Source of the DNA: Chloroflexota bacterium
GTDB taxonomy: Bacteria; Chloroflexota; UBA11872
Length of the DNA stretch: 39,714 nt
Reading direction: 5' to 3'
Assembly (NCBI GenBank): GCA_028874315.1
Contig: JAPPKM010000175.1
Location: 1-39,714, forward strand
The notes below the pieces were generated by a model, which worked only from the letters and a program-made list of their open reading frames with translations, searched no databases and was not told the DNA's origin. A program made the position numbers and the translations under genes. Shown in pieces: positions 1 through 39,714 of this stretch. Numbering within the stretch: the first letter of the stretch is position 1; each line of letters begins with the position of its first letter.

Positions 1-1
1 C

Positions 2-64
2 ACCGGCCGCGACACCCCCACCGCCACCACCACCGTCACCATCACCGTCACCACCGGCAGCTGA
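2..64 (+). CDS. C-terminal tail of a Thr/Val-rich protein (partial)
   Basis: The first 20 codons in frame 2 are open and end at TGA 62-64. They give a Thr-rich alternating pattern, ending in TVTITVTTGS. Such beta-strand-like Thr/Val ends are typical of secreted or surface proteins with Ig-like or cadherin-like repeats. The gene begins outside the window, so family and function cannot be assigned. The tract also has low complexity (ACC/GTC codons), so a chance open frame cannot be excluded. Confidence 0.35.
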   Translation, partial: TGRDTPTATTTVTITVTTGS

Positions 65-509
65 CCGCACGGCGCCTCCGCGCGCTCGCGCCAGCCGCGG
101 GGCGCGTCCGTGAGAATCGACACTGGGCCGGCGAGACGGGTGGCGCAACTGGTGTGCGCCCACAAAGTGAAGTCACCCGAGGCAGGTCAAGAGGAGCCAT
201 GCCCGGATTCACCTTGGTCTCCTGGAAAGATTCGGTCCGCCCCGGCTCTGCCTCGAGGAAACCATTGCATAACCACGCCTCGACCTCGAAAGCGGGGCCG
301 CTCTTTCTCCCTCTCCCTCTGGGAGAGGGTTGGGGTGAGGGTCTTCCGGGCAACTAGCCCTGGGGTTACGCAAAGGTCTCCTCGAGGCAGTCAGCCCTCA
401 GACCTGCGGCAACGTACGGGAACGGGAAGTCTGGCCGCTCGCAGCCTCGCGCCCCACATACGGCCTTCGCTGCCCGGGCTCGCGGAGACCGTGCCCGCTG
501 GATATACGG
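65..509. other. Intergenic region downstream of fabH
   Basis: This 445-base stretch lies between the end of the partial plus-strand gene and the 3' end of fabH. Short open frames exist on both strands, but none has a convincing ribosome binding site or recognisable protein pattern. The only clear structure is the palindromic repeat at 309-341. No convincing U-tailed terminator was seen for either flanking gene. Confidence 0.5.
309..341. repeat. Dispersed palindromic repeat with 9-bp stem
   Basis: Arms CCCTCTCCC (309-317) and GGGAGAGGG (321-329) form a perfect 9-bp hairpin with loop TCT. It is followed by TTGGGGTGAGGG (330-341), which is a degenerate echo of the right arm. From memory, near-identical intergenic elements occur in many unrelated bacterial genomes and produce spurious frames reading LPLGEGWGEG. 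The hairpin has no U-run, so it is not a typical intrinsic terminator. No second full copy was found in this window. Confidence 0.6.
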
Positions 510-1547
510 CTAGCTGGCGCTCGCCGCCGCCGTCGCCACGTCCTTGAGCTTCACCGTTGCCGCGGTCCACTCGATCCCCGCCGCGGCCCAGGCCAGCCCG
601 GCCCCGAATCCAACCATCACCACCCGGTCGCCTGCTTGAATTCTGCCGCTCTCCAGCGCCTCGCATAACGCGATGGGGATGGACCCCGCCGAAGTGTTGC
701 CGTAGCGGTCCGCGTTCACGAACACCCGCTCCATGGGAATGCCCGCGCCCCGTGCCGCCGACGTGATGATGCGCAGGTTGGCCTGGTGCGGAATGAACAG
801 GTCCACGTCCTCCGGACCCAGTCCGGTGTCCTGCAGCGTCTGGCGCGCCGCCTCGGCAGTGGCGGTGACCGCGAACTTATACACCTCGCGCCCATTCATT
901 TGCAGGTAGTGCGCACCCGACTCGATCGTGTCCACCGTGGCCGGTTGGTGGCTGCCGCCCGCCGGCTGGATCAACAGCGGCGCCCCGGCCCCGTCCGATC
1001 CCAGCACCGTGCTGAAGATTCCGCCCGGCCCGTCCGTCGCCTGCATCACCACCGCGCCTGCGCCGTCGCCGAACAGCACGCAGGTCGACCGGTCCGACCA
1101 GTCCACCACCCGCGACATCGTGTCCGCCCCGATGAGGAGGATCGTCTCGTGTGTGCCCGACTCGATCATGCTGCGCGCCACGGCCACCCCGTAGACGAAA
1201 CCCGCGCAGGCGGCGTTGATATCGAATGCCCCGGCCCGCGTCGCGCCCAGCGTGTCCTGCACCAGGCTGGCCGTCGCCGGAAAGCCGTACTCCGGCGTCA
1301 GCGTCGCCACCACCACCAGGTCGATGTCGTTCGGATGCACGTCGGCCACCTGCAACGCCTGCTTGGCCGCGTCCCGCGCCAGCGTGAAGGTGGACTCGTC
1401 GTCATTGGCGATCCGGCGCTCGCGGATGCCCGTCCTCGACACGATCCACTCGTCGGACGTAGCGACCAGGCGTTCCAATTCCGCATTGGTGCGAATCTGC
1501 CGGGGAACGCTCATCCCCCAGCCGGTGATCGTCGCTGCACGGCTCAC
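510..1547 (-). CDS. fabH: Beta-ketoacyl-ACP synthase III (FabH)
   Basis: FabH condenses acetyl-CoA (or another short acyl-CoA) with malonyl-ACP to start type II fatty acid synthesis in the cytoplasm. The 345-residue protein has the Cys-His-Asn triad: Cys114 in NAACAGF, His254 in IPHQAN and Asn284 in GNTS. The C-terminal VMVGFGAGLAW glycine motif is also present. The start is the GTG at 1547, giving MSRAATITGWGMSVP as in the family, with GGAG 8 nt upstream. The frame is open to 1787, but that extension is Arg-rich and looks non-coding. fabH diverges from fabF-accB-bioY-acpP across a 700-bp regulatory spacer. Acyl-CoA preference cannot be judged from sequence alone. Confidence 0.93.
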   Translation of the reverse strand: MSRAATITGWGMSVPRQIRTNAELERLVATSDEWIVSRTGIRERRIANDDESTFTLARDAAKQALQVADVHPNDIDLVVVATLTPEYGFPATASLVQDTLGATRAGAFDINAACAGFVYGVAVARSMIESGTHETILLIGADTMSRVVDWSDRSTCVLFGDGAGAVVMQATDGPGGIFSTVLGSDGAGAPLLIQPAGGSHQPATVDTIESGAHYLQMNGREVYKFAVTATAEAARQTLQDTGLGPEDVDLFIPHQANLRIITSAARGAGIPMERVFVNADRYGNTSAGSIPIALCEALESGRIQAGDRVVMVGFGAGLAWAAAGIEWTAATVKLKDVATAAASAS

Positions 1548-1777
1548 GCAAGACTCCGGTGACGTTGCGGCGCACAGCGGCGCCTGCCGGCGAGCATAGC
1601 CGCCAACTGCCCGCCAACGCGACTGCGGAGCGCGGACCCGACGGCATGTGCAGGGCCGCCCAACCATCCGGTTCGTCGACTGGCTCGTCTCGGGCCGGTC
1701 ACGTTCCGATCTCCTGCTCCTTCCTGCCTGGAGCCGGTCTCCCACCGGCCATAGTTCGGGCGCTTTTGGGCGTACGC

Positions 1778-1842
1778 GCCGTGTCACTGACCGGCCGTAT
1801 TTCGTGCTCCGTCGCCTGTAGGGGCCGTGTCACTGACCGGCC
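1778..1842. repeat. Two direct copies of GCCGTGTCACTGACCGGCC
   Basis: Identical 19-base copies lie at 1778-1796 and 1824-1842, with starts 46 bp apart. Each unit is itself partly palindromic (GGCC outer arms in copy two, and GTCA-C-TGAC in the middle). A half-site in opposite orientation (GGGCCGGTCAC) lies at 1692-1702. Paired near-palindromes in a divergent promoter region could be binding sites for a dimeric regulator. No known regulon is assigned. Confidence 0.6.
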
Positions 1843-1914
1843 TCTTCCCGGCAACCTAGCCCCGGCAATCCCTGTCCGCCGCAGCCCCTCGCCGGCTGCT
1901 CGCGGACACCCTGG

Positions 1915-1943
1915 TTGCCGTCTGTACTTGTCTAGTGTACACT
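1915..1943 (+). promoter_or_regulatory. Predicted sigma70-type promoter for the fabF operon
   Basis: TTGCCG (1915-1920), a 17-bp spacer and TACACT (1938-1943) match a housekeeping promoter well. The start of transcription would lie near 1950, giving a leader of about 300 nt before fabF at 2250. The palindrome at 1923-1941 overlaps the spacer and the -10 element, where a bound repressor would block polymerase. Confidence 0.45.
1923..1941. promoter_or_regulatory. Palindrome TGTAC-N9-GTACA over the promoter
   Basis: Half-sites TGTAC (1923-1927) and GTACA (1937-1941) are exact inverted repeats separated by 9 bases. They sit across the spacer and -10 element of the predicted fabF promoter. This is the usual position of a repressor operator. 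The protein that would bind is unknown, and the site is not an obvious FapR, FabR or FadR consensus. Confidence 0.4.
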
Positions 1944-2121
1944 GGGCGCGATGTCCACGCAAGCCAGGATGTAGATGCCGTATCGCCCACCGCCATTCGG
2001 CGCCGCCGCCCCCTCGCCCGGCGACGCCCTGGTGCCCCTCGCCATGCCGCTTCAATCCAGCGCCCGATTCGCCCGTCCCTCGTGCACGCACGACCGGCAA
2101 ATCGACGCCCCGCGGCGCCTC

Positions 2122-2145
2122 AAGAGTTTTTTGGAAAAAACTCTT
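2122..2145. other. AT-rich perfect hairpin in the fabF leader
   Basis: Arms AAGAGTTTTTT (2122-2132) and AAAAAACTCTT (2135-2145) are perfectly complementary around a GG centre, in a region that is otherwise very GC-rich. The hairpin lies about 105 bp before the fabF start. It is not followed by a U-run on either strand. It may be an attenuator, a protein-binding site or an RNA stability element. The T6/A6 arms make it stand out strongly from local composition. Confidence 0.55.
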
Positions 2146-2249
2146 ACACGCGCAAACCCACCCCGACGGCGCTCCGGTGCCGCGTTGATACACTCGTTTA
2201 GCCACGCGGAATGTTGGCCGTCTGGCGGCTGGCGGTGATCGGAGACTGC

Positions 2250-3485
2250 ATGTCGAGGCGGGTTGTCGTCACAGGCATTGGCGCCCTCACGCCGCTTGGG
2301 ACGACCGACGAGGACAGCTGGCGCGCAACGCTGGAAGGCCAGAACGGCATTGGGCCGATTACCTCGTTCGACACCACTGGCTTCAGTTGCCGGATCGCCG
2401 GCGAGGTGAACGACTGGGATCCGAACGCCCTGCTTGGCCGCCGTCTGGCCCGTCGTACCGACCGTTTTGCCCAGTTCGCCATCGTCGCCGCGCGCGACGC
2501 CGTGGCCGACGCGGAGCTGGAGATCACCGACGGCAACCGCGACGGTATCGGCTGCTTCATCGGCAGCGGCATCGGCGGTCTGCTGGTGCTGGAGCAGCAG
2601 GTCAATACCCTGCGCGACCGCGGACCCTCGCGCATTTCCCCATTCATGATTCCCGAGGTCATCGCCAACATGGCCGCGGGCCTGGTCGCTATCGATCTGG
2701 GCATCGGCGGCCCGAACATCGCCATCGTCACGGCCTGCGCCACCGGCGCGCACTCGATTGGCGAGGCCGCGGTCACCATCAAGCGCGGCGCCGCCGACGT
2801 GATGCTGGCGGGCGGCACGGAGGCGGCCATCGGACCGATCGGCCTGGCCGGCTTCTGCGCCGGTCGCGCCCTCAGCACGCGAAACGACGATTACGAGCAC
2901 GCCTCCCGCCCGTTCGACAAGGACCGCGATGGCTTCGTTGCCGCGGAGGGCGCAGGGGTGTTTGTGCTTGAGAGCTACGAACACGCCAGCGCCCGCGGCG
3001 CGCCGATCCATGCCGAAATCCTGGGATACGGTCTGAGTTCGGACGCGTTTCACATCACCCAGCCCCCGGCCGCCGGCGACGGCGCCGCCCGCTCGATGCA
3101 GGGCGCCCTGGACGACGCCCGGCTCGATGCATCGGCCATCGACTACATCAACGCCCACGGCACGTCCACGCCGGCGGGCGACCTGGCTGAGACGAACGCC
3201 GTCAAGCAGGTCTTCAACGGCAACGGCTCAACGGTGCCGGTCAGCTCAACGAAGTCGATGATGGGACATCTAATCGGCGCCGCCGGCTCGGTTGAAGCCA
3301 TGCTCTGTATCAAGGCGATTCGCGACGGTGTGATTCCCCCCACGATCAATTACGAGACGCCTGACCCCGACTGCGACCTTGACTACGTGACTGACGGAGC
3401 TCGCGAGGTACCGGTCACGTGCGCCATGTCGAACAGCTTCGGCTTCGGCGGTCACAACGCCTCGCTGATCGTCGGCGCTGTCTAA
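2250..3485 (+). CDS. fabF: Beta-ketoacyl-ACP synthase II (FabF)
   Basis: FabF elongates acyl-ACP with malonyl-ACP in the cytoplasm. The 411-residue protein shows the Cys-His-His triad of KAS I/II enzymes: Cys163 in VTACATGAHS, His303 in INAHGTSTPAGD and His340 in SMMGHLIGAAG. The start at ATG 2250 gives MSRRVVVTGIGALTPLG, the standard N-terminus, with GGAG (2241-2244) upstream. An in-frame ATG at 2211 would add 13 atypical residues. It is the first gene of a plus-strand operon with accB, bioY and acpP. Length and motif spacing are normal. Confidence 0.95.
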   Translation: MSRRVVVTGIGALTPLGTTDEDSWRATLEGQNGIGPITSFDTTGFSCRIAGEVNDWDPNALLGRRLARRTDRFAQFAIVAARDAVADAELEITDGNRDGIGCFIGSGIGGLLVLEQQVNTLRDRGPSRISPFMIPEVIANMAAGLVAIDLGIGGPNIAIVTACATGAHSIGEAAVTIKRGAADVMLAGGTEAAIGPIGLAGFCAGRALSTRNDDYEHASRPFDKDRDGFVAAEGAGVFVLESYEHASARGAPIHAEILGYGLSSDAFHITQPPAAGDGAARSMQGALDDARLDASAIDYINAHGTSTPAGDLAETNAVKQVFNGNGSTVPVSSTKSMMGHLIGAAGSVEAMLCIKAIRDGVIPPTINYETPDPDCDLDYVTDGAREVPVTCAMSNSFGFGGHNASLIVGAV

Positions 3486-3566
3486 AGGGTTGGCCCAATC
3501 TCAAACCCGGAAGACCCCGGCGCTGATGCAGGCGATGCCCGACGCGTCCGCTCGGTACTGGACGCC

Positions 3567-3956
3567 ATGCGCCGTCTCAACCTATCCGAGCTCGAAATAC
3601 GGATCGGCGATCAGCGAGTCGCCGTTCGACGACCTGACGCCGGCGCTTCCACCGCCGCGCCCGTGGCGGCACCGGCGGCCGTTCCCGCGGCCGCGCCTCC
3701 GCCGTCCGGTACCCCCGTCACATCTCCGCTTGCCGGCACCTACTACGGCTCTCCGCGCCCGGGAGCCGAACCGTTCGTGCGGGTCGGCGTCCAGGTGGCG
3801 ATCGGCGATCCGATCGGCCTGGTGGAGGCCATGAAGGTCTTCAACGAGATCACCACCGACCACGCCGGTGAGGTGGTCGCCATAGTCGTCGAGAATGGCG
3901 ATACCATCTCCGCCGGGCAGTCCCTCATCATCGTGGATACTGGCGCCGGATCCTGA
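3567..3956 (+). CDS. accB: Biotin carboxyl carrier protein of acetyl-CoA carboxylase (BCCP)
   Basis: AccB carries the biotin that shuttles CO2 between biotin carboxylase and carboxyltransferase in the first committed step of fatty acid synthesis. The 129-residue protein has a short N-terminal segment, an Ala/Pro-rich linker (about residues 25-50) and a biotinyl domain. The attachment lysine is Lys90 in GLVEAMKVFNEI. ATG 3567 is the only canonical start. The same frame stays open back to the fabF stop, and the upstream residues (RSVLDAMRRLNLSELEI) resemble the usual first BCCP helix. Translation may therefore begin earlier at a non-standard codon such as CTG 3558. The ribosome binding site before ATG 3567 is weak. 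accC and accAD are not in the window. Confidence 0.9.
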   Translation: MRRLNLSELEIRIGDQRVAVRRPDAGASTAAPVAAPAAVPAAAPPPSGTPVTSPLAGTYYGSPRPGAEPFVRVGVQVAIGDPIGLVEAMKVFNEITTDHAGEVVAIVVENGDTISAGQSLIIVDTGAGS

Positions 3957-3996
3957 TGCGACGGGCTGGCGTTGCGCCCGGAAAGGTGAGCCGACA

Positions 3997-4635
3997 GTGA
4001 GCGTGCAAGCTGGCCGACGAGTCGCAGGGCTCGCGCCGCGGCAGGCCGTCTCGGACGGCGTGCTCATCGTCGTCTTTGCCCTTCTCATGATTCCGGCGGC
4101 CCAGGCCAAGATTGAAGCGGATCCCGTCCCATACACCCTGCAGGTTCTCTTTGTGCTGCTGACGGGACTCGTGCTAGGTCCGTGGCGGGGCGCCGCCGCG
4201 ATGCTGCTCTACGCCGTCATGGGCTTCGCCGGCTTGCCGGTCTTCGCACGCGGCGGCGGTCCGGCCTATTTCCTGACACCGACCGCCGGCTACATCTACG
4301 GATTCATCGTGGCGGCCTTCGTGACCGGCATGACCTCGCAGATGCTGCACGCACGCTTCGATTCGGCGATCGAGGGAAGCCGCGGCGCGATTCTGCGCTT
4401 TGTCCGGATCGACCTGCTGGCGGCCCTCGCCGGCGTGCCGTTCATCTACCTCTTTGGCGTGAACCACCTGGCTATCTACTATGTACTTGCCACGGATGAG
4501 TTGAACCCCTGGGGTAAGGCTTGGTCCGCTGGCGCCGGCATCTTCATCTGGTACGACGTCATGAAAGCCTCCATAGCCGCTGCTCTCGTGAGTAGCGCTG
4601 GCATGCGAAGAGAGGGACTCCGTGGGAACGGTTGA
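3997..4635 (+). CDS. bioY: BioY-family biotin transporter substrate-binding subunit
   Basis: BioY is the membrane-embedded biotin-binding component of an ECF-type importer, and in some bacteria it works without the ATPase module. The 212-residue protein has about six hydrophobic helices. It carries the family pattern VPYTLQVLFVLLTGLVLGPWRG (roughly residues 43-64), GFAGLPVFARGGGP and LTPTAGYIYGF. Start GTG 3997 follows GAAAGGTGAG at normal spacing, and a GTG two codons later is also possible. It lies between accB, the biotin acceptor, and acpP, and overlaps acpP by 14 bp. This suggests biotin uptake is co-ordered with fatty acid synthesis. No BirA, EcfA or EcfT gene is visible nearby. Confidence 0.9.
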   Translation: MSVQAGRRVAGLAPRQAVSDGVLIVVFALLMIPAAQAKIEADPVPYTLQVLFVLLTGLVLGPWRGAAAMLLYAVMGFAGLPVFARGGGPAYFLTPTAGYIYGFIVAAFVTGMTSQMLHARFDSAIEGSRGAILRFVRIDLLAALAGVPFIYLFGVNHLAIYYVLATDELNPWGKAWSAGAGIFIWYDVMKASIAAALVSSAGMRREGLRGNG

Positions 4636-4852
4636 CCGTGTGATTGCTGTGGTTTCCGACAAGCTCGATGTGCCGGCGGATGAGATCTCCGCGGACTCGC
4701 GCTTTGTGGACGACTTGAACGCCGACTCACTCGATCAGGTCGAGCTGATCATGGCGCTCGAGGACGAATACGACCTGACCATCCCGGACGAGGATGCCCA
4801 GAAGATCCTCACCATCACCGACGCAGTCAACTACATCAGCGAGCACGCCTAG
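4622..4852 (+). CDS. acpP: Acyl carrier protein
   Basis: ACP carries growing acyl chains on a 4'-phosphopantetheine arm during fatty acid synthesis. The 76-residue acidic protein has the modification site Ser36 in the DSLDQVEL motif and the expected four-helix length. The start is GTG 4622 inside the 3' end of bioY, preceded by GAGAGGGA, so translation is probably coupled to bioY. It is the last gene of the fabF-accB-bioY-acpP operon and faces the convergent nuo operon 84 bp away. No clear intrinsic terminator was seen between them. Confidence 0.95.
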   Translation: MGTVDRVIAVVSDKLDVPADEISADSRFVDDLNADSLDQVELIMALEDEYDLTIPDEDAQKILTITDAVNYISEHA

Positions 4853-4935
4853 GCCGAGGACAACGGCACGGCCCGCTCTGGCTGTCGTACCGCTCCGGTT
4901 CGGCGGCCAGCGGGGTCGGGGCTGGGGCGAGCGAG

Positions 4936-6423
4936 TTAGAGGAGGCCGGTGCTAACGGCGGACTGCGCCCACGTCAGGAGACCGCCACCCACGATGCCGA
5001 ACGCAACCGTGGCTCCGGCAACCGCGGCGATCACCGCCGAGTGGGTGTCGGCAACGACGGCTGACGCCGGCACCGAGCCCGCGTCGGCGTGGACGCTCGC
5101 ATCCGCGTCCTGCATGAACATCATTACTACAACACGCAGATAGTAGAACGCGGAGACGACCGACGTGACGACCAACACAACGGCCAGCCAGCCGAAGTTG
5201 GCGTCAACTGCCGACTGCAGGATGTAGAGCTTGCCCAGAAAGCCCGAGAGCGGCGGCACACCAGTGAGCGAGAGCATGAATATGGCCATGGCCACGGCGG
5301 GCAACGGGGCACGCTGTGCCAGTCCGCGGAACGCCGAGATGTCGTTGCTGCCCGTCTGGGTCTCTACCACGTAGGCCACCGCAAAAGCGCCAAAGGTCAT
5401 GAACGCGTAGACGAAGCCATAGAAGAGAACCGAGGGGATTCCCACGAAGGTCGCGGCCCCGTCGGTCTGACTGACGGCAGCCAGCCCAACGAGCATGTAA
5501 CCGGTGTGGGCGATGCTGGAGTACCCGAGCAGACGCTTGACGTCGTTCTGGGCGATTGCCGCGAGGTTTCCAAGGATCATCGTCGCGGCGGCGATCACGG
5601 CCAGCGCGATCGCGATGTTGGCCGCCAGCGGTTCAAAGGCCAACGTGACAATCCGTGCCAGCAGAGCCATGGCCGCGACCTTGGGTCCAACCGAGATGAA
5701 CGCGGCTGCCGGTGTCGGAGCTCCCTGGTAGGCGTCCGGCGTCCAGGCATGGAACGGCACCGCGGCGACCTTGAAGCCCATTGCGACCAGTACCAGTCCG
5801 AGCGCGAACAGAATCCAGGGGGCCTCGCCGTGAGCCGTGAGGCGGGCGGCCGTTTCGGCCAGGCTGGTCGTGCCTGTCAGGCCGTAGGTCCAGGCAATCC
5901 CGTACACCAGGATGGCGGACGCGAATGCGCCGAGCGCGAAGTATTTCATGGCGGCTTCCAGCGACTCGCGACGGAAACGCGTGAGGCCGACCAGCACGTA
6001 CACGGGGATCGCCATGGTTTCAATGGCGATGAAGGCGGTGGCCCAGTCGGCCGCGCCGACCAGGAGCATCATGCCGAGGAGTGAGAACTGTAGGAGCGCG
6101 GCGAAGTCGGTAAGGGGCGCCGTTGCGAAGCGCTGGGCGCCGAACACGATGGCCAGCGAGGCAAGGATCAGAAAGAGTGTGCGGAAGAATGTGGAGTAGC
6201 CGTCGACCACCAGCTGGCCGGCGAAGACCTGGACGGCGGCGTCGTCCGCGGGCGCGCGCATGAACATGAACAACGCGGCCAAGCCATTGCCGGTGAGGGC
6301 AATGCTGACGCTCGTCCAGCGCCGGTCGGCTCGCGTTATGGCTGCCCAGAGCAGCAACGCCAGGGCGGTTCCGAGTACGGTGATCTCGGGGAGGACGTAA
6401 CCGATATCCGAAGGTTCGATCAT
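4936..6423 (-). CDS. nuoN: NADH-quinone oxidoreductase subunit N
   Basis: NuoN is one of three antiporter-like proton-pumping subunits in the membrane arm of complex I. The 495-residue protein is strongly hydrophobic, with about 14 helices. The Proton_antipo_M core includes FKVAAVPFHAWTPDAYQGAPTP and NDVKRLLGYSSIAHTGYML, which hold the conserved membrane lysines. Start ATG 6423 gives MIEPSDIGYVLPEI, as in homologues. It is the last gene of the operon, 3 bp after nuoM. Confidence 0.95.
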   Translation of the reverse strand: MIEPSDIGYVLPEITVLGTALALLLWAAITRADRRWTSVSIALTGNGLAALFMFMRAPADDAAVQVFAGQLVVDGYSTFFRTLFLILASLAIVFGAQRFATAPLTDFAALLQFSLLGMMLLVGAADWATAFIAIETMAIPVYVLVGLTRFRRESLEAAMKYFALGAFASAILVYGIAWTYGLTGTTSLAETAARLTAHGEAPWILFALGLVLVAMGFKVAAVPFHAWTPDAYQGAPTPAAAFISVGPKVAAMALLARIVTLAFEPLAANIAIALAVIAAATMILGNLAAIAQNDVKRLLGYSSIAHTGYMLVGLAAVSQTDGAATFVGIPSVLFYGFVYAFMTFGAFAVAYVVETQTGSNDISAFRGLAQRAPLPAVAMAIFMLSLTGVPPLSGFLGKLYILQSAVDANFGWLAVVLVVTSVVSAFYYLRVVVMMFMQDADASVHADAGSVPASAVVADTHSAVIAAVAGATVAFGIVGGGLLTWAQSAVSTGLL

Positions 6424-6426
6424 CGT

Positions 6427-7911
6427 TTACCCGGCCAACCCGGCGGTGGTGGCGCTCAGAAGGCGCACGAATGTGTCCGGAAAGATGCCCACCCAGACGA
6501 CCAATACGCCCAGGCCGACGAACGTAACGATCTCGGTGCGGTTAACGTCCGGAATCGTCGCCAGCGCCCGGTTGCGAAGCCGACCCAGCGCGACGCGCTG
6601 GTACATCCAGAGCATATAGGCGGCGGCCAGAATCACGCCCAACGCGGCCAGCACGCCGACACCGGTGGCGTAGGCAAACGCGCCGACGAGCACCAGGAAC
6701 TCACCCACGAAGCCGCTCAGCAACGGCAGCCCGAGTGACGCCAGCATGAAGAAGCCTAAGAGGGTGGCGTACACGGGCATGCGCGGGGCAAGGCCGCCGA
6801 GTTCATCAATGCGGCGGGTGTGCGCGCGCTCATAGATCACGCCGACGGCGAAGAACAGCGCCGGGCTCACCACGCCATGGCTCAGCATCTGAACCAGCGC
6901 ACCGTCGATTCCGGTTTGGGTGGCGGTGAAGATGCCGAGGGTGACAAAGCCCATGTGACTCACGCTGGAATACGCCACCAGCTTCTTGAGATCCGGCTGG
7001 ACCATGGCCACGAGGGCGCCGTAGACAATTGCAACCAGCGACAGAGCAATCACGAATCCGCGAGCTTCGTCCACGGCATCGGGCGCCATGGGAATCAGGA
7101 AGCGCAGGAAGCCGTAGGCCCCCATCTTGAGCAGCACGCCGGCCAGCACCATGCTGCCCGCCGTCGGCGCCTCGACGTGTGCGTCGGGCAGCCAGGTGTG
7201 AAAGGGAAACATGGGAACCTTGATGGCGAAGCCCAGGAAGAAGGCCACGAAAACCCAGCGTTGGAGAATCTGCGAGGCTCCGGCCATTTCTTCAGGAATC
7301 GCCTCAATGTCAAACGTGCCGGTGGTAAAGCGAATGGCCAGGATGGCCACCAACATGAGCACGCTGCCGGCAAACGTGTAGAGGAAGAACTTGACCGTGG
7401 CGTAGATGCGCCGCTCGTGGCCCCAGACGCCGATCATCAGGTACATCGGGATCAGGACCATTTCCCAGAAGACGTAAAACAGGATGAAGTCAAGGGTGAC
7501 GAAGACGCCGAGCATGGCTGTCTGGAGCGTGATCAGCGCGGCGAAGAACTCGCGCTCGCGCCGGTGGATGGTCAGCCAGCTGGCGGCAACCACCAGCGGT
7601 CCGAGAATCCCGGTTAGCAGGACCATGAGGATGGACACACCGTCCACGCCGAGCTTGTAGGAGACACCCAGCGCGGGTATCCACGGAGCGTCCTCGACGA
7701 ATTGATACCCGGTGGCTTCGTGGTCGAAGGTGACGACGATGATGATGGCAAGCACGGCCTGGGCCAGGCTGGCGATCAGCGCGCCCATGGCAATGGCGTT
7801 GCGGCTCCGCGCCAGCACGATCGTGGGCAGCCCGACAAGGAGCGGGAGCCACAGCGCCAGCGACAGGAGGGGAAAGTCGAGGGCGGCTTCGCCGGTGGTC
7901 ATACCGTTCAT
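6427..7911 (-). CDS. nuoM: NADH-quinone oxidoreductase subunit M
   Basis: NuoM is the second antiporter-like proton-translocating subunit of the complex I membrane arm. The 494-residue protein contains the family signatures FFLGFAIKVPMFPFHTWLPDAHVEAPTAGS and QPDLKKLVAYSSVSHMGFV, split here across the central helices, with their pump lysines. The conserved Glu of helix 5 lies in FYVFWEMVLIPMYL. The ATG at 7911 overlaps the nuoL stop as ATGA, so translation is likely coupled. An ATG three codons later is an alternative start. Confidence 0.95.
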   Translation of the reverse strand: MNGMTTGEAALDFPLLSLALWLPLLVGLPTIVLARSRNAIAMGALIASLAQAVLAIIIVVTFDHEATGYQFVEDAPWIPALGVSYKLGVDGVSILMVLLTGILGPLVVAASWLTIHRREREFFAALITLQTAMLGVFVTLDFILFYVFWEMVLIPMYLMIGVWGHERRIYATVKFFLYTFAGSVLMLVAILAIRFTTGTFDIEAIPEEMAGASQILQRWVFVAFFLGFAIKVPMFPFHTWLPDAHVEAPTAGSMVLAGVLLKMGAYGFLRFLIPMAPDAVDEARGFVIALSLVAIVYGALVAMVQPDLKKLVAYSSVSHMGFVTLGIFTATQTGIDGALVQMLSHGVVSPALFFAVGVIYERAHTRRIDELGGLAPRMPVYATLLGFFMLASLGLPLLSGFVGEFLVLVGAFAYATGVGVLAALGVILAAAYMLWMYQRVALGRLRNRALATIPDVNRTEIVTFVGLGVLVVWVGIFPDTFVRLLSATTAGLAG

Positions 7912-9827
7912 CTAAAGAGCACCAGACTGCCGACAGTCAGCACCAGGCCAACGACCATCAGGAGCGCGTAATTCTGGGCCTGGCCGGTCTGAAGGCGCCT
8001 GACCTGGCCAGCGGTGAAGCGCGAGAGGTGCCCGACGCCGTTGACGATGCCGTCAACCACCCCCGCGTCGAAGCCCCAGGAGATCATTGCCAGGGCCTTG
8101 GTGAACGCCACGCCAAAACCGTCGCCGATGTGGTCCATGTACCACTTCTGGCGGAACAGGGTCTCCGCGCCAGGGAGGATCCGTCGCGCCAGTGCCGGGA
8201 TGCTCATTCCCCGGCTGTAGGCGCCGAGCGCCAGCAAGAGGCCGCCGCCGGCCGCGACGGTGGAAATCAAGGCCAGGACGAGGGTCGCCGGCGGCCCGGC
8301 ACCCTCGAGGTGGACGATTCCGGCCGCGTACTTGAGATAGCCGTGGATGATTCCGTGCTCCGGCGGGATCCCCAGCACGGCGCCCGCGAGCACGGCTCCG
8401 GCTGCCAGCACGATCAGCGGCAGGGTCATCACCCGAGGCGACTCGTGCGCGGTGGCGTACAGTTCGGCGTTGCGCGGCTGGCCGTGGAAGGTCTTGACGA
8501 TCATTCGGAACGTGTAGAAGGCGGTCATGACGGAGACGGCCAAGCCGGTGAAATAGAAGACCCAGAAGATCCCCGCGCCATGATCCGCGGCAAGCGACGT
8601 ACCCGGGTCGGAAGTTGCCTTGAGATGCGTCAGGGCCAGAACCTCGTCCTTACTCCAGAACCCAGCCAGCGGGAAGATCGCCGCGAGCGCAAGTCCGCCC
8701 AGGAGGAACGTGACGTAGGTGACGGGGAGCTTGCGCCACAAGCCGCCCATCTGCCGCATGTCTTGTTCGTCATTCAGTGCGTGAATGACGCTGCCCGATC
8801 CGAGAAACAGGAGTGCCTTGAAGAACGCGTGCGTGGCCAGGTGGAAGATCGCGACTGTGTATGCGCCGGCTCCGGCCGCCAGGAACATCAGACCCAACTG
8901 ACTGACGGTTGAATACGCGAGGACGCGCTTGATGTCGGTTTGCGTGAGGGCAATGGTGGCCGCGAGGAAGGCTGTGAACGTGCCGACGGCGGCGACGAGC
9001 AGCAGCGCCTCGGGCGCCGCGGAGTAGACGGGATTTAGGCGCGCGACGAGGTAGACGCCGGCGGTGACCATGGTCGCGGCGTGAATCAGGGCGCTGACCG
9101 GCGTCGGACCTTCCATCGCGTCGGGCAGCCAGGTGTGCAGCGGGAACTGCGCCGATTTGCCCATGGCGCCGATGAAGAGCAGGCAGGCGATGGCCGTCAC
9201 CATGCGCGGGTCCGCCGCCCCCAATCCGTCAAAGATTTCGCGGTAGCGCAGCGTCCCGAACTCGTGGAAGGCCAGGATGATGCCGATGGCGAATCCGAAG
9301 TCGCCGATCCGGTTGACCAGGAAGGCCTTGGTGGCGGCGGCATTGGCGCTGTCGCGCTCGTACCAGTAGCCGATGAGCAGGTACGAGCAGAGCCCCACCA
9401 TCTCCCAGAAGATGAAGAGCTGGAGCAGGTTGTCCGAGATGACCAGCATGATCATGCTGAACACGAACAGCGGGATCCAGGTGAAGAAGCGCGGCTTGTT
9501 GGCGTCGTGGTCCATGTAGCCGACGGCGTACATGGAGACGAGCGTGCTGACGCCGGTGACGACGAGCAGCATCACGACCGTAAGCGCGTCGGTCAGGAAT
9601 GCGATTTCGATGTCTAAGCCACCGCTGGCAACCCAGGTGTAAAGGACCGACGAGTCCTTGTCGGAGCCGATGCTCTGGATCCAGAGCGCCACCGTGGCCA
9701 CGAACGATCCCAGGATCGCCAGCGTCGACACCCAGCCCGTCCAGCGCGGGTCGCGCCGACCCACCAGGCCGTTGACCGCAAAGGCCAGCAACGGGAGCAG
9801 GGGAATGATCCAGGGCGCGTCTAGCAT
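7908..9827 (-). CDS. nuoL: NADH-quinone oxidoreductase subunit L
   Basis: NuoL is the most distal proton-pumping subunit of complex I and carries the long lateral helix. The 639-residue protein has the NuoL pattern FIFWEMVGLCSYLLIGYWYER, then KSAQFPLHTWLPDAMEGPTPVSALIHAATMV across the middle, and TDIKRVLAYSTVSQLG. A C-terminal extension of about 150 residues corresponds to the lateral-helix region. Start ATG 9827 gives MLDAPWIIPLLPLL. It lies 31 bp after nuoK and overlaps nuoM by 4 bp. Length is normal. Confidence 0.95.
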   Translation of the reverse strand: MLDAPWIIPLLPLLAFAVNGLVGRRDPRWTGWVSTLAILGSFVATVALWIQSIGSDKDSSVLYTWVASGGLDIEIAFLTDALTVVMLLVVTGVSTLVSMYAVGYMDHDANKPRFFTWIPLFVFSMIMLVISDNLLQLFIFWEMVGLCSYLLIGYWYERDSANAAATKAFLVNRIGDFGFAIGIILAFHEFGTLRYREIFDGLGAADPRMVTAIACLLFIGAMGKSAQFPLHTWLPDAMEGPTPVSALIHAATMVTAGVYLVARLNPVYSAAPEALLLVAAVGTFTAFLAATIALTQTDIKRVLAYSTVSQLGLMFLAAGAGAYTVAIFHLATHAFFKALLFLGSGSVIHALNDEQDMRQMGGLWRKLPVTYVTFLLGGLALAAIFPLAGFWSKDEVLALTHLKATSDPGTSLAADHGAGIFWVFYFTGLAVSVMTAFYTFRMIVKTFHGQPRNAELYATAHESPRVMTLPLIVLAAGAVLAGAVLGIPPEHGIIHGYLKYAAGIVHLEGAGPPATLVLALISTVAAGGGLLLALGAYSRGMSIPALARRILPGAETLFRQKWYMDHIGDGFGVAFTKALAMISWGFDAGVVDGIVNGVGHLSRFTAGQVRRLQTGQAQNYALLMVVGLVLTVGSLVLFR

Positions 9828-9858
9828 CCCGGGGTCCTCACGCGTGCCATGCCCAGAG

Positions 9859-10158
9859 TCACCCGCTCAGGCTGTCGAGCTGGTCGACGTTGACCACGGG
9901 GTTTACACGGCTGAGCGCTACAAGAATCGCCAGGCCGATGGCCACTTCGGCGGCGGCGACGGTCAGCGAGAACACCACGAGGACGAATCCGGCCTGGTCG
10001 TCCAGGTAGCGGGAGAACGCCGCCAGGGTTACGTTTGCGCCTTGAAGCATCAATTCGATGCACATGAGCATCACGATGGCGTTGCGGCGGATCAGCACGC
10101 CGGTGGCGCCCAGGGCGAAGAGCAGGGCGCCAACGACCAGGAAACCGTTCAGCATCAT
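9859..10158 (-). CDS. nuoK: NADH-quinone oxidoreductase subunit K
   Basis: NuoK is a small three-helix membrane subunit of complex I linking the quinone end to the pumps. The 99-residue protein has the conserved intramembrane glutamates in NAIVMLMCIELMLQGANV (Glu in CIELML) and in VAAAEVAIGLAILVAL. The ATG at 10158 overlaps the nuoJ stop by 4 bp. Length and helix pattern are standard. Confidence 0.95.
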   Translation of the reverse strand: MMLNGFLVVGALLFALGATGVLIRRNAIVMLMCIELMLQGANVTLAAFSRYLDDQAGFVLVVFSLTVAAAEVAIGLAILVALSRVNPVVNVDQLDSLSG

Positions 10159-10790
10159 CGCGCGGACTCTTCAAGGACCGGCGCGGCTGCGCTGGACTGG
10201 TCCGCCGCCGCTTCATCCGATGAGCCGGGCCGCGCCTGCGGGTAGTCGGCTTGCTCGTGCACTTCGATACGCCGCGCCAGCACGATTGCGCCGATGGTCG
10301 CGGCCGTCAGGAGCACGCTTGCCCCAAGAAACGGCAGCGTGAATTCATTGAAGAGCGCCACGGCCAGGGCCTGCGTGCTTCCGCCGAGTTCCGAAACGGT
10401 GGCTGGCGGAAAGGCGCCCTTGATCGATTCGCTGATCTCGGGCGTACCGACGCTCACGACCACGGCTTCGATAGCCAGCAGGATTCCCAGGGGAATGCCC
10501 AGCCAGATCTGCCGGTGCGTCACGCGCTCCTCCGGCAGCCGCCGCATGTCCAGCATCATCAGCGTGAACAGGAATAGCACGACGATGGCGCCGGCGTAGA
10601 TGGCGATCTGGGCCACGGCCAGGAAGCCGGCGCCCAGGATCACGAAGAGTCCGGCCACGTGGAAAATCACGATGACCAGGGAAATCGCCGCGTGGACCGG
10701 ATTGCGTGAGGCCAGCATCAGGACGCCGGCGCCGACAGCCGCAATAGCCAGATACCAGAAGGCTACGGTGGTCTCGAGGTTGTCTGCCAT
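10155..10790 (-). CDS. nuoJ: NADH-quinone oxidoreductase subunit J
   Basis: NuoJ is a five-helix membrane subunit of complex I beside the quinone chamber. The 211-residue protein shows the typical start AFWYLAIAAVGAGVLMLASRNPVHAA, the loop GAGFLAVAQIAIYAGAIVVLFLFTLMML (both read across helices 1-3) and a hydrophilic tail of about 35 residues. Start ATG 10790 gives MADNLETTVAFW. It follows nuoI after 65 bp, the widest internal gap of the operon, and overlaps nuoK by 4 bp. Confidence 0.94.
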   Translation of the reverse strand: MADNLETTVAFWYLAIAAVGAGVLMLASRNPVHAAISLVIVIFHVAGLFVILGAGFLAVAQIAIYAGAIVVLFLFTLMMLDMRRLPEERVTHRQIWLGIPLGILLAIEAVVVSVGTPEISESIKGAFPPATVSELGGSTQALAVALFNEFTLPFLGASVLLTAATIGAIVLARRIEVHEQADYPQARPGSSDEAAADQSSAAAPVLEESAR

Positions 10791-10855
10791 GTGGCTACGT
10801 TCTTCCGGCCACGGGTTGGCGGACGCCGAATTGTCGGCGTACGTGACGGTCCGCG

Positions 10856-11347
10856 TCAGCCACGTTCGAACCAGTTGGCGATGGCTTCGCCCGGTCCAAT
10901 GTTCTTTTGCTCGGCTTCCCGGTTGGCCTGATCGCTTTCGTAGATCTCGATCATCTTCTGGCCGTCGATCAAAAGGCCGCGACGATCATCCGTAATGAGG
11001 TGGAAGTCGTGCGTTCGCTGAAGGGCGTCAACGGGGCAGGCCTCGATGCAGAAATAGCAGAACACGCAGCGCCCCACGTCGAACAGGTAGCGGTCGACGA
11101 AGCGTGTGCCGTCCGCGTTCTCGCTGGTGTCAACGCGGATCACGTCGTTCGGACAGGCGGTTTCGCACAGGCCGCAGCCCACGCAGGTCATGCCGCCGGT
11201 CACTTCGTCGCGACGCATGCCCACCTGGCCGCGGAAGCGGTAGGAGATGTCTCGCACTTGCTCCGGGTAGAGGACGGTCGCCGGCTTGCGGCCGGTGACC
11301 ATGAGCATGGTCTTGAGTCCCTTCATGACGCCAGAACCGAGGGGCAT
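10856..11347 (-). CDS. nuoI: NADH-quinone oxidoreductase subunit I (2x[4Fe-4S])
   Basis: NuoI holds clusters N6a and N6b, passing electrons towards the terminal cluster N2. The 163-residue protein has two four-cysteine motifs: C55-C58-C61-C65 (CVGCGLCETACP) and C94-C97-C100-C104 (CVFCYFCIEACP). The N-terminal region KPATVLYPEQ is typical. Start ATG 11347 is 3 bp after nuoH, and ATG at residue 8 (MKGLKTML) is an alternative. The partner N2 subunit, NuoB, is not encoded in this operon. Confidence 0.95.
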   Translation of the reverse strand: MPLGSGVMKGLKTMLMVTGRKPATVLYPEQVRDISYRFRGQVGMRRDEVTGGMTCVGCGLCETACPNDVIRVDTSENADGTRFVDRYLFDVGRCVFCYFCIEACPVDALQRTHDFHLITDDRRGLLIDGQKMIEIYESDQANREAEQKNIGPGEAIANWFERG

Positions 11348-11350
11348 GCG

Positions 11351-12352
11351 CTAGCTCCAGGCCATCCGTAGACCGGCCGCGATCAGCAGGTTGAGCACGC
11401 CGATCGGAATAAGGATCTTCCAGCAGAAGTTCATGAGCTGGTCGTAGCGGAACCGCGGCTGCGTGGCACGCAGCAGGAAAAAGCCAAACATGAACAGGCT
11501 GCACTTGAGCAGGAACCAGAACACGCCTGTGAGCGCTTCCAGCCCGGGGATCGTCCAGCCGCGCCAGCCGCCGAGAAAGAGCGTGGCGACGAGGGCCGAC
11601 ATCAGCAGCATGTTGGCGTATTCGGCCATGAAGAAGAACGCCCAGCGCATGCCCGAGTACTCAACGTGGAAGCCGGCGACCAGTTCCGACTCGGCTTCCG
11701 GCAGGTCGAAGGGGGCCCGGTTGGTCTCGGCCACGGCGGCAATCAGGAAGAGAAGGAAGCCGATCAACTGCGGAACGATGAACCAGAGTCCGGCCTGCGC
11801 GTTGACGATGTCGATCAGGCTCAGCGAGCCGGCGTAGATGATGACCGCCAAGACGGCGAGCCCCATGACCAGTTCGTAGCTGATGACTTGCGCGCTGGAT
11901 CGCAGCGCGCCGAGGTGGGCGTACTTGCTGTTCGACGACCAGCCCGACATGACGACGCCGTACACGCCAAGCGATCCCATGGCGAGGAAGAACAGGATTC
12001 CAACGTTGAGATCGGCAATCCACAGACCAATCGTTCGGCCCATTTCGACTTCTGGACCAAACGGGACGATGGCCCAGGCCGCCATGGCCGGGACCACCAT
12101 CATTACCGGCGCGAACCAGTACACGCCCTTGTCGGACTTGGCCGGGATCATGTCTTCCTTGATTCCCAGTTTCAGGCCGTCGGCCGCCGTCTGCAGCGTG
12201 CCGCGCCAGCCCACGCGGTGCGGGCCGTAGCGCGACTGCATGCGGCCGAGGATCCAGCGCTCCAGCAGCACGAGCGGCATTGCGCCGATGGCAAAGAGCA
12301 GGAAGACCGCCAAGACCTTCGTGATCAGGATCAACCAGGCCCAGAAATCCAT
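11351..12352 (-). CDS. nuoH: NADH-quinone oxidoreductase subunit H
   Basis: NuoH forms most of the quinone-binding chamber at the heel of complex I. The 333-residue membrane protein has the signatures RWILGRMQSRYGPHRVGWRG, ETNRAPFDLPEAESELVAGF (the conserved acidic loop) and GMRWAFFFMAEYANM. Start ATG 12352 gives MDFWAWLILITKVLAVF. It lies 2 bp after nuoG and 3 bp before nuoI. Length is standard. Confidence 0.96.
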   Translation of the reverse strand: MDFWAWLILITKVLAVFLLFAIGAMPLVLLERWILGRMQSRYGPHRVGWRGTLQTAADGLKLGIKEDMIPAKSDKGVYWFAPVMMVVPAMAAWAIVPFGPEVEMGRTIGLWIADLNVGILFFLAMGSLGVYGVVMSGWSSNSKYAHLGALRSSAQVISYELVMGLAVLAVIIYAGSLSLIDIVNAQAGLWFIVPQLIGFLLFLIAAVAETNRAPFDLPEAESELVAGFHVEYSGMRWAFFFMAEYANMLLMSALVATLFLGGWRGWTIPGLEALTGVFWFLLKCSLFMFGFFLLRATQPRFRYDQLMNFCWKILIPIGVLNLLIAAGLRMAWS

Positions 12353-12354
12353 GC

Positions 12355-14790
12355 CTAGGCCTTGCTCACGCGCACGGCGGCGCCGTCCGGGGCTCTTGCG
12401 TCAAGCTGACGTGGCGCCGCTTCCAGGAAGCGATCGGGCAGGCTGACCACGCCGGCCGGCACCCGCCGCGCAACCATGGCTTTCAGGTTGACTTCGCCGC
12501 CCGCGGATGACACGTGTACGCGGTCGCCGTGGGCGATCTGAAGCCGCTGGGCATCGTCCGGGTTCAGCTCGGCTACGGCGTCCGGCAGCATGACTGTCAG
12601 GCTTGGTGCATGGCGCCCGGCGACGCCGGCCGTATAAAGGTGCTGCTCGGTTGCCAGTACGAGCCAGTCGTCGTCAACTGTCGGTCGATCCGCGCCATTC
12701 ACGGAGACGGCAAGCCCCGAACCTGGAATGGACGGTGGCATGGAGAGCGTGGCCAGTTCGTCGGAAATGGGCTGGTGGCTGCGCCAGCCAAAGTCGGCGC
12801 CCAGCGCGGCGGCGATGCGGGCCACAATCTCCCAATCGGGGCGAGCCTCGCCTACCGGCGGAATTGCCGGGTCGAGCCGGCCCAGCCGGCCTTCGAAGTT
12901 CGTGAAGTGTCCGCCCTTTTCGGCGAACGAGGCGCCCGGCAGCACGACATCGGCGACTTCCGTTGTCGCGTTGGCAAAGATGTCCTGCGCGACGACGAGC
13001 GGTGCGTTACTAAGGGCGGCACGCATGCCGCTGGGATTGGCGGCGCCGCCTACGACGTCCTCGCCCACTACGTAGAGTGCCTGCATGGGGCCTTCGACGA
13101 ATTCGGCGAAGGGCAGTCCCGGCTGCTCGCTTACCTCAACGCCCCAGGCCTGGCCGACCTGGCTTCGGGCATCGGCGTCCGCAAGCGGACGGGCGCCTGG
13201 CAGCAAGTCCGGGGCCATGCCAACGCGGAACGTTCCGACCGAATTCGCGCGCTCCGGCAGCGGGAACAGCTTGACGCCGTCCCGCGCCAGCGCCAGGTTG
13301 GCGGCCGCTTGCGCGATCTTGCCGGCCTTGCCGAGCGTCCAAACGCCGGTGTCCCATACCACGGCCACGGAAGCGGCTGCGCCGACAAGCTGGCTGATGT
13401 CGTCAAAGGTGGCGGCGTCGACACCGGTCGCTTGCTCGGCGCCTTCCGAAGGTGCGCCGGCCAGGGCGCTGAGGAATGCGGCTTCCGCACCCGGGCGTAT
13501 GCGTGCCGAGACGGTGGCGAAGTCATCGAGCCCGCTGGCCAGGCGTGTGGCGACCACCAGCTTGCGTCCAGCATCTCGGGCCGCCTGCTTGATATGCGCC
13601 CCAACGACGTTGTGCGTCTGCCCGATGTCCGCGCCGACGACGAGGATCAGATCCGACGCCAGCAGTTCACTCTGCGTATGGGGGCCCACTTCGCTGCCCA
13701 ACACCGCACGCAGCGTGCGGGCCGTGGCGTGCAGGCCGCTGTCCTGGCTGTACACGTTGTTGGTTCCGAGCACGGCGCGGGCAAATCGCTGGAGCGTGTA
13801 GTTGTCCTCGTTGGTTGTGTTGGGGGAACCGACGACTCCAACGGCACTTGGTCCGTGCTCGTCCAGAACGTCGCGGAGTCCGGTTGTAATCGCGTCCAGC
13901 GCCGCGCGCCAACTCACCGGCCAGAGCACGCCGCCGCGGCGGATCATCGGCTGGGTAATCCGGTTCTCGCTGTTTACGAACGAGTGACCGAAGAAGCCCT
14001 TGGCGCAGAGGATGCCGCGGTCCGGGTCTTCCATGCCATTACTGCGTGTTCGCACCACTTCGCCATGCCGCGATTCCACCAGGATCGAGCAACCAACCGA
14101 GCAGTGCGGGCAGGTCGAGGCCGCCTTTTCGGTCTGCCAGCTTCGGGCCGAGTGCTTGAACGGGCGACTCAGCAGGGCGCCGACGGGGCACGTCTCTATG
14201 CACATGCCGCAGCGTTCGCAGTCCATGAAGTCGTGCTGCGCCGGGGCAATGAACGTGCCCACGCTGCGCTCCACGAAGTCCAGGGCGCGCACGCCGATCT
14301 GTTCGTCGCACATGCGCACGCAGCGGCCGCAGAGGATGCAGCGGTTGTGGTTAATGAGGATGACCTCGTTGAGGATCTCCTCCGGGTGGGCCTTGGGTAC
14401 GGTTTCGTAGGGGCTCTGGTGAATCTCCTGGTCAAACACCTCGTCCTGCAGCTCGCAGGTTCCCGCCTGGTCGCAGTAGGGACAGTCGAGGGGATGGTGC
14501 TGGAGCTGCAACTCGATTACGTGCTTGCGTATGTCGCGGATGCTCTGGCTATTGGTCACCACGGTCATGCCGTCGCCGGCCGGCGTTGTGCAGGAGGCTG
14601 TCGGTCGTGGCGGTCCGGGCTGGACCTCGACCACGCACATTCGGCAGGCGCCATACGGCTTCAGTCGCGGATCGGTACAGAGCGTTGGGATTTCGACGCC
14701 GATGGACTCGCAGGCCTGCAGCACCGTGGCGCCGCGGGGTACCTGAACTTCAGTTCCGTCGATGGTGAGCGTGACGGTGTCGGAGCTCAT
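12355..14790 (-). CDS. nuoG: NADH-quinone oxidoreductase subunit G
   Basis: NuoG carries iron-sulfur clusters of the peripheral arm. In the 811-residue protein the [2Fe-2S] cysteines are C38, C49, C52 and C67. A His-Cys motif follows (C103, C106, C112). Two ferredoxin-like motifs are C151-C154-C157-C161 and C191-C194-C197-C201. An N7-type motif is C227-C230-C234 with C262 (CAKG). The rest is a molybdopterin-oxidoreductase-like fold. The Cys/Sec-containing active-site segment of formate dehydrogenases is not seen, so the fold is probably structural. The start overlaps nuoD by 4 bp. nuoE and nuoF, which normally precede nuoG, are missing here. Confidence 0.93.
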   Translation of the reverse strand: MSSDTVTLTIDGTEVQVPRGATVLQACESIGVEIPTLCTDPRLKPYGACRMCVVEVQPGPPRPTASCTTPAGDGMTVVTNSQSIRDIRKHVIELQLQHHPLDCPYCDQAGTCELQDEVFDQEIHQSPYETVPKAHPEEILNEVILINHNRCILCGRCVRMCDEQIGVRALDFVERSVGTFIAPAQHDFMDCERCGMCIETCPVGALLSRPFKHSARSWQTEKAASTCPHCSVGCSILVESRHGEVVRTRSNGMEDPDRGILCAKGFFGHSFVNSENRITQPMIRRGGVLWPVSWRAALDAITTGLRDVLDEHGPSAVGVVGSPNTTNEDNYTLQRFARAVLGTNNVYSQDSGLHATARTLRAVLGSEVGPHTQSELLASDLILVVGADIGQTHNVVGAHIKQAARDAGRKLVVATRLASGLDDFATVSARIRPGAEAAFLSALAGAPSEGAEQATGVDAATFDDISQLVGAAASVAVVWDTGVWTLGKAGKIAQAAANLALARDGVKLFPLPERANSVGTFRVGMAPDLLPGARPLADADARSQVGQAWGVEVSEQPGLPFAEFVEGPMQALYVVGEDVVGGAANPSGMRAALSNAPLVVAQDIFANATTEVADVVLPGASFAEKGGHFTNFEGRLGRLDPAIPPVGEARPDWEIVARIAAALGADFGWRSHQPISDELATLSMPPSIPGSGLAVSVNGADRPTVDDDWLVLATEQHLYTAGVAGRHAPSLTVMLPDAVAELNPDDAQRLQIAHGDRVHVSSAGGEVNLKAMVARRVPAGVVSLPDRFLEAAPRQLDARAPDGAAVRVSKA

Positions 14791-16019
14791 CGATCTACCT
14801 CACCCAGCACGATGTCGACACTGCCGATGATTGCTACCACGTCGGCGATCAGGCTGCCCACGCTGATTTCCTCGATGATGCTGAGATTGACGAACGACGG
14901 GGAGCGCACGTGGCAACGGTACGGCATCCCGGTGCCGTCGCTGACGAAGTAGAAGCCGAGTTCGCCCTTCGGGTTCTCGATCCCAAAGTAGGCCTCGCCC
15001 GGAGGCGGTTGCACCCCGTGCATTACGAGCTTGAAGTGGTTGATCATCGCTTCCATGTCGACGGGCACGCGCCCGATGTCCGGAGGCACGACCTGGGGCA
15101 GGTCCACGTTGGAGGGCGCGTCCAGCGGCAGGTCGCGCAGCGCCTCGACGCACTGTCCGATGATGCGCTTCGACTGATACATCTCGTTTAGACGCACGAG
15201 GTAGCGGGCGTAAACATCGCCCTCGGTGAAGACCGGCACCTCAAAGTCCACCAGGTCGTAGGCGGCGTACGGCTGCGCCTTGCGGAGATCCCAGGCAATG
15301 CCCGAGCCGCGAATCACCGGCCCGGTCAGCCCGTAGCTGAGCGCCTGTTCCTGGGTGATGATTCCGACGTCGCGCGTGCGCTCGATGAAGACCTCGTTCT
15401 CGGTCAATAGCGCGTCGATCTCGTCCAGCGTGTAGCCGTTGAGAAACGCTTCCACGTTGTCCAGCCACTGATCGCCCACGTCGTGCGGACCGGTACCGCC
15501 GACGCGCATGAAGGAGGTGGTCAGGCGTGCGCCGCATGCTTCCTCGAAGAGGTAGAGGATTTTCTCGCGTTCCCGGAGCGACCAGAGAAACGCGGACATG
15601 GCACCGATATCCAGCCCATGCGTGCCCAGCCATATGTGGTGGGCGGCCAGGCGCGACAGTTCCGCAACGGCGCTGCGCAGGTAGCGGGCCCGCAGCGGGA
15701 TTTCGTCGGTGATGCCCATCAGCTTCTCGATGGCCATCAGGTAGCCCATGTTGTTGGACGGGCCCGAGGTGTAGTCCATGCGGTCGGTCAACGTGATGCC
15801 GCCGCGGTAGTCGTGGACCTCCAGCAGCTTTTCCACGCCTCGGTGCAGGTAACCCATGTCCGCATCGCAGCGGCGGACTTCCTCGCCATCAAGTTCGATC
15901 ACGAGGCGGAGCACGCCGTGGGTGCTGGGGTGTTGCGGCCCCATGTTGAGGATCATGTTGTCCCCACTGCCGCGTTCCAGGTCGACGCGAGCGCCGGCCA
16001 TTCCGGACTCCACCGTCAT
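14787..16019 (-). CDS. nuoD: NADH-quinone oxidoreductase subunit D
   Basis: NuoD is the 49-kDa-type subunit that lines the quinone site, and it descends from hydrogenase large subunits. The 410-residue protein includes [33 protein letters not shown] and [15 protein letters not shown], with the conserved quinone-site His in the HPSTHG stretch. The start is ATG 16019, overlapping the nuoC stop as ATGA; an ATG at 16049 would add ten unusual residues. It also overlaps nuoG by 4 bp. Length is normal. Confidence 0.96.
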
Positions 16020-16591
16020 TGGCCGTTCGCCTTGTCGACGTCGGCCCAAAAGTCATCCGGGTCGAGCTGACCGACCAAATCGTTGCGGTGGGCGTCCTCG
16101 GGGAAGGTCGGGCCTTCCACGGGGTATTCCTTGCGCAGCGGGTGGCCCTCGTAGCCTTCGGGCAGCAGGATGCGCTTCAGGTTGGGATGTCCAGTGAATT
16201 GGATTCCAAATAGGTCAAACACCTCGCGCTCCAGGTACAGGGCCGAGGCGTATGTACCGGTCGCCGAGGCCACGGCAGCTCCATCAGCAAGGCGGGCGGT
16301 GACACGGGCAAAGAGGTTGTTGGTCAGCGAGCGGAATTGCCAGACGACCTGGAACTCGCGTCCGACGTCCAGCGGCCAGTGCACCGCGGTTACATCGACC
16401 AGCTGTTCGAGCCGCAGTTCGGGATCGTCGCGCAAGGCCGGAAACAGGTTGGGCAGCGCTTCCGGCGACACCTCGGCTACGGGGTCGCCATGATCCTCGC
16501 GTCCGCCAACGTAGGCCGTACCAGCATGTCCCTGAATGCGATCCAGAATGGCTGCGGAGGCCAGCGTTGGTGAGGCGGCGGGCACCAGCAT
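16016..16591 (-). CDS. nuoC: NADH-quinone oxidoreductase subunit C
   Basis: NuoC is the 30-kDa-type peripheral subunit next to NuoD. The 191-residue protein contains the signature [20 protein letters not shown] followed by [19 protein letters not shown]. NuoC and NuoD are separate genes, unlike the fused form of enterobacteria. Start ATG 16591 lies only 3 bp after the nuoA stop. This is the position where nuoB would normally stand, so nuoB is absent without any remnant. Confidence 0.95.
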
Positions 16592-16594
16592 GGG

Positions 16595-16957
16595 CTAGCG
16601 GTTCCAGTCCAGGGCGCCTTTGCGCCACTCGTAGACGAATGCCACCGCCAGAATAAGGATGAAGACCACGCCAGCGAGGAACAGTGACAACTGGTCGTCG
16701 ATCATGTTGAAGTAGAGCGCCCAGGGATAGAAAAAGAGCAACTCGACATCGAAAATCAGGAACGTGACGGCTACCAGGTAGAAGCGGATGTTGTGCCGGC
16801 CGCGCGCGTCGCCGATGGGCGGCATCCCAGACTCGTAAGCCTCGACCTTGGCGGCGTACTTGCGGCGCGGCTTGAGCAGGATGGTGCCGACAAGGCTCCC
16901 GACCGCAAATAGGAAGGCGATGGCCATCAGGAGGACAATCGCTACCCAGCTAGGCAT
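16595..16957 (-). CDS. nuoA: NADH-quinone oxidoreductase subunit A
   Basis: NuoA is a three-helix membrane subunit of complex I. The 120-residue protein has the conserved loop KVEAYESGMPPIGDARGRHNIRFY, read in two parts, and FLIFDVELLFFYPWA with its intramembrane acidic residues. The loop Cys found in many homologues is Ser in YESG. Start ATG 16957 is 40 bp downstream of a perfect Rex-type operator, so nuoA heads the operon. No strong ribosome binding site is evident at usual spacing. Confidence 0.95.
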   Translation of the reverse strand: MPSWVAIVLLMAIAFLFAVGSLVGTILLKPRRKYAAKVEAYESGMPPIGDARGRHNIRFYLVAVTFLIFDVELLFFYPWALYFNMIDDQLSLFLAGVVFILILAVAFVYEWRKGALDWNR

Positions 16958-16996
16958 CGGTGCGCTTCGCCTGTCCCCTTGCCGTGTGCGGCTGCG

Positions 16997-17029
16997 TTGT
17001 GATCATTTTCACAAACTCCGCGCATCATA
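16997..17029 (-). promoter_or_regulatory. Rex operator and -10 element of the nuo operon
   Basis: TTGTGATCATTTTCACAA (16997-17014) matches the Rex consensus TTGTGA-N6-TCACAA exactly on both half-sites. It lies between rex and nuoA. A minus-strand -10-like TATGAT (17029-17024) places transcription start at or just before the operator. Bound Rex would therefore block initiation. Rex leaves DNA when NADH is high, so nuo is predicted to be induced by a reduced NADH pool. The -35 element is not clear. Confidence 0.85.
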
Positions 17030-17079
17030 CGCGCCAACTGTCCGACTCGCGAGCCCACGAGCCGCCGGCGTCCGAGATT

Positions 17080-17715
17080 TCACTCCGCCAGCGAGTACGT
17101 CAGGTACTCCACTTCGACTGCCAGGTCGACGCTCGACAGTTGAACGTGCGAGGGAACGCGGAGTTGAGTGGGAGCGAAGTTCAGGATGGCGCGCACGCCG
17201 GCGGCGATCGCCTGGTCCACGACCTGCTGTGCCGCCTCGGCTGGAACGGTGACGATGACCATTTCGATTTGCTCGTCGCGCACCGCGGCCGCCAAATTGC
17301 CGATGGGTCGCACGCGCTGCCCGTTGACAACCGACCCGATGACGGCCGGGTCGCTATCGAATGCCGCGACCGCGTCAAACCCCTGGTTGTTGAAGCCGGG
17401 ATAGGCCATCAGCGCCCGGCCCAGGTTGCCTACGCCGACCAGGCCGATGCGCCAGCCGCGGTCGATTCCCAGAATCGCGGCCAATCGCTGCCGTAGCAAG
17501 GACACGGCGTAGCCCACGCCTCGCTTTCCAAACGAGCCGAAATAGGCAAGGTCACGCCGCACTTGGGCAGCAGTGAATCCAGTCATTGAAGCCAGCGTCT
17601 CGGATGAGACGTTGGACTGCCCGTCCGCCAGCACCGCGCCCAGCACGCGATAGTAGGTTGAAAGTCGCCGTACCGTCGTCGGCGGCACGGGGCGGCGCTG
17701 GTTGGTGTCGTCCAT
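17080..17715 (-). CDS. rex: Redox-sensing transcriptional repressor Rex
   Basis: Rex binds DNA when NAD+ is abundant and releases it on binding NADH, controlling respiratory genes. The 211-residue protein has an N-terminal winged helix (about residues 15-70; SSETLASMTGFTAAQVRRDL, FGSFGKRGVGY) and a Rossmann domain with GLVGVGNLGRAL (91-102). A C-terminal domain-swap helix follows. Start ATG 17715 gives MDDTNQRRPVPPTTVRRL. It is transcribed in the same direction as nuoA, 122 bp upstream, and its predicted operator lies in that gap. rex and hyuA diverge. Confidence 0.95.
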   Translation of the reverse strand: MDDTNQRRPVPPTTVRRLSTYYRVLGAVLADGQSNVSSETLASMTGFTAAQVRRDLAYFGSFGKRGVGYAVSLLRQRLAAILGIDRGWRIGLVGVGNLGRALMAYPGFNNQGFDAVAAFDSDPAVIGSVVNGQRVRPIGNLAAAVRDEQIEMVIVTVPAEAAQQVVDQAIAAGVRAILNFAPTQLRVPSHVQLSSVDLAVEVEYLTYSLAE

Positions 17716-17799
17716 CCGCAGGTGAACCTGGGCAGGCGAGCCTATTCTTGCAGCCTGAACCGCATTCGTGCTGGCACGGCCCTGTCTCCGTGCGCGCGG

Positions 17800-17827
17800 T
17801 TGACGCGTGGGAACGCGCGCTTATGCT
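17800..17827 (+). promoter_or_regulatory. Predicted promoter for the hyuA-type gene
   Basis: TTGACG (17800-17805), a 16-bp spacer and TATGCT (17822-17827) form a reasonable sigma70-type promoter in the rex/hyuA divergent spacer. Transcription would begin near 17834, about 57 nt before the chosen ATG at 17891. Confidence 0.4.
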
Positions 17828-17890
17828 CGCGGACTGTCATCCGACGGCCAGGTGCTCGATGTCCAAGTCATGTCCTGCGAAGCCCACACT

Positions 17891-19864
17891 ATGAGTGCTG
17901 TGCGGGTCGGCGTGGACGTTGGAGGCACGTTTACCGACTTTGCCGTCGCCTCCGACGACGGCTTGCAGGTATTCAAGGTCTCGAGCACACCCAAGGACCC
18001 GTCCGCAGCAGTCCTGGAGGGCCTGCGGCGCTCGGGGATTCAGGCCGACGGGACGGTTGTGCATGGCTCGACCGTAGCCACGAACGCGGTGCTGGAACGC
18101 AGGGGCGCCCGGACAGTGTTGGTCACGACCGCGGGATTCCGGGACGTGCTGGAGATTGCGCGTCAAAACCGTCCGGCGCTCTACGCCATCGAACCCCGCA
18201 AGCCGGCGCCGCTAATCGAGCGCGAGCTTCGATTGGAGGTCGACGAGCGCGTGGGTGCGGACGGAACTGTCCGGCGTCCGCTGGATCGCCAGTCGCTGGA
18301 CCGCTTGATCGACAGGGTACGCACACTGGATCCCGAGGCGGCCGCGGTCTGTCTGCTCTTTAGTTTCCTGCGCCCGTCGCACGAGCGCTCGGTGCGCGCT
18401 GCGCTGCGTCGCGCCGGTGTTCGCTGGGTCTCGATTTCTTCCGAGGTGCTCCCTGAGCACCGCGAATACGAACGCACGAGCACCACGGTCGTCGACGCGT
18501 ACGTGGCGCCGGTGATGGGGCGCTACATTCGGCGCCTGGAGCGCGCAGCCCCGGGCCAACTCTGGATCGTCCAGTCCGGCGGCGGCGTCTTGCGGTCATC
18601 CGAAGCCGCTGCGGCGCCGGTTCAGTCCGTGCTCAGCGGACCGGCAGCCGGCGTCGTGGGGGCGCGCGCCGTGGCCGCCGCATCCGGGTTCGATCACATC
18701 GTGACGTTGGACATGGGTGGCACGTCCACTGATGTGGCGATTTGTCCGGGCGAACCTCTGCGCCGAACGGATGCCACGGTTGGCGGACTCCCTGTGGCCA
18801 TTCCCATGACCGACATTCACACGGTTGGGGCGGGCGGCGGATCGATTGCGGCCCGAGACGAAGCCGGCGGTCTGCGCGTCGGCCCTCGCAGCGCCGGGGC
18901 TCAACCCGGCCCTGCCGCCTACGGCCGCGGCGGCGTGGAGCCTACGGTCACGGACGCCAACGTGGTTCTGGGCCGGCTGATTGCGGATGAGTCACTCGCG
19001 GACGACGTCGCATTGGACGCCGCCGCGGCCGCGGCCGCGGTCGATCGGCTTACGCCTGGCCGCGGTCGAAGGATGGAGTCGCGCCTGCGAGTGGCGGCGG
19101 GCGTGGTGGCGGTGGCGGACGCGCACATGGAGCGTGCGCTGCGCGTGATCACGTTGGAGCGAGGCTATGACCCGCGCGACTTCACGCTCGTCGCGTTTGG
19201 GGGCGCGGGCCCGCTGCACGGTTGCGCGCTGGCCGAGCGCCTGGAGATCGACCGGGTGCTGGTGCCCCGCTTTCCCGGCGTGCTATCCGCCCTGGGGGCG
19301 CTCAGCGGCGAGCACGTGCGCGAGTATTCGGCCACGTTGCTGCGTCCGGCGACGACCGCAAGTGTGCGGGCTCTGACGACCGCGTTTGGGCGGCTGGAAC
19401 GGACGGCGCGCCGCGACTTCGCCGGCGCGGGCCGACCGCGCCTGCGCCGCTTGCTGGATCTACGCTACGTCGGGCAGTCATACGAACTGACGGTGCCGCT
19501 TCGAGGGCGCAACATTGCGGGCGCGGTCCGTGCCTTTCACCAGCGGCATCAGGAACGTTACGCGCACAGCCGGCCGAATGCCCGTGTTGAAATCGTGGTC
19601 ACTCGTCTCGTCGCTTCCGTCGAGCAGCCATCGGTTCCAGATGTCCGGCCGCCAGTGGCCGGTCGACCTACGGCGCGTCCGACACGGGTTGTGGTCGACG
19701 GCGAATTCCGGCCGGCCCGGGTATTCAGCAGGGCCGATCTGCCGGTCGGCTTCCGGGCGCGCGGCCCGCTTTTGATCGTGCAGGACGACGCCACGACGTG
19801 GGCTCCTTCTGGATGGCGGGCCAGCGTCGATCGGCAGGCGACCCTGCTATTGGAGCGAAACTAA
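17891..19864 (+). CDS. Hydantoinase/oxoprolinase family protein, HyuA type (solo)
   Basis: The family couples ATP hydrolysis to opening of hydantoin, 5-oxoproline or related rings, normally with a HyuB partner. The 657-residue protein has the ASKHA-type phosphate motif VGVDVGGTFTDFAV at the N-terminus, VHGSTVATNAVLER, and the central VLSGPAAGVVGARAVA and LDMGGTSTDVAI. HTVGAGGGSIA, AYGRGGVEPTVTDAN and FGGAGPLHGCALAERL follow. ATG 17891 starts directly before the first motif; an in-frame GTG at 17807 would add 28 atypical residues. No hyuB lies nearby, since an ABC exporter follows. The substrate is unknown. Confidence 0.85.
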   Translation: MSAVRVGVDVGGTFTDFAVASDDGLQVFKVSSTPKDPSAAVLEGLRRSGIQADGTVVHGSTVATNAVLERRGARTVLVTTAGFRDVLEIARQNRPALYAIEPRKPAPLIERELRLEVDERVGADGTVRRPLDRQSLDRLIDRVRTLDPEAAAVCLLFSFLRPSHERSVRAALRRAGVRWVSISSEVLPEHREYERTSTTVVDAYVAPVMGRYIRRLERAAPGQLWIVQSGGGVLRSSEAAAAPVQSVLSGPAAGVVGARAVAAASGFDHIVTLDMGGTSTDVAICPGEPLRRTDATVGGLPVAIPMTDIHTVGAGGGSIAARDEAGGLRVGPRSAGAQPGPAAYGRGGVEPTVTDANVVLGRLIADESLADDVALDAAAAAAAVDRLTPGRGRRMESRLRVAAGVVAVADAHMERALRVITLERGYDPRDFTLVAFGGAGPLHGCALAERLEIDRVLVPRFPGVLSALGALSGEHVREYSATLLRPATTASVRALTTAFGRLERTARRDFAGAGRPRLRRLLDLRYVGQSYELTVPLRGRNIAGAVRAFHQRHQERYAHSRPNARVEIVVTRLVASVEQPSVPDVRPPVAGRPTARPTRVVVDGEFRPARVFSRADLPVGFRARGPLLIVQDDATTWAPSGWRASVDRQATLLLERN

Positions 19865-19879
19865 CCTTTCGAATCCATG

Positions 19880-19899
19880 TTCGGCAGTAAGCTGCCGAA
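19880..19899. other. Perfect 8-bp hairpin between hyuA-type gene and ABC ATPase
   Basis: TTCGGCAG (19880-19887), loop TAAG and CTGCCGAA (19892-19899) form a perfect stem just after the HyuA stop. It is followed by GGCTTGTGT rather than a U-run, so it could be a weak or factor-dependent terminator or an RNA processing site separating the two transcription units. Confidence 0.45.
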
Positions 19900-19936
19900 G
19901 GCTTGTGTCCGCTCCCACCCCTCGTGAAGTGTCTTC

Positions 19937-20851
19937 GTGCCCGTCATTGAAGTCCGTGACCTCCGCAAGGCCTACGGTGATTTGCACGCCGTGGCCGGCG
20001 TGTCCTTCGATGTGGCCGAAGGCGAGGTCTTCGGGATGCTGGGACCGAACGGTGCCGGCAAAACCACGACCGTCGAGATTCTCGAAGGGCTGCGAATTCG
20101 TGACAGTGGGAACGTGCGGGTTCTGGGCCTGGATCCCGCCGCTTCCGGCCGCGAGTTGAAGCGCCTGGTTGGGGTGCAGTTGCAGCAGGTGGCGCTCTAT
20201 CCCCGGCTCCGAGTGCACGAAGTCATAAGCCTTTTCGGCTCCTTCTACGAGCGGCAGGCCCATACAGACGACCTGATAGCGATGATGGGCCTGGAGGATC
20301 GGAGAAACGCTCGGATTTCCGAGTTATCGGGTGGCCAGGCGCAACGGCTCTCCGTGGCCCTGGCCGTGGTCAACGAACCGCAGCTGGTCTTTCTGGATGA
20401 GCCCTCGACTGGCATGGACCCGCAGGCGCGGCGCAGCCTGTGGGACACCATTGAGGGGTTCAAGGCGGACGGGATGACCGTCGTGCTGACTACGCACTAC
20501 ATGGAGGAAGCCGAACGCCTCTGCGACCGGGTAGCTGTTATGGACCACGGCCGCATCATTGCGCTTGACCGCCCCGGCGCCCTTGTCCGCGAGAGCTTCG
20601 CCGAGGACGCCATCGAGTTCGTATCGACCGACGGGCTGACGGCCGAAGACCTTGGCGGCCTGGCGTCGGTGACAGGCGCAACGTCGCAGGGTTCAGCGCA
20701 CAGCGTCTTTAGCAGCGATATTCCCCGAACGATGGGCAGCCTGCTGGCCCTTGCGCAGGAGCGTGATGCACCGCTGGAGAGCATGCGGGTACGCCACGCC
20801 ACGCTCGAGGACGTGTTTCTGAAGCTCACCGGCCGGACGCTTCGAGATTGA
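19937..20851 (+). CDS. ABC transporter ATP-binding protein (ABC-2 exporter type)
   Basis: This is the cytoplasmic ATPase of an exporter. In the 304-residue protein the Walker A motif is GPNGAGKTTT (36-45), the signature is ELSGGQAQRLSVA, Walker B is LVFLDEPSTGMDP and the switch His is in TTHYMEEAE. The C-terminal 80 residues form the extra domain common in CcmA/NodI/drug-exporter ATPases. The start is GTG 19937. The next gene, its permease, overlaps the stop as TTGA, so the two are translationally coupled. The family exports drugs, lipids or polysaccharides, and the substrate here cannot be read from sequence. Confidence 0.93.
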   Translation: MPVIEVRDLRKAYGDLHAVAGVSFDVAEGEVFGMLGPNGAGKTTTVEILEGLRIRDSGNVRVLGLDPAASGRELKRLVGVQLQQVALYPRLRVHEVISLFGSFYERQAHTDDLIAMMGLEDRRNARISELSGGQAQRLSVALAVVNEPQLVFLDEPSTGMDPQARRSLWDTIEGFKADGMTVVLTTHYMEEAERLCDRVAVMDHGRIIALDRPGALVRESFAEDAIEFVSTDGLTAEDLGGLASVTGATSQGSAHSVFSSDIPRTMGSLLALAQERDAPLESMRVRHATLEDVFLKLTGRTLRD

Positions 20852-21936
20852 ACGCCCTGCTGCCGCTCTTCCGAGCGAACTACCGGGAGTTTGTGCGTGA
20901 TCGCACCGCGCTCTTCTGGACCATCGCGTTTCCGATTCTCTTCATTGGGATCTTCGGCATCGTGCTTGGGCGTGGCGACGATGGCGCGAGCTATGAAGTT
21001 GGCCTGGTCGTCGAGGACCAGTCGCCGCAGGCCGCCACGCTACGAGAGGTGCTGGCCGGTTTCGAGGCTCTGGAGTTGACCGAAGGCGAGCGCGAGTCGG
21101 AGATCGGGATGCTCGCCGAGGGTGAGCGCCGCGCCGTCGTGGTCGTACCACGGGGCTTCGGTCCATCGATCAACAGGGACGCGCCTCTTCCGCTTCAGGT
21201 CCACTACGACCCGTCGCAGCAGACGACCCAGCAAGTCGTGGTTCCGGTTCTCCTGCGTGCCTTTGAGGTCGCCGACCGTGCTCTGACGCGGACGCGGCCG
21301 GTGGTAACGGCCGAGTTCCAGACACTTCAGTCGGAACGTCTGCAGGTCATCGACTTCATCATGCCGGGCCTGATCGCCATGAGCGTGATGAACGGCGGCG
21401 TGTTTGGGGCCATCGCCATGGTCTCGTTGCGCGAACGTCGAGTGCTGCGCCGGCTATCGGCAACACCCTTGCCGGCCTGGGCGCTGGTCGGCGCTGACGT
21501 TGCCTTTCGCATGGTCGTGGTACTTCTCCAGACGATCCTGCTGGTCTTTCTCGCGGTGCTGATCGGCGGCGTCTCGGTCAAAGTCGAAAACCTGCCGGCG
21601 CTGGCCGGGGTGGCGGTGCTGGGCGGACTGGCTTTTGTGGCCATCGGGTTCTTTCTGGGGGCCTTCGCCAAGACTGAGCAGGGCTTTTTCCCAATTGCTC
21701 AAGTCATCACGTTTCCGATGCTCTTCCTGTCCGGCATCTTCTTCCCGCTGGACACCATGCCCGACTGGATTCGGCCGCTGGTTAGCGCGATGCCACTTAC
21801 CTACCTGGGCGACGCGATGCGGCAACTCATGGTCGGCGGCGCACCGGTGCATTCGATGACCCTGAATCTCGGTGTGCTGGCCGTCTTCTTGATTGTCTTC
21901 TTCGGTCTGGCCGTGCGGCTCTTCAAGTACGAGTAG
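20848..21936 (+). CDS. ABC-2 type transporter permease
   Basis: This is the membrane partner of the preceding ATPase. The 362-residue protein has a first helix (about 21-41, LFWTIAFPILFIGIFGIVLG), a large external loop of about 130 residues, then five helices from about 170 on. The pattern QVIDFIMPGLIAMSVMNGG, RRLSATPLPAWALVGA and PMLFLSGIFFPLDTMPDW is that of the ABC2_membrane family. Initiation is at TTG 20848 inside the ATPase stop (TTGA). It ends 13 bp before the convergent TIM-barrel gene. Confidence 0.92.
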   Translation: MNALLPLFRANYREFVRDRTALFWTIAFPILFIGIFGIVLGRGDDGASYEVGLVVEDQSPQAATLREVLAGFEALELTEGERESEIGMLAEGERRAVVVVPRGFGPSINRDAPLPLQVHYDPSQQTTQQVVVPVLLRAFEVADRALTRTRPVVTAEFQTLQSERLQVIDFIMPGLIAMSVMNGGVFGAIAMVSLRERRVLRRLSATPLPAWALVGADVAFRMVVVLLQTILLVFLAVLIGGVSVKVENLPALAGVAVLGGLAFVAIGFFLGAFAKTEQGFFPIAQVITFPMLFLSGIFFPLDTMPDWIRPLVSAMPLTYLGDAMRQLMVGGAPVHSMTLNLGVLAVFLIVFFGLAVRLFKYE

Positions 21937-21949
21937 CGACGGGCATTTC

Positions 21950-22795
21950 CTAGACGCCGACTGCGTGGCGTAGGGCTCGCACCTCGCGCAGCAGCCCGGC
22001 CGGGTTGAGGCCCACGGTGTCGATCATGTGCACGGTGCCCGGGTTGCGGCCAATTGTGCGCATGACTTTGCTCAGGTCGAGACCGCGTTCCAAACCGATG
22101 TGGAGCGGCATGTTGGGCTCACGTCCCGGCGCCGTGTTGTGCCAGCGAATCTCGGCCATTCGGTCGGCGAAGCGGGCCATGTAGTCCAACCGAGCCTCGA
22201 AGGCCAAACGGTCTCCGTTCACGGCGTGAAATGCCCGGCCGGTGTGTAGCGCGAACCGCACGCTGGTCGTCGCGTCCAGCATTGCCAGCACGCTGTCCAG
22301 CGCGCTGAGGACCGCGCCGTCGCTGGCGTTCTGCACCGCTATGGGCAAGCCGGGAAACAGGTCGTGAATCGTCCGAAAGCTCTCACGAAGCACGTCGATG
22401 TGCTGCGCGTCGGCCGTCATTCGACGACCGGGATGTGCAACGTACATCTCCATGGCGTGGCGCTGTTCGAAGAACTCAATGATCTGTACGAATTGGCGGA
22501 GGGCGATTCCGCGGTCCGTCGCGCTGGGGTCAGTTAGCGATGGCCAGCGGCGGGTGGACGCGTCACGAAAGACGTTGAGGTGAAAGCGCATCGGAGCGTC
22601 GTCGAGAATCTCAATGAAGTCGCCATCGAAGAACGTTCGAAGCCCCAACTCGTACATGTAGGTGTCGAGATTCAGTTCCACAACCTGGAATTCAAGCCGG
22701 ACGGCCACGTCGACGATCTCTCGCAGCTGGCTCAGCAGGCGGCGTCGATCGTGGGGAACGATTCGAGGATTGAATCCCAGCCTCAGCGGTGGCAT
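21950..22795 (-). CDS. Xylose-isomerase-like TIM-barrel protein
   Basis: The 281-residue protein resembles the AP-endonuclease-2/sugar-isomerase superfamily of metal-binding TIM barrels. It starts LRLGFNPRIVPHDRRRLLSQL and has strands ending in candidate ligands: EMYVAHPGRR, IAVQNASDG, FALHTGRAFHAVNGD, EIRWHNTAPG and MIDTVG. These match the His/Glu/Asp/His positions of the fold only loosely, and QNAS replaces the usual ENAS/ENT glutamate. The function could be isomerase, epimerase or nuclease. ATG 22795 was chosen because homologues begin at this strand; ATG 22825 is possible. The frame continues upstream into the cysteine synthase gene, but that part is a shadow. It follows that gene by 82 bp. 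Confidence 0.6.
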   Translation of the reverse strand: MPPLRLGFNPRIVPHDRRRLLSQLREIVDVAVRLEFQVVELNLDTYMYELGLRTFFDGDFIEILDDAPMRFHLNVFRDASTRRWPSLTDPSATDRGIALRQFVQIIEFFEQRHAMEMYVAHPGRRMTADAQHIDVLRESFRTIHDLFPGLPIAVQNASDGAVLSALDSVLAMLDATTSVRFALHTGRAFHAVNGDRLAFEARLDYMARFADRMAEIRWHNTAPGREPNMPLHIGLERGLDLSKVMRTIGRNPGTVHMIDTVGLNPAGLLREVRALRHAVGV

Positions 22796-22877
22796 CCGAG
22801 AGTGTGGCGTTGAGCCACAGCGCATGTCGAGATATGCGCTGCCAGGCAGGTGCGGCGGGGCAGACGGGCGGACCGCA

Positions 22878-23795
22878 CTAGGGCTCCCAGAGACCGGACG
22901 AGATATAGCGGTCGCCGCCGTCGGGCAACACGGTGACAACGCACGCCCGCGGCTCCTGCACGAGAATCTCGCGCACTGCATTGAGGTACGCGCCGGATGA
23001 CTGGCCGGCGAAAATCCCGACTCGGGCCAATTCGAATGACAGGCGGCCTGCGGCGTCGATGTCGATTTCCAGCCAGGAATCAACCACCGATCGGTCGAGG
23101 ATCTCAGGTTCAATGTGACCCTCGCCCAGCGGCTTCAGACCTTCGACTCCGGGGAATACCGGAGGCAGGGCTCCCACGACCTGCACTTCTGGTCGTTCTT
23201 CCCGTAGCAAGCGGCCAACGCCCGTGATCGTACCGCCGGTGCCGACCCCGCTGACGAAGTGTGTGAAGTTCTCCGGCGCCTGCGCGAGGATCTCGACCGC
23301 GGTTCCCTCGTAGTGGGCCAGCCAGTTGGACTCGTTGCTGTACTGGTCGGAAAAGAAATAGCGGTCCGGACTGGCGTGGTATCGACGCTGGACTTCGCGG
23401 AGAGCCTCGTCGTAGCCAAGGATGGCGTCGGTAATGACAAGCTGCGCGCCATGGGCGGCGAGCCGACGTCGCCGCTCCTGGCTGGCGTTAGCCGGGATCA
23501 CAATCTCCACGGGGAAACCCAGCGCAGCCCCAAACATTGCGTAGGCGATGCCGGCGTTGCCGGAGGACGAGTCGAGGATGACCTGGCCCGATCCCAGTTT
23601 TCCTTCAGCCACGGCGTCCAGCAGCATGCGAGCTACGGGGCGGTCTTTTATGGACCCCCCGGGGTTCATGGACTCGAGCTTGGCTAGCACGGTCGCGTCC
23701 GGGAACTCGGTGCGAAAGATCGGAATCTCGACCATGGGCGTGTCGCCGACAAGGTCGAACAGCGGATGCGCCCGTACGGCGTCGGTCAGAGCCAT
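22878..23795 (-). CDS. Cysteine synthase family protein (PLP-dependent)
   Basis: This is a fold-type II PLP enzyme that would make cysteine from O-acetylserine and sulfide, or act as a cystathionine beta-synthase-like enzyme. In the 305-residue protein the cofactor lysine is Lys50 in NPGGSIKDRP. The substrate loop is SSSGNAGIAYA, the phosphate cup is GVGTGGTITGVG and the C-terminal motif is GIFAGQSSGAYL. Start ATG 23795 follows GCGGAGGCGTC at ideal spacing and overlaps the serS 3' end by 10 bp. This indicates coupling to an operon of translation genes. Whether it is CysK, CysM or CBS-like cannot be settled from motifs alone. Confidence 0.9.
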   Translation of the reverse strand: MALTDAVRAHPLFDLVGDTPMVEIPIFRTEFPDATVLAKLESMNPGGSIKDRPVARMLLDAVAEGKLGSGQVILDSSSGNAGIAYAMFGAALGFPVEIVIPANASQERRRRLAAHGAQLVITDAILGYDEALREVQRRYHASPDRYFFSDQYSNESNWLAHYEGTAVEILAQAPENFTHFVSGVGTGGTITGVGRLLREERPEVQVVGALPPVFPGVEGLKPLGEGHIEPEILDRSVVDSWLEIDIDAAGRLSFELARVGIFAGQSSGAYLNAVREILVQEPRACVVTVLPDGGDRYISSGLWEP

Positions 23796-25066
23796 GACGC
23801 CTCCGCTTCGATTTGTGTGCGATGTCCCATGTAAGGCTGAAGTACGTCGGGGATGGCAACAGTACCGTCTGCCTGGCGGCCGTTCTCCAGAAGCGCCACG
23901 AAGGTGCGTGGGAGACCCAGGGCGGTGCCGTTGAGCGAGTGCGCGTATTCGGTGCGTGCCGATCCCGGCCGCCGGATTCGCACGCCGGCCCGCCGTGTTT
24001 GAAAGGCCTCGCAGTTGGACACGGACGAAACTTCCAGCCACTCGCCGGCCCCGGGCGACCAGACCTCAAGGTCGTACTGCTTGGCCGCGGCGAAACCCAG
24101 GTCGCCGGTGGGAACTTCACGGACGCGGTAGGTTAGACCGAGACGTTTGATCACTGCTTCCGCTTCCCCGCGCATGCGCTCCAACGTCCTGTACGAATCG
24201 TCGGGCGTGGTCACGTTAAACAGCTCGATCTTGTCAAATTGGCGCACCCGGCGCAGACCCCGCGTCTCGACGCCGGCGGCGCCGGCCTCACGTCTGAATG
24301 CCGCAGCGTAAGCCACGTACTTGGCCGGGAGCATAGCCGCGTCGAGCGTTTCGCCCGCGTGGTATTCGGACAGCGCGACCTCGGCGGTGGGACTTAGCCA
24401 CAGCCGCTGGTTGTCGACTGCGTAGGAGTCCCCTGCAAACTTGGGCAACTTGGCGGCATTGGTCATCGCGGTCCTGGTGACGAGCGCTGGCAGGTACAAC
24501 TCGCGGTAGCCGTGCTCCTGAACCTGGAAGTCGAGCATCCACTGAACGAGGGCGCGCTGGAGGTGTGCCCCCGCGCCGCGAAAGATCCAGAATCCTGATC
24601 CGGCCACCTTCGACGCCCGCGCGAAGTCAAGGATGCCGAGTTCGCTGGCAATCTCGTCGTGCGGGGGCACCTGGCTGCCGGGCGCCGGGGCGCCGCTGCA
24701 GAAGTGCACCTGACCGGGGTGATCCGCGTCGCCGACAGGCGCGGACTCGTGCGGCAGCATTGGAATTTCCAGCAGCAGTCGCTCGACGTCGGTCTGGATC
24801 TTCCCCAACTCGGGTTCGCAGTCGCCGAGCTGCGCGGTCACTTCGCGCGTCTGTGCAATCAGGGATTCGCGTTCGTGGCCTGATGCCTGACCGATGCCCC
24901 GCGAGACCTTGCGCCGCGCGGCCCGAAGACCTTCGACCCTGGTGAGCAATTGGCGACGCCGGTTATCCAGTTCGAGCAGTTCATCCAGCGGCACGTCCCC
25001 GCCGCGCGCAGACAGGCGTTCGCGCACCAGCGCCTCGTGCTCGCGGATGAATCTGAGGGGCAGCAT
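23786..25066 (-). CDS. serS: Seryl-tRNA synthetase
   Basis: SerRS charges tRNA-Ser. The 426-residue protein has the N-terminal tRNA-binding coiled coil (about 25-100, starting MLPLRFIREHEALVRERLSARG) and a class II catalytic core. Motif 2 lies around AAFRREAGAAGVETRGLRRVRQF, read across the loop, and motif 3 around EYAHSLNGTALGLPRTFVALLEN. Start ATG 25066. It lies 60 bp after lysS and overlaps the cysteine synthase gene by 10 bp. Length is standard. Confidence 0.96.
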   Translation of the reverse strand: MLPLRFIREHEALVRERLSARGGDVPLDELLELDNRRRQLLTRVEGLRAARRKVSRGIGQASGHERESLIAQTREVTAQLGDCEPELGKIQTDVERLLLEIPMLPHESAPVGDADHPGQVHFCSGAPAPGSQVPPHDEIASELGILDFARASKVAGSGFWIFRGAGAHLQRALVQWMLDFQVQEHGYRELYLPALVTRTAMTNAAKLPKFAGDSYAVDNQRLWLSPTAEVALSEYHAGETLDAAMLPAKYVAYAAAFRREAGAAGVETRGLRRVRQFDKIELFNVTTPDDSYRTLERMRGEAEAVIKRLGLTYRVREVPTGDLGFAAAKQYDLEVWSPGAGEWLEVSSVSNCEAFQTRRAGVRIRRPGSARTEYAHSLNGTALGLPRTFVALLENGRQADGTVAIPDVLQPYMGHRTQIEAEASWL

Positions 25067-25126
25067 TAGACCGCCAGGGCCGTGTGAGCGCGCCGCATTC
25101 AGCGCGGAGCGCAGGTGGCGTTAATT

Positions 25127-26617
25127 CTACGAACGGTCGCGAAGTTGAGGAAAAAGGATGACTTCCCGGATGTTGCTCGTGCCTGACAGGGCCATGACGA
25201 GCCGGTCAACGCCCAGACCCAGTCCGCCGGCGGGGGGCATGCCGTGTTCGAGCGCGAGCAGGAAGTCCTCGTCGACCGGCGTCGCGTCGGCCCCATGCCG
25301 CGCCGAGGCCTGCTCTTCCATTCGGGCGCGCTGTTCAATCGGATCGTTCAGCTCGGTGTATGCGTTGGCCAGTTCCATTCCGTTCACGAACACTTCAAAG
25401 CGTTCGATGTAGCGCGGATCGTCCGGACAGCGCTTGGCCAGCGGCGAGGTCTCGGCCGGATAGCGCTCCAGGACGGTGGGCTCGACGAGCGAAGGCTCGA
25501 CTAGTGTTTTCATCAGTTCATCCAGAAGCTTCGCGCGCGGCCACGACGGATCGACTGTGACGCCGTTTGATCTGGCGGCCTCGTGGAGCGCCGAAGCGCT
25601 AGCGTCTGCTTCGAGATCCAGACCGGCACTTGCCAGCAGCGCGTCACGGTACGTCAGTCGACGCCACGGTGGTGTGAAGTCCAAGGCGCCGCCGTCGAAT
25701 TGCACCCGAGTGGTCCCGTGGACAGCCTCGGCGGCGGTCGCGACCAGGCGCTGCGCGAGTTCGCGCATGTCAGCAAGGTCCCCAAAGGCCTGGTAGCACT
25801 CAAGCATCGTGAACTCGGGGCAGTGCGAACTGTCGATGCCCTCGTTACGGAAGTTTTTGCAAACCTCGTAGACGCGTTCGTAGCCGGCAACAAGCAGGCG
25901 CTTGAGATAGAGCTCGTCGGCGATACGAAGGTAGTAGTCGCGATTCAGCGCGGCGTACGAGGTGACGAATGGCTCTGCAGCCCCACCGCCGTAGACCGGC
26001 TGGAGCGTGGGAGTCTCGACTTCGAGAAAGCCATGGCTGTCGAGAACGCGCCGCAAGGCCGAGACTATGGCCGTTCTGGCTTCGAATCGGCGCCGAACGC
26101 TGTCGTTCGTAAGGATGTCGAGATACCGCTGCCGGAATCGGAGCTCCGGGTCTTGCAAGCCGTGCCACTTCTCAGGGAGCGGCCGCAGGGCTTTGGCCGC
26201 CACTTGCAGACGCTCGACTCTGACGCTCGGTTCGCCGGTTCGAGTGCGAAAGAGCGGTCCACCGGCCGAGACGAAGTCTCCAACGTCCAAGACATCGAGC
26301 GCGCCTTGATATACGTCCTTACCGAGGGCTTGCTGATTGAGGAAGAGTTGGACTTCGCCCGAGCCGTCGCGGAGCTTCGCAAAGGACGTTCGGCCCATGC
26401 GGCGGAGGCTGAGCAGCCGGCCTGCCACATCGACGTCGGGCGGCGGCTCGAAGTCGACCAGGCCGACGGCGTCGGCGGCGCTGTGGGTGCGTGGCGGCCT
26501 GGCGGGGTAGGCGGTTCCCTGGATTGCGTGAATCCGCTCGAGCTTTGCGCGCCGTGTCTCGAACAGCCGGTCGCTGGCCGCCGTAGCGGAAGGCTCGGCG
26601 CCGGTGTCGTCGCTCAG
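25127..26617 (-). CDS. lysS: Lysyl-tRNA synthetase, class II, probable CTG start
   Basis: LysRS charges tRNA-Lys. The OB-fold (about residues 55-150) includes VAGRLLSLRRMGRTSFAKLRDG. Motif 2 is YEVCKNFRNEGIDSSHCPEFTMLE and motif 3 is GLGLGVDRLVMALSGTSNIREV, each read across a few more residues than usual. The first standard start, GTG 26428, falls inside the OB-fold. The open frame upstream clearly encodes the missing N-terminus (ETRRAKLERIHAIQGTAYPARP). That extension has no ATG, GTG or TTG before its stop. CTG at 26617 overlaps the greA stop as CTGA, follows GGAG by 5 nt and yields (M)SDDTGAEPS and 496 residues, the normal length. CPEFT replaces the usual NPEFT. Confidence 0.9.
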   Translation of the reverse strand: MSDDTGAEPSATAASDRLFETRRAKLERIHAIQGTAYPARPPRTHSAADAVGLVDFEPPPDVDVAGRLLSLRRMGRTSFAKLRDGSGEVQLFLNQQALGKDVYQGALDVLDVGDFVSAGGPLFRTRTGEPSVRVERLQVAAKALRPLPEKWHGLQDPELRFRQRYLDILTNDSVRRRFEARTAIVSALRRVLDSHGFLEVETPTLQPVYGGGAAEPFVTSYAALNRDYYLRIADELYLKRLLVAGYERVYEVCKNFRNEGIDSSHCPEFTMLECYQAFGDLADMRELAQRLVATAAEAVHGTTRVQFDGGALDFTPPWRRLTYRDALLASAGLDLEADASASALHEAARSNGVTVDPSWPRAKLLDELMKTLVEPSLVEPTVLERYPAETSPLAKRCPDDPRYIERFEVFVNGMELANAYTELNDPIEQRARMEEQASARHGADATPVDEDFLLALEHGMPPAGGLGLGVDRLVMALSGTSNIREVILFPQLRDRS

Positions 26618-27069
26618 CTGATCTCCAGAATCTCGTGCATGTTCATGCCGCGCGGCGTCTTGACCGATACCGATTCACCGATTCTGCGTCCGACGAGGGC
26701 CTCGCCCAACGGAGATTCGTTTGAAATCTTGCCGTCCAACAGGTCGATCTCGTCGGTGCCGACGATGGTGTATTCGCGCTCGGCGCTGCCCGACCGCACA
26801 CGCACGGTGGAGCCGATGTTGACGGTGTCACCGGAGTGCACACTGACGACCTCAGCGTCCCGAAGGAGCCGTTCGAGCATCATGATCCGGCCTTCGATGA
26901 AGGCTTGCTCGTTGCGTACCTCGTCGGACTCATTGCCCTCGTTGAGTTCGCCGAACTCCTTGGCCTCGTGGATGCGCTTGATGATGCCGGGCCGCTGCAC
27001 GGTCTTCAGGTCGTCCAGTTCGGCCATCAGGCGTGTGCGGCCTTCCTCGGTCAGGAACTTTTTTGCCAC
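26614..27069 (-). CDS. greA: Transcription elongation factor GreA
   Basis: GreA enters the RNA polymerase secondary channel and stimulates cleavage of backtracked RNA. The 151-residue protein has the coiled-coil N-terminal domain (KKFLTEEGRTRLMAELDDLK; acidic tip GELNEGNESDEVRNEQ) and the C-terminal FKBP-like domain (GSTVRVR, YTIVGTDEID, ISNESPLGEALVGRRIGE). GTG 27069 gives MAKKFLTEEG, the classical start, preceded by GAAGGCGA; ATG 27105 would add 12 residues. It heads the greA-lysS-serS run, and its stop codon overlaps the probable lysS start. Confidence 0.93.
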   Translation of the reverse strand: MAKKFLTEEGRTRLMAELDDLKTVQRPGIIKRIHEAKEFGELNEGNESDEVRNEQAFIEGRIMMLERLLRDAEVVSVHSGDTVNIGSTVRVRSGSAEREYTIVGTDEIDLLDGKISNESPLGEALVGRRIGESVSVKTPRGMNMHEILEIS

Positions 27070-27144
27070 GTCGGTCGCCTTCGTGTCGTGGCGGTCGAGC
27101 CGCATGCGGGAGCAAGCGTGCGCGCCACCTGGGGGGGCTGACGA

Positions 27145-27173
27145 ATTATAAGGGAGGGCGCGGCTAACCGTCC
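27145..27173 (-). promoter_or_regulatory. Predicted promoter for the greA-lysS-serS operon
   Basis: A perfect -10 element TATAAT (27150-27145 on the minus strand) stands 75 bp before the greA GTG, in otherwise very GC-rich DNA just past the HyuA-type gene's stop. The -35 region at about 27168-27173 (GGACGG) is a poor match, so the promoter may rely on the -10 or on an activator. Confidence 0.4.
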
Positions 27174-29161
27174 GGCCGACCGATTCCGGTGAAGGTGAAT
27201 CGTGTTTCCATGAGGTAACCGCCTTCGTCCGGATCTTCGCTGGCGGCGTCCCAGCTGTGCTCGTCGTGAGTGACCAGTGGCCGGGTGACGCCGGCGGCGA
27301 GCGCGCGTGACTTCGCCAGGTCCGGGCCGGCCTGATCGATGTAACTTCGAGCAGCCGCGATTGAGGCGAAGCGGCGGCGTTCGATTGGACCATGAACGAC
27401 ATAGCCGGTGACGCCGGAGCGCGCATAGAGGGGCCGCAAAAGAAACTCGACCTGCTCGATGACCTGGCTGGCGGCCGCGCCAACCGCGCTGGCCACGCCG
27501 GCAAGCTCGGGCACCTGGCACTCGGCGTGGAGACGCTCGGCCACTTTGGGTAGCCATGCCTCGGCCGGTGCGCCAAGGGCCACAATGGGGTCGGTGATCT
27601 CCAGTCGCACGTCCAGCGGGTCGCGACGGTGGGAGCGCGAGAGTGAGCGGTCGAGAAGGAAGCGACCGAGCCGCTCCTCGGACTCGGCGGCGCGGTGATC
27701 GAATTCGCCGATGGCTCGCCGCAGGATCCCGTCGCCGAGGTGGTGAACCACAAGCTCGTGGGTTCGAGCGAGGAAGGTGTCGAGGTCGGTCCGGCTCTCG
27801 CGGGCTGCGACGCGACAGGCTCGAGTGGCCGTTTCGATGTCAAAGTCCTGAAAGTCGCCGCGGGCGTGAAGGATGTCGGTGGGGGTGAGACCGATGCGTC
27901 GGATGAGACCGCGGGCGATGAGGGAGCGAAGGTTGAGCAAGCGGGCGTCGGCCAGGCCGACACGACGGGCGAGGGTCGTTACGTCGAGCGGGCCTTCGCG
28001 AAGGGCATCGCAGACGTCTTGCTCGGCCGAGGCGCGCACCGCGTGCTCGGCGGCGCCGCCGACTGCCAGGAATTCCCAGACGGGGACGAGGCGATGGGTG
28101 AGGTTGTCGCCATCGATGCGGGCGATGGCCTCGGCGACTGAGGGTTCGACGGCCGCGGCGGCGGATAGGGGTTCGACGCGCTGGGGGCCGACGCTGAGGT
28201 CCAGGGGGTCAGCCAAGATGCGGCTGTCGCCGCCGATGCCGAATGAGCGAACGTCGGCGGCGCGGACGGCGGTGCGCCAGGCGCCAATGGCGGCGCCCTG
28301 GTCGCTGACCTTGGGCCGGCCGTCGCGTAGCAGGGCGACGTCGGTGGTGGTTCCACCCATGTCGACCACGAGGGCGGAGGCGCGCCCAGTGAGGCGTTGG
28401 GCGCCGACGGCGCTGGCGGCGGGGCCCGAAAGGAGGGTTTCGACGGGGCGGGCCGTGGCATCGGTCAGGGGCATAACGGCGCCGTCGCCGCGGACGACGG
28501 TGATGGGCGCGGCGATGCCGCTCTGGGCGACGCTGTGACCAATGGCGGCGAGGAGCCGTTCGACGTGGGGGATGAGGCGGGCGTTGAGGACGGCGGTGGT
28601 GGCGCGGCGGACTGAATCCAGTGAGCGTCCGATGGTTCCACCGCAGACGACGGGGCGGTCGGTGTACTCGGCGACGATCTGGGCAGCCCGGATCTCGTGC
28701 TCGGGGTTGCGGACGGCGAGGTAGCTGGAGACGGCGAAGGCGTCGACGTGGTCGCGCTGGCGCTCGACGGCGCGGTGGAGGGCCTCTTCGTCAAGCGGCG
28801 AGCGTTCCTCGCCGAAGACATCGTGGCGGCCGGGGATGAACTCAAGCGCGGCGGCGTGGATGCGGTGGGTGAGGCCGTAGCGGCGGAGCATGGACTCGTC
28901 GTAGCCGACGAGGAGGGCGCAGACGCGGCCGCCGAGGCCTTCGATGGCAGCGTTGGTGGCAAGCGTGGTGGAGAGGGTGACGAGGCCGATCTGACCCGGG
29001 GCAACGCCCTGGAGGCCGTTGATGGCGGCCGAGATTCCGAGGGCGAGGTTGGCGTGGGTGGTCGGAGACTTGTGCCAGGCGACGACGTTGCCGGAGGCGG
29101 GATCGAGGACCACGGCGTCGGTGTGGGTGCCGCCGGTGTCAATGCCGAGGATGAGGGACAT
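27164..29161 (-). CDS. Hydantoinase/oxoprolinase family protein with wHTH-like insert (solo)
   Basis: This 665-residue protein belongs to the HyuA-type ASKHA ATPases but to a different branch from the gene at 17.9 kb. It has LILGIDTGGTHTDAVVL, TLSTTLATNAAIEG, ETLLSGPAASAVGAQRL and VVDMGGTTTDVALL, then SFGIGGDSRI. Residues of about 395-455 look like a small winged-helix segment (EQDVCDALREGPLDVTTLARRVG) and lead into GLTPTDILHARGDF, a pattern known in archaeal and clostridial members. ATG 29161 starts directly before the phosphate loop; the frame continues upstream but looks non-coding. No HyuB partner is adjacent. The substrate is unknown. Confidence 0.82.
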   Translation of the reverse strand: MSLILGIDTGGTHTDAVVLDPASGNVVAWHKSPTTHANLALGISAAINGLQGVAPGQIGLVTLSTTLATNAAIEGLGGRVCALLVGYDESMLRRYGLTHRIHAAALEFIPGRHDVFGEERSPLDEEALHRAVERQRDHVDAFAVSSYLAVRNPEHEIRAAQIVAEYTDRPVVCGGTIGRSLDSVRRATTAVLNARLIPHVERLLAAIGHSVAQSGIAAPITVVRGDGAVMPLTDATARPVETLLSGPAASAVGAQRLTGRASALVVDMGGTTTDVALLRDGRPKVSDQGAAIGAWRTAVRAADVRSFGIGGDSRILADPLDLSVGPQRVEPLSAAAAVEPSVAEAIARIDGDNLTHRLVPVWEFLAVGGAAEHAVRASAEQDVCDALREGPLDVTTLARRVGLADARLLNLRSLIARGLIRRIGLTPTDILHARGDFQDFDIETATRACRVAARESRTDLDTFLARTHELVVHHLGDGILRRAIGEFDHRAAESEERLGRFLLDRSLSRSHRRDPLDVRLEITDPIVALGAPAEAWLPKVAERLHAECQVPELAGVASAVGAAASQVIEQVEFLLRPLYARSGVTGYVVHGPIERRRFASIAAARSYIDQAGPDLAKSRALAAGVTRPLVTHDEHSWDAASEDPDEGGYLMETRFTFTGIGRPDG

Positions 29162-29264
29162 GGGGTGATGTTCGCGCGGATTCCCGGATTGGGGAAGGAA
29201 GAGATCGGAGACGCGTGAGCGCTGAGCGATTGAAGGCGATGGAGCGACGATAGAGCGGCTGAAC

Positions 29265-29978
29265 TCAGCCCACGTCGTCGTCGAGGTCGAAGATGAGGAG
29301 GTGGTAGTTGTCGGGGTCGTGGGTTTCGGGGCGGCGGGGGAGTTCGAGGGCGGGTATGGCTTGCATGAGGTCGACGGCGAAGTGGATGTCCGAGGGATCG
29401 AGCAGGAAGTACTCGGAGAGGCCGCTGGCTCGGTCGCGAGTGACTTCGACGGCGTTGCGCATGGCCTGGACGGAGACAATGCGACTAAAGCGGATGCGAA
29501 AGGTTCGTTCTCCGCTGAAGTACACGTGCTTGGTTGTGATGGCCATGGTCCCCACGCCGCGGTCGACGACTTCGTCGCGTTCCACGGGGGTTCCACGTGA
29601 CTGACCGAGGCGGACGGAGACGCCGCGGGCGACACGGACGCTGGTGCCGGCGGAGCGTCCGACGATCTCGCGCCTGACGCGTTGTTCGGCGTAGCCGACG
29701 TTGGGAAACACGTAGAGCAAGTACTCGCTTTTCAGGAATTTGAATGGGAGCGGCTGGTATTGGGACCAGTCAACTTGCGGGAGTTTGTTGTCGTCCAGGA
29801 TTGAGATGATGTTGTCGCGGCGCTGGCGTTCAAGGCGCTGGGCGCGCCGCTCGGCTTCGCGCTGGCGCTGCTGGATGGCCAGCTTTTGCTGTTTTTCCTG
29901 CTCGCGGGCCTGGCGCTTTTCTTCCTGGCGTTCCTGATGGTCGGCCAGGGTGTCGCGGATCCAACCGATGGGGGGCAC
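29265..29978 (-). CDS. Coiled-coil protein with PH-like domain
   Basis: The 237-residue soluble protein starts PPIGWIRDTLADHQ and continues as a highly charged coiled coil rich in Glu, Arg and Gln (about 10-60). From about 75 on it reads as a beta-rich domain, with GVGTMAITTKHVYFSGERTFRIRFSRIVSV in the middle and a closing helix SDIHFAVDLMQAI. This strand order resembles bacterial PH-like/GRAM-type domains, but no specific family is claimed. The start is GTG 29978 with AGGAAAGG upstream; an ATG at 30041 would add 21 basic residues. It lies between the solo HyuA-type gene and a toxin-antitoxin pair. Function unknown. Confidence 0.7.
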   Translation of the reverse strand: MPPIGWIRDTLADHQERQEEKRQAREQEKQQKLAIQQRQREAERRAQRLERQRRDNIISILDDNKLPQVDWSQYQPLPFKFLKSEYLLYVFPNVGYAEQRVRREIVGRSAGTSVRVARGVSVRLGQSRGTPVERDEVVDRGVGTMAITTKHVYFSGERTFRIRFSRIVSVQAMRNAVEVTRDRASGLSEYFLLDPSDIHFAVDLMQAIPALELPRRPETHDPDNYHLLIFDLDDDVG

Positions 29979-30115
29979 GCGACGTGCCTTTCCTGATCTT
30001 GGGGTGATTCTCGTGAGTCGGCAGCGTAGCACCGGGTGCATTGCAGTTCGGCGACGCGGCCGAGGAGCCCGCGCACTTGTCGCCCTCGGGGCCGGATGCA
30101 GGCGGTTGCCTGTAA

Positions 30116-30541
30116 CTAGAGGGGGTTGCGCCAGCGCAGACCGGGGAAGCGGCTGAAGTCAGTGTCATTGGAGTGGACTTCAGCCTGGTATTCGATGGCG
30201 AGGGCGGCGATGTGGGCGTCGGTGGCCAGATTGCCTGCGACGCCGGCGGCCTCCAGGGCTGAGCGCATGAGAGCGGCGTGCTGCCGGCCCGGGTTCAAGG
30301 GCGAGACATGGGGTGCGCGGAACCACTCGTCGACGTAGTCCATCGCTTGCGTGAGCGTTGCAGGGTGCTCACGCAGGCTGGGGTGAGTGAGCAAGCGCAC
30401 GAAGCCGGTTGTGACCACCCACGGGATGCCAATGCGTTCTGTCCCGTTGAGCAGCCTCTCCCACCAACGGCGGGCGGGGTGGTGGAGGGACGTTCCGTCG
30501 TTGTAGGCGTAGAGCAGCAGGTTGACGTCGGGGACAATCAC
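30116..30541 (-). CDS. vapC: PIN-domain ribonuclease toxin (VapC type)
   Basis: VapC toxins cleave RNA through a Mg2+-binding PIN fold. The 141-residue protein shows the acidic residues in the expected order: Asp5 in MIVPDVNLLLYAYN, Glu33 or a nearby acidic residue after the first helix pair, Asp106 in LATDAHIAALAIEY and Asp in SNDTDFSRFPGLRWRNP. The ending is typical of the family. Its ATG at 30541 overlaps the antitoxin stop by 4 bp, the classic vapBC arrangement. The RNA target cannot be predicted. Confidence 0.88.
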   Translation of the reverse strand: MIVPDVNLLLYAYNDGTSLHHPARRWWERLLNGTERIGIPWVVTTGFVRLLTHPSLREHPATLTQAMDYVDEWFRAPHVSPLNPGRQHAALMRSALEAAGVAGNLATDAHIAALAIEYQAEVHSNDTDFSRFPGLRWRNPL

Positions 30542-30816
30542 TCCCGGTGCTCTTCCAGCAACTTTCGATGCTCTTCCAGGAAGTCCTCCACCTCGAGCTG
30601 GTCATTGAGCTGGTTGAGTTTCAGGGGGTCGATCCCAGGCCGGAATCCGCCGCGGAGCGGTCGGACGCGAAAGACTGGCCGATCTTCCGGGGCTTCAGGC
30701 GCCAGGCCGCGGCGCAGGGTGTCGTTGACGACCTGCTTGAATGGGACGTCCAGCAGCTTGGCCTGCTGCTTGAGGGCGTCGGCGAGGTCGTCGTCGAGAG
30801 TGAGGGTGGTTCGCAT
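30538..30816 (-). CDS. vapB: Ribbon-helix-helix antitoxin (VapB type)
   Basis: The antitoxin binds and inhibits the PIN toxin and represses its own operon. The 92-residue protein has an N-terminal ribbon-helix-helix (MRTTLTLDDDLADALKQQAK, then KQVVNDTLRRGL). A Pro/Arg-rich linker follows, and then an acidic helical tail (LEVEDFLEEHRKLLEEHRE) that should contact the toxin. The predicted -10 element ends only 6 bp before ATG 30816. Transcription would begin at the start codon and the mRNA would be leaderless; no ribosome binding site is present. Confidence 0.88.
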   Translation of the reverse strand: MRTTLTLDDDLADALKQQAKLLDVPFKQVVNDTLRRGLAPEAPEDRPVFRVRPLRGGFRPGIDPLKLNQLNDQLEVEDFLEEHRKLLEEHRE

Positions 30817-30822
30817 GGAGGC

Positions 30823-30851
30823 ATCAAAGCATCACCAGGCGGTGATGTCAA
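30823..30851 (-). promoter_or_regulatory. vapBC promoter with embedded inverted-repeat operator
   Basis: On the minus strand TTGACA (30851-30846), a 17-bp spacer and TTTGAT (30828-30823) form a strong -35 and fair -10. Inside the spacer is a perfect inverted repeat CATCACC-N4-GGTGATG (30830-30847). Its position between -35 and -10 is ideal for autorepression by the ribbon-helix-helix antitoxin. Confidence 0.75.
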
Positions 30852-30909
30852 GGTGCCCCTCAGTCTTGGGAGGTGAGGGAGCTCCAGTCAGTTCGTCGCT
30901 AGCCTGGCG

Positions 30910-31230
30910 TTACTTCCACTCGTCGTCGGGGGGCCAGATGTTGGTGGCGCCGAGGCCGGCGCCCTGGAGGCCGGAATCTTCGGTCCAGTCGGCAGTGGCG
31001 TCGCGCCATTTGATGAAGTGGGGGGCCTGGGTGTGGGCCTTGAAGGCGTCTTCGTCGACATAGATTTCGTAGAGCCAGATGCGGTTGGGATCGTTGGCGT
31101 CCTGGATGACGTCGAACTGGAGGCAACCCGGCTCGTCGTTCACTGAGCCGCGCGCGTCGCCGATCATCTCTTCGATGAAGCGGTCCTTGTAGCCGTCCTT
31201 GATCTGGATGGGGGCGATGATCACGAACAT
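30910..31230 (-). CDS. ABM-domain (antibiotic biosynthesis monooxygenase-like) protein
   Basis: The 106-residue protein has the dimeric alpha-beta barrel pattern of the ABM/YgiN family: MFVIIAPIQIKDGYKDRFIEEM, NDEPGCLQFDVIQDANDPNRIWLYEIY and DEDAFKAHTQAPHFIKW, each read in sections. Members include quinol monooxygenases and small heme or aromatic oxygenases, but many have no known role. Start ATG 31230 follows AGGAGTCCCGC at good spacing. The upstream continuation of the frame is not protein-like. It stands alone, between the TA pair and the Yip1-like genes. Confidence 0.85.
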   Translation of the reverse strand: MFVIIAPIQIKDGYKDRFIEEMIGDARGSVNDEPGCLQFDVIQDANDPNRIWLYEIYVDEDAFKAHTQAPHFIKWRDATADWTEDSGLQGAGLGATNIWPPDDEWK

Positions 31231-31402
31231 GCGGGACTCCTGTTCACGGGACGCGGCACGGGGCCGCCAGGGAATCGTACAAGCAGTGGTCAGCGAAGAG
31301 GCGACGACGTCGGTGCGTAGCGCGCGGTTCAGGGGACGGGCGGCCACGAGGGCTGCCGCTTCGCAGGCCGGCCTCGGCGGCTTGGCGGGGAACTTGCAGG
31401 TG

Positions 31403-32299
31403 CTAGGTAGCGCCGGCGGCGGCGAACGGATGGAGAATCGATACGGAAAGGTAGTACAGGAGACCGTCGGTCAAGCCAAGGAATCCGAGGTTGAAGTCGA
31501 ATCTGTAGGCAATGTCTTCCGCCGAAAGCGCGGCGGACTTGAAGCCCGGCGGGTAGAGGGCGTAAAGACCCACGGCCTCGCGTCCGGCGACAGCGCTGAT
31601 CAGCACGACGACCGCTCCAAAGAGCGCCGCGATCAATAGACCCGCGGAAAGGAGCGCAAGCAACGTTCGCGCGCTGCTGAGTCGTAACACCTCGCGCATG
31701 GCGAGGAAGGATCCGGCGAGCACCCAGGCGTTGATCACGCCAGTTGACCAGGACCCGGGGAGCTGGACGGAATCACCGGGGACTTCCACGGGGATCAGCG
31801 CGGTGACGCTGGCGAGCACGTTGCTGAGGGGGATCAACACGGGAGCGACGAGGATTGGCGCCTGAGCGAGGGCCAGCGCTCGCGCGATGTTCCGGAACGA
31901 TGGGGGCTGGCCCTCGCGAGGCCTCCAGCGAGTTCCGATCGACCACAACAGAAATGTCCAGGTCAGCCAGGCTGCGAGTTGCGTGATGGCGGGGACCAGG
32001 AACAACACCGGCAGCTGAAGGATCGGGGCCCGAGGGGCCGGATTGTCTGCTGAAGCAGACGGGAAGATGCTGGAGTAGGAAGAGCTGACCTCCAACAGCC
32101 CGGCAAAAAGAGCCGTGATAAGGATGACCTTGAGCGCCTGGCGACCACCTACCCCATGCCTGGCGATATCGCTATACAGGGATCGATCCAGGCGCAAGGC
32201 CCGGCGGATGCGGACATCAATGTCGTTCGCCGGGCTGGACTGCACTTCAGTCGGCCAGTCGGGCGCCTGACGAAGCTGGGACGCTACTACCGCCTGCAT
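31403..32299 (-). CDS. Yip1-like membrane protein, copy 3
   Basis: The 298-residue protein has an N-terminal amphipathic segment VRIRRALRLDRSLYSDIARHG followed by about five or six hydrophobic helices. FRNIARALALAQAPILVAP and LAMREVLRLSSARTLLAL lie between helices. The two preceding genes have the same motifs at the same positions, which marks three tandem paralogues. The layout resembles bacterial Yip1/YIP1-domain (DUF1282-type) integral membrane proteins of unknown function. Start ATG 32299 is 12 bp after the preceding gene, so one operon is likely. Confidence 0.68.
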   Translation of the reverse strand: MQAVVASQLRQAPDWPTEVQSSPANDIDVRIRRALRLDRSLYSDIARHGVGGRQALKVILITALFAGLLEVSSSYSSIFPSASADNPAPRAPILQLPVLFLVPAITQLAAWLTWTFLLWSIGTRWRPREGQPPSFRNIARALALAQAPILVAPVLIPLSNVLASVTALIPVEVPGDSVQLPGSWSTGVINAWVLAGSFLAMREVLRLSSARTLLALLSAGLLIAALFGAVVVLISAVAGREAVGLYALYPPGFKSAALSAEDIAYRFDFNLGFLGLTDGLLYYLSVSILHPFAAAGAT

Positions 32300-32311
32300 T
32301 GATAGTCGGCA

Positions 32312-32950
32312 TCACCATCCCAGTCCGCCCGAGAGGCTCGTCACGTCACTGATTCCGAAGACCGCTAGCAGGCGGAAGCTCCCTACGAGGAGCGCGGCGT
32401 AGGCTGCCGCGCCGAAGAGCAACGTCACGACTGTCCGCTTACCGCTAAGTCCCAGCGCCTCGCGCAGCGCGGTGGAAGTGGCCAGCAGCAGACACATCCT
32501 CGCAATGAACCAGACTCCGCCACGATAGGGCGTGGGGAGCGCTACCAACACACCCAGCAGGTTGGGCGCCTGGGCGAAGGCCAGCGCACGGGCCACGGGC
32601 CAGAAGCCCCTGGGCCTGTTGCCGCCCGTCGCCAGGCGAGCGCCGATCGCCCAGGCCAGGGCGGATCCCCCGATCCAGGCAATGAGCGTCACCAGCGGCT
32701 CAAGGATTATCCCCACCAGGAGTCCAGTGATCGGAGACCCCGCGAGCAGCGATCCCAGGCACGTCGCGATACCGAAACCCAGGGCGGCCGTCAGGACGAC
32801 AGTGATCGCCGCGCGATTGCCGCCGCCCGTGGTGGCAGCTTCGCGATAGGGCGCCGGCGCGAGCAAAGCCGCGTCGCGTAGCTTGAGCAGGAGCGGCCGG
32901 CCCGTATCAGGGCGGTCTCGTTTGGACGCCATATCTACCGGCTGTGCCAT
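32312..32950 (-). CDS. Yip1-like membrane protein, copy 2
   Basis: The 212-residue protein is the shortest of the three paralogues. The N-terminal segment KLRDAALLAPAPYREAAT corresponds to RALRLDxxLYxxIA of its neighbours but is degenerate. The motifs FWPVARALAFAQAPNLLGVL and TALREALGLSGKRTVVTLL are conserved. About five membrane helices are seen. It lacks about 70 residues between the mid helices relative to the others. Its ATG at 32950 shares one base with the stop of copy 1 (TGATG), so it is translationally coupled. Function unknown. Confidence 0.68.
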   Translation of the reverse strand: MAQPVDMASKRDRPDTGRPLLLKLRDAALLAPAPYREAATTGGGNRAAITVVLTAALGFGIATCLGSLLAGSPITGLLVGIILEPLVTLIAWIGGSALAWAIGARLATGGNRPRGFWPVARALAFAQAPNLLGVLVALPTPYRGGVWFIARMCLLLATSTALREALGLSGKRTVVTLLFGAAAYAALLVGSFRLLAVFGISDVTSLSGGLGW

Positions 32951-33819
32951 CAAACGATGACCAGCAGTCGTGCCACTAGGTGAATGAGTGCATCGCTGAG
33001 AAACTGACCGAAATACACGTCGAATCCGAACGTTGCCCAGTGCGGAATTCTGACGATGACGCGTTCGGTGAGGTCGGTGTATGCCGTGAGCGTTGACGCG
33101 GGTTCGAAGGCGTCGGGTATCGCGCCAGCAGCGGCGGCGATTACGCTGGCGATGGTGAGGATCAGGGCCACGAGCACGGCGTGGCCGGTGGCCACCGCGA
33201 CGAGTGCGCCGAAGGCCTGACCGAAACTCAAGCCCAGGGACTCGCGAACGGCCAGCAGTGTGCCGAGAAACACCCAGATCAAGACGAGACCCCACCCGAC
33301 GTAGACAAGGATTCCCAGCCAGGGCATCGCCATAGGGTCACGAAGTACATCAGGGTTCGCGGGGATTGCCGGAAAGGCGAAGGCTGTCGCGACGGTGACA
33401 GGGAGGAGCAAGAGCGCGCCGGGTATTCCCGGACTCTGTGCAAATGCGATGGCGCGGGCCACTTGCCCGAGGCCTGGGAGGTCACGGTCCCGGCCCTTAA
33501 GCCGTCGAGCGACGAGCCACATCCCAGCGGCCCAGACCGGCCAAGCCGCCAGAACTGCCAGGGCGCGAACCACGACGGCCGCGTTTTCGAAGTGGGCAAC
33601 GATCCAGGCGTTGGATTGGATCGTCGTGAAACCCTGCTGTCCGAAGTTCAGCCAGCCGGCGAGGCTGGCGGCAGCCGCCGCATACGCGTAACCAGCAGCC
33701 GCCAGCACGACGACCAGCGCGGCCTGCTCAGTGCTGGCCCCGGGTGCCGCGACCTCACGATAGAGGGTGGCATCAAGCCGCAGGGCACGAACGACTCGGC
33801 TGACGAAGCCGTCGCCCAT
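32950..33819 (-). CDS. Yip1-like membrane protein, copy 1
   Basis: This 289-residue membrane protein is the first of three tandem paralogues. It carries RVVRALRLDATLYREVAAPG at the N-terminus, LGQVARAIAFAQSPGIPGAL in the middle and LAVRESLGLSFGQAFGALV near helix 5, with about six helices. ATG 33819 was taken as the start (MGDGFVSRVV), while TTG 33828 in frame is possible. Upstream lies a degraded guaB-tail fragment. The family is tentatively Yip1-like, and no function can be given. Confidence 0.68.
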   Translation of the reverse strand: MGDGFVSRVVRALRLDATLYREVAAPGASTEQAALVVVLAAAGYAYAAAAASLAGWLNFGQQGFTTIQSNAWIVAHFENAAVVVRALAVLAAWPVWAAGMWLVARRLKGRDRDLPGLGQVARAIAFAQSPGIPGALLLLPVTVATAFAFPAIPANPDVLRDPMAMPWLGILVYVGWGLVLIWVFLGTLLAVRESLGLSFGQAFGALVAVATGHAVLVALILTIASVIAAAAGAIPDAFEPASTLTAYTDLTERVIVRIPHWATFGFDVYFGQFLSDALIHLVARLLVIV

Positions 33820-34258
33820 AGTCGCCAATCCCGTCGCTGGCGGTGTCCGGCGGCAAGTCTGTCAGATCGGGCCGGACGTTGCGCCGCGACCGTGACGACG
33901 GTCGCGCAGGCAATTCAGGCCGGCATCCGCTACCAGGAACTGCCTCTGCGAGGCGCGGGGCTGGTCGCTGGGGATTCCTTGACGAGGACGACGTCGTGGG
34001 GTGGCTTTCGTCGGCGCCACCGTTGGTGACGCAGACGAAGCTGTTCCGCGTCTGAATGGCGTGGATGTCGGGGGCGCCGACGGAACCCATGAATGAGCAG
34101 AGGGCGCCGACAAGTTGGTCGATGAGGCCGGCGGTGGGTTCTCGGCAGGGGGTGGGATTCGACGTTTTCGGCGGAGAGATTGGCGGAGTCCCTGGCTTCG
34201 GGTTGGGTGTCGCACGAACTCTCTCCTCGCCCGCGCACTTCGATCAAGCTCGATGGCG
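33820..34258. other. Spacer between Yip1-like genes and HAD gene, holding a guaB remnant
   Basis: This roughly 440-bp gap has no intact gene. Most of it is the degraded guaB 3'-end copy at about 33965-34211. The 140 bp between that copy and the Yip1-like gene shows nothing recognisable. No clear promoter for the membrane-protein operon was identified. Confidence 0.6.
33965..34211 (-). pseudogene. Degraded copy of the guaB 3' end (copy C)
   Basis: Read on the minus strand, this segment encodes [34 protein letters not shown] and VCVTNGGADESHP, then, after a one-base shift, [10 protein letters not shown]. This is the C-terminus of IMP dehydrogenase as found in guaB at 37712. By hand count 42 of 52 aligned residues match. 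Similarity continues upstream in another frame (SANLSAENVES against [11 protein letters not shown]). At least two frameshifts and the loss of the stop codon show it is not functional. It lies directly downstream of the HAD gene. Confidence 0.85.
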
Positions 34259-34993
34259 TCATGCTCCTTCGCCGCTGGCAATCAGTCCCGGCAGGTGGCT
34301 CAGTGACTCGATTGCCTCTCCCGGCCAGGAGGCTCGCTCCGACTGGAAAGATGCTGCCCGCCACGCGGGCGTTCGGACGAGCATTGCCCGCATCCCAGCC
34401 TGTGCCGCTCCCGTCAATTCGCGATCATCCCCGTCGCCGACGTAGACACAAGATGCGGGTTGCACTCCCAGGCGCGTGCACGCCCGCAGATAGAGATTGG
34501 CATCCGGCTTGACGAGCCTCTCGACGCAGGAGAAGAGGGGCTCGTCGATCAACTCGGCGTATGGCGTCGTCGGCCACAGCTCCGGCACGTCGGGTGCGCA
34601 GTTGCTGACCAACGCTGTCCGCAGGCCCCTTTCTCGCAATCGGCCTAGCGTGGCGACTGCGTCTTCGCGTGGCCGTAGCGCCCTCCGCGAAAACTCCACT
34701 TGCGCCTCTACCGCCCGTCCGACGGCCGCTACGTCCACGCGTGCCCCGATCGCCTCGCAGACTCCCCGCACGACTGCCGCGGTCGTGGCAAACGTCCCAT
34801 CAGACCGCTCTCGCCACTGATCAAACCAGGCACGGCTAAAACCGGCAGGGTCAACCCCCGCGGCCATCCCCATCGACCGCACCGACGCTCGATACGCCTC
34901 ATCGTCAACCGGCGCCGTCAAGGTGTTGAACAGATCGAAGACCACCGCCCTCGCCTGCACGGCGCCCGCCTGCCGCCGACGCCGTTCACTCAT
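34259..34993 (-). CDS. HAD-family hydrolase
   Basis: The 244-residue protein belongs to the haloacid dehalogenase superfamily. Motif I is VVFDLFNTLT (residues 17-26), motif II is TALVSNCAPD, the motif III Lys is in ERLVKPDANLY and motif IV is YVGDGDDRELTGA. The second Asp of the usual DxDxT motif is replaced by Phe. This is the dehalogenase-like or FDLFGTL-type variant and makes ordinary phosphatase chemistry uncertain. Start ATG 34993 follows GAGAGG. Truncated guaB 3' ends lie downstream and, beyond a 424-bp gap, upstream, so the gene may be cargo of an inserted unit. Confidence 0.85.
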   Translation of the reverse strand: MSERRRRQAGAVQARAVVFDLFNTLTAPVDDEAYRASVRSMGMAAGVDPAGFSRAWFDQWRERSDGTFATTAAVVRGVCEAIGARVDVAAVGRAVEAQVEFSRRALRPREDAVATLGRLRERGLRTALVSNCAPDVPELWPTTPYAELIDEPLFSCVERLVKPDANLYLRACTRLGVQPASCVYVGDGDDRELTGAAQAGMRAMLVRTPAWRAASFQSERASWPGEAIESLSHLPGLIASGEGA

Positions 34994-35417
34994 CGACTAA
35001 ACCTCTCGGAAATAAAGAACGCGCGCCGGTTTACGGCGAGCGCGACTACCCACAGAATCGGCGCCAGCCTCAGCTCGCTGGTTCGATACCAGCATCGGTG
35101 TGGTGTCTGCAGTCAATTCGCGATGGCTCCAGCGGATGATGTGACCAGCAGGTCTAAGAAACCAACCACGAAGAGCGCAGGCAAGCTGGAATCGCGATCC
35201 GCGCATTCAACGTGTCCCGGTTCCGAACACTGCTGTTTGCCTTTGTGTCGGTCGACGGCCGGAGGATTCCAGGAGTAGCCCAAGTCTGCGGCGGCACGAA
35301 GGGTCAGTGAGCATCTGGCTTCCCTCTCCCCACGCTCCGGTGTTCCGAGACTTCCTCTTCGTTCCGGTGTTTAGGCCCTTCCGCCAACGGCGCAGGCGTT
35401 TCTGAGTGCGGGTGAGG
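34994..35417. other. Intergenic region between HAD gene and guaB remnant B
   Basis: There is no convincing gene in this 424-bp stretch. A T-arm-like sequence (GCTGG-TTCGATA-CCAGC, about 35080-35096) was seen, but no matching acceptor or D-arm exists on either strand, so it is not a tRNA. No terminator or promoter was identified with confidence. Confidence 0.5.
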
Positions 35418-35688
35418 CTATTGGGTGCGGTGTTGGTCGCTGGGAGATTCACTGACGAGGACGATGTCGTGGGGAGAGTCTTCGTCGGCGCCGGCCTCGG
35501 TGACCTGGACGAAGCGAACCCAGGTTTGCATTTCGTGGATGTCGCAGGCGCCGACGTAGCCAAGCGATCGGCAGAGGCCGCCAATGAGGTGGCCGATGAG
35601 ACCTGCGCTGGGGCCTCGGTTCGGGGTGGGATCCGACGACATCCGCGACGAGCCTGGCGTCGTGGTGGGCCAGGTGCTTGCCGCAGCG
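35418..35688 (-). pseudogene. Partial divergent copy of the guaB 3' end (copy B)
   Basis: On the minus strand the segment reads RGPSAGLIGHLIGGLC, LGYVGACDIHEMQT and AGADEDSPHDIVLV, ending ESPSDQHRTQ and a stop at 35418. This matches the last 66 residues of the guaB product at 47 positions by hand count, many differences being conservative (V/I, M/L, T/S). An ATG at 35642 gives a 74-codon open frame. Upstream similarity continues in another frame (RCGKHLAHHDARLVADVVGS against [20 protein letters not shown]). It contains no catalytic Cys, so it cannot be a working enzyme. It begins about 50 bp after the membrane-protein gene ends. Confidence 0.85.
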
Positions 35689-35740
35689 GTGATGCTCTGA
35701 TTGGCAACGCAAGGCTCGTGCTGTGCGGTGTTTATGCAGA

Positions 35741-37183
35741 TCATTCCTTCGGCCTCGTGCCCCTGACCGCGAGCGTGCCGGAGTGAGTGCTCGGTACCAG
35801 TGCCGTGGCTGTGAGAAGGACCGGGATGACGGTGATTAGCGTGAGGGCAACGAGAACGTCTGCGGCCAACAGCAACCAGCGCCAGTCCGAGGTGCCAAGA
35901 CGCCAGATTGCCAGGAGTTTGCTGCGGGTTGGCTCGGGTGCGCCGTAGGCCACGAATTCGAGGTTCTGATCGGGCCACGCCAGCTCGCCGTTGATCCAGA
36001 GCCGACCGTCCGGGAAGCGGTCGTCCTTGGTGGCGCCAATGCCAAGTTCGGCTCCGGGTGCGACGTCTGCCACGACCTGGAGGGCCAGTTGGCTGCCCTC
36101 GGCCGCGGTGAGAGGTGGCAGAAGCTCAATGTCGCGCCAGCGCGGACAGTCGCTAGCGGGAATCTCGACCGAGCCTCGGGAAAGGATGCGGTCGGGCGCA
36201 TCAAGGGTTGTGAATCGCACGGCGACGGTTCCGGGTCGACCGGTGGAGTCGCAATTGGCCAGGCGGAGCCTGATGCTGTGCACGGGCGTGGCCGGCATGT
36301 GGAGTTCCTGGACCAGGGCTTCTTGCCGCTGAAGACTTACGCCGAAGGCCTGCGCACGCGTGTAGGGAGCAAGGGCCTCCACGAGCGGTGGACGGAATAG
36401 GAAGACAAGTGCCAGGCCGCCCAGGAGGGTCACCACGGCGATCGACGCCGTCAGCGATTGGCTCCAGCGGCGGACAAGCTGGGGAAACGTCGGGGGACGT
36501 CCGACACGCAGAGCGAGGGCGGCGCTCAGCCCAATTAGCAGGGTGCCGCTGAATTCCAGGGTCTCTTCAAGCACGAATTCGATGGCCCGGGCTCGTCCGT
36601 AGAACAGCCAGGGATCAATCGTCTCGTGCAGGAGTGCCAGCACCCAGCAGGCGATCCCGAGCGCCAGCGGCGCCCGGGTCTCCCATGCACGCAGACCTTT
36701 GCGGACGAAAACCCACATGGCCAGCACGAACGCCACGACCAGCGGACTCACGAGAACCGGCCACGGGACGCCCAGGCGCTCCGCCTGTCCGACGACGGAG
36801 ATGGGACCGTCCTTCTTGAATTCGGCCAGCTCTTCAATCGTCAAGGCCGCCGTGGTTAGCGCCATCAGAGCCCAACCGCCGACAGCGATCCGGCCGGCCG
36901 ACCGACGGTGGCCGACAACGGCCGTTGCGACCACGAGGAGCGTTACGCATGCCAGGGTGCCGGCGGAAACTGAATTGGCGATAGTCCCCTCATTGCTGGC
37001 GTTCAACCGGCCCAGAGTGGTGTTCCAGGGCGGCAGCAACGCAGGAAACGCCAGGCTGAACAGATGCGGAAGGACGTACGCACCCCACCAGAAGGCCACG
37101 ACGCTCAACAGCAGGATTCGTCCAAACCCGGTCGCCAGCCGCCAAGCCGATGCCGGCACGACAAGAGTGCTTGGTTGGTTCAT
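35741..37183 (-). CDS. Polytopic membrane protein with C-terminal soluble domain, unknown function
   Basis: The 480-residue protein was not recognised. About seven helices (near 22-44, 72-92, 98-118, 142-161, 171-188, 205-226, 243-264) are followed by an extracytoplasmic beta-rich domain of about 160 residues and a last helix near 435-465. Acidic and His residues lie in or next to helices (IEELAEF near 116-122, HETIDPW near 186-192, LEETLEF near 205-211), which suggests a buried polar or metal site. The soluble part has PVHSIRLRLANCDSTGRPG and EIPASDCPRWRDIEL, with two possible paired Cys. ATG 37183 lacks a clear ribosome binding site. It is flanked by guaB and by a guaB 3'-end remnant. Confidence 0.7.
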   Translation of the reverse strand: MNQPSTLVVPASAWRLATGFGRILLLSVVAFWWGAYVLPHLFSLAFPALLPPWNTTLGRLNASNEGTIANSVSAGTLACVTLLVVATAVVGHRRSAGRIAVGGWALMALTTAALTIEELAEFKKDGPISVVGQAERLGVPWPVLVSPLVVAFVLAMWVFVRKGLRAWETRAPLALGIACWVLALLHETIDPWLFYGRARAIEFVLEETLEFSGTLLIGLSAALALRVGRPPTFPQLVRRWSQSLTASIAVVTLLGGLALVFLFRPPLVEALAPYTRAQAFGVSLQRQEALVQELHMPATPVHSIRLRLANCDSTGRPGTVAVRFTTLDAPDRILSRGSVEIPASDCPRWRDIELLPPLTAAEGSQLALQVVADVAPGAELGIGATKDDRFPDGRLWINGELAWPDQNLEFVAYGAPEPTRSKLLAIWRLGTSDWRWLLLAADVLVALTLITVIPVLLTATALVPSTHSGTLAVRGTRPKE

Positions 37184-37711
37184 TTCAGGACGTACTGCTT
37201 CGCCGGGTATCGCGCATTCTGGGGACGCTCCTTCACTTGCCTTCCAACGTGCGGAGATTGGCAGGTTGCAACAGCTCCCTGGTGCCGGCCGACTGTGGCG
37301 CTGTACGCGGGGAAAGCCAGTTGGGCTGAGGAGACTGTGGGTTCGGGAGGCCTTGCTGGGCCACGGATTGTCTTCGAATCATGCTGGGCGCCGGCTACTC
37401 CAGGATCCGACGGACTCTCTCGTGAACGTGTGGAGCCTTTCGTATCGCCGCGAGTTGGCCAAATGACATTCGATGTCCAATCGTCTCGCGGGATGGTGCC
37501 TTGCCACGGGTTGCCTCTGTGTGACCAGGCGGGGGCTACGGGACCAACGCGGAATAGGCGACGAGATCGAGAGAGGCGAAGCGAGAGGCGGGCGGCTTCC
37601 GAGGCATTGGGTTGGCGGGTGAACGATGTCGGGGCTATTCGAACTCGACGCCAAGCCTAGTCAATCCCGGAGTTGCCGGGACCCGGCTGTGGACGCTGGA
37701 GTGACCGGGGG
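37184..37711. other. Intergenic region downstream of guaB
   Basis: This 528-bp stretch between the guaB stop and the membrane-protein gene holds no convincing coding frame. A short hairpin TCCCGG-AGTTG-CCGGGA (37665-37681) lies about 30 bp after the guaB stop but lacks a U-run, so termination there is only possible. Nothing else was recognised. Confidence 0.5.
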
Positions 37712-39235
37712 TTAGCGGGTGCGGTGTTGGTAGTTGGGGGATTCCTTGACGAGGACGACGTCGTGGGGGTGGCTTTCGTCGGCGCCGGCGTTGGTGACGC
37801 GGACGAAGCGGGCGCGGGTTTGCATGGCGTGGATGTCGGGGGCGCCGACGTAGCCCATGGATGAGCAGAGGCCGCCTACCAACTGGTCGATGAGGCCGGC
37901 GGTGGGGCCGCGGTAGGGGGTCTGGGCTTCGACGCCTTCGGCGACGAGCTTGGCGGCGTCTTCGACTTCGTGCTGGCCGTAGCGGTCGCGGGTGGCGAGG
38001 CGGCGGTCGACCATGGCGCCGATTGAGCCCATGCCGCGGTATTCCTTGAAGCGTTCGCCCTGGCGGTAGACGATTTCGCCGGGGCTGGCGTCGGTGCCGG
38101 CCAACAGGTTGCCGATCATGACGGCGGAGGAGCCGGCGGCAATGGCCTTGGCTACGTCGCCGGAGTAACGGATGCCGCCGTCGGCGACGAGCTGGACGCC
38201 ATGCTCGGCGCAGGGGTCGGCGCAATCGAGGATGGCGGTGAGCTGGGGTACGCCGACGCCGGCGACGACGCGGGTGGTGCAGATGGCCGCGGGACCGACG
38301 CCGACTTTGATGGCGTCCGCGCCGGCCTGGATGAGGTCGCTGGCGCCGGCGGCGGTGACGACGTTGCCGGCGATGACTTCGATATCAAGGCTGTCCTTGA
38401 CGCGGCTGACCATGTCCAGGACGGCGGAGTGGTGGCCGTGGGCGGAGTCGACGACGAGGGCGTCGACTCCGGCGTCGGTGAGTTCACGGGCGCGGTCGAA
38501 GGCTTCCTCCTGGACACCGACGGCGGCGGCTACCACGAGACGGCCTTTGTCGTCGTAAACGGCGTTGGGGAATTGTTGTCGCTTGGCGATGTCCTTGACG
38601 GTGATGAGGCCGCGGAGGATTCCATCGGAATCAACGACGGGCAGTTTTTCGATGCGGTGTTCGTGGAGGCGGTGCTGGGCTTGTTCCAGGGTGGTGCCGA
38701 CGGGGGCGGTGACGAGGTTCCGGCTGGTCATCAGGTCGGCGACGGTATGCGCCTGGTCGTGGGTGAAGCGCATGTCGCGGTTGGTGAGGATGCCGACCAG
38801 GCGCCCTTCCTCGTCGGTGATGGGCACGCCGGAGATTCGGTAGCGGGCCATCACGGCATTGGCGTCGGCCAGCGTGGCCGTGGGGGGCAACGTGACCGGG
38901 TCGACGATCATTCCGGACTGGGAGCGCTTGACTTTGTCAATCTCGCCGACCTGGTCGTCGATCGTGAGGTTGCGGTGAATAACGCCGATGCCGCCGGCAC
39001 GAGCCATGGCGACGGCCATGGTGGCCTCGGTGACGGTGTCCATGGCGGAGGACACGAGGGGCACGTTAAGGGTGAGGTTGGGCGTGATGCGGGTGCGGGT
39101 GTCGACCTGGGTGGGCAGGACGTCGGAGCGGCCGGGGACGAGGAGCACGTCGTCGTAGGTGAGGCCTTCGACGATGCTGCGGGTGGAGGTGACGGACTGC
39201 TCTTCGATGCGAACCGGGTTTGGATCAAGCGACAC
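37712..39235 (-). CDS. guaB: IMP dehydrogenase
   Basis: GuaB oxidises IMP to XMP with NAD+, the committed step of GMP synthesis. The 507-residue protein has an (alpha/beta)8 barrel interrupted by tandem CBS domains (about 105-220). The catalytic loop is [12 protein letters not shown] with Cys319, the phosphate-binding part is [10 protein letters not shown], and the mobile-flap Arg418-Tyr419 is in RDRYGQ. The end reads [18 protein letters not shown] 39235 follows GGGAGGCGC at good spacing and fits homologues. The frame is open to 39373, but the extra part spans a terminator hairpin and is not protein-like. Two degraded copies of its 3' end lie downstream. Confidence 0.95.
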
Positions 39236-39581
39236 GCAAGCGCCTCCCTGCGACCTGTGGTAAGCCCGAATAACGAAAAAGACCCCGCGCCACGTGGGCC
39301 GGGGTCGCGACGCGGGAGGGCTGCGCGCAGCCGGGGCAGGGTGCTGGAGACACCCGCCGGCGACGTCGGTCACCTCTCCTCATCGTGAACACATGCTACA
39401 CCCCCGTCCGGGGGTCTGCTGGGCAGCGAGGTGGATAGAAGGGCCGAGGTTGGTGATGGCGGGCGGTTGGATCACAGGTTGGAAGGAGGGGTTGGAGGCG
39501 CGTTTGCGGGGATGTCGTATTGCGCGTCCGTAGAATGGGATGCCGTGGGAGCGCGGGACGCTTCCGGCGAGGAGAACCCAG
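39236..39581. other. Divergent spacer and structured guaB leader
   Basis: This spacer separates guaB (minus) from the plus-strand gene at 39582. Moving towards guaB it holds a GC hairpin ACCCCC-GTCC-GGGGGT (39400-39415) and GGGTG-N7-CACCC (39339-39355). The palindrome GGCTGCGCGCAGCC (39319-39332) and the terminator at 39276-39306 follow. A GTG at 39373 after GAGGAGAG is in frame with guaB and could be a leader-peptide start. A -10-like TAGAAT (39531-39536) may serve the plus-strand gene. No known riboswitch class was recognised. Confidence 0.5.
39276..39306 (-). terminator. Intrinsic terminator in the guaB leader
   Basis: On the minus strand GACCCCG (39306-39300) pairs with CGGGGTC (39287-39281), and inner GCC/GGC pairing extends the stem past one bulged base. 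TTTTT follows directly (39280-39276). It lies about 40 nt before the guaB start, with no minus-strand gene upstream in the window that it could end. This position suits an attenuator or riboswitch expression platform. Confidence 0.8.
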
Positions 39582-39714
39582 ATGGCGACGGCGACTCTGG
39601 AAGAGCGCGTCAGTCGTCTCGAGGGCGGGTTCGAGCACCTGGCCACAAAGGCCGATGTCGCGGAACTACGAGGCGACCTTCATGCATTGGAATCGCGCCT
39701 GATGCGCTGGATCG
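39582..39714 (+). CDS. Coiled-coil protein, N-terminal part (partial)
   Basis: ATG 39582 follows GGAG with 7-nt spacing and opens a frame that runs off the window. The 44 residues MATATLEERVSRLEGGFEHL, ATKADVAELRGDLHALESRL and MRWI have a heptad pattern and look like the start of short DUF1640- or XhlA-like coiled-coil proteins, which often end in a membrane helix. The C-terminus is outside the window, so the family is tentative. It diverges from guaB. Confidence 0.6.
   Translation, partial: MATATLEERVSRLEGGFEHLATKADVAELRGDLHALESRLMRWI

Follow-up and report, generated by a model that had tools for sequence, protein, structure and literature searches.

The analysed DNA, referred to below as the window, is the complete contig JAPPKM010000175.1 (39,714 nt) of a MAG from an uncultured Chloroflexota bacterium (assembly GCA_028874315.1, lineage UBA11872). 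Its guaB gene is the anchor of the arrangement described here, and the last ~280 bp of this gene are the parent sequence of two displaced tails, B and C. The following features were distinguished:

37712..39235, minus strand: guaB, the anchor gene (IMP dehydrogenase, 507 aa; ORF list; PF00478, E 9.9e-149, plus CBS domains)
35741..37183, minus strand: cargo gene 1, "X", a 480-aa ORF (ORF list) labelled a putative membrane protein in the earlier note
35419..35711, minus strand: displaced guaB tail B (blastn 78.5% over 270 columns, E 1.5e-62; profile search, E 1.5e-72; flat codon-position pattern)
34259..34993, minus strand: cargo gene 2, HAD-family hydrolase, 244 aa (PF00702, E 3.5e-18)
33952..34213, minus strand: displaced guaB tail C, lying ahead of the Yip-type genes where guaB formerly ended (blastn 83.0% over 259 columns, E 2e-73; profile search, E 1.2e-68; right-flank test)
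33612..33949, minus strand: flank of tail C, with a counterpart ~72 bp past the intact guaB stop in two congeners
31403..33828, minus strand: ORF block called Yip-type (292 aa, 298 aa and one ORF between them; ORF list)
30910..31347, minus strand: ABM-family gene, which closes the variable interval on its far side in the genus, g1 (PF03992, E 2.7e-20)

X had no Pfam match; its family is multi-copy in these genomes, with homologues in 18 of the 19 genomes of the family, and it adjoins guaB in 5 of the 11 g1 genomes. Close homologues of the HAD gene are likewise present elsewhere in the family, and among the matches on guaB contigs the window gene is the only one that adjoins guaB. Within the Yip-type block, which is common to L036, L037, L038 and L039, PF04893 was detected (E 3.9e-07) in the 298-aa ORF only.

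The earlier note had proposed that two degraded guaB 3' ends lie downstream of guaB on the same strand, each after one cargo gene, and this was borne out by both blastn and the profile search. When the genome was searched with the guaB tail, three places were found, all on the minus strand of this contig (37712-38034, 35423-35690 and 33952-34206); the profile search widened the two copies to the limits listed above. B and C are 74.2% identical to each other (236 columns, E 1e-38). The gap between the end of the X ORF (35741) and tail B is 29-50 bp, and that between the end of the HAD ORF (34259) and tail C is 45-52 bp, the range in each case reflecting the choice between the profile and the blastn limits. 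Bases absent from all 11 guaB genes used as reference, counted over the last ~198 columns, fall on third, second and first codon positions in the numbers 12/11/10 in B and 8/9/6 in C, as against 24/1/4 for the variation among the guaB genes themselves. Tails B and C thus show no sign of coding constraint. The close position of each tail behind a cargo gene would also suit a tail kept as a functional element that the cargo genes need (a terminator, a regulatory or an attachment sequence), rather than a scar. We consider this extremely improbable, given the even spread of changes over codon positions, the small deletions, the unequal tail lengths and the presence of other cargo at the same place without tails.

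The model of the earlier note further implies that the nearer tail is the younger and that B and C record independent events. The first point is not supported as stated, B, which lies nearer to guaB, being more diverged than C. Nor is the second: a frame-breaking 2-nt deletion and 5 derived bases are common to B and C (~2.4 shared bases are expected by chance), so that one of the tails may be a copy of the other, and a common dead ancestor is suggested. In the IQ-TREE analysis the best tree with B and C together was 0.99 log units lower (p-AU 0.154), which neither supports nor rejects their kinship.

The guaB locus was compared among the 19 family genomes, 11 of them from g1. ORF calls in the relatives are rough and were made with a GC3-GC2 rule, because a base-position model trained on guaB proved too strict for other genes. 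Extra guaB tails were found in 3 of the 19 genomes; L038 and L039 each carry one tail of 126-129 bp between X and the Yip block. The interval between guaB and the ABM gene is variable in g1 and is empty in 3 of 11 genomes (L033, L040 and L041), in which the ABM gene directly follows guaB. The DNA that follows tail C corresponds to positions r73-410 of L036 (87.0%) and r74-411 of L037 (84.9%), just past the intact guaB. Since the matching DNA of these two congeners lies ~72 bp behind the stop of their intact guaB, tail C, judged by this comparison, occupies the place of the old guaB end. Tail B has no such support from its flank; we infer for B the same origin.

No tail is present in 5 of the 8 g1 genomes that carry cargo between guaB and the ABM gene (L034, L035, L036, L037 and L045), and therefore other routes must act too. 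The guaB gene itself is a mosaic: the window and L035 show zero mismatches from about -353 to -39, as against 92.5% identity in the body, and exchange tracts were detected in further parts of the gene. A tail swap at guaB in L038 and L039 was considered, but this prediction gave no signal: kinship to sister genomes is no closer for the displaced tails than for those now at guaB. Defence cargo also occurs in the guaB interval, where one congener has a type II CRISPR locus and another a Ppl-like protein.

The same architecture was observed at a zinc-type dehydrogenase (ADH) gene, where displaced tails, 1-3 per genome, are present in 7 of 9 congeners. In G001, the 300 bp past the displaced ADH tail are 98% identical to the 300 bp past the intact ADH of G007, whereas the DNA past G001's own intact ADH differs (47/76 mismatches). 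The agreement with G007 is found past the stop only: the displaced tail differs from the G007 ADH end at 25/296 sites, and the ADH bodies of the two genomes differ at 70/720 sites, so more than the gene end was exchanged. Similarly, the DNA past the intact ADH of G011 is found in G012 behind a displaced tail (86% over 299 bp). The last tail of G012, in turn, adjoins DNA whose counterparts in G004, G005, G007 and G010 come after the intact ADH (83-85% over 77-78 bp). The upstream DNA is homologous in 8 of the 11 ADH tails, and these are therefore not independent events. A 2.17-kb block (ADH end, LRR gene and tail; 88.2% identical) occupies the first place of the row in G011 and the final place in G012. 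With junctions better than those at guaB, this second gene joins the flank of tail C and the empty guaB sites in supporting the proposal that insertion pushed the old gene end downstream.

The repeated blocks of tail and LRR gene give the ADH locus an array-like look. This, and the deletion and derived bases common to B and C, would be expected if the tail and its downstream gene had been duplicated in tandem within the chromosome and the gene later replaced or decayed, with no incoming DNA. Such an internal rearrangement seems quite improbable, as the genes between the window tails are unlike each other (no Pfam family is common to X, the HAD gene and the Yip block), an LRR-type gene and tail are present in G001 where G004 has neither, and empty guaB sites exist.

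Contrary to the suggestion that guaB is something special, displaced ends were also found at other genes, as single cases: a glycosyltransferase, dprA and a MacB-like permease. For dprA it is the 5' end that is displaced: in G010 it lies with upstream DNA that precedes the intact dprA (PF02481) in G007 (87.5%, 886 columns). dprA is not known to be specific to competence. The MacB-like end has another match, of 188 bp, on a different contig in G016. When gene-end repeat pairs were sought by a crude automated scan, 10 came from g1 (1.2 Mb, three genomes), 2 from g2 (0.4 Mb) and 5 from other taxa (0.97 Mb, 64 loci). With the count restricted to sequences present just twice in the set, the other copy being free of ORFs, the numbers were 5, 0 and 3, respectively; an earlier and stricter version of the scan returned 4, 0 and 5, with the dprA and MacB-like pairs absent from its list. 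These scans thus revealed no enrichment of such pairs in this genus over unrelated taxa. Gene context was inspected for 15 of the 36 repeat pairs listed in four 400-kb samples; some of the others are members of dispersed repeats.

Searches for recombinases gave no match to PF00589 or PF00239 on the window contig, and a DNA pattern tried in the window was not matched either. In the 19 genomes, tyrosine integrases (PF00589) were absent from the guaB contig in 16, and in the remaining three they lay >200 kb from guaB; three of the guaB contigs span only 13.8-16.6 kb, so a more distant recombinase could be missed there. The nearest serine recombinase (PF00239) is ~72 kb away, in G013, and the two profiles revealed no related integrase-bearing element at guaB on the guaB contigs of the 19 genomes. 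No tyrosine integrase is listed on the nine ADH contigs, and among the insert proteins scanned (part of the ORFs) there were no phage or conjugation genes. A phage origin of the tails was also considered and rejected: tblastn of the guaB C-terminus against a phage collection returned 16 records (12 unannotated, four annotated as guaB/IMP dehydrogenase), 48-57% identical and with no link to this genus.

These results bear on the view that the tails are remnants of decayed site-specific elements, whose integrases acted at the 3' ends of guaB (and ADH) and have since been lost, leaving a CIME-like tandem in which the tails are attR sites and the newcomers supplied replacement ends. Gene ends are indeed used by integrases, the identity blocks reaching ~250 bp, and a prophage named for guaB as its target is known (PMC10111431); integrase-less CIMEs, too, have been recorded to accrete in tandem at a gene end (PMC5704250). 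Several ADH tails begin near q733, and the common upstream DNA of most ADH tails is in keeping with this view. We nevertheless regard it as unlikely. Besides the fact that no integrase was found near guaB in the 19 genomes and no phage or conjugation gene among the scanned insert proteins, a 5' end (dprA) has been displaced too, and the left ends of the tails differ within one gene (-128 vs about -280 at guaB, q733 vs q926 at ADH, where the shared upstream DNA of most tails reflects descent), although different integrases could use different cores. The earlier note had left the choice between an integrase and recombination open. On the evidence of the recombinase searches, the ADH tails and the dprA 5' end, recombination with the gene end as anchor fits better, and the integrase option loses ground, none having been found near guaB in the 19 genomes.

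We therefore favour, as rather probable, the reading that the tails are old guaB ends displaced by additive, homology-anchored insertion through host recombination, either by HFIR or by a single crossover of circularised DNA. Incoming DNA carrying a guaB 3' end and a cargo gene would recombine by homology inside guaB. In the HFIR option its other side would be joined illegitimately to the recipient guaB, a few hundred bases before the stop; alternatively, the incoming piece would be circularised and enter by a single crossover. In both cases guaB would remain whole with a fresh end, with the cargo behind it and the truncated old end decaying farther downstream, and the tail-cargo-tail units could afterwards spread and be reshuffled by ordinary homologous recombination. 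What speaks for additive insertion is comparative: for tail C, several ADH tails and dprA, the displaced end lies beside DNA that in relatives adjoins the intact gene, and to this come empty sites, decay free of coding constraint and recurrence at other genes. The mosaic structure of guaB also speaks for this reading. From the comparisons we infer the recombination route, original events that presumably involved no recombinase, and the likely order of events in the window. The decaying guaB copies were probably left where acquired genes slotted in beside guaB, and the layout apparently recurs at another gene in relatives, with no dedicated insertion enzyme. A bolder variant, which we hold to be possible though doubtful, is that the displaced end, besides being a scar, provides the homology arm for a cassette that needs no integrase. 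Units of core-gene tail and cargo would then circulate among related genomes, come and go through RecA recombination in the tail, and form integron-like arrays downstream of a housekeeping gene. Such mobility would account for the 2.17-kb ADH block being first in G011 and last in G012.

Many gene-content hotspots hold no mobile-element genes, and for such loci a proposal has been made of double recombination at the core genes on either side (PMC5635113). A displaced gene end would record a different, additive route in legible form: it shows where the insertion took place, identifies the old neighbour and, by its decay, approximates the age of the event. If this is true, systematic searches for such scars could measure how much foreign DNA gets into chromosomes without the help of integrases, a quantity that is at present difficult to assess.

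Each of the known systems considered shares part of this picture. As in the deletion-coupled insertions of Haloquadratum (PMC3119063), foreign DNA is precisely placed in the chromosome by an unexplained mechanism; there, resident DNA is lost simultaneously, and displaced gene ends do not figure in the passages concerned. The hotspots of PMC5635113 similarly combine a core gene beside a variable interval, no integrase and recombination in the core gene, but their double-crossover model alone would, by our reasoning, leave no duplicated gene end. Accretion of CIMEs, ICEs and IMEs at gene 3' ends, as outlined in PMC5704250, involves att sites and an incoming integrase-bearing element, whereas no recombinase was found at guaB. 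In the T6SS effector-immunity arrays and orphaned Rhs 3' regions, for which PMC5361080 discusses homologous and illegitimate recombination, a newcomer also moves the old 3' end downstream and the arrays grow. There, effector ends are displaced and immunity genes kept, whereas here a housekeeping-gene end decays beside unrelated cargo; an effector or toxin anchor with immunity cargo was not encountered, the anchors being guaB or the zinc-type dehydrogenase and the cargo X, HAD and LRR proteins. A parallel is also offered by the laboratory work on HFIR and single crossovers (PMC3240628), in which circular DNA carrying part of lacZ entered by one homologous join beside the resident gene and single crossovers left gene-end duplications of 109-950 bp (14 sequenced clones) flanking the foreign DNA. 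Foreign DNA between a whole and a partial copy of the anchor gene is likewise seen at the guaB tails, the ADH tails and the dprA 5' end. Unlike the lacZ events, those described here are natural, sometimes stacked, affect core-gene ends and are recognised from sequence alone.

In the window, guaB is followed in turn by X (a 480-aa ORF), tail B, a gene for a HAD-family hydrolase, tail C, the Yip block (a group of ORFs, one of them matching Yip1) and an ABM-family gene. Tails B and C are displaced, degenerate copies of the guaB 3' end. This double recurrence, proposed in the earlier note, was borne out by alignment with the guaB end (78.5% over 270 columns for tail B, 83.0% over 259 columns for tail C) and by profile searches, which gave the extents of the tails:

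37712-39235, minus strand: guaB, the anchor gene
35419-35711: tail B, extent from profile (E 1.5e-72)
33952-34213: tail C, extent from profile (E 1.2e-68)

A search of the same genome (a 3.34-Mb MAG of 206 contigs, 86.6% complete) detected no further guaB-tail copies, and self-comparison of the window revealed no other gene-end repeat pairs of this kind. The close named relatives of this genome are Chloroflexota MAGs; the names of some (RHO, COS) may point to sponge hosts.

In the last ~198 columns, first, second and third codon positions carry similar shares of the changes private to B or C, whereas 11 intact guaB genes vary in a different pattern; this indicates that the tails have decayed without coding constraint. 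Tail B is more diverged from guaB than tail C, though it lies nearer to the gene, which speaks against a simple stack in which B is the younger of the two. The two tails have in common one 2-nt deletion and five derived bases; one dead tail was perhaps duplicated around the HAD gene to give both, a reading to which a tree test gave no preference either way.

The ABM gene lies downstream of guaB in 11 genomes of the genus-level group g1, and the interval between the two is variable. It is empty in three loci (L033, L040 and L041, where ABM starts within about 80 bp of the guaB stop) and carries cargo in the other eight. X was found in five of the 11 (the window, L034, L035, L038 and L039), as was the Yip block (the window, L036, L037, L038 and L039), and the HAD cargo in the window only. 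Two of the intervals contained defence-related genes:

L037 (genome G006), 4958-10014: type II CRISPR locus between the Yip block and ABM, with a cas9-like ORF (869 aa, apparently without its N-terminal part), cas1, cas2 and 17 copies of a ~36-nt repeat
L045 (genome G004), 13173-17137, minus strand: protein of 908 aa closely resembling the Ppl defence family (PADLOC 4.8e-114), next to a protein with an AlbA domain; both lie between guaB and ABM

In L043 (g1) and four loci of the second genus-level group, g2 (L044, L046, L047 and L048), guaB is followed by an ORF of 666-673 aa, whose counterpart in L041 is hydantoinase-like. Other genes occupy the region downstream of guaB in L042 (genome G002). 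Near ABM, the window (30116-30816) contains a putative toxin-antitoxin pair, named by appearance (an ORF of 141 aa that looks PIN-like, with one of 92 aa next to it). Upstream of guaB, two tRNA-His genes lie about 1.7-1.8 kb apart in L038 (7483-7560, 9286-9361) and L041 (7660-7738, 9317-9394), and the direct repeat of this pair is present again in L036, L039 and L045.

A guaB end pushed downstream by a newcomer should keep its old neighbour DNA behind the displaced tail, which is the basis of the old-neighbour (DISPLACEMENT) test. The 338 bp behind tail C match L036 r73-410 (87.0%) and L037 r74-411 (84.9%), r being counted from the intact guaB stop. Since this match lies just past their intact guaB, tail C marks the site of the intact gene end of L036 and L037, although its stop is missing, as are the ~70 bp lying between guaB and the matched DNA in those loci. 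In contrast, the stretch from tail B to the HAD gene had no counterpart next to guaB in any other locus of the comparison. By this test, the displacement suggested in the earlier note is supported for tail C but not for tail B.

Extra guaB tails longer than 100 bp were present in three of the 19 family genomes: the window genome, G001 and G007. The latter two (loci L038 and L039) carry one tail each, of 126-129 bp; its identical position and the 97% identity of the loci over the 10.3 kb compared point to one inherited event. No tail-swap signal was found for these tails. Five of the eight g1 cargo carriers, including L034 and L035, both with X, have no guaB tail, and all 64 more distant guaB loci contain one guaB C-terminus each.

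A second gene with displaced tails, ADH (a zinc-type dehydrogenase by Pfam), was reached by screening samples from related genomes for local direct repeats; coordinates refer to the orientation that puts ADH on the plus strand, for which some loci had to be reversed. ADH is present in 9 of the 13 genus genomes, seven of which carry a total of 11 displaced tails (three each in G011 and G012; one each in G005, G006, G007, G010 and G001), 104 to about 300 bp long; none was detected in G009 and G004. Many ORFs between the tails are of LRR type and lie on the opposite strand; Pfam confirmed three of them (two from G011, one from G007), and the others were judged from sequence ends. In G007 a 397-aa AAA ATPase gene separates ADH from its tail. 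A 397-aa ORF comes directly after ADH in G004; in G001 ADH and this ORF are separated by an LRR-type ORF plus a tail. The 300 bp behind the displaced tail of G001 are 98% identical to those behind the intact ADH of G007; between the tail and the G007 ADH end, however, 25 of 296 sites differ, which places the join near the stop. Similarly, one displaced G012 tail is followed by the DNA that stands behind the intact ADH of G011 (86% over 299 bp). The last G012 tail adjoins DNA found behind the intact ADH of G004, G005, G007 and G010 (77-78 bp, 83-85%). A 2.17-kb block occupies the first place at the G011 ADH locus and the last place at that of G012 (88.2% identical). One displaced G011 tail is almost the same as the end of the intact gene (a single difference in 184 sites past q845), and by this resemblance is a recent event or conversion. 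Homologous upstream DNA is common to 8 of the 11 tails, which suggests that a unit spread after a single origin. In the ADH loci of G011 and G012 (L236, L237), arrays of LRR-type genes face the displaced tails, and block order differs between the two genomes. In L153 a 103-bp repeat (90%; 3056-3158, 5501-5603) lies upstream of each of two adjacent ORFs with LRR-like ends.

Single cases were observed at other genes. A glycosyltransferase gene of G010 has its final 74 bp repeated 2.1 kb downstream, past a 570-aa ORF of lower GC3 than its neighbours (an extra end in one of the 11 genomes that gave any match). In the same genome the first part of dprA (identified by a Pfam match of the G007 gene) is found a second time 2.35 kb upstream, across a 455-aa ORF; this displaced copy retains DNA found upstream of the intact dprA of G007 (87.5%). 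Of the 11 genomes that gave a match of any kind, part of these matches being weak, one has such an extra start. A gene for a MacB-like permease in G013 (g2) has its end repeated past an LRR/PD40 gene. In L149 a short gene end that includes the stop is present twice, at a distance of 9.2 kb (1065-1165, 10285-10385). Automated scans revealed no enrichment of gene-end repeat pairs over other taxa; the claim is therefore limited to recurrence at several genes and is not one of a genus speciality.

Integrases inserting at gene 3' ends could also leave such tails. Tyrosine integrases (PF00589) are present in all 19 genomes. However, neither they nor serine recombinases (PF00239) were detected near guaB, within a reach limited by contig ends (the guaB contigs of G006, G008 and G009 are only 13.8-16.6 kb). 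PF00589 was absent from the guaB contig in 16 of the 19 genomes and lay >200 kb from guaB in G002, G013 and G018; none was among the matches listed for the nine ADH contigs, and the closest PF00239 match to guaB was about 72 kb away (G013). The displaced dprA 5' end is, moreover, hard to reconcile with 3'-end targeting, and an integrase-driven origin seems to us rather unlikely. Its odds were nevertheless raised slightly, and those of the insertion reading given below lowered slightly, since the test for one fixed core at the tail starts did not count clearly against integrases.

We consider it somewhat more probable than not that the displaced tails are old gene ends left by additive homology-anchored insertion. 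Circular DNA could enter by a single crossover in the gene end; the geometry would be that of a laboratory case in which crossovers between the chromosome and circular DNA carrying part of the lacZ end duplicated 109-950 bp of that end (PMC3240628). Linear DNA could enter by homology-facilitated illegitimate recombination (HFIR), with a homologous join on one side and an illegitimate join, falling before the gene's end, on the other. Either route would leave the gene intact and followed by the cargo, with a truncated old end further on. The length of that end would vary by event, as was observed: guaB tails measure either 126-129 or about 260-290 bp, and ADH tails range from 104 to about 300 bp. 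Homologous exchange in guaB is likely, since the gene is a mosaic of exchanged tracts. Positions 37751-38065 of the window show zero mismatches to L035 over about 315 bp, while the gene bodies differ by 7.5%, which probably reflects recent exchange. The acting route and any RecA requirement are points that we infer.

Among the literature matches listed, with subscription papers mostly outside reach, there was no report of stacked displaced housekeeping-gene ends without an integrase. The components are nevertheless familiar. Gene ends are used by integrases, guaB being named as a prophage target (PMC10111431), and guaA 3' ends are targeted by mobilizable elements (PMC5704250). Sequential 3'-end displacement has been put forward to explain T6SS and Rhs arrays (PMC5361080), double recombination in the genes on either side has been given as a partial explanation of hotspots without mobile-element genes (PMC5635113), and HFIR has been proposed for variable segments of E. 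coli (PMC2884548).
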